Positions 1 through 44,132 of a stretch of 44,132 bases of DNA are shown here, in pieces. The number at the start of each line of letters is the position of its first letter. The stretch's first letter is position 1. Below the pieces are notes generated by a model, which was not told where the DNA came from, did no database searches, and saw nothing but the letters and a program-made list of their open reading frames with translations. The stretch covers positions 1 through 44,132 of the forward strand of contig JABIPN010000005.1 of assembly GCA_018698915.1 (NCBI GenBank), in the 5' to 3' direction. The position numbers were made by a program, and so were the translations under genes. The DNA comes from Candidatus Woesearchaeota archaeon (GTDB lineage Archaea > Nanobdellota > Nanobdellia > UBA10117 > ARS21).

Positions 1-1
1 T

Positions 2-166
2 AAACTTGTTCAAGAAGCAGATAATTTTACAATGTATGTTAAATCTCCTCCAGTTGATGGGAAAGCAAATGCTGAATTAATTAAATTCTTCAGAAAGAAA
101 TTTGGTGTAGCTGTAGCTATTGTTCGTGGTAAAACTTCTCGCAGAAAAATTCTTAGAATTAAATAG
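2..166 (+). CDS. DUF167/YggU-family protein, C-terminal part (5' truncated by window edge)
   Basis: Frame 2 reads KLVQEADNFTMYVKSPPVDGKANAELIKFFRKKFGVAVAIVRGKTSRRKILRIK*; the PPVDGKAN...G.tSR.K motif is typical of DUF167. Confidence 0.8.
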   Translation, partial: KLVQEADNFTMYVKSPPVDGKANAELIKFFRKKFGVAVAIVRGKTSRRKILRIK

Positions 167-1373
167 TTCTATTTTTGATTTCGTTTTTGACTTGTTTTAA
201 GAAATCTGGCATCTTGACACCGAACTTTGGTTTTGAACCTCTTGGTCGAACTGCAAGAGTTTTGTTTGCTTTTTCTTTTCCACCAATTACAATTATGTAT
301 GGAACTTTTTGCTTTTCTGCATCTCGAACCTTTAGTTGAACTGTTTCTGAACGATAATCTCCTTCAACACGGATTCCTGCTGCTCTGATTTTTTGTTCGA
401 TTGTTCTTGTATACTTTTCCATTTCATCATTGAAGCTGATGACTTTTACTTGAGTTGGAGATAACCAAGTCGGGAATGCGCCATTGTAGTGTTCAATTAA
501 AATTCCAAACATTCTTTCTAATGAACCTAAAAGCGCTCGATGAATTATAATTGGGTGTTCTTTCTTATCTGCCTTGTTTGTGTAAGTTGCATTCAATCTT
601 GGTCCTAAATTGAAGTCTAATTGGATTGTTGCAAGTTGCCATGATTTTTTGTTTGCGTCTTCAACATGGAAATCAATCTTTGGTCCATAGAATGCTCCGT
701 CACCTTTGTTGATTGAGAATTTTAGTCTGTTCTTCTTCATAACTTCACCAAGAATTTCTTCAGCACGATTCCAAGTATCAATATTCCCAACATATTTTGT
801 TGGTCTGGTTGAGAGTTCAACTCTTACTTTCTTGAAACCTATCACTGCATAAACTTGTTTTACAAGTTTAACTAAATTTGAAAGTTCTTGATCTAACGAA
901 TTAACATCGCAAAAAATGTGGGCATCATCTTGTGTAATCATTCTGACTCTTGATAATCCTGTTAGTGCTCCTGACGCTTCATCACGATAAACTGTTGCAA
1001 ATTCTGCATAACGTTTTGGTAAATCTTTGTATGAATGTGATTCTTGTTTGAAAATCATTGTGTGAAGTGGACAAGACATTGGTTTTACAGCCAACTTTTC
1101 ATTTCCTGACTTTGTTAAAAACATATCATCTCTATAATTATCCCAGTGTCCAGATTTTTTGAATAGTGCAATTTTTGCAAGATGTGGAGTTCTTACAAAT
1201 TTGTAATCATTTTTGTTTAGTAAATCTCGGAGAAAATTCTGAAGTTCATTTATTACAACTTCACCTTGCCATGGAAATAAAGGTAATCCTGAACCAATTA
1301 ATTCAGATTGTTGATATAGATTTAACTTTGGCCCAATAACTCGATGGTCATTATGTCTTAACTTCTCCGCCAT
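159..1373 (-). CDS. thrS: Threonyl-tRNA synthetase, catalytic + anticodon-binding domains only
   Basis: Class II aaRS motifs (VYRDEASGALTGLSRVRMITQDDAHIFC, KPMSCPLH) plus C-terminal anticodon-binding domain; 404 aa with no TGS or editing domain at the N-terminus. Confidence 0.93.
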   Translation of the reverse strand: MAEKLRHNDHRVIGPKLNLYQQSELIGSGLPLFPWQGEVVINELQNFLRDLLNKNDYKFVRTPHLAKIALFKKSGHWDNYRDDMFLTKSGNEKLAVKPMSCPLHTMIFKQESHSYKDLPKRYAEFATVYRDEASGALTGLSRVRMITQDDAHIFCDVNSLDQELSNLVKLVKQVYAVIGFKKVRVELSTRPTKYVGNIDTWNRAEEILGEVMKKNRLKFSINKGDGAFYGPKIDFHVEDANKKSWQLATIQLDFNLGPRLNATYTNKADKKEHPIIIHRALLGSLERMFGILIEHYNGAFPTWLSPTQVKVISFNDEMEKYTRTIEQKIRAAGIRVEGDYRSETVQLKVRDAEKQKVPYIIVIGGKEKANKTLAVRPRGSKPKFGVKMPDFLKQVKNEIKNRTI

Positions 1374-1421
1374 GATAGTTTTTTCATCTTAAAGTATAAA
1401 AAAGAATTGGTTTGAGTATAA

Positions 1422-1445
1422 GGACGGTGATAGTCTACACCGCCC
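1422..1445 (-). terminator. GC-rich stem-loop downstream of the MC1 gene
   Basis: Minus strand GGGCGGTG-TAGACTAT-CACCGTCC: 8-bp stem with one G-U pair, 10 nt past the MC1 stop codon, followed by a T-rich tract (TTCTTTTTTATAC). Confidence 0.5.
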
Positions 1446-1454
1446 GAGGTTGTC

Positions 1455-1727
1455 TTACAAATGTCTTATACCTTTCTTTCGGACTTGCGCCCTCCAGATT
1501 TCGGCAGGCATCCAGTCTGGTGCATTCGAAGGTGCGGAGGTTTTTACACGCTTACCTTCAAAGAGGTGAAGCTTTTTTGTACCTCGCTCTCTAAGCGTAA
1601 TGCTAGTAAATCCTCGGGTTGCGGCCTTCAGCGCAGCCTGTCTAGGTTGCCGTCCAGTAAAGACATGACTTGTGTCTCTATTGTTTTCCTGCAATACAAA
1701 GTATCGCATAGCGCCTGCTTTTGCCAT
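1455..1727 (-). CDS. MC1-family non-histone chromosomal protein
   Basis: MRYFVLQENNRDTSHVFTGRQPRQAALKAATRGFTSITLRERGTKKLHLFEGKR...APDWMPAEIW matches the MC1 pattern (FTGkQPRQAALKAA, LRERGTKKvHvF, PxWMP). Confidence 0.93.
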   Translation of the reverse strand: MAKAGAMRYFVLQENNRDTSHVFTGRQPRQAALKAATRGFTSITLRERGTKKLHLFEGKRVKTSAPSNAPDWMPAEIWRAQVRKKGIRHL

Positions 1728-1773
1728 GGTGTTTTAGACCGTCTATAATATTTAAGGGCTTCGATGGTCGATT

Positions 1774-2406
1774 TTACTTAAACATCTCTCCTGTTTCTGT
1801 GCTCCATAGAATTAAATCAATATGTCCCATACTCATTTCATTGTTTTTACAGAAGATTTTCATGGTATTTTCGATCTCAAAATACTTTTTTGGAGTCAGA
1901 GTTTTGGGAATTTCTTCAATTAAGCCCATATTTATCAGATTTTTTAGAATGTGACGATCCAGAATTGCTAAATCTCTTCCATGTCCAATATTTCTCAGAT
2001 AATGAGATGCTTCTTTGTATCCTAACCCTTTGAAAGTTTGAACTATTTTGTGTCTTAGCTCTTCAATATTGTCAAAATCAAAATCAAAATTCTGAAATTT
2101 TTCTCTTGCTTCAACGATTCGCTTGGCTTTCGTAATATGAAAACGAATGCTCTTTAAATGTGGTTCTAGTTGTTCAGGATTTCCGTTGAGAAGTAAGTCG
2201 TGTTCTGTTAGTAGCTTTATTGATTGATCTGCTGCACGCGCTTTTGATTGTGGAGTTAGTAAACAAAAAGCAAGTTCTTCAAAGAGTTGATCTCTGTTTT
2301 TTGTATCAATTTCATCATATTTTTCCAGATGTTTATCTATTTTTTCCTTACTTTCTTGAAATCGTTGTATAAATCGTGCTTGATATATTTCTGGAGAAGC
2401 TTGCAT
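1774..2406 (-). CDS. N-glycosylase/DNA lyase, archaeal Ogg2-type 8-oxoguanine DNA glycosylase
   Basis: 210 aa HhH-GPD-type protein; FEELAFCLLTPQSKA, FKGLGYKEASHYLRNIG, LAILDRHILKNL match Ogg2. Confidence 0.87.
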   Translation of the reverse strand: MQASPEIYQARFIQRFQESKEKIDKHLEKYDEIDTKNRDQLFEELAFCLLTPQSKARAADQSIKLLTEHDLLLNGNPEQLEPHLKSIRFHITKAKRIVEAREKFQNFDFDFDNIEELRHKIVQTFKGLGYKEASHYLRNIGHGRDLAILDRHILKNLINMGLIEEIPKTLTPKKYFEIENTMKIFCKNNEMSMGHIDLILWSTETGEMFK

Positions 2407-2419
2407 AGTTAACTTTTGG

Positions 2420-2848
2420 ATGAAAACTTATAAGCTGTTCAATCGAAGTTCTTATAAATTAACTCCCGTTAAGTCGGGCATGTTAAAACACCCACAAGAA
2501 ATTGAGGCAGTTTATATTATTCCTGCTATTCGAAAGTGTCTAACTTTGGAACTTTTGAACGAACATAAATTAACTCAAAAGGAGATTGCTGAGTTAATAG
2601 GGATAACTGAAGCAGCAGTTTCTCAATATAAGAAAGAAAAGCGAGGCAAACTTGTTGAGTTGCCTGAGCATGTTGTTTCTGAATTGAAAATTAGTGCTGA
2701 AAAGATTAAGGCTGGAGAAGTATCTGTTTTTGCTGAAACTCAAAGATTACTGAGAGAAATTCGGAATGATTTGACAATTTGTAAAATCCATCAAATCCTG
2801 GATGAAAACGTTCCGATGGATTGTGGAGTTTGCGTGGAGCATCTATAA
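2420..2848 (+). CDS. HTH (XRE-like) transcriptional regulator with C-terminal Cys/His motif
   Basis: LTQKEIAELIGITEAAVSQYKKEKRG helix-turn-helix; C-terminal ICKIHQILDENVPMDCGVCVEHL; ends 1 bp before the iscS ATG. Confidence 0.8.
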   Translation: MKTYKLFNRSSYKLTPVKSGMLKHPQEIEAVYIIPAIRKCLTLELLNEHKLTQKEIAELIGITEAAVSQYKKEKRGKLVELPEHVVSELKISAEKIKAGEVSVFAETQRLLREIRNDLTICKIHQILDENVPMDCGVCVEHL

Positions 2849-2849
2849 A

Positions 2850-4019
2850 ATGGAAACATATTTTGATCATGCTGCAACAACCTATGTAAGACCTGAAGTA
2901 ACTCAAATTATGAGCAAATATCTTGAAGATGAATATGGTAATCCTGGAAGTTTTCACTACAAAGGTTTGAAAGCTAAACTGGCTTTGAGCGAGGCACGGG
3001 AAAAGATTGCCAAGCTAATTGGTTGTAATTCTAGTGAAATTATATTTACAGGTGGTGGAACGGAAAGTTGCAATCTTGCAATTAAAGGTTTGGTAAAAGC
3101 TAAGAAAAAGGGTCATATTATTACTTCTTCAATCGAACATCATGCAGTTACTGACACTTGTGATTATCTTGAAAGACACGAGGGCTTTGAGGTTACTTAT
3201 GTTGATGTTGATAAAGATGGAATTGTTGATGTTGATAAAGTTCGAGAAGCTGTAAGAGATGATACAATTTTGATTTCAATCATGTATGCAAATAATGAGA
3301 TTGGAACAATTCAACCAATTGAAGCGATTTCCAAGATTGCAAAAGAAAAAGGAATTCTATTCCACACTGATGCATGTCAAGCTTCAGGAAGTTTGGATAT
3401 TGATGTCCGAAATATTGGTGTTGATATGATGACTCTGAATGCAAGTAAGATTTATGGTCCAAAGGGCGTTGGGCTTCTATATGTTCGAAAAGGAATTCGG
3501 TTGGTTCCTTTAATTCATGGTGGCGGTCAGGAGAAAAATAGACGAAGCGGTACTGAAAATGTTCCAGGGATTATTGGTTTTGCTGAGGCTCTGGAATTGG
3601 CTCAGGCTGAAAAGGATAAAGAAAGTGCGCGGTTGGTAGAACTTCGGGATTATTTGATTAAACGAGTTGATGATGAAATTCCTGAATCTTGGTTGAATGG
3701 TCATCCTACTAATAGGTTGGCAAACAATGCAAATATCACTTTTTTGAATGTAGAAGGAGAAGCAGTTATTTTGCTAATGAATGAACATGAGATTTATGTA
3801 TCGAGCGGAAGTGCTTGTACTTCTAAGACACTTGATCCTTCTCACGTAATTGTTGCAATGGGCATGCCTTATGAGGCAGCTCACGGAAGCATTAGATTCA
3901 CTTTAGGTAAACGAAATACTAAGAAAGATGTTGATAAGTTGATGGAAGTTTTGCCAGACATTATTGAAAAACTTCGAGGAATTTCACCAGTTCATTTAAA
4001 AATGGAGGAAATAAGATGA
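2850..4019 (+). CDS. iscS: Cysteine desulfurase (IscS/NifS)
   Basis: METYFDHAATTYVRPEV..., SSIEHHAV, HTDACQASG, NASKIYGPKGVG, SSGSACTS; start taken at 2850 rather than the ORF-track 2802. Confidence 0.95.
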   Translation: METYFDHAATTYVRPEVTQIMSKYLEDEYGNPGSFHYKGLKAKLALSEAREKIAKLIGCNSSEIIFTGGGTESCNLAIKGLVKAKKKGHIITSSIEHHAVTDTCDYLERHEGFEVTYVDVDKDGIVDVDKVREAVRDDTILISIMYANNEIGTIQPIEAISKIAKEKGILFHTDACQASGSLDIDVRNIGVDMMTLNASKIYGPKGVGLLYVRKGIRLVPLIHGGGQEKNRRSGTENVPGIIGFAEALELAQAEKDKESARLVELRDYLIKRVDDEIPESWLNGHPTNRLANNANITFLNVEGEAVILLMNEHEIYVSSGSACTSKTLDPSHVIVAMGMPYEAAHGSIRFTLGKRNTKKDVDKLMEVLPDIIEKLRGISPVHLKMEEIR

Positions 4020-4693
4020 TAGACGTTAAAGCAGCAGTGCATCCTGATGTAAAGGCAAAGGTTGATGCTAAATCTTGGTTCTATACTGACAAAGTTAGAG
4101 ACCATTTCTTCAATCCGAAGAATATTTTGAAAACTCAAAAAGAAGCTTCTGACTACGATGCTGTATCTCATGGTGTTGGTGAAGTTGGTAGTCCAGCTTG
4201 CGGAGATATGATGAAGATTTGGATTAAAGTTGATTCTGACTCTGATAAAATCAAAGAATGTAAATGGCAGACTTTTGGTTGTGCTAGCGCAATTGCAAGT
4301 ACTTCTATAATGTCTGAGATGGTTGTTGAGAAGGGCGGTATGACTATTACTCAAGCTCTTGAGTTAAAACCTCAGGATATTGTTGAAAGATTGCACGGTT
4401 TACCTGCAAGAAAATTCCACTGTTCAGTTCTTGGTGACAAAGCACTTCGGGCAGCAATAAATAATTACTTCTTTAAGTCAGATCAAAAAGATAGAATGAT
4501 TATTTCGAAAGGTGCTGAAATCGTTGACAAGATTTTGAAGATTACTGACAAAGATATTGAAGAATGTGTTCTTGAAGGTGCTCATGATTTTGAGGCGGTT
4601 CAAAAGAAAACAAAAGTTGGTGTTCAAGATAAAACTTGTATCCCTCGAGTAAAGGAATTGATCGAGTTTTATAAGGACAAATATTACGGTTAA
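4016..4693 (+). CDS. iscU: IscU/NifU-type Fe-S scaffold with C-terminal BFD-like extension
   Basis: GSPACGDMMKIWIKV..., CKWQTFGCASAIASTSIMSE, KFHCSVLG; overlaps the end of iscS by 4 bp. Confidence 0.92.
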   Translation: MIDVKAAVHPDVKAKVDAKSWFYTDKVRDHFFNPKNILKTQKEASDYDAVSHGVGEVGSPACGDMMKIWIKVDSDSDKIKECKWQTFGCASAIASTSIMSEMVVEKGGMTITQALELKPQDIVERLHGLPARKFHCSVLGDKALRAAINNYFFKSDQKDRMIISKGAEIVDKILKITDKDIEECVLEGAHDFEAVQKKTKVGVQDKTCIPRVKELIEFYKDKYYG

Positions 4694-4833
4694 TTGATTG
4701 CGTGTTTAGTTATTTCCAAATTGCAACTTTTGTTCTTTGTACACCAGGCTTCGCATTTACTTGCTAACTCTTTTGTTTTATATTTGAATCCACATGCTCC
4801 GCAAATGTTGAGTTTTCCTACTTTCTTTACCAT
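4690..4833 (-). CDS. Small Cys-rich (probable zinc-binding) protein
   Basis: 47 aa MVKKVGKLNICGACGFKYKTKELASKCEAWCTKNKSCNLEITKHAIN; CxxC plus C-x3-C-x5-C. Confidence 0.7.
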   Translation of the reverse strand: MVKKVGKLNICGACGFKYKTKELASKCEAWCTKNKSCNLEITKHAIN

Positions 4834-4874
4834 GTGATTATTTATCTTAGCATCTACAAAAAAAGTTGTTATTT

Positions 4875-5402
4875 CTAAAGCGTCTCTTCTCCAGGTTTCC
4901 ATTCAACAGGGCAAAGTCCACCATTCTTTAGTGCTTCTAAAACTCTTATTGTTTCTTCAACTGAACGTCCAACATCTAAATCAGAAATTAATGAGTATCT
5001 TAGAACTCCTTCGGGATCAAGTATGAATGTTCCCCGATATGCAATTCCTTCATCTTCCTTTAGAACTCCGAATAATCTTGATACTTTATGAGTTGTATCT
5101 GCGATTACAGGAAATTTTACTTCAGGTAACTCTTTCTGGAACCAAGCCTTATGTGAGTGAACTGAATCCGTACTTGCTCCGATCACTTGCGCACCGAGTT
5201 CGTTAAATTTGCTTTCATATTTTGCAAAGGATCTTATTTCAGTTGGACAGATAAATGTAAAGTCTAAGGGGTAAAAAAACAATACTGTCCATTTTCCATT
5301 ATTGTTTGAGAATTTGAATTTCTTAAATTCTCCATTTTCATAAATATCAGCTTCAAAGTCTGGTGCTTTTTGTCCCAATGATATTGTATTTTGATTTTCC
5401 AT
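4875..5402 (-). CDS. Peroxiredoxin, AhpC/TSA family
   Basis: VLFFYPLDFTFICPTEI peroxidatic Cys; C-terminal GGLCPVEWKPGEE. Confidence 0.95.
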   Translation of the reverse strand: MENQNTISLGQKAPDFEADIYENGEFKKFKFSNNNGKWTVLFFYPLDFTFICPTEIRSFAKYESKFNELGAQVIGASTDSVHSHKAWFQKELPEVKFPVIADTTHKVSRLFGVLKEDEGIAYRGTFILDPEGVLRYSLISDLDVGRSVEETIRVLEALKNGGLCPVEWKPGEETL

Positions 5403-5448
5403 AATCAGTGTTTAGAATCATATTTTTAAAAGTTACGAGTCGATGAAA

Positions 5449-5832
5449 TTAATAAAGTCCTGCCATTTCGAGTTCTTCAAAGAATTCTTCACCTTCAAGT
5501 ATTCCTTCTTCTCTGAAATCTTCTTCTCGTTCTTCAGGCATTCCTTCAGAGAAGCAACTACAAGGATCATGAGGCATATCGATTTCATCCAACTCTTTTA
5601 CTATGCAACTTTCTTCAAAGTTTGACTCGTGAGTATAACAATTAAGTTCTCCAGATTCTTCATCTTGAAGTAACCAACCTGAACCTGGCGGAAATTCATC
5701 ACCTCTGTTTTCAATCTTGTAAAACTCACCTGTTGGAGCAACATTAATTACTAAAAATAAAAGCACTAATACAACGATTCCAATAATTGCATATTTTGTG
5801 ATATCATTTTTTGACTTTCGTCGCCGTACCAT
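5449..5832 (-). CDS. Single-pass membrane protein with acidic C-terminal domain, unknown function
   Basis: One hydrophobic segment (YAIIGIVVLVLLFLVINVA) followed by a Glu-rich tail with four Cys. Confidence 0.6.
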   Translation of the reverse strand: MVRRRKSKNDITKYAIIGIVVLVLLFLVINVAPTGEFYKIENRGDEFPPGSGWLLQDEESGELNCYTHESNFEESCIVKELDEIDMPHDPCSCFSEGMPEEREEDFREEGILEGEEFFEELEMAGLY

Positions 5833-5872
5833 CTAAATTTATTACTGAACTCCTATTTAAACATTTCCGCAA

Positions 5873-6499
5873 TTATTTAGTTAGTCCGTTTTTTGGACAA
5901 ATATTATCAAAGGAACAGTTCTTACAGTTTGGATTTCTTGCATCGCAAACTGCTCGGCCATGTTCAATTAACATGTAGGAAACGTTTGGCCATTTCTCTT
6001 TCGGATACATGTTAATTAAATCTTGTTCTATTTTATTTGGATCGGTATTTTTTGTTAATCCTAAACGATATGAAACTCTCTTGACGTGAGTGTCAACTGG
6101 AATTCCAGAAATTGTGTTGTGTGCTTCCCACATTACAATGTTTGCAACTTTTCTTGCTACACCTCGAAGTTCAAGTAAATCTTCCATTTTATCTGGAACT
6201 TTTCCTCCAAATCTATCAAGAATTATTTGAGAAGTTTCTTTTAGATATCTGGCTTTTGCGCGATAGAATCCTGTTGAGTAAACTAGCTTTTCCAATTCTT
6301 TAATGTCTGCATTCGCGAATGCTTTTGGAGTTCGATATTTTTTGAAAAGTTCTTTTGTAACTTTGTTTACTTGCTTGTCAGTACATTGCGCTGAAAGTAT
6401 AACTGCGATTAATCTTTCAAATGGTGTTCGTCCACTCAAGAAAGGTCCGCCTTTGTAAAGTCTTTCAAGCTCGTTTAGAATTTTATGATTTCTATCCAT
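5873..6499 (-). CDS. nth: Endonuclease III
   Basis: HhH (LLELRGVARKVANIV), VDTHVKRVSYRLGL, C-x6-C-x2-C-x5-C 4Fe-4S motif (CDARNPNCKNCSFDNIC); start at MDRNHK. Confidence 0.95.
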   Translation of the reverse strand: MDRNHKILNELERLYKGGPFLSGRTPFERLIAVILSAQCTDKQVNKVTKELFKKYRTPKAFANADIKELEKLVYSTGFYRAKARYLKETSQIILDRFGGKVPDKMEDLLELRGVARKVANIVMWEAHNTISGIPVDTHVKRVSYRLGLTKNTDPNKIEQDLINMYPKEKWPNVSYMLIEHGRAVCDARNPNCKNCSFDNICPKNGLTK

Positions 6500-7193
6500 A
6501 TCTTTCAGTTTTGATATTGTCGCTATCAATTCCCAATTCTTCCAAATATCCAACAACATTGGTTACATATTCTGGAGGTCCACAAACAAAGAACAATCCT
6601 TTTTTTGTTGGAAGATTTTCTTTTAAATATTCTAGTGTTATCCGTCCTTTGGTTCTTTTTGAATTCTTGTCTCGAGTTGTTAGTATTTTGCAAGTGATTT
6701 TGTTTTTCTGAGTCAGTTCATCAAATTGTTTTATATTGATTAGATCTTCATCAGTTTTATCACAATAAATTAAATGTGATTTTATGTTTTTCTGTAGTGC
6801 GTATTCCATTATTCCGATCAGTGGTGCAACGCCAGTTCCAGCACCAAGAAGTGTTACTTCGTTTATTTTGTCTTTATCTGAAAGAGTGAAACGTCCGTAA
6901 GGGCCTTGAACTTCGATCTCTTCGTGCTCTTCAAGTTGATCTAAATACTGGCTGAACTTACTGTCTGGAATTATTTTTGCGATAATTTGTATTTCGAACT
7001 TATCGTTTGGTGCATTTGTAATTGAATATGCGCGAGTTGGAATAAGTTTATCAAATCTCTCTGAATCAATTTTAAGCATTACAAATTGGCCTGCTTTGAA
7101 AGGCATGTTTTTGTCCAATTCTAGAATTAACCTTTTTATATCAGAAGTTTCTTTAATTATTTCTCGAATTACTGCTTTGACCATGTTAACCAT
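6492..7193 (-). CDS. FAD/NAD(P)-binding oxidoreductase, ferredoxin-NADP reductase-like
   Basis: FKAGQFVMLKI, TRAYSITNAP, GPYGRFTL, LLGAGTGVAPLIGIM, FFVCGPPEYV. Confidence 0.88.
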   Translation of the reverse strand: MVNMVKAVIREIIKETSDIKRLILELDKNMPFKAGQFVMLKIDSERFDKLIPTRAYSITNAPNDKFEIQIIAKIIPDSKFSQYLDQLEEHEEIEVQGPYGRFTLSDKDKINEVTLLGAGTGVAPLIGIMEYALQKNIKSHLIYCDKTDEDLINIKQFDELTQKNKITCKILTTRDKNSKRTKGRITLEYLKENLPTKKGLFFVCGPPEYVTNVVGYLEELGIDSDNIKTERYG

Positions 7194-7213
7194 TGGTAGA
7201 ATATAATTAAAAC

Positions 7214-7855
7214 TTATTGGATTGCTTGATAAATTTCTTTGTGAATCTCTTCTCGACTACACATTTCTCCATTGTTAGTACAATCGATTATGGTCCATTT
7301 GTCACTATCTTTTGCCAGAGATTCATAGCTTCTCAAGACTTCTTGCTGATAATTTTGATTCTCTTCATGGCCATCAAGTTCTTCTCGGTTATCCATGTTC
7401 GTTCTTGAGATATCTACAGGTACGCGTAAGAAAAGAACCGCATCAGATACTGGAACTCTTAGTTCATTATGTTCTAAATCAGTTAACCACTTGAAGAATT
7501 CTTCCCTTTCTTTTTCTGGGAGTTTTGCTTGCTGATAGGTAATATTTGATTCTATATATCTGTCACACAAAATGTAGTGTCCGCTTTCTAGGTGTCCCGT
7601 CATTTCATCTGCAACCATTCCTCGATCAAGTGCATAAAGAATGGAAGCTAATTTTGGGTGAACTTCAGTTGATTTTCCAAAATCTCCTTGTAGATATTGA
7701 GAAATCATTTTCCCGTAAATTGAATCATAATTTGGAAAGGAATATTTTATCACGTGGATTCCTTCTGCATTTAATCTTTCTTCCAAAAGTTTGGTTTGAG
7801 TTTCTTTTCCTGCGCCGTCAGTTCCGTCAATGACTATCAGCTTTCCTCGTTCCAC
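7214..7855 (-). CDS. tmk: Thymidylate kinase
   Basis: LIVIDGTDGAGKETQTKLL P-loop; DRYIESNITYQ; dTMP kinase length. Confidence 0.93.
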   Translation of the reverse strand: MERGKLIVIDGTDGAGKETQTKLLEERLNAEGIHVIKYSFPNYDSIYGKMISQYLQGDFGKSTEVHPKLASILYALDRGMVADEMTGHLESGHYILCDRYIESNITYQQAKLPEKEREEFFKWLTDLEHNELRVPVSDAVLFLRVPVDISRTNMDNREELDGHEENQNYQQEVLRSYESLAKDSDKWTIIDCTNNGEMCSREEIHKEIYQAIQ

Positions 7856-7939
7856 TACTTAATTTCTTCAATTTTCTATTTAAGCAATTGTTCATTTTAT
7901 TGGTTATATCTATTTAAATTTTGAAATTATAGTTTTCAA

Positions 7940-8809
7940 ATGAGATCTTATTTATCAATTGTTCGAGAGATTTTGGTTGCTGGTGACTACAAAGAAAATA
8001 GAACTGGAATTCCGACTTATTCTACTGCAGGTGCGACTTTTGAACATGATATGTCTCTTGGTTTTCCTTTATTAACTACAAAGAGTGTTCCTCTTAGATT
8101 GATTGCATCTGAACTTGAATTTTTCATTAAAGGTTTGACTGACAAAAAATGGCTACAGGATAGAAATAATCATATTTGGGATGAATGGTGTTGGCAGTTA
8201 AAGGTTCCTTACGGGCATGATAAAGAAACTCAACAAAAAATGTTTGAAGAGCGAGATCTTGGGCCAATCTATGGTTATCAGTGGAGAAATTTTGGTGCGG
8301 AGTACGATGGTTTTGATAAAGATTATTCTGAGAAAGGAATTGATCAACTTGAAAATTTAATTGGTGCTTTGAAAACAAATCCAAATGATCGTCGTATGAT
8401 TGTTTCTGCTTGGAATCCGAATCAAGTTGATGAGATGGCCCTACCTCCTTGTCACTATGGTTTCCAAGTTACAGTCACTGATGATAAATTAAATTTGATG
8501 TGGAATCAGCGATCAGTAGATACTGCTCTCGGTTTGCCTTTCAATATTGCAAGTTATGGTTTATTATTACATTTGCTTGCCAAGGAGACTGGATTTGGAG
8601 AGGGACGATTAGTTGGATTTCTAGGTGATACTCATATTTATGAAAATCATATCGAAGGTTTAGGAAAACAGCTTTCAAGAGTTCCTAAAGATTTACCTAA
8701 CATAGAAACTGAAAATTTTACTTCAATATTTGATTGGGAATATACTGATTCAAAAGTAATTGGTTATGAACCTCATGGTCAAATTAATTTTGGAAAACCT
8801 GCGATTTAA
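7940..8809 (+). CDS. thyA: Thymidylate synthase
   Basis: DRRMIVSAWNPNQVDEMALPPCHYGFQV active-site Cys, LMWNQRSVDTALGLPFNIASYGLL, GDTHIYENH. Confidence 0.97.
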   Translation: MRSYLSIVREILVAGDYKENRTGIPTYSTAGATFEHDMSLGFPLLTTKSVPLRLIASELEFFIKGLTDKKWLQDRNNHIWDEWCWQLKVPYGHDKETQQKMFEERDLGPIYGYQWRNFGAEYDGFDKDYSEKGIDQLENLIGALKTNPNDRRMIVSAWNPNQVDEMALPPCHYGFQVTVTDDKLNLMWNQRSVDTALGLPFNIASYGLLLHLLAKETGFGEGRLVGFLGDTHIYENHIEGLGKQLSRVPKDLPNIETENFTSIFDWEYTDSKVIGYEPHGQINFGKPAI

Positions 8810-9556
8810 TTATTTATTCTCAATTCTTGGTGCTAGAATGAAGGACATTTGTGCTTGGTTTAATGCTTTGAAATCAAGTCTTAGTGGATAATCTGAAGAA
8901 AAATTTACTTTAACTGAGTCTGCAAAAGATGCTGCTTTGGCCATCTTTTTCATATATTCCACTGAGTAAATTGAACTTGCTGGTTCTTTGATATTCATAC
9001 TTACTAAAATATCCGATCCTTGTTTTAATTCAATGTCTACTTTTCTTCCAGTATCTCCTGCAGTTAAAAGAAGTAAATTCTCTGCTGCTTTCAATGCAAC
9101 TGCGTCACTTACGATGCTTGCATCGTCAATGAAATCTCTGAATTCTTTTGAATCCATTTCAATAGTTACTTTGAAGTCAAGTTCTGGAACTTTTCTTTCG
9201 ACTTGCTCATCTTCTAATAATGGAATTGAAAAACGTTTTGTTGAAGAACCTTTAATTGTTACATTAAGTTTGTTGCTTGAATGAGTTAGAGTTAATGATT
9301 CTCCAGCTCTTACTCTTCGTAGTGCTTGACGAAATCCATCAAGATTGATTGTGATTTTTGAAGGTTCATTTACTTGATATTCTGTGAATGCTGAAGGTAG
9401 GATCGTTAAAATAACCATTGAAATATTTGCTGGATCCATTGCCACTAATTTTAACCCTTCATTTGTTATATTGAAAGTTGCATCAGTAATAAATTCTGAA
9501 ATGGTTCCGATTGTGTTATTTAGCAATTTTGTATCGTTTACTTTTAATGTGAACAT
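8810..9556 (-). CDS. pcn: DNA polymerase sliding clamp (PCNA)
   Basis: 248 aa; EGLKLVAMDPANISMVILTI, N-terminal and C-terminal PCNA domains, C-terminal LRLDF..LAPRIENK. Confidence 0.95.
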   Translation of the reverse strand: MFTLKVNDTKLLNNTIGTISEFITDATFNITNEGLKLVAMDPANISMVILTILPSAFTEYQVNEPSKITINLDGFRQALRRVRAGESLTLTHSSNKLNVTIKGSSTKRFSIPLLEDEQVERKVPELDFKVTIEMDSKEFRDFIDDASIVSDAVALKAAENLLLLTAGDTGRKVDIELKQGSDILVSMNIKEPASSIYSVEYMKKMAKAASFADSVKVNFSSDYPLRLDFKALNQAQMSFILAPRIENK

Positions 9557-9599
9557 AATTCACAATCTCTTAGTAGTGATTTATAAAGATTTATTCAAT

Positions 9600-9812
9600 T
9601 TAGAACCGAGTAGAGAAAAGACCGATAAGTACTGCGATTATGGTTGCTACTGCTGCAAGTATTCCTATTAATACTGGCTTTGCAACGCCAAATGTTGGGG
9701 CAATTGCATATTCACTAGAAAGATTTCCTGCATATGCTGCCAATAAAATTGCTACAAGTACAAATAATCCGTAATTTGGTCGAATTACATTAACTCGTGT
9801 AAATATTCCCAT
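9600..9812 (-). CDS. Small two-TM membrane protein, unknown function
   Basis: 70 aa with two hydrophobic segments. Confidence 0.55.
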   Translation of the reverse strand: MGIFTRVNVIRPNYGLFVLVAILLAAYAGNLSSEYAIAPTFGVAKPVLIGILAAVATIIAVLIGLFSTRF

Positions 9813-9835
9813 TATTTAATTAAGAACTTCGAGAT

Positions 9836-10183
9836 TTAAATTGTTTTCTTGTAAAGATTAAAATCGATTTTTGAGAAATCTTGGATTAAATCTGACTGAA
9901 TTTCAATATCTTCGCCTTCGCCCCAAGTTTTTCCTAATACTCTGACAACTTTCCCTTCTTCGATAGTTCCAAAGGCGGTGGAGTTGTTTGTGATTACATT
10001 AACTTTTCCTGTGCTATCATCAATAATGAAGGATTGTATCTCACTGTCTTTGCTTAGAACAATTCCAGTTATTGCAACGTTCTTAGTTTCTTTAGATAAG
10101 TCTGAAACTTTGGCTAATTGAAAAGGATATCTCTTGAATACTGTCTTTTCTTCAGAATTTTCTTCAGAATTTTTTTCTGCCAT
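9836..10183 (-). CDS. OB-fold nucleic-acid-binding protein (RPA-like)
   Basis: VAITGIVLSKDSEIQSFIIDDSTGKVNVITN...GKVVRVLGKTW is an OB-fold pattern. Confidence 0.7.
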   Translation of the reverse strand: MAEKNSEENSEEKTVFKRYPFQLAKVSDLSKETKNVAITGIVLSKDSEIQSFIIDDSTGKVNVITNNSTAFGTIEEGKVVRVLGKTWGEGEDIEIQSDLIQDFSKIDFNLYKKTI

Positions 10184-10215
10184 GTTCTAGTTGAATTGTT
10201 TTAATTTAAATAAAT

Positions 10216-10242
10216 TTGGAGAGTTAAGAATATTCTCTCCAA
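10216..10242 (-). terminator. Stem-loop spanning the TFS stop codon
   Basis: TTGGAGAG ... CTCTCCAA perfect 8-bp inverted repeat, 11-nt loop holding the TAA; followed on the minus strand by ATTTATTTAAATT. Confidence 0.4.
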
Positions 10243-10490
10243 GTATGTTTACATTTAGTACATCTGAAGAATTGTGTTTCTGGTTCGTCAGATGAACGGG
10301 TTTGTTCTGTCCACCAATAAGCTTCAGTATGATTACACTTCTCACACTCAGCAGTTACTGTTGCTCTTGTGCTTTCTTGATTTGTACTTGCACCCTTTCC
10401 TTTTTCTTCTCGATGTGTTTTCTCTTTCAGTTTTACGGATTTTGTAGGTATTTTAATTGAACCGTCTTTGTTAAATAAATCTGCAACCAT
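10224..10490 (-). CDS. tfs: Transcription elongation factor TFS/TFIIS C-terminal zinc ribbon (short form)
   Basis: CEKCNHTEAYWWTEQTRSSDEPETQFFRCTKCKHTWREYS with the conserved acidic DE pair; no N-terminal zinc ribbon. Confidence 0.88.
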   Translation of the reverse strand: MVADLFNKDGSIKIPTKSVKLKEKTHREEKGKGASTNQESTRATVTAECEKCNHTEAYWWTEQTRSSDEPETQFFRCTKCKHTWREYS

Positions 10491-10532
10491 TTTCTGAGTT
10501 ATATTGCGTTACATTAAAAAACTTTGCGTAAA

Positions 10533-11093
10533 TTATATTTTTCCCAATAACATTAAAAATCCAACTTTTACCCAACCAATAAATGGAATTTTGATTTTTG
10601 CAACGCCAAGTATATCATCTTTGTGTATTTGTTTTTCAAAATTGAGTTGAGTTGGATTGTTGTCTCCTTTTGTGCTTACCCAATTATCTCCTTTTTCTAT
10701 AATTCTATGTATAATTGGTTCTGATCTTGAATTTGTTTGAAATATAATAATATCTCCGACTTTTAACTCTTTGAAATCTTTTCCTACTACTATAATCGCA
10801 TCTCCTCGATTAAATCCATTTTTCATTTTGAATTCTTTGAATTCGGATTTGTTAATATCGAAGTTTTGATATTCCTCTGCGTTGTTTTCCCACCAAGTGT
10901 TAAATCCTGTGTCATGATCCATTGAATTGGATACTACTGCGACGATTGGTAGTTGTGTTCCTAACAAAAATCCTAATGTTGGAAGTAAAATAAATTTTCC
11001 AATAATAAGAACAAGTGCTGCGCTGACCAAAAGAGATTCCCAACTATCATCTTTCCATAAAAAATGCCATATTTTTTTCCAATTTATTTTCAT
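10533..11093 (-). CDS. Signal peptidase I (Sec11/archaeal type)
   Basis: VVSNSMDHD catalytic Ser box, GDIIIFQ, PIIHRII His box, KGDNN; N-terminal TM. Confidence 0.88.
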   Translation of the reverse strand: MKINWKKIWHFLWKDDSWESLLVSAALVLIIGKFILLPTLGFLLGTQLPIVAVVSNSMDHDTGFNTWWENNAEEYQNFDINKSEFKEFKMKNGFNRGDAIIVVGKDFKELKVGDIIIFQTNSRSEPIIHRIIEKGDNWVSTKGDNNPTQLNFEKQIHKDDILGVAKIKIPFIGWVKVGFLMLLGKI

Positions 11094-11692
11094 GCATGTC
11101 CTCTAGATTCGCCAAATTGTAATCCTGAACCAATGATATGTGACATTCTTAATGGTTCCGGAATAACTCCGTGCATTGTTGTTATTTGTAGAACTTTCGC
11201 TGCTTTTGCTGGACTGATTCCTGCGCACTGAAAAAAAATATTATCTGGTTTGTTCAAAGTTTTATTAGTGATTATAGCTTCATGTAATTCTCCTGCTTTT
11301 ACAATTAAGTTCCATTTGTGTTCCCAATGAGCGACATTGGTAATTGCTTTTTTTATTTTGTCAAAATGAGGTTTGTGTCTTACTACTGAAATTACTGGAA
11401 GGTTTGTTTTTTCACTTATTTTGCGTATATCAATTACATTAAATCCTCCGAAAGTTATTCCGTCAGTTAAAATTACTCTGAGTTGTGGTTTGTTTTTGCT
11501 CTTGTTTATCATCTTAATGAAACATGATGTTGCATCATCTCCATCACAAGTAATATGTGTTGTGAGCATTGCATCCATAAATTTTCCACCACGAAAAATT
11601 GTTCCAATTGCTAGAATTTTATTTCCTGCTTGATTTCGTTTGTGAGGTAAATCGTCAATTCCTAAAACACGTAGTTCACTATTAATCTTCAT
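11090..11692 (-). CDS. DUF99 family protein
   Basis: LRVLGIDDLPHK..., ILTDGITFGGFNVIDI, LPVISVVRHKP match DUF99. Confidence 0.85.
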   Translation of the reverse strand: MKINSELRVLGIDDLPHKRNQAGNKILAIGTIFRGGKFMDAMLTTHITCDGDDATSCFIKMINKSKNKPQLRVILTDGITFGGFNVIDIRKISEKTNLPVISVVRHKPHFDKIKKAITNVAHWEHKWNLIVKAGELHEAIITNKTLNKPDNIFFQCAGISPAKAAKVLQITTMHGVIPEPLRMSHIIGSGLQFGESRGHA

Positions 11693-11724
11693 AATTTATA
11701 TGAAAAGTTATTAGAATAAAAAGA

Positions 11725-11982
11725 TTACAGCTTTTGTTTTGCTGCGCTTGCAAAATCTTTTTTCAATGAATCCAGTGCTGAGTTCCAAATAGACTTTGCT
11801 TCCTTTGATTTTGTTCTCAAAGTAAAAATTGCTTCTCCAACTTCGGGGTGTGTTATTTGAAATCCTGAGGACTCTATGTCTTTGCTTTCCCAAATTTTAT
11901 CATTAACTGCATTCAGTAGACCTTGATCAAAAGGTTTGAAACTAACTTTTAGTAAATTCTTTTGTTTAGAGATTATTTCCAT
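11725..11982 (-). CDS. rpoL: DNA-directed RNA polymerase subunit L
   Basis: 85 aa; QGLLNAVNDKI..., SGFQITHPEVGEAIFTLRT resembles RpoL/Rpb11. Confidence 0.82.
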   Translation of the reverse strand: MEIISKQKNLLKVSFKPFDQGLLNAVNDKIWESKDIESSGFQITHPEVGEAIFTLRTKSKEAKSIWNSALDSLKKDFASAAKQKL

Positions 11983-12007
11983 CGTGGTTTAATTCTGGTT
12001 AGTAGGT

Positions 12008-12757
12008 TTATAAAGATTTTGCTTTGGTTTTACCATTTAACTTATCAAAAATCTGTCTTAATTCTGTGCCATTAATCATTGTTTTTGGATAGAACGGTTG
12101 ATCTTCGACAATTCTAGGACATGCTGTGTTGACAAAACAATCGACTTCATGGTAATTCATAAGATCGTTTGGTGTAATGGTATCTGATAGAAGTATTACT
12201 GCTTTCTTTCCAAGTTTTTCTGCTTGTTCTTTCATTCGTTTTGCCATGTTAAGATAAACTTGCCCTGGTTTTGTTGAAACAATTATTCCATAACATTTTG
12301 CTTCTTCTGCATGATGCATTCTAGCTGCTTGTTTTGCGAAGAATTTTCGTCTTCGTTCTTCAGGAAGAAGTTCTACGGTTTGAGTAAGTGGATTTGCTAG
12401 CCAGATTGGTTTTTCTGAATTGAATGCAATAAATAGTGGATGAAATTCTCCAGTTCCTAAGAATACAAAAGCATCTACTTCTTCTTCAATATCTAATGCT
12501 GCTGATGCATCACATCCAAGAAGTTGACCTGAATGAAAAGCATAGATTCCTTGTTTTGGTTGAAGGTTCTTTGCAGGAGTTCCAACATGAATTTCCTTTC
12601 CGCCTTTCTTAAGATATATTTGTGCTTTTTTTAGATTTTTAATATGTTGAACTGTTGTTACAAGACCTATCTTCTTTTCTGGAACTATTTTGAGTACTTT
12701 ATCTAAAAGTGGTTCTATGTCTGCTTTGAGATAAGCTTCAATAAACAAGGTTCTCAT
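12008..12757 (-). CDS. dph2: Dph2, C-terminal fragment (domains 2 and 3; Cys2 and Cys3)
   Basis: TLFIEAYLKADIEPLLDK..., TTVQHIKNLKKA, GQLLGCDASAA, FLGTGEFHPL, VNTACPRIVEDQP; lacks domain 1. Confidence 0.9.
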   Translation of the reverse strand: MRTLFIEAYLKADIEPLLDKVLKIVPEKKIGLVTTVQHIKNLKKAQIYLKKGGKEIHVGTPAKNLQPKQGIYAFHSGQLLGCDASAALDIEEEVDAFVFLGTGEFHPLFIAFNSEKPIWLANPLTQTVELLPEERRRKFFAKQAARMHHAEEAKCYGIIVSTKPGQVYLNMAKRMKEQAEKLGKKAVILLSDTITPNDLMNYHEVDCFVNTACPRIVEDQPFYPKTMINGTELRQIFDKLNGKTKAKSL

Positions 12758-12777
12758 AAAACTCTGCTAAGTTTTTG

Positions 12778-12791
12778 GGTTAAAAGTGTTT
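12778..12791 (-). promoter_or_regulatory. Promoter-like motif AAACACTTTTAACC upstream of dph2 C-part
   Basis: 14 nt identical to 13476..13489; the same 21-nt offset from the A of each ATG. Confidence 0.5.
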
Positions 12792-12853
12792 CGAAGTGGA
12801 TGGGGAAAAAGAGCGCAAAAGCTAATTAAATTAAAAAAATAATTCCAAGAATC

Positions 12854-13147
12854 TTATCGAATCTTGGAAAAGATTTGAACTGCCATCAATAGTGCTCCAA
12901 TTAGCGTTAATAGGAATGCGACTACTACAAAAATGAGGTTAATATAACTTATTGCTGTTGCAAAACCTTCAGTTTGGATGAGTCCACTTTCAGCTACACC
13001 AGCTAGCAACAAGAAAACTGCACCTGCTGCGATGTAACTAAGTTCTTTCCGTACAGCAGCAACATAGCCACTGTATTTAAGTAACGCTAATCCTAGAAGG
13101 AGACCAATTCCGGTTCCAAGGCTTCCTGTTAATCCTAGAATTTCCAT
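12854..13147 (-). CDS. Small polytopic membrane protein, located between the two dph2 parts
   Basis: 97 aa with three or more hydrophobic segments; poly-T (7 T) on the minus strand about 15 nt past the stop. Confidence 0.6.
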   Translation of the reverse strand: MEILGLTGSLGTGIGLLLGLALLKYSGYVAAVRKELSYIAAGAVFLLLAGVAESGLIQTEGFATAISYINLIFVVVAFLLTLIGALLMAVQIFSKIR

Positions 13148-13188
13148 ATAAAGATACGTGCCTTGGTTTATTTAAATGTTGCGCAGAA

Positions 13189-13455
13189 CTAGTCTTTTAT
13201 GTTGTATGCGAAAGCGTGACCTATTGCCACCAACATATCATATTCTTTTGGTAGATTTGTTGGTACATCGCATGCTCCAAAATTTGAACCTGCCCAAAAT
13301 ACTATTGTTGCTCCAGTTAATTCCTCTAATTGTGTTTGAAGTTTTGAAGCGTCGTTTTTGAGACCGTCAGGTAATTGAATTACAATTGTCTTTGCGTTGA
13401 TTTTCTTTGCTTCGTCGACAATCTTCTGAATCTCAATATCATACTTTTCTAGCAT
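13189..13455 (-). CDS. dph2: Dph2, N-terminal fragment (domain 1; Cys1)
   Basis: IDEAKKINAKTIVIQLPDGLKNDASKL-like start, FWAGSNFGACDVP (first cluster Cys), DMLVAIGHA; ends where Dph2 domain 1 ends. Confidence 0.87.
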   Translation of the reverse strand: MLEKYDIEIQKIVDEAKKINAKTIVIQLPDGLKNDASKLQTQLEELTGATIVFWAGSNFGACDVPTNLPKEYDMLVAIGHAFAYNIKD

Positions 13456-13475
13456 AAAGATAGTGATTGAAGTTT

Positions 13476-13489
13476 GGTTAAAAGTGTTT
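13476..13489 (-). promoter_or_regulatory. Promoter-like motif AAACACTTTTAACC upstream of dph2 N-part
   Basis: Identical to 12778..12791, same distance to ATG. Confidence 0.5.
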
Positions 13490-13498
13490 TTATTTGGC

Positions 13499-13831
13499 TT
13501 AATTGAAAAACATTACATCTGTTCCTTCTGCTCTTTCGTCACCATCAGATATGGAATCTCCGTCTGAATCTGGTTCTGTTGGATTTGATCCGAATATGCA
13601 CTCATCAAAATCACTCATGCCATCATCATCTGAATCAATATTTTGGTAAAATTTAACTGCAGCCTTGTTTTCTAAATCTGGTAACTTGTTACAATTAATT
13701 GGTGTATCTAAAACTACTGCTTGTGTAGCTTTGGCATTTGGACCAAAAACAAAAAACGCGATAATTAAAACACCTAGTGCAATTACTATTGCTGAAGTAT
13801 AATGATGTGGATCATATTTCTTCTTTTTCAT
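13499..13831 (-). CDS. Membrane-anchored protein with thrombospondin type 3-like Ca-binding repeats
   Basis: N-terminal TM; NIDSDDDGMSDFDECIFGSNPTEPDSDGDSISDGDERAEGTD. Confidence 0.7.
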   Translation of the reverse strand: MKKKKYDPHHYTSAIVIALGVLIIAFFVFGPNAKATQAVVLDTPINCNKLPDLENKAAVKFYQNIDSDDDGMSDFDECIFGSNPTEPDSDGDSISDGDERAEGTDVMFFN

Positions 13832-13895
13832 ATTTTAGTAATGTCTTAGTTTTATTTAAATGTTAGCTCTTCGGAGGATTTATAATAACTAGAAA

Positions 13896-14201
13896 ATGAG
13901 GTTTGTTATGAATGAAATTACTGTTGAAAGACTTGATAAGTATTTGAATTTGACGGCTACTGCACTTCAGAAAGTTAAATTAATGAAAAATATTTCTGAA
14001 AGAGAAAAGGAAATTGGTGAGAAATATTTGGAAATGGCTCGAAGTTATTTATCAGATGCAAATCACTTCAAAGATGGCGGAGACTTTGTTAATGCATTTG
14101 CTGCAGTGAATTATGCTCATGCTTGGTTAGATGCTGGTGCAATTGTAAAAATCTTTGATGTAGATGGAGATAATGTTTTATTTACTGCAGATGCTGACTG
14201 A
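13896..14201 (+). CDS. DUF357 family protein
   Basis: EKYLEMARSYLSDANHFKDGGDFVNAFAAVNYAHAWLDAGA is the DUF357 pattern. Confidence 0.8.
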   Translation: MRFVMNEITVERLDKYLNLTATALQKVKLMKNISEREKEIGEKYLEMARSYLSDANHFKDGGDFVNAFAAVNYAHAWLDAGAIVKIFDVDGDNVLFTADAD

Positions 14202-15741
14202 TTTTGTCTTTGAGTTCTCGGATTTCCCACTCTAAATTGGAAATTAATTTTGATTTTTCTCTATCAGCTTCAGATAATAGATTTTGACTTCGTGCTTCAG
14301 TAAGTTTTGCATTGAGCGCAGTTATTTCGTGTTCTATAGATTCTAAATTTCTGTGTATTCCGCTCAAATCTATTCCTTCTATTTTGGGTTCTTCCGTGAT
14401 CACTTGACTTTGTTGTTCTGGTCCGTAAACATTTCCGGTTGATGCATTTAATTCTGCTTGTTCAAAATCATTATTTACGTGAACTTTTGTTTTAACTAAA
14501 CAGGGTTTTCCAAAGTCTCTTGCTACAACTGCGCCAAAAGAGGAAATATCTTCTTTTCTGAAGATTATTCCTGAAGATTGAAGTAAATATGGAAGTAATT
14601 GTCCATTGAACGAATTTACTACGAGAATATTATTTGGATTAAATCTTTCAAGATCTGCTGGCGAATCCACTAATACCATTTTATTTGAAGTGAATCCTGC
14701 AGATGCAGGTATTCCTTTTGCAATATTTTTTTCAAAACGATTTTGGAATTGATCTGAGAAAATCTTTCTCTTGAATAAATTTGATGTGGGTCTGACTTGA
14801 ATTAAATGGAATTTTCTCTTTTCAATTACCCATTCAATATTTACGGGGAAACCAACTCTATTCTCAATATCTTTTGCAATCTTTACTAATAACTCTAATT
14901 CTTTTTGTCCTAACACTGGTATATTTTTGAATTCTTCTTCAAGAGTTCTTAGTGCTGTTGTCCCATCCTGAGGATCTTTTGTATAATATTTATTTGGTTT
15001 TGATTCATGTGATTCAATAACTTTTGCAGATTGCTTATCGCAAATAAACATGCTTGCTCCTGGTGAATTTTTTAGAGTTAGTCCCCGTCTCGCATGAATT
15101 AAAACTTGATTTCCAGTTCCATTTATTGGATTTGCTGAGAACAAATCTCCAGATTTTGAGGCGTTAACCATTTCTTGAATAAGTATCGCTGCTCTCGGGA
15201 AGGGTGAGTTATTAGTTAATCGATATAATATTGAATAAGATGAATAAATTGAAGCCCAGGATTTCTTTATTGCAGAAATTATTTCAGAAGTTCGTTTTAC
15301 ATTTAATTGTGTTGAATGATGTTTTGGTGTTGAAGAATTATTTGAAACTCTGACTGAAACAAAGGGAAGTTCTCTTCCTGCTTTGATAAAATTGAATGCA
15401 TTTGAATCTACATTTCCATATTCGTTTTTATCAATATGGAGTTTTGAATAAAAATCTTTTATCTCATTTTCAAAATCATTTGAAAATTCATATTCTTGGA
15501 ATAGTTTTTTTATTAAATCTGATGCGCTAGTTATTGAATTGAAATTAACTGGATTTGCTGTTGAAATAATTGATCTAATTTCTGGCCCAAGTTCAACCAT
15601 TGCTTTGTCAAACTCATCGTAAGATATTACAAATCCTCGCGGAATTGGAAAACCGAATTTACTCATTTCACCTAACAATGCTGATTTTTCACCGAACTCT
15701 TCAGCGTCAGACTTTGAAATTTCATTTAACCATCTAACCAT
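14182..15741 (-). CDS. PEP synthase/PPDK-like protein (ATP-binding + swivel domain), lacking the swivel phospho-His
   Basis: GEKSALLGEMSKFGFPIPRGFVIS; VSVRVSNNS; LIQEMVNASKSGDLFSANP; IEWVIEKRKFHLIQVRPTS; swivel FRKEDISSFGAVVARDFGKPCLV. Confidence 0.82.
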   Translation of the reverse strand: MVRWLNEISKSDAEEFGEKSALLGEMSKFGFPIPRGFVISYDEFDKAMVELGPEIRSIISTANPVNFNSITSASDLIKKLFQEYEFSNDFENEIKDFYSKLHIDKNEYGNVDSNAFNFIKAGRELPFVSVRVSNNSSTPKHHSTQLNVKRTSEIISAIKKSWASIYSSYSILYRLTNNSPFPRAAILIQEMVNASKSGDLFSANPINGTGNQVLIHARRGLTLKNSPGASMFICDKQSAKVIESHESKPNKYYTKDPQDGTTALRTLEEEFKNIPVLGQKELELLVKIAKDIENRVGFPVNIEWVIEKRKFHLIQVRPTSNLFKRKIFSDQFQNRFEKNIAKGIPASAGFTSNKMVLVDSPADLERFNPNNILVVNSFNGQLLPYLLQSSGIIFRKEDISSFGAVVARDFGKPCLVKTKVHVNNDFEQAELNASTGNVYGPEQQSQVITEEPKIEGIDLSGIHRNLESIEHEITALNAKLTEARSQNLLSEADREKSKLISNLEWEIRELKDKISQHLQ

Positions 15742-15807
15742 TAATATATTGGTTTACGTATTAATTAAAAACATTTAGGTAAAAAATTAAGCAGTTTCTT
15801 CTTTTGC

Positions 15808-16452
15808 TTATTCTGTTTTTTTGTCAGAAGATTCTTCACCTGCTTCAGTTTCTTCTACTATTTTTTCTTTTACTTCTTCTCTGAACTTAGGTTTGATTAA
15901 TGCTGCAGCTTCTTCTCCAACATATAATGAATTATCAATTGTTAAAATAGTACATGAAAAACCGAATTTCTTTGAAGCTTTAGTTAACGCTTCTTTTGCT
16001 AATTTAATATGTGCTTCGTGAGTATAAATTTGAATTATTGCTTGTCCAGGTCTTAATCTTGCTGCTCTTGATATTGTTTTACCGAACGCTGAACGCATTC
16101 CTTGAGACATTCGATCTGCTCCTGCACCCATCGCAATTGGATTTTCTCTGATAATATGATGTGGAAATACTCTAAGTTTTAGTCCGAAATCCATTTTACC
16201 TAAAACTCTTGATAATGTTCTTGTTGCTACAATTCTTGCAGCCTCAATTGCATTATGTCTTAGATTCATGCTTACTGTTGATTTAAGAATAATTGTTTTT
16301 GGAAACATTTCATATCTTTTATTTCCTGAATCAAAGTGAATAATTTTGTGAAGCGGAGCTCCCTTTATGTAAGATAATTTTCGATACTTCGATGTACGAG
16401 TGTATGCTCGTTTAATTCTTCTGTGACAGCTTGCTGGTCTTAGCTTTGCCAT
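15808..16452 (-). CDS. rpl10e: 50S ribosomal protein L10e
   Basis: MAKLRPASCHRRIKRAYTRTSKYRKLSYIKGAP...; GAGADRMSQGMRSAFGK. Confidence 0.95.
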   Translation of the reverse strand: MAKLRPASCHRRIKRAYTRTSKYRKLSYIKGAPLHKIIHFDSGNKRYEMFPKTIILKSTVSMNLRHNAIEAARIVATRTLSRVLGKMDFGLKLRVFPHHIIRENPIAMGAGADRMSQGMRSAFGKTISRAARLRPGQAIIQIYTHEAHIKLAKEALTKASKKFGFSCTILTIDNSLYVGEEAAALIKPKFREEVKEKIVEETEAGEESSDKKTE

Positions 16453-16490
16453 GCGTTTGGGTAATTATGTGAGCTTTTTAAAAGTTGTGA

Positions 16491-17153
16491 TTAAGTCGTA
16501 GTTGTTTCTGCAGTTTCTGCAATATTTTCTTCGTCTGTTACTTCTTCATCAGGTACAGATTCTTCAATTAGTGTATTACATTCTGGTGGTGAAATTACCT
16601 CTTCAAAATCTAAATTCATGTCAATAGAAAAAATTGGTTTAATCTTGTAAACAAATCCCTCTTCGCTTGCAATTTCTAAATAATCAACAAAGGCTTTATC
16701 CTCGTATTCAATCCATCCTGGTGCGCCCTTTATTTCTTCCAGTATTCCTTCGTTGTTATAATCAAATTGAATATCAAAAAATAAATTATTGTATAATGAA
16801 TATTCGTCTTCTAAAGACGTTTTCTTTATTTTTGGAAAATCTGCCATGTAAATATAGAAGTTGTATAAAAACATAGCTTCAAAATAATCTTCTTTGGTGT
16901 CATACGTTTCTTCACCAATCATATAGTTTGTGTTATCTATAATTTCGTTGATAGCATTACACTTTGATATTTCTGCAGAATCACCTAAATAATTATTTAT
17001 TGTCTGTCCTAAGGAAAATGCATCGGTAATTGCTGCATGAGTTTGTCCAATAGTTACTTCTTTCGTTATTCCACCTTCGGACCACATGAACACTGCACCT
17101 AGAGATACTAAAATTACAACTGCTGTTATAATTAGCATTTGTCCTTTTTTCAT
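16491..17153 (-). CDS. Pilin-like protein with class III signal peptide
   Basis: MKKGQMLIITAVVILVSLGAVFMW N-terminus; acidic C-terminal domain. Confidence 0.65.
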   Translation of the reverse strand: MKKGQMLIITAVVILVSLGAVFMWSEGGITKEVTIGQTHAAITDAFSLGQTINNYLGDSAEISKCNAINEIIDNTNYMIGEETYDTKEDYFEAMFLYNFYIYMADFPKIKKTSLEDEYSLYNNLFFDIQFDYNNEGILEEIKGAPGWIEYEDKAFVDYLEIASEEGFVYKIKPIFSIDMNLDFEEVISPPECNTLIEESVPDEEVTDEENIAETAETTTT

Positions 17154-17947
17154 TAGTAATTCAACCTCATTTCAGCAAATATTTTACAAACTTCTAATTC
17201 AGAAGGATATTCCATTGGATCGCATTTAACTGGAATTGCATAAACACAGGACTCATGTCTTATATCATCATCATATTTTAATCCTTCAAGTCCATCTAAA
17301 CCTGAATCAACTCTTGCTAATGTGTGTTCTTCATCTTTAGCTTTGCAGTCTTTTATGAAATCGTTACAATAATTGTGAATTCTTAAGCTGTATGGTGTTT
17401 TTGATAACATCGCTGATAATTTGTCCCCGATTGTCTTTAAGCGATCATTTAGTAATGGTTGTTTTATTCCTTGTATGGTTTGAACTTCGGTTTCTGCTGG
17501 AGCTGTCCAAGTTAAGACACAAGTTGATTCGGAATTAAAAGTAGTAGTTACATCAGTTACATCAGAATCTGAACAAGTACTTGAATCTGTATCCCAAGTT
17601 AAGACACAAGTTGATTCGGAATTATATGTATCAGTTACATCAGTTCCTCCAGAATCTGAACAAGATCCTGCCGTGGTTGAGGTGCTAGATACTGTTGTTC
17701 CAGTAATAAAACTTCTTGAAATCACAGATGAGGATGTTCCTTCGTCAAAGAATTTATCTGATTGCATAATTGTATTTAGATTAACTTGACAATTTGTTTT
17801 TGAATTTTGAGCATAAACTATTGCAGTTGCCTCAATATTTGATTGGCCTGCGAAATAATAACTTGCTACGACAATAACTAACATTAGTACTGCACCAATG
17901 AAAAGTTCTACTACAAAATTTATTTGACCTTTCTTTAAGCTATGCAT
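17153..17947 (-). CDS. Pilin-like protein with class III signal peptide and internal Cys/Trp repeat
   Basis: MHSLKKGQINFVVELFIGAVLMLVIVVASYYFAG; two copies of (T/S)CSDS...NSESTCVLTW. Confidence 0.65.
   Translation of the reverse strand: MHSLKKGQINFVVELFIGAVLMLVIVVASYYFAGQSNIEATAIVYAQNSKTNCQVNLNTIMQSDKFFDEGTSSSVISRSFITGTTVSSTSTTAGSCSDSGGTDVTDTYNSESTCVLTWDTDSSTCSDSDVTDVTTTFNSESTCVLTWTAPAETEVQTIQGIKQPLLNDRLKTIGDKLSAMLSKTPYSLRIHNYCNDFIKDCKAKDEEHTLARVDSGLDGLEGLKYDDDIRHESCVYAIPVKCDPMEYPSELEVCKIFAEMRLNY
17507..17664. repeat. Tandem ~87-bp imperfect duplication inside a pilin-like gene
   Basis: 31-nt exact match ccaagttaagacacaagttgattcggaatta at 17507 and 17594, plus shared cagaatctgaacaag further on. 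Confidence 0.85.
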
Positions 17948-18537
17948 AATTTGAATACCCCCAATTTAGTTGTTTGGTCGTCGATTATATTTATTAGAAA
18001 CTCACCTTTTCGTCTTGATCTGGCGCAATCTAAAGTCCCATAAGTTTTATCGATTATAGTTCTTCTCCATTTTTCGCCTTCTTCAGTTTCTTCTACAAGT
18101 TCATAGAATGTTACACTATATTTTTGAATTGTCTTTTGTTCTTCCCAATCTTCGCCTTCACTCTCGCAGCTTGCCTTAGAAGTATATTTCGGGTCGGTAC
18201 ATATATCTATCTTGTCAAATCCCTTTAGACAGGGTCCTATAACTGATTCCGTAATTCGTTCCTTTCTTACATTTCCTATTTGGACAAAATTTATTGGTTT
18301 ATCTGACCAATCTACAGTTATTTCACTTCTTTCTGCTAAGCAGTTATCTGATGCTATTAATCTATTTCCAATAACTCCAAAATCGAGATTTGATAATTGT
18401 AAATCTTTATTGATTGCTACATTAATTAAATAAGATTTTACGGATATTAATCCGATAATTATGAAAAGAACTGCAAAGAATAGATACATCAATGTTTGAA
18501 TTTCCCCCTCTCCTTTTTTTGATTTTATTCTTATCAT
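17935..18537 (-). CDS. Pilin-like protein
   Basis: MIRIKSKKGEGEIQTLMYLFFAVLFIIIGLISVKS N-terminus. Confidence 0.6.
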   Translation of the reverse strand: MIRIKSKKGEGEIQTLMYLFFAVLFIIIGLISVKSYLINVAINKDLQLSNLDFGVIGNRLIASDNCLAERSEITVDWSDKPINFVQIGNVRKERITESVIGPCLKGFDKIDICTDPKYTSKASCESEGEDWEEQKTIQKYSVTFYELVEETEEGEKWRRTIIDKTYGTLDCARSRRKGEFLINIIDDQTTKLGVFKLCIA

Positions 18538-20279
18538 ATTTCTTTGTCAATTACTAATACGTATTCTTTTTCTTCCTCATCAAATTCTTTGCTTATTGTG
18601 ATTAATAGTGCGTCCTCCATATAATATTCTTTTTGAGAATCTATCAATGATGGTGATCCAGTTAAATAGGAAAATAAGGTAGCTGAATCAAGAGGTGCTA
18701 AATGATTTAACGTAAAGAATATCGGAAAAAGTGCAGGATTTCTAGTTCTAATTGAAATTAATCCCACAATTCCATCTAAAAATAAATTTCCGCCCCAATT
18801 ATCTTTCGCTGACTCCCAAGAACCTTCTCCGAACAATTCATTATTTGACCACACACTTATTGTCATTAAATCGTAAGCTAAAATGCAACTGTTACCATAT
18901 TTTGGTTCAATAATCCCCATAGTAACACAAGTTGCAAAAGGAGCTATAACTAGCAAGCGATAAGGATGAATGAGTGTGTTACCTGTACCTGCTTGTCCGC
19001 TAGATATTGCAGTACTACCAGTTCCGTCAATAACACCTTCAGTGGCGCCTAAAATTTTGTAAAAAAATGATCCATCTTGATTTAGATAAACATTATGTGC
19101 ATCGTAGCATTCGTCGCCTTTGTTTGTTATTGATTTGTAACTTTTTATTTCTCCCGTTGATTCTGACATAGGGATGTTCATTGCAGACCCTATGAATCCT
19201 TCTAATCCTGGGACCCATCCAATCCAAGGTAAATCAACTTCTGAATCAATTGAATATCTCTTACTCTCGCAGTTGGGCTTTGCAACATGTATTGGAATCG
19301 GACCAGTATGGAAACTGTATTCTCCAAATTTTTTATCGATTTCATTCCTTGCGTTCCGCGAGTTTCTAATGGAATGTTCAATCGGATAAATAGTAATCAC
19401 TGCGATAGTTGCAGCTAAAACGCCAAATACGATTCTTCTACTTATGGTAATAGTGGCGCAAGCACCTGCCGATACTGGATTAGTTGCTGCAGTAGCACAA
19501 GCAATTTCTTCAGGGATATCTGATACTTCCGCAGCAGCTTGTGTTTCCACAAGAGTTACAACTGCAGCAGATTCTACAGCTATTGCGGTTCCCATTCGTC
19601 TAGCAAGTACTTTTGCTGCAATCTTCTTATATGCCCACATTCCAGCTCCATATATTGCTCTTGCCGTTGAACTTACTGGCTTTCTGATAAATCTTTTTGC
19701 TTTTCCTGCCGCTGTTGTTGGTTTTATTTTTTCACCTATTTTTTTTGCTGCAAGACCAAATTTGTCTGCTCTTTTTTTTGCTATATTTTTGCTTTTTTCA
19801 GTAGCTGCTTCTGATGCCTCTCGGGTTGCTTTATCTGCAACTTCTTGATAGACTTCTTGCTGAGCCCTCATTGCAACATCACTTCCTCTAAAACTATTCA
19901 GAACAAATAATCCTACTGCTTCTTCTGCAGAAACTTCTCCATACATTGATTTTTGAATTTGCATTTTAATTAAATCCTGGGGCCAGGGGTGAACTTTTAT
20001 TTTTTTATCCTCTGCATTTAACAAAATAGTTCCAAATGCGGGATATCCTAATGCAGTTAATGGTGTTGAAGTATAAACTGATATTTCGTTTGGAGCTGAT
20101 GCTACTAAATCCATATTTGATGCGAATTCTCTTGCTGCAACATCTGGATCACCCATAACCATATCTCTGACTATATCATCAAACGTTGTGTATACTGCGA
20201 ATGCTGAAACTGCTGTTGCAAGGAGAACTCCAACTAGTAAAATCAAATTTGCACTTTGTCCTATTTTATTTATTCTCAT
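18534..20279 (-). CDS. Large (581 aa) pilin-like/membrane protein with Ala/Lys-rich central region
   Basis: MRINKIGQSANLILLVGVLLATAVSAFAVYTTF N-terminus; a second hydrophobic segment IVFGVLAATIAVITIYPI. Confidence 0.6.
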   Translation of the reverse strand: MRINKIGQSANLILLVGVLLATAVSAFAVYTTFDDIVRDMVMGDPDVAAREFASNMDLVASAPNEISVYTSTPLTALGYPAFGTILLNAEDKKIKVHPWPQDLIKMQIQKSMYGEVSAEEAVGLFVLNSFRGSDVAMRAQQEVYQEVADKATREASEAATEKSKNIAKKRADKFGLAAKKIGEKIKPTTAAGKAKRFIRKPVSSTARAIYGAGMWAYKKIAAKVLARRMGTAIAVESAAVVTLVETQAAAEVSDIPEEIACATAATNPVSAGACATITISRRIVFGVLAATIAVITIYPIEHSIRNSRNARNEIDKKFGEYSFHTGPIPIHVAKPNCESKRYSIDSEVDLPWIGWVPGLEGFIGSAMNIPMSESTGEIKSYKSITNKGDECYDAHNVYLNQDGSFFYKILGATEGVIDGTGSTAISSGQAGTGNTLIHPYRLLVIAPFATCVTMGIIEPKYGNSCILAYDLMTISVWSNNELFGEGSWESAKDNWGGNLFLDGIVGLISIRTRNPALFPIFFTLNHLAPLDSATLFSYLTGSPSLIDSQKEYYMEDALLITISKEFDEEEKEYVLVIDKEI

Positions 20280-20962
20280 TGTACTTGAAATTGACTTACC
20301 GGATCATCGCAACCGAAATCAAACCATTTTTTTGAATATACTACAAAATTATCCTTTTCACTTACTATTATTGGGATAAAGGGAATACTTGGTACTGGAG
20401 TATATACTAGTGAAATTCTATCACCAATATTGCAAACACAGAAAGTTTCATCAATCTCTCTGTTGAAACTTGGATTTATAGTTAAACCGTGTATTTCACT
20501 GTACCCGTCTCCTGCTTCCTTTTCTTCTTTAAATCGCGTAAGGTTTTGCACATTTGCGCAGGTTCTTGATTCGCTTTGACAGATAATTTCTCCATCTGGA
20601 TCCATATTGAGTGTAATGCTATCAATTGATTTAGTTTCTTTACTAATTACCTTACCGTCGTCATCTTTAATTACCTTACCGTCGTCATCTTTCTCTAACT
20701 CTCGATTGTAAAGAATTAGTAAATTTCCTTCGGCTTTGATCTGATAAGACCTAGTCATTTTTATTTCAGCTGAAGAACAACTATCTGCTGTTGTTGCTTG
20801 ATTTACTGATGTTGCAATTGCACGAAGAGAATATACTGCCATATCTTGATCATCTTCCAAACTGAGTGTTGTTGATAATAAAGTTGCTCCAACCATCACA
20901 AGTACTACTGTCATGATAAGTCCAAAGATGATTGCGAATAGCATACTTGCTCCTTTTTTCAT
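20276..20962 (-). CDS. Pilin-like protein with class III signal peptide
   Basis: MKKGASMLFAIIFGLIMTVVLVMVGATLL. Confidence 0.65.
   Translation of the reverse strand: MKKGASMLFAIIFGLIMTVVLVMVGATLLSTTLSLEDDQDMAVYSLRAIATSVNQATTADSCSSAEIKMTRSYQIKAEGNLLILYNRELEKDDDGKVIKDDDGKVISKETKSIDSITLNMDPDGEIICQSESRTCANVQNLTRFKEEKEAGDGYSEIHGLTINPSFNREIDETFCVCNIGDRISLVYTPVPSIPFIPIIVSEKDNFVVYSKKWFDFGCDDPVSQFQVQ
20645..20692. repeat. Exact 24-bp tandem duplication (KDDDGKVI x2)
   Basis: aattaccttaccgtcgtcatcttt twice, head to tail, in frame. Confidence 0.95.
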
Positions 20963-21159
20963 TAGTCAAATAAATTCTCCAAGTTTTCTTGTGCTCCGCT
21001 CTCAATTCCTGTTTCAATGCTACTAAGTGCACTATCAGTTCCCGTTAGAGCTGCCCACTTGCCAGTTACAAAAAGAAGGATTAATGCGAGCACGGTTATT
21101 GCAATTATAATAATAATTACTGTTTCAATAGGTAGTGCCATTCCGCGCTTAGATTTCAT
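20962..21159 (-). CDS. Small pilin-like protein
   Basis: MKSKRGMALPIETVIIIIIAITVLALILLFVTGKW, 65 aa. Confidence 0.65.
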   Translation of the reverse strand: MKSKRGMALPIETVIIIIIAITVLALILLFVTGKWAALTGTDSALSSIETGIESGAQENLENLFD

Positions 21160-21198
21160 ATTTTAATCTATGCTTAATTTTATAAAAAGCTGACTGTG

Positions 21199-22812
21199 TT
21201 ATAGTGTTCTTGTAATTCCTGTTTGGCAAATATCTTCAGGACCTTCCATTGAAGGGAATACACTTGCCACAATACTTAAGACTGGGCAATTAAGCGGTAA
21301 GTTTTCACTGAGAAGTCGAGATCCTCCTCCTGTTGGTGCATCAGTTATTATTATCTTTCTTCCTGCTTTATCCGGAGTATCCTTATTTCCAGTATCACAA
21401 ATAGTTGATGCAACTACGTTTGACATTAGTGGGAGTGTATCTCCACAATATTCTATTGCAAACATTTTGTTCTGTATTATCTTAAATTTGCCTGAGGGAT
21501 AAAATGTAAGTCTGTCATCGCAGTTCATGTTATTATTAGAAACTGCAGTACAATAGCTTACTCCTCTTGATTCAATTTGAACATTTTTCATAAAGTTCCT
21601 CAAATCCGTTTCAGAAAATTCAATTGTTCCAGTTTCTAACTTTGTGTCTTTAACTAATTGAAATGGTAAATCCCTATAGTTTGTTATCGTAGTTCTGTGG
21701 GCTTCGTTATTATAGTTTGTTATCGTAGTTCTGTGGGCTTCGTTATAATAACTAAGGAAACTTTCCTCATAAGGTCCGACTTTTTCTTTGTAAGTTTGAA
21801 TATTATCTAAATCGTTTTGAATTTTTGAAGTCATTGTTCCAATTTCGCAATCAAATTCTTTGTCACCAACTTGGACTACTTCATTCCTTGAATATTTGGT
21901 CACTACTTCATATACTGTATTTACTTCCAATTCGGAATAAATTTCATCAGTAGTCTTCATTGGGCACATACAGGTGATGTCCACTTCACTTGTATCTTTA
22001 GCTACTATTGCGTCTTTTATTGATGATACATCTTTCCCTGTATCAATTTCACATTGTTCATCTTCTTCTACTCCTTTACAAATCAATGCACTGTCAGAAT
22101 CATAGTCCTCTGTTTTATAATATCCCCAAAATCCTGTACCTTCTTCAAGTTCTGGCTCTTTTCTACATACTGTAAATTGATCCTTTATTGCTGCTTCCTT
22201 TATTCTAATTAAATTATTTAATCCTGCAAGTACTGATGCATCAGTTATAGCATCATTTGCAATTGATTTGCAGTCTTGATCTCTAAGTTCACAACCAAAG
22301 GATTTAATTAACTGTTTTTTGAACTCAGCATATTCACTAATCTCTGGAGTTTCGCTAGCATCAGAGATTACAAAATTAAAACAAGACCAAGAAAATGCTG
22401 TTCTTCGGCCAGATCCGGACATATCCCAACAACGTTCAATTCTATCTGCTACTTGTTGCATGGCGCAATTGGTTGCCCCAAGCGTTGGTTCAGTAATCGC
22501 TTGCTCTTCAAAAGAAGAATCACAGTTATCCCAATCTTGTGGATTTATTGTATTTGTCTGAGGTGTACATCCTGCGCGTAAAGATTCAGATAGCGTTCCT
22601 ATTTTTAGTAAGAATTCTTCTGTATTACTAAGATCTTTGTCGATTTCAAAACTTAGTGCTGAAATTTTTCCTTTGCAAACCTCATCATTTAATTTTGAAT
22701 GGTCTATATCTAATTTTGAACCAAAGGATTGTAATAAAACTAGTGCTGTTAATAGTCCAAGAACTGCAACAATTATTGATATAATTACCCAGCTTGCGAT
22801 TCCTTTTTTCAT
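21199..22812 (-). CDS. Large Cys-containing pilin-like protein
   Basis: MKKGIASWVIISIIVAVLGLLTALVLLQSFG N-terminus; 537 aa with many Cys. Confidence 0.62.
   Translation of the reverse strand: MKKGIASWVIISIIVAVLGLLTALVLLQSFGSKLDIDHSKLNDEVCKGKISALSFEIDKDLSNTEEFLLKIGTLSESLRAGCTPQTNTINPQDWDNCDSSFEEQAITEPTLGATNCAMQQVADRIERCWDMSGSGRRTAFSWSCFNFVISDASETPEISEYAEFKKQLIKSFGCELRDQDCKSIANDAITDASVLAGLNNLIRIKEAAIKDQFTVCRKEPELEEGTGFWGYYKTEDYDSDSALICKGVEEDEQCEIDTGKDVSSIKDAIVAKDTSEVDITCMCPMKTTDEIYSELEVNTVYEVVTKYSRNEVVQVGDKEFDCEIGTMTSKIQNDLDNIQTYKEKVGPYEESFLSYYNEAHRTTITNYNNEAHRTTITNYRDLPFQLVKDTKLETGTIEFSETDLRNFMKNVQIESRGVSYCTAVSNNNMNCDDRLTFYPSGKFKIIQNKMFAIEYCGDTLPLMSNVVASTICDTGNKDTPDKAGRKIIITDAPTGGGSRLLSENLPLNCPVLSIVASVFPSMEGPEDICQTGITRTL
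21675..21746. repeat. Exact 36-bp tandem duplication (12 aa, NEAHRTTITNY repeat)
   Basis: tatagtttgttatcgtagttctgtgggcttcgttat twice, head to tail, in frame. Confidence 0.95.
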
Positions 22813-23471
22813 AGTATTTGAGTTTCAACATTTTGTGCTGCGTAATTATTTGATTCGATATATGTCTGATTTAATAAATCTGGGAGATTCAAATTTGCAG
22901 TAAGTTGAATATAAAGTCCATATACCAGTCCGATAATTCCTGCTATAATTAATAACATGATTAAACTTGACTGTAAAAGATTGAATGTGGTAAAGAAGCT
23001 TGCCGTTTTTGCAATAATAAATATAAAATATAATATAGAGAATAAGAACAGAAAGTAAAACATTACTGTTACGGCATATATTTTTGAAGTTAATATGGCA
23101 AGCGAATACATTAATTTAATTATGAGAAAAAAGAGCATGATTGATTGCATTGCCAGAAAAAGTTGTCCAAAATTTACTTGTTTTCGGAATAATTTTGCCA
23201 ATACAAATACTATTATCGCTATTGCTGCCAGCAGCATTGCGAGAGCGATTATTATGTACGTTAGTAGATTTAAAGAGGGTAAATAGAATGCTAAAAAATT
23301 AATTTGAGGTATATATTGTACAACAACATAAGTATCAATCAATTTGATTAATGAATATCCTACTGCAAATAAAACATAAGTTAGAATTAAACGACCGAAA
23401 GTGTGATAATAAATAAATTTATACATTGATTCACGTCTTCCAAGAATTGTTCCGAAAAGATCCTTTAACAT
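22809..23471 (-). CDS. Polytopic membrane protein of the pilus-like locus
   Basis: 220 aa, multiple hydrophobic segments, coupled start/stop with neighbours. Confidence 0.6.
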   Translation of the reverse strand: MLKDLFGTILGRRESMYKFIYYHTFGRLILTYVLFAVGYSLIKLIDTYVVVQYIPQINFLAFYLPSLNLLTYIIIALAMLLAAIAIIVFVLAKLFRKQVNFGQLFLAMQSIMLFFLIIKLMYSLAILTSKIYAVTVMFYFLFLFSILYFIFIIAKTASFFTTFNLLQSSLIMLLIIAGIIGLVYGLYIQLTANLNLPDLLNQTYIESNNYAAQNVETQIL

Positions 23472-23623
23472 TATAACCCTCCTTCTGCTGTGCCAAGCAA
23501 ATTCCTTATCAAGTTAGTGATAGATCCATCAGCGCCCATTTTTCCCAGAATAAATAATACAATAAGTGTTGCTAGAGTTATTGCAATTATTATTCCTATG
23601 ATTTGTTTAAACGCTAATTCCAT
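23471..23623 (-). CDS. Short pilin-like/TM protein (50 aa; not in the ORF track)
   Basis: MELAFKQIIGIIIAITLATLIVLFILGKMGADGSITNLIRNLLGTAEGGL*; stop and start overlap with neighbours (TAATG). Confidence 0.6.
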   Translation of the reverse strand: MELAFKQIIGIIIAITLATLIVLFILGKMGADGSITNLIRNLLGTAEGGL

Positions 23624-23772
23624 TATATCAAGTTTTTCAAGGAGTCTCCCATTTTTCCAATAAGGCTTTGAGACTCGCCTTTAATTGTTATTGCAAATCC
23701 TATGAAAATTAGAAGAAAAATTACTGCCAGTAATAGTGCAACAATCTGCCAATTTATTTGACCCTTGTTCAT
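23623..23772 (-). CDS. Short pilin-like protein (49 aa; not in the ORF track)
   Basis: MNKGQINWQIVALLLAVIFLLIFIGFAITIKGESQSLIGKMGDSLKNLI*; class III-like NKGQ; TAATG overlap with the next ORF. Confidence 0.62.
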   Translation of the reverse strand: MNKGQINWQIVALLLAVIFLLIFIGFAITIKGESQSLIGKMGDSLKNLI

Positions 23773-23803
23773 GTATTACAAAAATGTTCTAAATATATAA
23801 GCT

Positions 23804-24919
23804 TTAGCAGACGCCGTTGTATCCGTAATTGATGCTGTCTTTTTCTATGTCCCAATCCGCATTTCGAGTCAGGGATGCGAATCCGATATCTGTAAATGGT
23901 ATTTCAAGCCAGTCATCAGAATCAACATATTGAACTGTCCAATCACTATTTTCTGTGAAGCGGAATCTTTCTCTGGCATAAATATAATCGGCGATTAATT
24001 TGACTGAATCATCATCATCTAATGTTTGAATAGTTTCAATTGGAAACGTGAGTATATCCAGGAAGTCTTTTGACTCTTGATTTTCTGGTGCGATCGTTAG
24101 GGTATTAATTTTTATCCTGCCTGTTGAAATTCTGCTTTCGTAGGTTTCTTCTTGACTGAATCTTCGAGTGGTTTTTCCATTCACAAAAACTTCTTTCAAA
24201 TCTGTTGGTGTAACTGCTTCAAAAGGAAGCTTAATTACTAGTGAATATTCACCAGAAGTCATAGAGTTGACGTTGATTATTGAATCATCATCTGTTTTTT
24301 CTAATTCCACGCCGAACGAGTTTCCAATATAGGGTTCCAATTTACTCAGATCTTGAATTTTATCTGATTTGAATTTCTTTCCAGGAAATATGTAGAAATT
24401 ATCCAATTCTGGATTTTCAAAATCGAAAAATTTGTTTGGTAGCTTTATCATTTGATTGCTTTCATCAAGAAATATTGAACCGTAAGAAGGTTTCAAACAC
24501 ACGCTGGAGCAAGTCCAAGTTGGTAAATTTCCTTTTCCCGACATATAATTGGTCCAGCAAGTTAGACCTTTGTCAGCTAATCTAAATGTTTCGCAAGCTC
24601 GAGATAATTCTTTTGGAGATAAGGTTTCTGCTTGAGCTTTAACTTGTGGACAATTTTTGAAATCAAAATTGAGATTACCCTCACGATCTTCTTTGAATTC
24701 CATTGGAGTAATTACTGCCAGGCTAGTTTTGCAGGGACTTGTTTGTGCTCCGGAGATGCTTGCTAATCTTACTCCGACAAGACAATTGAAATCAGTATTT
24801 TCTTTTACAACATCTGCAATTCCTGAGAACATAAATATTGCAATCATTCCGCTAACTATGGCAACTATGGCCATGACTACCCAACCAATACCAATACCTC
24901 GTTTATTGAAATAGCCCAT
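23804..24919 (-). CDS. Pilin-like protein with large C-terminal domain
   Basis: MGYFNKRGIGIGWVVMAIVAIVSGMIAIFMFSGIAD N-terminus; 371 aa. Confidence 0.62.
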   Translation of the reverse strand: MGYFNKRGIGIGWVVMAIVAIVSGMIAIFMFSGIADVVKENTDFNCLVGVRLASISGAQTSPCKTSLAVITPMEFKEDREGNLNFDFKNCPQVKAQAETLSPKELSRACETFRLADKGLTCWTNYMSGKGNLPTWTCSSVCLKPSYGSIFLDESNQMIKLPNKFFDFENPELDNFYIFPGKKFKSDKIQDLSKLEPYIGNSFGVELEKTDDDSIINVNSMTSGEYSLVIKLPFEAVTPTDLKEVFVNGKTTRRFSQEETYESRISTGRIKINTLTIAPENQESKDFLDILTFPIETIQTLDDDDSVKLIADYIYARERFRFTENSDWTVQYVDSDDWLEIPFTDIGFASLTRNADWDIEKDSINYGYNGVC

Positions 24920-25007
24920 TTTTAATTATGATAAGTCCGACAATTATTGCAGCTATGGAAAAAATAAGCGCTGTAATCCACGCCATTTGATTGCTTTGTC
25001 CTTTCAT
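24903..25007 (-). CDS. Very short pilin-like ORF (34 aa; not in the ORF track)
   Basis: MKGQSNQMAWITALIFSIAAIIVGLIIIKNGLFQ*; overlaps the start of the next gene. Confidence 0.45.
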   Translation of the reverse strand: MKGQSNQMAWITALIFSIAAIIVGLIIIKNGLFQ

Positions 25008-25048
25008 TTAGTAAAATTGCTTTTGTTATATATATAGTTTATTTGGGA

Positions 25049-25435
25049 CTAAGTTACTGATGGATCTAACCAATCTAAATCATCACAATTTTCAACTCCA
25101 TCTCCGTCCGCATCTCCTGAAGGCAGATTACAAACCTCTTCTACAGCAGTGTCTTGAGGACAATCAGCAGTAGAAACTATTAATCCCGCACAACCGCTCA
25201 AAGGACATTTGTCCGCACAAACTTTTTTTGTATATGGCGTTCCGGCACCTGCCTTTTCCATATTACATGCCAATTGGCATCCTGCGCTTGAAGCGGTTTC
25301 ATCCGGTCCGTATTTATCTAACTCTGCTGATGAATCTGCAAACTGTCCAGTGAAAAATAAAACAACTGCTGCTAAAACAACTAGAGCAATAATTACCATA
25401 ATTACTGTATTAATACTTAGTTGTGCTTTTTTCAT
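25049..25435 (-). CDS. Pilin-like protein with C-terminal Ca-binding-type motif
   Basis: MKKAQLSINTVIMVIIALVVLAAVVLFFTGQF; C-terminal DADGDGVENCDDLDWLDP. Confidence 0.65.
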   Translation of the reverse strand: MKKAQLSINTVIMVIIALVVLAAVVLFFTGQFADSSAELDKYGPDETASSAGCQLACNMEKAGAGTPYTKKVCADKCPLSGCAGLIVSTADCPQDTAVEEVCNLPSGDADGDGVENCDDLDWLDPSVT

Positions 25436-25447
25436 TGCTTATCCTGT

Positions 25448-25858
25448 CTAACTAGTTGTAATGAGATATGTAGTTTCATCACATTCATCATTACTTAATG
25501 AAATGGTTCGGGTAGGTGTGCTTACTTTGGCTGTACATTTAACGAATATTGGATCTTCCCAACATTTGAGTACTGCTTCTTCACCACTACCAGTAATATC
25601 TATACTGAAATCTTTTCTACAATATTGTGAAGTCAACCAAGCATTAGTTCCTTGTGATGAAATTTGCAATTTTGTTGTAGCGCAAAATGAAGAACATTGA
25701 GATTTTGCTGCGTCAATTTCGTCCAGCCCAGTTTCGGCTACCTGTCCGAAAAGCTTTCCAAGTCCACCAGTCGTAAATGCGACAAGCAAAACGAGAACTA
25801 GTAGTGCTATCGCAACATACACGATTGTGTTCATACTAATCTGGGCTCGCTTTGACAT
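25448..25858 (-). CDS. Pilin-like protein
   Basis: MSKRAQISMNTIVYVAIALLVLVLLVAFTTGGLG; start placed at the second Met, which also reduces overlap with the upstream gene. Confidence 0.62.
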   Translation of the reverse strand: MSKRAQISMNTIVYVAIALLVLVLLVAFTTGGLGKLFGQVAETGLDEIDAAKSQCSSFCATTKLQISSQGTNAWLTSQYCRKDFSIDITGSGEEAVLKCWEDPIFVKCTAKVSTPTRTISLSNDECDETTYLITTS

Positions 25859-25898
25859 TAGAATAATATGTCTGCAGTTTTTTAAATAGTTTTTGTGA

Positions 25899-27932
25899 CT
25901 AAGCAAGTGACGCAGTAACTAGTGTTGCCATTGATGAGAAGATCATTGTTCCAATTAAAGTTAATCCGCAGTAAATTAATGTGCTTTTTAGAACATTCTG
26001 TGAAAGCATCCACTCGAAATTGATTTTTCCTGGTCCGTTTACGATTCCTGAAATTGTGAAGCTGAGTAGGAAGACAACTTGAATTATGTATATTCCGACC
26101 ATTAATTGAAGAACATATGGTGGTAAAGCGGATTCTACATTGAAAAGACCTCCGAGATTTCCGCCCAGTCCCATTTGTCCGGTTTCTGAGGCCCCGCCTT
26201 CAATTGTTGCTAGTTGTCCAGATAAATTAGTTAGTACTTTTGTTATTAATACTGAAAGACTTACAACTAGTGCGGAAACAAGTGGTGCAAGGAATGCGGC
26301 CTGCATTCGCATTGAAGAAAGAGTGTCTGAAAGAAGATCAGTCATCTTTTCCTTGATAGTATGCATATTTTGGAGATACTTTGATAGTGCAGTCATTGAT
26401 TCTGCTGCCACAGTAGGACTTTTTTTGACTGCTTCTAAGAGCAAGTTCATAATTGAGGAAATAAGATCGGATGGGTACAAATTGTTTGCTCCGTATTTCT
26501 TGTCAAATAATGCTTCTTTGAGAGTCATTCCTCTTTCTCTAATATTTGAGTCAACAATTTCAAAGAATTTTGATATTTCACTACCTTTTGTATTTTCAGC
26601 TACTTTTCCGAAAGCAGCTTCTGCAGGAATATTTTCACCAATTCGGTTTCCTAATTGGAATATTGCTGATGAAAACTGATCCTCAATACTTTCTATTTTA
26701 TTTTTTAGTTCTACTACTTTCTTATTCTTGAAATGATAATAAACATAAGACGCAATTCCTAGTGAGAACACAATTGCAATTGTGAGATAGAACGGTCCGT
26801 TTTCAAATTTTAAATGTGTCCAATTGCCCGACTGTGCAATTGTAAATATTAAGAATATTGCAGGAAGTGCAATTAGTGCAATTACTGCTGCTGCACCAAA
26901 GAATGGTCCAACGCCTGAGTTTGGGAATTTTTTCAATAAAGTTTTATTCTGAACACTTGCTCCGCCTGGACGTACGGAAATTATATTTCTTGCTTGTATA
27001 AATACGAATATAGGAAGAACCACATTATAGATTATTATTAATTGTGCGGGATTTATGCTGTCTGCGAGAAATGCACCCACCATTGGAAGCATTACCAACA
27101 TCATCATTGGTAGAACAATTCCAAGCATGTGAATCATTTGAATTGGGTTTTTTAGATTGTGCGCAAAATGAATCATGTTGTCCTTTATTCCTTGTGTAAT
27201 TACGTCGTTGGCTTTTTCTAAGGTCTTTTTTGCTTTATCTGCATTCGGTTCAACTAATGATGCTTCAATTAAATGCATTGCATCCACAAATGCAGGTTCT
27301 GAATCTTTCCAAGTTTCTAAATAACTATCTAACGATTTTTGGACTGAGCTAAATTTCTTAGTTTCAAAATCCCAAAGTACTTTCATAAAGTCTAATGAAA
27401 GTGGTGGAGACATTTGGTTTGCAACGAATAGTATCGCTCGCTCGAGATTTGCGTCTCGCTTCATATGTATTACTATATATAGCACAGATAACATTAGTTG
27501 GTCAGCTGCTTGAGCACGCCAGGAATTGAATAGATATTTTGGCATGTTTGCAAAATAATAAAGTGAAAATATTCCTGCTCCTGCTAAAATTGCTGTAAAA
27601 AACATTGAACTAGTTAGTATGAATACTGCTATTGTTGCTGCAATAAATGGTATTATTGAAAGTATTGCGAGTGCGTTTACAGATTCAGGTTTTACCTTAA
27701 TATGTGTTAATGTGATATACTTTTGAAGTTGTTCTTTTTCTTCGGGTTTTAATGTTAGTTTTAGAATTTTCCCTGCAGCATTTGCCATGCGCTCATAGCT
27801 TGTTGATAATATGGTTTTCTTCTCAGATCTAAATTGGTCATATGCGCGAGAATAGGATATTTTTGTTCTTGACTCTACTTCGCCGGGTTTTTCTGCGGCT
27901 TCTAGTCTTTCTTCAAATTCATTTACCATCAC
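25899..27932 (-). CDS. FlaJ/TadC-like pilus assembly platform membrane protein
   Basis: 677 aa; two T2SSF-like halves with repeated TM blocks; directly downstream of the secretion ATPase. Confidence 0.83.
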   Translation of the reverse strand: MMVNEFEERLEAAEKPGEVESRTKISYSRAYDQFRSEKKTILSTSYERMANAAGKILKLTLKPEEKEQLQKYITLTHIKVKPESVNALAILSIIPFIAATIAVFILTSSMFFTAILAGAGIFSLYYFANMPKYLFNSWRAQAADQLMLSVLYIVIHMKRDANLERAILFVANQMSPPLSLDFMKVLWDFETKKFSSVQKSLDSYLETWKDSEPAFVDAMHLIEASLVEPNADKAKKTLEKANDVITQGIKDNMIHFAHNLKNPIQMIHMLGIVLPMMMLVMLPMVGAFLADSINPAQLIIIYNVVLPIFVFIQARNIISVRPGGASVQNKTLLKKFPNSGVGPFFGAAAVIALIALPAIFLIFTIAQSGNWTHLKFENGPFYLTIAIVFSLGIASYVYYHFKNKKVVELKNKIESIEDQFSSAIFQLGNRIGENIPAEAAFGKVAENTKGSEISKFFEIVDSNIRERGMTLKEALFDKKYGANNLYPSDLISSIMNLLLEAVKKSPTVAAESMTALSKYLQNMHTIKEKMTDLLSDTLSSMRMQAAFLAPLVSALVVSLSVLITKVLTNLSGQLATIEGGASETGQMGLGGNLGGLFNVESALPPYVLQLMVGIYIIQVVFLLSFTISGIVNGPGKINFEWMLSQNVLKSTLIYCGLTLIGTMIFSSMATLVTASLA

Positions 27933-30184
27933 TTCTTTCCGGCTTCAATATTCACCCAAGATTCCCACTCGTTGTAAATTTTTTCGGGATCAGATCGTCC
28001 TTCCTTTTGAAAAGAATCTTCGCTAATTCGGTGAAACATATCGTTTGCCATGATTGTAAATTCTGCTTCCATAATCTCTGGTTTTTCTTGTCCTAGCTCT
28101 ACTAATTTTTCTTTTATCTTTGCACGCATCAAAATATTTTCCCAAACTGCATCCCAGTCTCCTGCCCATTCTGCAATTCTTGATGCTATAGATTTTAGAA
28201 CTACACTCTCTCCTTGGATTAATGCATCTGTTGGTTCCAGAGTATCAGTTACTGGATTGTAAACCATCAAGTCAACAAAACCGTGTTCTCGTAGCGGATC
28301 ATCTTCCCACTCTTTTCTTACTTCTGAAATTTGAAGTACTCTTCTGAGTTTCCCAATTCCTGATGCTGACTTTACTGGATTTGAAATTATAATTATATCT
28401 GTAGCTTTGAAAGAAGTTTTTGGAACTCCCAAATCATTTACAACTCTGTCGTAAATTGAGTATGGTGAATCACCGTGAATTGTTCCCATAACTACATTTG
28501 CAAGTGCTCCTACTCTCATTGCTTCATATAATGCTACTGCTTCTTTGGAACGAACTTCTCCTACAATTAATGCTGAGTCTCCAAGTCTTAGTGATGTCCG
28601 AATTCCGTCAGTTGCTGTAAGTTCTGATTCTCCTTGAGTAATTACTGATTGTACTTTCATTGATTGTATGTCATATTTTAATTCTTGATATTTTGAGATT
28701 GGAAGTTCCAGCGTATCTTCAACAATAATTATTCGAGTGGAACGCATTAATTCAACAATTGCTGCGGATAATAATGATGTTTTTCCAGAGGATCTGGTTC
28801 CGGCAAATAATACAGTTCTTCCGCCGTCCATTATGAAGCTCATTAATGCTGCTGCTAGTGGATTAAGCATTTTGTTTTGTATGAATAGTGGGAAAGTCCA
28901 TGGACGATCTCTGTGTCTTCTGATTGAGAATGCTAAACCTTGTGGACTTAGGGGCATCTGAATTGCGGAAACTCTAGCTGTTGCGTTTTCAAATACTAAG
29001 TTTGTATCTAGAACGGGATTTGCTTCGTCTAAAGGTCTTCCGCTTAAAAGTCTTAACTTAGTTGCCCAACCTTCAACTTCTTTGCTTGTTAAAGTTATAT
29101 TGGTTATGCATTCGCCAAAATCTTGATGTACGATTGAAATTTCGTTTAGATTTGCTGGAGCATTTATTGATATGTCTTGTATTTTCGAATCTCCTAGCAT
29201 GATTTCTGCTATTCCAAAACCTAACGTATTTCTAACTAATATTGTTGCTAGTTGTTCAATTTCGTCTTCACTTAATTTTATTCCATGACTTATGCTTAAA
29301 TCTCTAAGTAAATCTTTTTCTACTGACATGAAAAGTTCACGAGTTCTTTGTGGATCTATAAATTCTGAACGCTGAGGTTTGTGTTCCGAAACAATTCTTT
29401 TTGCCTCACCAAGCATTGCATATTTGTTTTCTGTTAAACTATATTCTGGTGGAGTTAAATGATATACTGGTCTGATCTCATTTGGTAATCTTAATATTAC
29501 TACTCTTGATCCGTCTGGAAGTTTGTATGCTTCTAATTCTTCTGCTCCGGTTGGAAATTTTGTTACTAATTTTGCATATAGAAAATTAGGTTTGATTATT
29601 GGGTTGAATAGTTTTGAATAAATCACTCTGCTTCCTGGTTTGTGGTCTTTTAGATATGATTGAGATCGCTTAATTATTGTGAGACTCTCTAATCTTTGTT
29701 TGATTGAATCTAATGTTGTTATGAATATTTGAAGTGAATCTTTTCTTAAATTTGGATCTGACTTAAATTTTGAATGCTCAGTTTCTAATCTTGTAACAAC
29801 TCTGAGATATGAAGCAATTGGATCTTCCTTTAGTCCATAATTTATTGCTGATTTTAGAAATTCAATTCGTTCAGGATATTGATTTTGATCTTCCGCCACC
29901 TTTACAAAATCTTCTGAAAGTAATTTAGTTCGATCAATGAATTCGGTTATCAAGTTTGCAATTTCAATAAGCATATTCGTTTGATCTAGTGTGTAAATGT
30001 AATCTTCTTGTTGTTTGAACATAATTTGGGAAACTCTTCCTGCCTTGATTAGTTTGTTAATTGTGTCAGCCATTACTGTTTCATTTTTTTCAATTATTGG
30101 TGTAATAATGCTCTTTGAATAATCAATTTCAAGAATTCTTTGCCCGGGTTCTTCGACAAGACGATAGGGATTTTTAGATTTCAT
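27929..30184 (-). CDS. FlaI/TadA/VirB11-like type II/IV secretion ATPase
   Basis: 751 aa; Walker A VLFAGTRSSGKTSLLSA, Walker B SALIVGEVRSKEAVALYEAMRVGALANVVMGTIHGDSP. Confidence 0.93.
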   Translation of the reverse strand: MKSKNPYRLVEEPGQRILEIDYSKSIITPIIEKNETVMADTINKLIKAGRVSQIMFKQQEDYIYTLDQTNMLIEIANLITEFIDRTKLLSEDFVKVAEDQNQYPERIEFLKSAINYGLKEDPIASYLRVVTRLETEHSKFKSDPNLRKDSLQIFITTLDSIKQRLESLTIIKRSQSYLKDHKPGSRVIYSKLFNPIIKPNFLYAKLVTKFPTGAEELEAYKLPDGSRVVILRLPNEIRPVYHLTPPEYSLTENKYAMLGEAKRIVSEHKPQRSEFIDPQRTRELFMSVEKDLLRDLSISHGIKLSEDEIEQLATILVRNTLGFGIAEIMLGDSKIQDISINAPANLNEISIVHQDFGECITNITLTSKEVEGWATKLRLLSGRPLDEANPVLDTNLVFENATARVSAIQMPLSPQGLAFSIRRHRDRPWTFPLFIQNKMLNPLAAALMSFIMDGGRTVLFAGTRSSGKTSLLSAAIVELMRSTRIIIVEDTLELPISKYQELKYDIQSMKVQSVITQGESELTATDGIRTSLRLGDSALIVGEVRSKEAVALYEAMRVGALANVVMGTIHGDSPYSIYDRVVNDLGVPKTSFKATDIIIISNPVKSASGIGKLRRVLQISEVRKEWEDDPLREHGFVDLMVYNPVTDTLEPTDALIQGESVVLKSIASRIAEWAGDWDAVWENILMRAKIKEKLVELGQEKPEIMEAEFTIMANDMFHRISEDSFQKEGRSDPEKIYNEWESWVNIEAGKK

Positions 30185-30229
30185 TGGATATACTTAAATA
30201 TAAACTCGACTTATAATATATACTTTATC
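30185..30229. promoter_or_regulatory. 45-bp bidirectional promoter between the secretion ATPase and FlaC/D-like genes
   Basis: tggatatacttaaatataaactcgacttataatatatactttatc between the two divergent ATGs; TATA-like tracts on both strands. Confidence 0.5.
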
Positions 30230-30619
30230 ATGGAATCGCAACCGTTTCAAATGCCTCAGAAAGTCTCACCAGAAGGCTCAGGAAACGTTTTGGGAGCAAT
30301 TGCTAAGTTAAATCGCCGGCTCAGTCTGATTGAAGATAGAATTGGTGATGTTCGAGACCAAGTTGATTTAATTGAAACAAATTTAGTTGATAAACATAAA
30401 TCTGCAATTTCTGGACTTGTTGAATTGAATAATAAAATTAAAGATTTTAATTCTAAAATAACTGATCTGAATAACGATAATTTGCGTTTAACATCGCAAA
30501 TAAGTAACTTTGCAACTAAACAAGACGTTCAAGTTTTGGAAAGATATATAAATTTCTGGAACCCCTTGGATATATCAAAGAGTAGAAAACCTGTTCTTGA
30601 TGATGAGGAAGAAATATAA
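30230..30619 (+). CDS. Coiled-coil protein, archaellum FlaC/D/E-like
   Basis: Heptad-rich middle region; C-terminal ATKQDVQVLERYINFWNPLDI; start at MESQPF. Confidence 0.5.
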   Translation: MESQPFQMPQKVSPEGSGNVLGAIAKLNRRLSLIEDRIGDVRDQVDLIETNLVDKHKSAISGLVELNNKIKDFNSKITDLNNDNLRLTSQISNFATKQDVQVLERYINFWNPLDISKSRKPVLDDEEEI

Positions 30620-31215
30620 TGGCTGTTTTTGGGAAAAAGGAAGAAATGAAAAGTGTACCTGAGTTACCAAAGCCAGCAAGTTTTAATCCTTCTACGGCTG
30701 GCACTCAAAGTTCTCTTGGAACTGGTGTGTCTCCCACTAACTCTTCTCTTGATTCACCATCTCCCTTATCTGCACCTTCTCCCAGTCCTTCCTTACCTAC
30801 GCCTCCTTTACCTTCGCCTCCAAGCTTCACTCCTCCAACACATGAGTCGAGCCCTCACTTAAGTGGTTCTCAGGAACTTCTAACTGAAGATATTGAGAAG
30901 ATTGCTGAAAGTATAATTGATGAGAAGTGGGAAAAAGTCAAAGGTGAACTTGATGATCTTAAAACGTGGAAAGTAGATCTTGATACTCAAGTTAAAGGAT
31001 TTAAATCTCAACTAGATACTCTTGGAAAAAGAGTTGATGATGCTCAAAACGCAATGTTGGGTAAAGTTGAAGAATATAATAAATCACTTGGTGGCGTAAA
31101 CGTTGAAATCCAAGCCATGGGTAAAGTTTTTGAGAAAATTATACCTCAGTTTACAGAGAATGTTAATAAATTAAGTGAATTAGTTGATAGAAAAGCAAGT
31201 AAAACTAAAAAATAA
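30619..31215 (+). CDS. Coiled-coil FlaC/D-like protein with Pro/Ser-rich linker
   Basis: SPSPSLPTPPLPSPPSFTPPT linker followed by coiled coil; 1-bp overlap with the previous gene. Confidence 0.5.
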   Translation: MAVFGKKEEMKSVPELPKPASFNPSTAGTQSSLGTGVSPTNSSLDSPSPLSAPSPSPSLPTPPLPSPPSFTPPTHESSPHLSGSQELLTEDIEKIAESIIDEKWEKVKGELDDLKTWKVDLDTQVKGFKSQLDTLGKRVDDAQNAMLGKVEEYNKSLGGVNVEIQAMGKVFEKIIPQFTENVNKLSELVDRKASKTKK

Positions 31216-31845
31216 TTAACTAACTTTTCCTTTTGTAATCATTATAGATGCACCTGCAAATATGAGTAGCATTATTATTACAGATAAAACTGCCGGATTG
31301 AAGACTACATCTATTCCAGTCTGCGTTGTTGATCCTGAAGAACCAGTTAGGCCTTCAGCTAGAAGTAAGTCTCCTTCGTTTAGATCTGCCGGAACATCTG
31401 AACCTATTATTGGTTCAAGTCCTGTGGTTCCAGTATTGTCTCCGAATGCAGGTAGTGCTTGAGTTACAACAATTATTGCAATAATTACCATTCCAACAAT
31501 TAATGCATTGTAAACTCCAGAATCTTTTGCCGCTGTAGCAAAATCTTTTTCCTTTAAACCCATAAATGCGAGCATTAGGAGTAAAAACATTATTACTGAA
31601 AACAGCATTAATGAATATACTATGAATAGAGATAATATTTCTACTACCGGACTGAAAGAAATTATTATTAGTGCTGTTGATATTGCTATAACCATATTTA
31701 CTCCTTTGTTGTTTCCAAGAACTTGGATTTTCATAAGCACTGCATATGTTGCAGCAATAATTAATGCTCCAGGAATAATTACATCATAGAAACCTAAGTC
31801 TTTCAAAAGGTCAATTCCTCTGACGAGAATCGGTGTACTTGCCAT
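31216..31845 (-). CDS. Polytopic membrane protein, paralog of the next gene
   Basis: MASTPILVRGIDLLKDLGFYDVIIPGALIIAATYAVLMK...; four or more TM segments. Confidence 0.62.
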   Translation of the reverse strand: MASTPILVRGIDLLKDLGFYDVIIPGALIIAATYAVLMKIQVLGNNKGVNMVIAISTALIIISFSPVVEILSLFIVYSLMLFSVIMFLLLMLAFMGLKEKDFATAAKDSGVYNALIVGMVIIAIIVVTQALPAFGDNTGTTGLEPIIGSDVPADLNEGDLLLAEGLTGSSGSTTQTGIDVVFNPAVLSVIIMLLIFAGASIMITKGKVS

Positions 31846-31846
31846 T

Positions 31847-32428
31847 TTAATTATTATTTCGAGATAGGAATCCGACAATCGCAAGAGGTATTCCTATTGC
31901 GAAAGATAATCCAATAAGCATATTCATTGCTTCAGAACCTTCCATTCCGAATGCTTGACTCCCTAATAACATTTCATTTAATCCCCGCAGGATTGGTATT
32001 CCTGTTGGAGATCCTGCATCAACCATTAGTAAGAAAACTATTATAATAACTCCGAATGCGACTCCTTTCATACCTCCAGGAACGATGGATTTACTTCCGA
32101 ATAATCCTTCGTCAGCACTTAAACCAAGCATAGCATAAATCATCAGTAAGAAAAGTACAATTACAAGCATGAATGTTGCTTGAGGAATGACTCCAATCAT
32201 TTGTTCAACAACATCTGTTGCTGAAATTACGAAGAAACCGGTTGCAAGAGCAATCACATTACTAATATTTCTAGTTGTGTCAGTCTTTGCATCACCGAAA
32301 ATTCCGGTTTTTAGTAAAACTCCAAAGACTATAGCATAAACTAGAATGAATGGAAGTATAACATTAAAGAATCCAAACGCCCTAAAAATTTCAATACCGT
32401 TGGATAGCGGATTTACGATTTCTACCAT
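31847..32428 (-). CDS. Polytopic membrane protein
   Basis: MVEIVNPLSNGIEIFRAFGFFNVILPFILVYAIVFGVLLK..., same layout as the 31216..31845 product. Confidence 0.62.
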   Translation of the reverse strand: MVEIVNPLSNGIEIFRAFGFFNVILPFILVYAIVFGVLLKTGIFGDAKTDTTRNISNVIALATGFFVISATDVVEQMIGVIPQATFMLVIVLFLLMIYAMLGLSADEGLFGSKSIVPGGMKGVAFGVIIIVFLLMVDAGSPTGIPILRGLNEMLLGSQAFGMEGSEAMNMLIGLSFAIGIPLAIVGFLSRNNN

Positions 32429-32464
32429 TAATTAATTTAGTAGTATGATAATTATAAAGCTTTC

Positions 32465-34852
32465 TTACTGATTGTATATATTTGCTTTTGACGCAAAATC
32501 ATATAGTGCTCTTAGTGCTTGATTTATTTCCGTTAGAATTGCATTTAATGCTTCACTTTGATTTGAACTAATTACTTTATCTTTTCCGCCTTCAGTAGAT
32601 AATATATTGATTATGCTGACTGTTTGTTCTCTAGCGTAACTTAGTTCATTTGCTTTTGATTCAATATAATTAAGCATGTCTTCACTGGAAGACCATGTTG
32701 ATTTTTCAGTTAACTTAAGTATTGCATTATTGTATCTTGTTAACTCGAAATCTCCATTCTTGATGACATTTCTTTTACTTAAATTTGTAATTAATTCCTT
32801 TCTTGAATTTACTTTTGCTCCAGTGGCGGTTGGAATTTCAATTGTTGCAATATAATCTCTCTTAAGTAAATCTGCTCGTTTGGAGAATTGACCCCATTCA
32901 GTTTGAGCAGTAGGAGTGAATTTGAATGGTTCAATAGGTTTTGGAGTTTCTAAAATTGCTCTAAGCTCATCTTCTTTTTCCTGAACTGACTTTGCCCTTT
33001 CTTCTAAATTATCTTCATGGAGTCCAAACCAGTCTTTTAGTCCGTGGTTTTTTCCTTTGAGCTTGTGTTTGGTATTAATTAATTCATTGTGTAATTTTTC
33101 GAATTCAGATTTTAGAGCATCTATTTTATTTTTTTCCGCTTTGATTAGTGTAAGGTCTTCAGATAATAATCCCAATATTTTAGTAAATTCAGATTCTAAT
33201 TCATCAGCACTTAAATCTCCACCTAATTCTGCAATAATTTTTTCTAGTTGTGTTACAATATTATGCGTCTCAGTAATTAATCCAGGAATTATCGCTTGAT
33301 GATTTTCTAGGTTTGCTAACTTCTCTGGAGTGAGTTTTGCTATTAAATTTTTAGCTTCGACTATTCGTCTATTATGCATTCTTATTGCTTTATTTAAGCC
33401 ATTTACTGCGCTTTCATACTTTTTGAATAGTGCTTTTTTATTGTATTTTTCAAATAGTTTTTCATCCCAATCTGCTGGCATAATCTTTTCAATTATTATA
33501 TTTTCGTTTAATATATTTACATTAAGTACTATCTCTCTTAGACTTGTAATTAATTTATTATAATCAGTTAATTCTGTTTCATTTTGCTTTGCAAAATTTT
33601 TCAATTCAACGATTATTCCGTTTAGAAGTTGAAGGACTTGTGTTTTCTTTACGTTATATATTTTGTCGACTTGTGCTTCTTCTAGTTTGTCTTTGTTAAT
33701 TTTATTATTTAGTAATAATATTAATTTTTGAATGTCTTTAAGTTCTGCATCTATAATTTGTTGTATTTGATTTAGGCGCTCATTTAATAATTCATCAGAA
33801 GATATCGAGGATCCTATCATTTTGAAAACTCCGTCGGTAAGTTCAATTCCGTCAAAATTAATTGTGATTTCAGGATTTACAGTTATATCTCCAACCGTGG
33901 CAGATACATCACCTACCGTACCTCCTGCACCGCCTTCTCCGCCAGCACCTCCTTCAGCAGTAACTGTCCCTGAAGAAGTATCAGACGAAGAAGAATCTGT
34001 AGTTACAGTTACATTTTCGGTCCAATCTGCTTTGTCTCCATTATTGTCTTTGATTTCTAATCGAATTATTTCATTAGGATCGTTATTGAATTCATAATTT
34101 ATTGTTTTTATATTATTTGGACTTGTAATTCCAGGTCCAATCCAATTAAAAGTGTAAGGTGGTGTTCCTCCAGTAATAACTGCATCAATTGCCATTGTTG
34201 ATCCTTTTGTAACTGGTCCTGGATTGTGAAATGTTACACTTAATGTCTTTCCGGGCGTTTTTGGAGTTACAGCTACATTATCAAGATATTCTTTCTTGAC
34301 GCCATCGTCGTCTTCTACTTTTAATTTGATAACTTCTTTTGGAACTATATCAAATTTATAATCTACTTCAGTATTAGTATTTATACCTGTAACTCCAGAT
34401 CCAATCCATTCAATAATATAGGGTGGTGTTCCTCCTGAAATTGTTGATAATATTTGTCTTGATTCTCCTTCAGGAACTGGTCCTGGATTGTGGAATCCTA
34501 CTTTTAATTCAGTTGCTGGAGTCTTTGGTGCCGGGCCATGTGGTGAACCAGAAATTGTAAACTCATGAATTATTCCTGCGCTTTTGTGTTTATTCGATGC
34601 AATAAGTATTGCATTATTACTAACAATGTAAATCCATATCTTATAATCTCCGTTTTCTAAAGGACCTAGATTGAATATTCCGCTTGCCTGTGTATCACTT
34701 TTAAGTATTGCGCCGTTTGAAGCTCTTAATATTATTTCGATAGATAACTCAGGATTAGTCCAAGTTATAGTATTGTAGGGATTATCTATTTTTAGTATGT
34801 AATCATCAGAACTATCTGGATGTGGTTCATTGAAAATTGGTTCTAGCGCCAT
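32465..34852 (-). CDS. Large protein: N-terminal beta domain, two Ig/PKD/SprB-like repeats, Gly-rich linker, long coiled coil; no signal peptide
   Basis: Repeats SVTFHNPGPV..ITGGTPPYTFNWIGPG; in-frame TAA two codons upstream of the ATG fixes the N-terminus. Confidence 0.7.
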   Translation of the reverse strand: MALEPIFNEPHPDSSDDYILKIDNPYNTITWTNPELSIEIILRASNGAILKSDTQASGIFNLGPLENGDYKIWIYIVSNNAILIASNKHKSAGIIHEFTISGSPHGPAPKTPATELKVGFHNPGPVPEGESRQILSTISGGTPPYIIEWIGSGVTGINTNTEVDYKFDIVPKEVIKLKVEDDDGVKKEYLDNVAVTPKTPGKTLSVTFHNPGPVTKGSTMAIDAVITGGTPPYTFNWIGPGITSPNNIKTINYEFNNDPNEIIRLEIKDNNGDKADWTENVTVTTDSSSSDTSSGTVTAEGGAGGEGGAGGTVGDVSATVGDITVNPEITINFDGIELTDGVFKMIGSSISSDELLNERLNQIQQIIDAELKDIQKLILLLNNKINKDKLEEAQVDKIYNVKKTQVLQLLNGIIVELKNFAKQNETELTDYNKLITSLREIVLNVNILNENIIIEKIMPADWDEKLFEKYNKKALFKKYESAVNGLNKAIRMHNRRIVEAKNLIAKLTPEKLANLENHQAIIPGLITETHNIVTQLEKIIAELGGDLSADELESEFTKILGLLSEDLTLIKAEKNKIDALKSEFEKLHNELINTKHKLKGKNHGLKDWFGLHEDNLEERAKSVQEKEDELRAILETPKPIEPFKFTPTAQTEWGQFSKRADLLKRDYIATIEIPTATGAKVNSRKELITNLSKRNVIKNGDFELTRYNNAILKLTEKSTWSSSEDMLNYIESKANELSYAREQTVSIINILSTEGGKDKVISSNQSEALNAILTEINQALRALYDFASKANIYNQ

Positions 34853-34888
34853 ATCTTATTATTAATACGGTGTTTTATAAAAAGTTAT

Positions 34889-37111
34889 TTAGGATTGTAG
34901 TTCTTTCTTTATTTTTTCTGAAAGAGTTATTATTGTAGTTGTGAGAGTCATTATTCTTGCAAGATGGTCAAGAACTGTGTTTTTATCCTTTCCTTCCTGC
35001 ATTCTATCTTCATGTGCTTTTAGATTCTTTTCGCTAATTCGACCCTTAAGATCTTTATATTGAGCAACTGCATCATTTTTAATTTGAGAAGTTATGGATT
35101 CTATTTCCTCGATTATTGGCTCTTTTTTTACATTGTTATTATCTGAAGTTAGATTAGTAATATCTTCTTTTAGTTTGAGAAGTCCTGCTTTGTCTCGATC
35201 TATTGCTTGATATACATGTTCAATAATTGAAGTTAGTGCCTGTTTATCCTTAAGCGCTTTTCTTTCACTTTCAAGTTCAAAGAATTCTTTGTATAATTCT
35301 TGGAATGTTGTTATTAATTTTCTTTCATCATCTTTCAGATAAGACGGTGTTGGTCCTGCCGCTGATTCTGTTTTAGTTGCTGTAATTGGTCTTTGTGCTG
35401 AAGTTTCTTGCATTGGTTTTTTGAGTTTATCTTTGAGCTTTTCGATATTTCTAGTATCATCTACTAATTTTTTTGCTGCACTTTGAAGTGATCCGGAGGA
35501 AAAGAATCCAGTTCCTTTTTTCTCAACTTTTATTATTTTCTTAATGCTTTCTACAAATGTTTTTATCTCAGAATTAATCTGAGTCATAGCTTTAACTTCC
35601 ATTAGGAATTTTTTGTTATCTTCAGTCAATATTGTTTGGAGATTAGTAAATATTAGAGATATTGCCGATTTATATTTTTCTGGATCTTTTTTAAATTGAC
35701 TGGCTTGAGTAATTTGGTTAGGAATTGTACTTAGTTTGAACACAAATTCTTTGTTAAATCCGTCTAGTGTTTTGACTCGTTTTAATTTTTCATTAATCTC
35801 ATCAATTTTTATTTTATTTGATACTCCGGATATTGTTTTAATATCTTTTTCATAAATGTTAAACTTCTTTTTTGCATCTTTGAGAATCTCATTCAATTTA
35901 TTATAATCAGAATTTCCTTTGAATTGTTTATTCCAACTTTCAGGAATATTTATCGCATTTTGAAATCTTTTTTCATTAGCTATAAACTCTTCATTTAGTC
36001 TTTTGATGCCTGCCATTAAATTTTGTGCTGCTGCGAATTCATTTTCTGAAGCTATTAATTTAGCTTCAGTTTCAAAATCTTTGTTTAATTGATCAATATC
36101 GTTAATTACTTGAGTTAGTTGGTTTGAAACTAATTTAGTTTTGTTAGGAAGATTTTCATCCTGAGTGGCTCGGGCCAATATTGCTAATAAACTTACTATT
36201 GCACTTTCATCTTTTCTGACCATGCCTTCAAGTTTAGCCGCTTCTGACGCTAATGCTGCTTCTCTATCTACATCTTCTTCTATGCTCTCAAACGTATCTG
36301 GATTAACAGGTTCTAATGGTTCACCAACCGCAGAAGTTGGATTTGCTTCTTCTGGTTCAAAAGATACATTGTATGCTAAAATTAATGTTGCAGTGTCTAA
36401 AGCGGCTTTATTAACATTAATAGAGTTTACGAAAAAAGACACATTTCTTTCTTGGAGCCCATTAAGTGCTTGAATACTTGTAGTAATAAATCCTGATAAT
36501 TCTGAAATTTTTGTATCTTCGGGAGATTTACTTCCAAATTTTGTCTCTATTTTTGAAGTAACACTTGCCCAATTTAACTTAAGGAATGCAAGTTCTGACA
36601 TTAGCTTTTCATTATTGTTTGCTCTCAACTCAGCTGCATATGATTTTGTTTTTAGCATGAATGTTGTTGCAAAAGGTTCTTCTAGTGAAAGGTTAAACGA
36701 ATCTGGGAATGAAGCACCAAATCTTTCTTCGCCTTCAATTGTTCTATCAGACGTTTCAGCGTCAGCGGAGTCAGAAGTATTACTTGGACTTCCGGAAGTA
36801 GTATTTGTTGAAATTTCTTCTTCAGAAATAATAAATTTATCCGTTATGTGTTGACCTTCATTTTGTTTACTATCTATTAACATCTGATTGCTGCTAAAAT
36901 AGAAATGTGTTGCTTCATAGTTTCCTTTTGTTAAATCTGTACCTAAATTAAAATTTCCGTTTTTGTCTGTAAACTCCGTTTCCTTTCCTTCAGAATCTTT
37001 AATTTCTAGTTTTATGCTTATTTCGGGATGTGTCCAAGTTGAAGAATTATATTTATTATCTATCTGTGTTGTATATTCACCTTTTTCATTCTTTACAATT
37101 CGTAATGTCAT
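34889..37111 (-). CDS. Large coiled-coil protein with N-terminal beta domain homologous to the 32465..34852 product; no signal peptide
   Basis: IDNKYNSSTWTHPEISI...GNFNLG..GNY...SSNQMLIDS aligns with IDNPYNTITWTNPELSI...GIFNLG..GDY...SNNAILIAS. Confidence 0.7.
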   Translation of the reverse strand: MTLRIVKNEKGEYTTQIDNKYNSSTWTHPEISIKLEIKDSEGKETEFTDKNGNFNLGTDLTKGNYEATHFYFSSNQMLIDSKQNEGQHITDKFIISEEEISTNTTSGSPSNTSDSADAETSDRTIEGEERFGASFPDSFNLSLEEPFATTFMLKTKSYAAELRANNNEKLMSELAFLKLNWASVTSKIETKFGSKSPEDTKISELSGFITTSIQALNGLQERNVSFFVNSINVNKAALDTATLILAYNVSFEPEEANPTSAVGEPLEPVNPDTFESIEEDVDREAALASEAAKLEGMVRKDESAIVSLLAILARATQDENLPNKTKLVSNQLTQVINDIDQLNKDFETEAKLIASENEFAAAQNLMAGIKRLNEEFIANEKRFQNAINIPESWNKQFKGNSDYNKLNEILKDAKKKFNIYEKDIKTISGVSNKIKIDEINEKLKRVKTLDGFNKEFVFKLSTIPNQITQASQFKKDPEKYKSAISLIFTNLQTILTEDNKKFLMEVKAMTQINSEIKTFVESIKKIIKVEKKGTGFFSSGSLQSAAKKLVDDTRNIEKLKDKLKKPMQETSAQRPITATKTESAAGPTPSYLKDDERKLITTFQELYKEFFELESERKALKDKQALTSIIEHVYQAIDRDKAGLLKLKEDITNLTSDNNNVKKEPIIEEIESITSQIKNDAVAQYKDLKGRISEKNLKAHEDRMQEGKDKNTVLDHLARIMTLTTTIITLSEKIKKELQS

Positions 37112-37117
37112 TTTAAT

Positions 37118-38437
37118 TTATAGCGGAACAACTGTAAAGGCTATAGGTATCTCGTGCTCCGTTGTCGTTGTAATATCTACAACTTTTAGATTAATAGTGT
37201 AATTTCCTGGACCAAAATCTCCGTCTACTCTTGGTGGATCATTTGTTGTTCCATCAAAAGCAGGTCTAGCTCCCGCTCCATTGAAGTTCCAATATATTTC
37301 TAAATTTCCGTGAGTGTGATCATCTCCTGCAACATCTGTCGAAGTTGTTGCATCAAACTGTACTGTTCCTGCAACAATTATTGCGCCGCCATTGATAATA
37401 TTTCTTACTTGTGGATTTCCGCCTCCGCCTCCAGGAGTTATTGTTACTGTAACTGTATCTGTTGCAGTTCCACTTCCTGAATCTCTTACTGTTAAAGTTA
37501 CAGTCTTAGCTCCGTCTGAGGCGTATGTTACTGGTGCTGAAGGATTTCCTGGTGCTACAGTTACTGTTTCATCTGTAGGGGTGGCTCCTGCGCCAAAATT
37601 CCAAACCCATTCAGTCATTGTATTTCCTGGTCCGGGTGTTGAAGTGTTACTAAAATTAATATTATCCCCTATTGCTCCCGCATTTGGAGTTGCAGTCATT
37701 GTAATGTTTGGGTCGTTGTGACCTCCCCACCAACTTGGAATAGGAACTCCTGCTGCATTTAAGGCTCGACCAGTAAGTCCTCTCGGAATTGATCCTCTTT
37801 CTTGTAAGAATGCAATTACTGAATGACCTAAAAATCCAACACCGATTATAAACATCCAGCCAGTTATAGCGCTGAGTGTTCCAAAAAATAGATTTGCATT
37901 TGGAGTTACTATATCGGCGGAAAGTACGTCCAGAGATGCTATTTCTTTGTACTCTTCAATATATGATAAAATTGATTCTAGGAATGCAGATGAAAGAATT
38001 AGACTAATTCCAATTCCTAGTGAACGCATTGCTGCAGAACTTTTTCCTGAACTAAATAGTTGTGCAACTCGATAAACCATTGCAGCCATCAGTGCAAAAG
38101 TTATAATCATTATCCATGGTATTGTGAATAAGATCATATCGAATTTAGTTACATAAGTAAAGAATCCTGCACCAAAACCCAATGCAGCTGCAATTACGCT
38201 CGGATTCATTGCACTGGCAGCACCGCGTGCTGTACCAGTTGCTTGTTGCATAACTAAATTGAGCGCAAATTGGCTTACTGCAAAAACGAGAACAAAAGCG
38301 TAAATATAATTAGCAATATCTGGAGTAATCATATCAAAAACTCTATCGAAAGAACTCTGAAGTGTACCGTTATGACTTTCAGCATATGCTGCCGGTAATG
38401 CTAGCAATGAAATTAGAGAAATTGCTTTCTTTCGCAT
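37118..38437 (-). CDS. Membrane protein with signal peptide, multiple TMs and C-terminal PKD-type domains
   Basis: MRKKAISLISLLALPAAYA; TM blocks; ITMTATPNAGAIGDNINFSNTSTPGPGNTMTEWVWNFGAG ... GAKTVTLTVRD. Confidence 0.75.
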   Translation of the reverse strand: MRKKAISLISLLALPAAYAESHNGTLQSSFDRVFDMITPDIANYIYAFVLVFAVSQFALNLVMQQATGTARGAASAMNPSVIAAALGFGAGFFTYVTKFDMILFTIPWIMIITFALMAAMVYRVAQLFSSGKSSAAMRSLGIGISLILSSAFLESILSYIEEYKEIASLDVLSADIVTPNANLFFGTLSAITGWMFIIGVGFLGHSVIAFLQERGSIPRGLTGRALNAAGVPIPSWWGGHNDPNITMTATPNAGAIGDNINFSNTSTPGPGNTMTEWVWNFGAGATPTDETVTVAPGNPSAPVTYASDGAKTVTLTVRDSGSGTATDTVTVTITPGGGGGNPQVRNIINGGAIIVAGTVQFDATTSTDVAGDDHTHGNLEIYWNFNGAGARPAFDGTTNDPPRVDGDFGPGNYTINLKVVDITTTTEHEIPIAFTVVPL

Positions 38438-38476
38438 GCTTTTCTGAAGAGGTTTTTTTATATAAACTTTACTTCG

Positions 38477-38878
38477 CTATGCGCGTAGTAGTTTTCTAAA
38501 AGTGTTATGAGCGTCTTTGAAATCTCGAATTGGTCCTTTGAGTTTTTGATGAATTCGTCGGTCTAATCTTTCCATTTCTTTGATTTCTGACTTGACTGAA
38601 TTTAATTCTCTCTTCAATTCTTGTACTTGTCGTTTGAAAGAATTGTTATCAATTTGTCCAGATCTAACTTGGCTCTCGATAGTTTTGTATTGAGATAGAA
38701 TTTTTTCTTTTTGTCTGTATGCTGAATCTAAAGCTTGGAGTGCATCTTTTTCAATCTTTGAATAATGTCCAATTTGATCTAAAGCAAGTCTAAACTCTGC
38801 AAGTTTTAGTTTTGCTTCAGTTAAATAATGAGCTCTTCGCTCAACTCTATCAAAATGTCTTCTCATGAAATTCAACAT
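38477..38878 (-). CDS. Coiled-coil protein, unknown function
   Basis: 133 aa, charged heptad-rich, intact ORF. Confidence 0.6.
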   Translation of the reverse strand: MLNFMRRHFDRVERRAHYLTEAKLKLAEFRLALDQIGHYSKIEKDALQALDSAYRQKEKILSQYKTIESQVRSGQIDNNSFKRQVQELKRELNSVKSEIKEMERLDRRIHQKLKGPIRDFKDAHNTFRKLLRA

Positions 38879-38901
38879 GATTAGTTTTGGTAATTAATAG
38901 T

Positions 38902-39630
38902 TTAATAGTTTGCGATAAAATCTTCTTCGGAGAAATTTAGTTCTCCCGGAATGATTATGCAGTAAGGTGCATTTCCGAAATCTTGGTTTTGTAGGTTTTT
39001 TATTGAATCGTATTTGATTACTTCACTTTCTAATCCTAAACGTGAACAGCCTATTGCTTTTCCAAGTTTGAAATTTCGTTTTTTTGATATTTCTTGTATA
39101 ATTTTTAGTGCTTCTTTGATTGAAAGGAATTTATTCTCTTTTGGATCCAAGTCTAGCAAAAATAATGTATGTGCTCCGATTGATTGATTTTGTTCCAATA
39201 AATCAAAGAAAGATTCTGGTTTATGATTTTCAGTCCAAAATGGAATTGATGCAGTCTTTCCGAATTTGTATAATTGTAATCCTGTTCTTGCTATTGCAGT
39301 GAAAATTGATACAGATTGAATTATCTTAGTTTGGATATTTTTCTTCTTTGCTTCTTGTAAAATTTCTGTGTGGGTTGTTGCAGATAACGGATCTCCGTAA
39401 ATTAATAATGTAATTTCTTTATCTTTTTGGAAGAATGGTTTTTCTTCTTCAACTTCTGAGCGATGTAGAACTTTGATTTTTGTTTTTAGAAATTCTTCTA
39501 GTTCTTTAATTGTGTAATCAGATAACGAAGTATAACTTTCGATGTAAACTTCGTCGGATTTATTTATAGCTTCGATTCCTTTGACTGAAATGTCCTTCAG
39601 GCTTAAACCCAATCCTACTATGTTTAACAT
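38902..39630 (-). CDS. dphB: Diphthine synthase
   Basis: MLNIVGLGLSLKDISVKGIEAI..VYIESYTS, YGDPLSATTH, ARTGLQLYKFGKTASIPFW. Confidence 0.93.
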   Translation of the reverse strand: MLNIVGLGLSLKDISVKGIEAINKSDEVYIESYTSLSDYTIKELEEFLKTKIKVLHRSEVEEEKPFFQKDKEITLLIYGDPLSATTHTEILQEAKKKNIQTKIIQSVSIFTAIARTGLQLYKFGKTASIPFWTENHKPESFFDLLEQNQSIGAHTLFLLDLDPKENKFLSIKEALKIIQEISKKRNFKLGKAIGCSRLGLESEVIKYDSIKNLQNQDFGNAPYCIIIPGELNFSEEDFIANY

Positions 39631-39668
39631 GTTTATATCCAAAATAGAACTTTTATAAGAGTAATGAA

Positions 39669-40694
39669 ATGACTAGTAATATGGTCAAAGTCTTGAAGAT
39701 TTCTAAAATTGGTGGCGAGAAAGTTCGCAAGAAATTGATAGAAAAAGGTGTTTTGGATGCTTCTTATTCTCTTGGAAAAACTGGGAATTTTTTATTGTTT
39801 CCTTTGAAAAAAACCCGCGGAATTGTGAAAGAGTTCGGTGGAAAGATTGTTGATAGACCTCTTCGCAAAGTTTCGAAACCAGTTACTGGTTTGAAAGAAG
39901 CTTTGGGAAAAATATTGCCTTCTTCTTTGGCTGAAAAGTTTCCTCGGAGTTTTGATCAAGTTGGAGATATTGCAGTTTTGGAAATTCCACAAGGGTTGGG
40001 AAAATATGAGAAAGTTATTGCGCGGACTTTGGGAAGAATTAATCCAAGAATTAAGGTTGTTGCGAAACGTGCAGAGAAATATTCTGGTAAATATAGAATT
40101 AGACCAATTACTGTTTTGTATGGAGAGAAACGAAGTGAAACTATTCATCGTGAAGCAGGAGTTAGGTTGAAGGTTGATTTGAATACTGTTTATTTTTCTC
40201 CTCGTTTGGGAAAGGAAAGGTTAAGGATTGCTAAATTAGTTGAAGAAAAAGAGAAAGTTTTAGTTATGTTTTCAGGAATTGCACCTTACGGGATTGTGAT
40301 TGCTAAGAAGAATCCTTCGGCTGAAGTTTGGAATATTGAATGGAATCCTCATGCGGTTAAATTTGCAGAAGAAAATATTAAGTTGAATAAATTAGGAAAA
40401 CGAGTTCATTCTCTCGGAGGAGATGTTCGTAAAGTTATTCCTAAATTGAAGAAGAAATTTGATAGAATTGTAATGGTTCTTCCTTTTGATAATGATAAGT
40501 TTTTGGTTGATGGTTTGATGGTTTCTAAGAAGGGAAAGACCGTGATTCATATGTATTCTATTCTTGAAGAAGGCGCGGTTGATGAATTTAGGTCTAAGCT
40601 TGAGCGAAAACATGGGTTAAAGGTTTTTGATGTCGTAAAAGCAGGTGCATATGGTCCTAAAATGTGGCGATATTGTTTTGAGATTATTGTGTAG
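39669..40694 (+). CDS. trm5: tRNA (guanine37-N1)-methyltransferase, archaeal Trm5
   Basis: FDQVGDIAVLEIP, YGEKRSETIHREAGVRLKVDLNTVYFSPRLGKER, VLVMFSGIAPYGI, NIEWNPHAVKFAEENIKLN. Confidence 0.92.
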   Translation: MTSNMVKVLKISKIGGEKVRKKLIEKGVLDASYSLGKTGNFLLFPLKKTRGIVKEFGGKIVDRPLRKVSKPVTGLKEALGKILPSSLAEKFPRSFDQVGDIAVLEIPQGLGKYEKVIARTLGRINPRIKVVAKRAEKYSGKYRIRPITVLYGEKRSETIHREAGVRLKVDLNTVYFSPRLGKERLRIAKLVEEKEKVLVMFSGIAPYGIVIAKKNPSAEVWNIEWNPHAVKFAEENIKLNKLGKRVHSLGGDVRKVIPKLKKKFDRIVMVLPFDNDKFLVDGLMVSKKGKTVIHMYSILEEGAVDEFRSKLERKHGLKVFDVVKAGAYGPKMWRYCFEIIV

Positions 40695-41592
40695 GTTGAT
40701 CTGGTTGTTGATCCGTTGGTGATTGATCTGGAACTGGTTGCTGAGGTGCAGGTTGAGGTTGCTGCGGTTGGTCTGGTTGCTGAGGTGCAGGTTGAGGTTG
40801 CTGCGGTTGGTCTGGTTGCTGTAATGGTGTTGTTTCATGGATTGGTAATTCATCTTTTGGTTTCTTGAATTTGTTCCATGCGACAAAGCCTCCTACGATT
40901 AATATTAGTGCTCCGACTGCAATTAGTGAATAAATTAGAATTGAATTATCATCTTCTGGTTCTTCATCACTTGAGGACGGTGTTTGTTGTGTTGTTGATT
41001 TTTTCTGAGTTGTAGTTTTCTTTTGAGTTGTGGTAGCAGGAGTTGTAGTATCATTAGTTGTGTCTGTGGTTTCTTCTTCAGTGGATTCTTCTTCAGTGGA
41101 TTCTTCTTCCTCTGCTGTTTCCTCGGATTCATCGTCTTGCTGATTTGTTTGATCTCCTGAACTAGCAAGGGTATCTCCTTGAATATTATCGACGGTTCCA
41201 GAACCTCCGGGAATTATATCTACATTAATTACACCGATATCTCTGTTTCCTGTTGCGTCTATAAGATCCAATTCAACTATTGCGATATCTCCTTGGACTG
41301 TTTTTCCATCAAATCCTGAAATGTCAATTAATACTATTCCTGAATTAATATTAGCATCAATTTCTGAGGAAGTTATTTGAGATCCTGCACTTACGCTTGA
41401 AAGTGAAAGTGCTGAAGAATCATAAGTTATTTCGAATGACATTAAGTCGATATTTACTTCAGTAATATCGATACTATAAGTTAGTTTGGAGCTGGTTTGT
41501 GATATTAAATTTGCAGTTACTGAAACATCAGTTGCTAAAGCTATACTTGTTGTTGATAAAATAACTAAAAGTAGTAATATTGTCCTTTTCAT
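40684..41592 (-). CDS. Secreted/membrane-anchored cohesin-domain protein with cytoplasmic Pro/Gln-rich tail
   Basis: Signal peptide; cohesin pattern (LMSFEITYDSSALSLSSVSAG..., GIVLIDISGFDGKTVQGDIAIVELDLIDATG); acidic/Thr linker; TM near the C-terminus. Confidence 0.78.
   Translation of the reverse strand: MKRTILLLLVILSTTSIALATDVSVTANLISQTSSKLTYSIDITEVNIDLMSFEITYDSSALSLSSVSAGSQITSSEIDANINSGIVLIDISGFDGKTVQGDIAIVELDLIDATGNRDIGVINVDIIPGGSGTVDNIQGDTLASSGDQTNQQDDESEETAEEEESTEEESTEEETTDTTNDTTTPATTTQKKTTTQKKSTTQQTPSSSDEEPEDDNSILIYSLIAVGALILIVGGFVAWNKFKKPKDELPIHETTPLQQPDQPQQPQPAPQQPDQPQQPQPAPQQPVPDQSPTDQQPDQPTQ
40734..40811. repeat. Two exact 39-bp tandem copies plus partial third
   Basis: ctggttgctgaggtgcaggttgaggttgctgcggttggt at 40734 and 40773; encodes QPDQPQQPQPAPQ repeats. 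Confidence 0.95.
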
Positions 41593-41593
41593 T

Positions 41594-43879
41594 TTATCGC
41601 TTCATGAGTATATTTTTTAACTTAATTAAATCTCCAGAGTTAGCATCCGTTCCGTCTAAATTAACATCTAAATTACAATCGCTACAAATTTCAGTACCCA
41701 AAAGTGCTTCTTGAAGTATACGAATATCTCTTACATCTACACATGCACCATTATAACAAGTATTATCTACGTTACCCATTCCCACCCTTACTGGTATATT
41801 TCCAATCGTCGCAAAATTTGGTAAGTCGCTGAATGATGGTGAACCTGATGCATCAACCATAAGCACGCTTAGGGAATATTCGCCTGGTGTTAAAATTGTT
41901 GGAGTAATTATTTCTATTGAATTTCCTGAATTTAAGTCTACAGCTTCTACTGATGTTTCTGCGGCTTCAATACCGTCTGAATCTGTAAATTGGAACAATA
42001 TATCAAATTCTGCACATTCTGAGTCTACATCTGCCCAGTCATCTCGCGTAGTTGCACGGTTTTTTACACATCTAGTTTGTGTTGCGGGTGCTAAATCAAT
42101 AGAAAATTTCTGATCTGGGAAGAACCGATCATAGTTATCAATATCTGTGGATAATGATGCTGCGCGTTCTACTTTAAATAGTACGTCAGAAGTGCATCCT
42201 GTTGTGCTATCAAAAGTTACATCTCTTTGTAAATCATCAATAGCCGAATCATGTACTCCGTCATCATTAACATCAACCCAATTAGTTAGTGCACATTGAT
42301 CTAGAATCACCATATATTCGCCTTCGCTGTCTAACTTCATATTTAGAGTACCGTCATTATCATCATCTATTTGGTTTTCTGCACAACCATAAAGTGAATC
42401 TGCTCGGTTTGTTATACTAGCTCTTAGACAATTGCTTTCATCTAGACCACAGTCAGTATCTGGACACTTATCATTAACATATTTTCCATCTCCTGCTAAA
42501 TCACCATCCGGATCTAACCATACTGCTGATACTCGATAAAAGGGTAGATTTCCTGCTGCAACAATACCTACGGGTTCTTCAACATCAGGATAACCATCTC
42601 CATCTGTATCTTTTAATGCTATTGTTGTGGTGGTTCCTGTTTCTAAATTATCAAAAGTATTTATTTTTGTGTCTCCAGATTTATCCCAAATATTGAAATC
42701 TTCTAATTTGAATTGAATAACTCCGGCTTTTATTACATCAATATTTAGTTCAACCAATATATTCTTGATATGATAGTTTTCAATTACATTTCCTTCTTGT
42801 TGTATTGAAAGTGTGGTTTTTCCAGTTTCAGTACTAGTAGTTGTATCTAATTTGAATGGGCTAGTGAATTCTCGATTGTTTGACGAGTCGTAGTCACTAA
42901 AAGTATACTTGTTAAGCATGTAAGGCGATACTGCTTCATATTTGGATCCGTCACAAAACTCAGCTCCGGGAAAACCTTCAGTCGTACATTCAGTATTTGG
43001 ATTATTTGGACACTCATCCCTTGAATCAGGTATACCATCATTATCTGCATCATCATCACAAACATCTCCAATACCGTCAGGAGGATTATCACTGTCTTTT
43101 TGGTCTGGATTATAATCGGCCGGACAATTATCATCTTCAGCGGCTATTCCATCCTTGTCGTGATCACTTCTATGGCCTCTTAGGAGTTGTACTTCAAAAA
43201 CTTCTTCTGATGGTGCACTCAAATCTCTAACACCCCACTGGCCTGGTCCGCCACCGCTTTGTCCAAGTGTCTTATACTCACACACTCCAAACTCACATAA
43301 GTCGGAAGTATCAACATCACTATCATCACAATGACTGTTCTGTGTACATTCATAATATTCACAAGAGTAATCTACACATGAAGAATACGGATTTCTATCA
43401 GTTGTTTCACTACATTGATCACCAGTAGTACATTCAACATTTTGACAGGCGTTTGCAACACAACTGTCATAAGTTGTACTATCGGCATCATCACATTGAT
43501 TATCTGACCAACATTCAGCATAAGGAATTATACAATTATCGACTAATTCTGCTGAACTTAAATCTATGAGCTCCTCATTACCGTATTCTGTCTTTAATTC
43601 AAAATCTATTCCTGCTACAGTTTTGAGGTTATTAAATTTTACAAACGCCACTACTGAATCTTCTTCTTCTAATAGTCCTCCAGGACAGCCAGTTGTGGTT
43701 CTTCCACCTACGGACATACATTCGAACTCTACTGAACCTTGACCTATTGTTTCAGTTACTTTTGTAAATAGCCCGGTTTTTGGAAATGCTATTACAATAA
43801 AAATAAGAACCAATGCACCAACAATGTAATAAGGTAGTTTATCATTCTTTCCTGCTCTGCGTGGTCGATGTCTAGACAT
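41594..43879 (-). CDS. Surface protein: N-terminal TM anchor, Cys-rich repeats, thrombospondin type 3-like repeats, C-terminal dockerin-like domain
   Basis: CWSDNQCDDADSTTYDSCVANACQ repeats; DKDGIAAEDDNCPADYNPDQKDSD...; C-terminal CVDVRDIRILQEALLGTEICSDCNLDVNLDGTDANSGDLIKLKNILMKR. Confidence 0.78.
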   Translation of the reverse strand: MSRHRPRRAGKNDKLPYYIVGALVLIFIVIAFPKTGLFTKVTETIGQGSVEFECMSVGGRTTTGCPGGLLEEEDSVVAFVKFNNLKTVAGIDFELKTEYGNEELIDLSSAELVDNCIIPYAECWSDNQCDDADSTTYDSCVANACQNVECTTGDQCSETTDRNPYSSCVDYSCEYYECTQNSHCDDSDVDTSDLCEFGVCEYKTLGQSGGGPGQWGVRDLSAPSEEVFEVQLLRGHRSDHDKDGIAAEDDNCPADYNPDQKDSDNPPDGIGDVCDDDADNDGIPDSRDECPNNPNTECTTEGFPGAEFCDGSKYEAVSPYMLNKYTFSDYDSSNNREFTSPFKLDTTTSTETGKTTLSIQQEGNVIENYHIKNILVELNIDVIKAGVIQFKLEDFNIWDKSGDTKINTFDNLETGTTTTIALKDTDGDGYPDVEEPVGIVAAGNLPFYRVSAVWLDPDGDLAGDGKYVNDKCPDTDCGLDESNCLRASITNRADSLYGCAENQIDDDNDGTLNMKLDSEGEYMVILDQCALTNWVDVNDDGVHDSAIDDLQRDVTFDSTTGCTSDVLFKVERAASLSTDIDNYDRFFPDQKFSIDLAPATQTRCVKNRATTRDDWADVDSECAEFDILFQFTDSDGIEAAETSVEAVDLNSGNSIEIITPTILTPGEYSLSVLMVDASGSPSFSDLPNFATIGNIPVRVGMGNVDNTCYNGACVDVRDIRILQEALLGTEICSDCNLDVNLDGTDANSGDLIKLKNILMKR

Positions 43880-43963
43880 TAATAGTTATTTGCGATTCTT
43901 ATATATAAACATTAGCCCAATTAACATTAAGCTTTTAAACTAAAATTACATCGGTTTTCCACT

Positions 43964-44037
43964 GGGGGCATAGCATAATCTGGTTAGTGTAGCCGGTTCC
44001 AGACCGGCTGATCGGGGTTCAAATCCCTGTGTCCCCA
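43964..44037 (+). tRNA. tRNA-Trp (anticodon CCA), intronless, no encoded CCA tail
   Basis: GGGGGCA/TGTCCCC acceptor (one G-U), D stem GCAT/GTGT, anticodon stem GCCGG-TTCCAGA-CCGGC, T arm CGGGGTTCAAATCCCTG, discriminator A. Confidence 0.92.
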
Positions 44038-44038
44038 T

Positions 44039-44059
44039 CTCTGTTTTAGAAAAACAGAG
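44039..44059 (+). terminator. 9-bp inverted repeat immediately 3' of tRNA-Trp
   Basis: CTCTGTTTT-AGA-AAAACAGAG perfect hairpin starting 2 nt after the discriminator base. Confidence 0.35.
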
Positions 44060-44071
44060 GACAAAAAATAG

Positions 44072-44132
44072 TTATTCGCAATATCCTTCTCTTTTAGTTA
44101 TTTTTCCACAGAATGGTTTTATGCATGAATTA
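44072..44132 (-). CDS. C-terminal end of a Cys-containing (possible zinc-finger) protein, truncated by window edge
   Basis: Minus-strand frame reads ...NSCIKPFCGKITKREGYCE*. Confidence 0.35.
   Translation of the reverse strand, partial: NSCIKPFCGKITKREGYCE

What the first reader, a model, noticed from the sequence alone, without database searches (positions are those of the whole stretch)
12008..13489. Dph2 (diphthamide radical enzyme) split into two genes with a membrane-protein gene between them
Directly visible: an 88-aa ORF (13189..13455) carries Dph2 domain 1 with its Cys (NFGACD), and a separate 249-aa ORF (12008..12757) carries domains 2-3 with the other two Cys (LLGCDAS, NTACPR). A 97-aa membrane-protein gene lies between. 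In single-chain archaeal Dph2 the 4Fe-4S cluster is held by one Cys from each of three domains (established for Pyrococcus horikoshii Dph2), so the cluster here would have to form across two polypeptides. The break falls at the domain 1/2 boundary, just after the GHA motif. Diphthine synthase is also in this window, which suggests the pathway is active.
Basis: partly seen in the sequence, partly recalled or inferred. Interest (0 to 1): 0.85.

Follow-up and report, generated by a model that had tools for sequence, protein, structure and literature searches.

The report
Split diphthamide enzyme gene (Dph2)
This small archaeon makes the iron-sulfur enzyme that starts a universal modification of its translation factor EF2 from two separate genes instead of one; the split is real, old, under selection and shared by most of its relatives, but splits of this gene were already reported in related archaea.

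Summary
An 88-aa ORF (13189-13455, -) is Dph2 domain 1. A 249-aa ORF (12008-12757, -) is domains 2-3. They cover the Dph2 profile without overlap (1-57 and 64-293), and no full-length dph2 was found in the held genome assembly (88% complete).

It is not an assembly artefact or a decaying gene. A genus-mate has the same layout. Both halves are under purifying selection (dN/dS 0.05-0.18). The three cluster cysteines are kept in every readable relative. The SAM pocket lies entirely on the C half. EF2 keeps the modifiable His, and Dph5 and Dph6 are present.

The split is nearly class-wide: 127 of 157 sampled genomes carry both halves. In some, the halves form a coupled gene pair; in the window each half has its own TATA box. 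Eleven genomes carry single-chain dph2. Ten of those form a separate clade with euryarchaeal enzymes, and one genome carries both forms, so intact genes were probably acquired later.

Split DPH2 was reported in nanoarchaeon Nst1 (Podar 2013) and, per Dombrowski 2019 citing Narrowe 2018, in Woesearchaeota, Pacearchaeota, Parvarchaeota and Altiarchaeota. So this is a new member of a known kind. Cluster assembly across two chains is strongly implied but untested.

The parts
13189..13455 (-). dph2 N half (88 aa): domain 1 with cluster Cys C62 (NFGACD)
   Evidence: TIGR00322 1-84 E 1.5e-16 and PF01866 1-57 E 2e-8; phmmer to 6bxm residues 4-84; AlphaFold model of the isolated half retrieves only Dph2 chains as its top 15 PDB folds; dN/dS 0.05 and 0.13
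12008..12757 (-). dph2 C half (249 aa): domains 2-3 with cluster Cys C82 and C213 and the whole SAM pocket (G81, H106, Q166, I194, R215, E218, D219)
   Evidence: PF01866 64-293 E 6.5e-49; phmmer to 6bxm 92-294 E 2e-38; SAM-pocket mapping (residues from PMC10669111); dN/dS 0.07 and 0.18
12854..13147 (-). 97-aa small membrane protein between the halves; an order-level family that follows the N half, not a Dph2 part
   Evidence: no Pfam match; homologues in 16 of 20 relatives, near the N half even where the C half lies elsewhere
13476..13489 (-). promoter-like element AAACACTTTTAACC upstream of the N half; its TATA-like box CTTTTAA starts at -29 from the ATG
12778..12791 (-). identical promoter-like element AAACACTTTTAACC upstream of the C half, TATA-like box also at -29; these are the only two copies of the 14-mer in the window
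11725..11982 (-). RNA polymerase subunit L-like gene downstream of the C half; syntenic marker
   Evidence: PF13656 E 8e-8; same neighbour in G001 and G002, and a similar ORF after the C half in G004, G008, G014 and G015
38902..39642 (-). Dph5, diphthine synthase, next pathway step
   Evidence: TIGR00522 E 5e-73

Best explanation
The two genes encode the two subunits of a split but working Dph2. The 88-aa N subunit (domain 1) supplies one cysteine. The 249-aa C subunit (domains 2-3) supplies the other two and the whole SAM pocket. The subunits assemble non-covalently, probably as an (N+C)2 counterpart of the single-chain homodimer, and hold one [4Fe-4S] cluster per N+C pair at their interface. 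The enzyme transfers the aminocarboxypropyl group of SAM to the EF2 histidine; Dph5 and Dph6 finish diphthamide. The gene was probably split once, early in the class, by a stop-start between domains 1 and 2 that left an operon; later insertions and rearrangements separated the halves. Shown here: sequence coverage, conservation, selection, class-wide distribution and pathway completeness. Inferred: complex assembly, the shared cluster, activity and the order of events.
For: Complementary coverage at the domain boundary. No full-length copy found in the own genome. Same arrangement in genus-mate G001 (94% and 89% identity) and family-mate G002. Both halves under purifying selection. Cluster Cys present in 51/51 N halves and in all readable C halves, and SAM-pocket residues nearly invariant. 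EF2 with LHEDSIHRGPAQ, Dph6 and Dph5 present. In G018, G105, G104 and G096 the N-half stop is followed within a few nt by the C-half start, with a Shine-Dalgarno-like AGGAGGG, GGAGGG or GAGGG just upstream inside the N half. In the window both halves have an identical TATA element at the same distance. Evolutionary distances of the two halves correlate (r 0.70, 0 of 2000 permutations as high).
Against: No complex, cluster or activity has been measured. The own genome is 88% complete, so an unassembled full-length copy is not fully excluded. Two near-complete genomes (G019, G026) show only an N half and one (G046) only a C half, so one half may sometimes persist alone, although gaps between contigs could explain these. 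The distance correlation reflects shared species history and is not proof of interaction. No heterocomplex model could be run.
Confidence: 0.88

Rival explanations
1. Pseudogene or early decay: a broken dph2 in a reduced genome with no remaining function.
For: The genome is small and reduced (524 kb). One sampled relative (G021, 95% complete) has no detectable Dph2 or Dph5, so loss of the pathway occurs in the class.
Against: dN/dS 0.05-0.18 for both halves, all three cysteines and the SAM pocket retained across the class, separate promoter-like elements for both halves, and a complete remaining pathway with the EF2 target His.
Confidence: 0.03
2. Assembly or sequencing artefact that separated a continuous gene.
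For: The genome is a 35-contig draft. One relative's C half (G006) does look broken by masked N runs.
Against: G001, held in a separate contig record, has the same gene order at 89-94% identity. Over a hundred other genomes break at the same profile position. Each half has its own start, stop and TATA-like box.
Confidence: 0.01
3. The C half alone, or the C half with a cluster of different ligation, is the enzyme, and the N half has been recruited for another role.
For: The SAM pocket and two of three ligands are on the C half. In G047 the N half is fused in frame to RNase HII. A few genomes show only one half.
Against: The N-half cysteine is kept in 51 of 51 sequences, and adjacent pairs in G018, G105, G104 and G096 look translationally coupled, which points to joint function.
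Confidence: 0.06

Closest known systems
Split DPH2 of nanoarchaeon Nst1 (Nst_222/Nst_440; Podar et al. 2013, PMC3655853, Table 1)
   Same: Dph2 encoded by two separate genes in a nanoarchaeon
   Different: Listed in a table only; split site, cluster cysteines and distribution are not discussed in the passages read. I could not compare the Nst1 sequences directly.
[quoted passage not shown] 2018, as cited by Dombrowski et al. 2019, PMC6349945)
   Same: Same kind of split in DPANN lineages, read there as a possible sign of genome reduction
   Different: The original paper is not held here, so split site and lineage details could not be compared. My sample adds that the split is nearly class-wide, that intact genes form a separate clade, and the operon and dispersed gene layouts.
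Single-chain archaeal Dph2 (PDB 3lzd, 6bxm-6bxo, 6q2d)
   Same: Same three cluster-Cys motifs and SAM-pocket residues; 29-37% identity for each half
   Different: Two polypeptides instead of one, broken at the domain 1/2 linker
Other split proteins of Nanoarchaeota (reverse gyrase, RNA polymerase B, Glu-tRNA amidotransferase; PMC3655853)
   Same: One gene in most organisms, two genes here, needing assembly after translation
   Different: Here a metal-cluster site itself is divided between the chains

Membership tests
Archaeal Dph2 (TIGR03682/arCOG04112, radical ACP transferase) | Full coverage of the Dph2 profile by the gene product(s) | tested here: met
   N half 1-66 plus C half 72-298 of 308 positions; neither half alone reaches the equivalog cut-off of 202.8 bits
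Archaeal Dph2 (TIGR03682/arCOG04112, radical ACP transferase) | Three cluster cysteines, one per domain | tested here: met
   C62 (N half), C82 and C213 (C half); kept in all readable relatives
Archaeal Dph2 (TIGR03682/arCOG04112, radical ACP transferase) | SAM-pocket residues of CmnDph2 | tested here: met
   G, H, Q and R identical, V to I, D289 to E, D290 identical (residue list from PMC10669111)
Archaeal Dph2 (TIGR03682/arCOG04112, radical ACP transferase) | Single polypeptide | tested here: not met
   Two ORFs in different frames with another gene between them
Archaeal Dph2 (TIGR03682/arCOG04112, radical ACP transferase) | [4Fe-4S] cluster and ACP transfer to EF2 His | not testable with these tools
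   needs reconstitution; target His present in EF2
Split Dph1/2 of DPANN archaea | Two genes with complementary halves and no full-length copy in the genome | tested here: met
   own genome 88% complete
Split Dph1/2 of DPANN archaea | Same split site as the published cases | tested here: inconclusive
   Same site in the sampled class; published Nst1 sequences not available here

The most novel reading that the evidence does not exclude
In most of this archaeal class Dph2 is an obligate two-subunit enzyme whose catalytic [4Fe-4S] cluster is built across two separately translated chains. The split arose once, near the base of the class, and has been undone only by acquisition of an intact gene from outside, caught in progress in a genome (G113) that holds the intact gene and both halves.
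Probability: 0.6. Interest if true: 0.5.

Novelty: new member of a known kind. Interest (0 to 1): 0.4.

Why it matters
A radical-SAM-type cluster whose ligands come from two independently made proteins gives a natural system for studying how such clusters assemble, and the isolated 88-aa half offers a way to switch the cluster site on and off in vitro. For evolution, the same breakpoint across the class, the coupled pairs, the dispersed pairs and the intact replacements together give an unusually complete record of how a gene fission persists and is replaced. It is not a new kind of system, and the existence of the split was already in print.

Tried and rejected
Three-way split in G006: rejected, because both C-half pieces end in runs of N, so it is a masking or assembly effect. 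Membrane protein as a third Dph2 subunit: rejected, because it was not found in the two class members outside the order that were checked (G018, G019) and has no relation to Dph2. Trans-splicing or inteins: no sign; each half has its own start and stop. Recoding of the in-frame stop in the adjacent pairs: unlikely, because the stop is TAA or TAG and a start codon follows within a few bases. AlphaFold of the C half with two sequences gave low confidence (pLDDT 49.6) and was not used; the N half (pLDDT 66.6) was good enough only for a fold match. My first mapping of the SAM pocket used the wrong numbering offset and was redone.

Full report
Observation. The 88-aa and 249-aa ORFs are at the stated places on the minus strand, with a 97-aa membrane-protein ORF between them and gaps of 41 and 96 nt. 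Profile searches place the first on the start of Dph2 (TIGR00322 1-84, PF01866 1-57) and the second on the rest (PF01866 64-293, TIGR03682 72-298). Both halves hit the three solved archaeal Dph2 proteins in complementary stretches. Missing between them is only the short linker after the GHA motif. No other Dph2 match was found in the held genome, which is 88% complete.

Not an artefact. The genus-mate G001 (contig length equal to that of JAAZWY010000003.1) has the order N half, membrane protein, C half, RpoL, at 94% and 89% amino-acid identity for the halves. G002 of the same family has the same order with one extra ORF after the N half. dN/dS is 0.048 and 0.065 for N and C against G001, and 0.131 and 0.180 against G002, similar to or below the neighbouring genes.

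Anatomy. C62 of the N half and C82 and C213 of the C half align with the three cluster cysteines of single-chain Dph2. They are kept in 51 of 51 N halves and in all C halves with readable sequence at those sites. The SAM-contacting residues of the Methanoperedens enzyme, listed in PMC10669111, all fall on the C half and are kept: G81, H106, Q166, I194 for V, R215, E218 for D, D219; most are nearly invariant in the split relatives. So the C half carries the SAM site and two ligands, and the N half carries the third ligand. The isolated N half, modelled with low to moderate confidence (pLDDT 66.6), retrieves only Dph2 structures among its top 15 PDB matches.

Expression. Both halves have a TATA-like box starting 29 nt before the ATG, inside an identical 14-mer AAACACTTTTAACC found nowhere else in the window; the membrane-protein gene has its own at -31, and many genes in the window have similar boxes near -30. 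This suggests three separately started, leaderless transcripts (inference). In G018, G105, G104 and G096 the halves are adjacent: the N half ends in GW followed by TAA or TAG, the C-half start follows within a few nt, and AGGAGGG, GGAGGG or GAGGG lies just before the stop. That looks like translational coupling.

Pathway. EF2 has LHEDSIHRGPAQ with the modifiable His. Dph6 (PF01902, E 2e-67) is on contig C4. Dph5 is in the window.

Distribution. In a class-level sample of 56 genomes, most show the two pieces meeting near profile position 60. In a phylum sample of 157 genomes (counted by hand from the table), 122 have two or more partial matches and no full-length one, and four have the adjacent pair read as one match. 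Eleven have a single-chain gene, of which one, G113, also has both halves. Eighteen show one half only and two show none. G021, one of those two, also lacks Dph5. All genomes drawn were of the same class, so other archaeal phyla were not sampled. The N-half rows of that table were mostly cut off for length, so for genomes outside the class-level sample the second partial match is taken from the match count, not read off its coordinates.

History. In a maximum-likelihood tree of the C region, ten single-chain proteins form one clade (100/100) beside the three solved euryarchaeal enzymes, apart from all split sequences. In the reduced tree, which leaves out the long-branched G166, the split sequences lie on one side of a branch (98/97). 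Grouping the single-chain G116 with the split G049 of the same family is rejected (p-AU 1e-34), as is grouping the two forms within G113 (p-AU 1e-5). Because single-chain holders are scattered over families that otherwise carry the split gene, later acquisition of an intact gene is the simplest reading. An ancient pair of genes with differential loss is not excluded. The same breakpoint everywhere and the tree fit a single old split; the root was not inferred.

Known work. Podar et al. 2013 list split DPH2 in Nst1, absent from N. equitans. Dombrowski et al. 2019 state, citing Narrowe et al. 2018, that Dph1/2 is split in some Parvarchaeota, Pacearchaeota, Woesearchaeota and Altiarchaeota. The existence of the split is therefore published. 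What I add for this window is the demonstration that it is a conserved, selected two-gene enzyme with a divided cluster site and an intact pathway, together with its near class-wide distribution, gene layouts and apparent replacement by intact genes. I found no paper in the held library that tests the divided enzyme, but the library is incomplete.

Noticed in passing
L110:2-694 (-), genome G047: dph2 N half fused in frame to RNase HII (PF01351, E 3e-22). The N half of G022 (L062) also ends in an RNase HII-like ICGIDEAGR string.
   Followed up: partly
G113 C1:995210-996142, 803713-803946, 741126-741674: One genome carries a full-length dph2 and both halves of the split dph2.
   Followed up: partly
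window 12854-13147 (-): Small membrane-protein family without a Pfam match, linked to the dph2 N half in most of the order and sometimes present in two copies.
   Followed up: partly
G020 C13:20563-21201 and C7:440-907: Two different C halves in one genome; paralogue or contamination not resolved.
   Followed up: no
G019 C29, G026 C51, G046 C12: Near-complete genomes in which only one Dph2 half was detected.
   Followed up: partly
G021: 95%-complete genome without detectable Dph2 or Dph5; whether EF2 keeps the target His was not checked.
   Followed up: no
window 16491-32428: Long run of predicted secreted or membrane ORFs with pilin-like N-termini, with a large ATPase-like ORF (27929-30184) and a membrane ORF (25899-27932) that resemble type IV pilus machinery by eye.
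   Followed up: no
window 13896-14201 (+): DUF357 protein (PF04010, E 8e-24) on the opposite strand next to the dph2 N-half neighbourhood.
   Followed up: no
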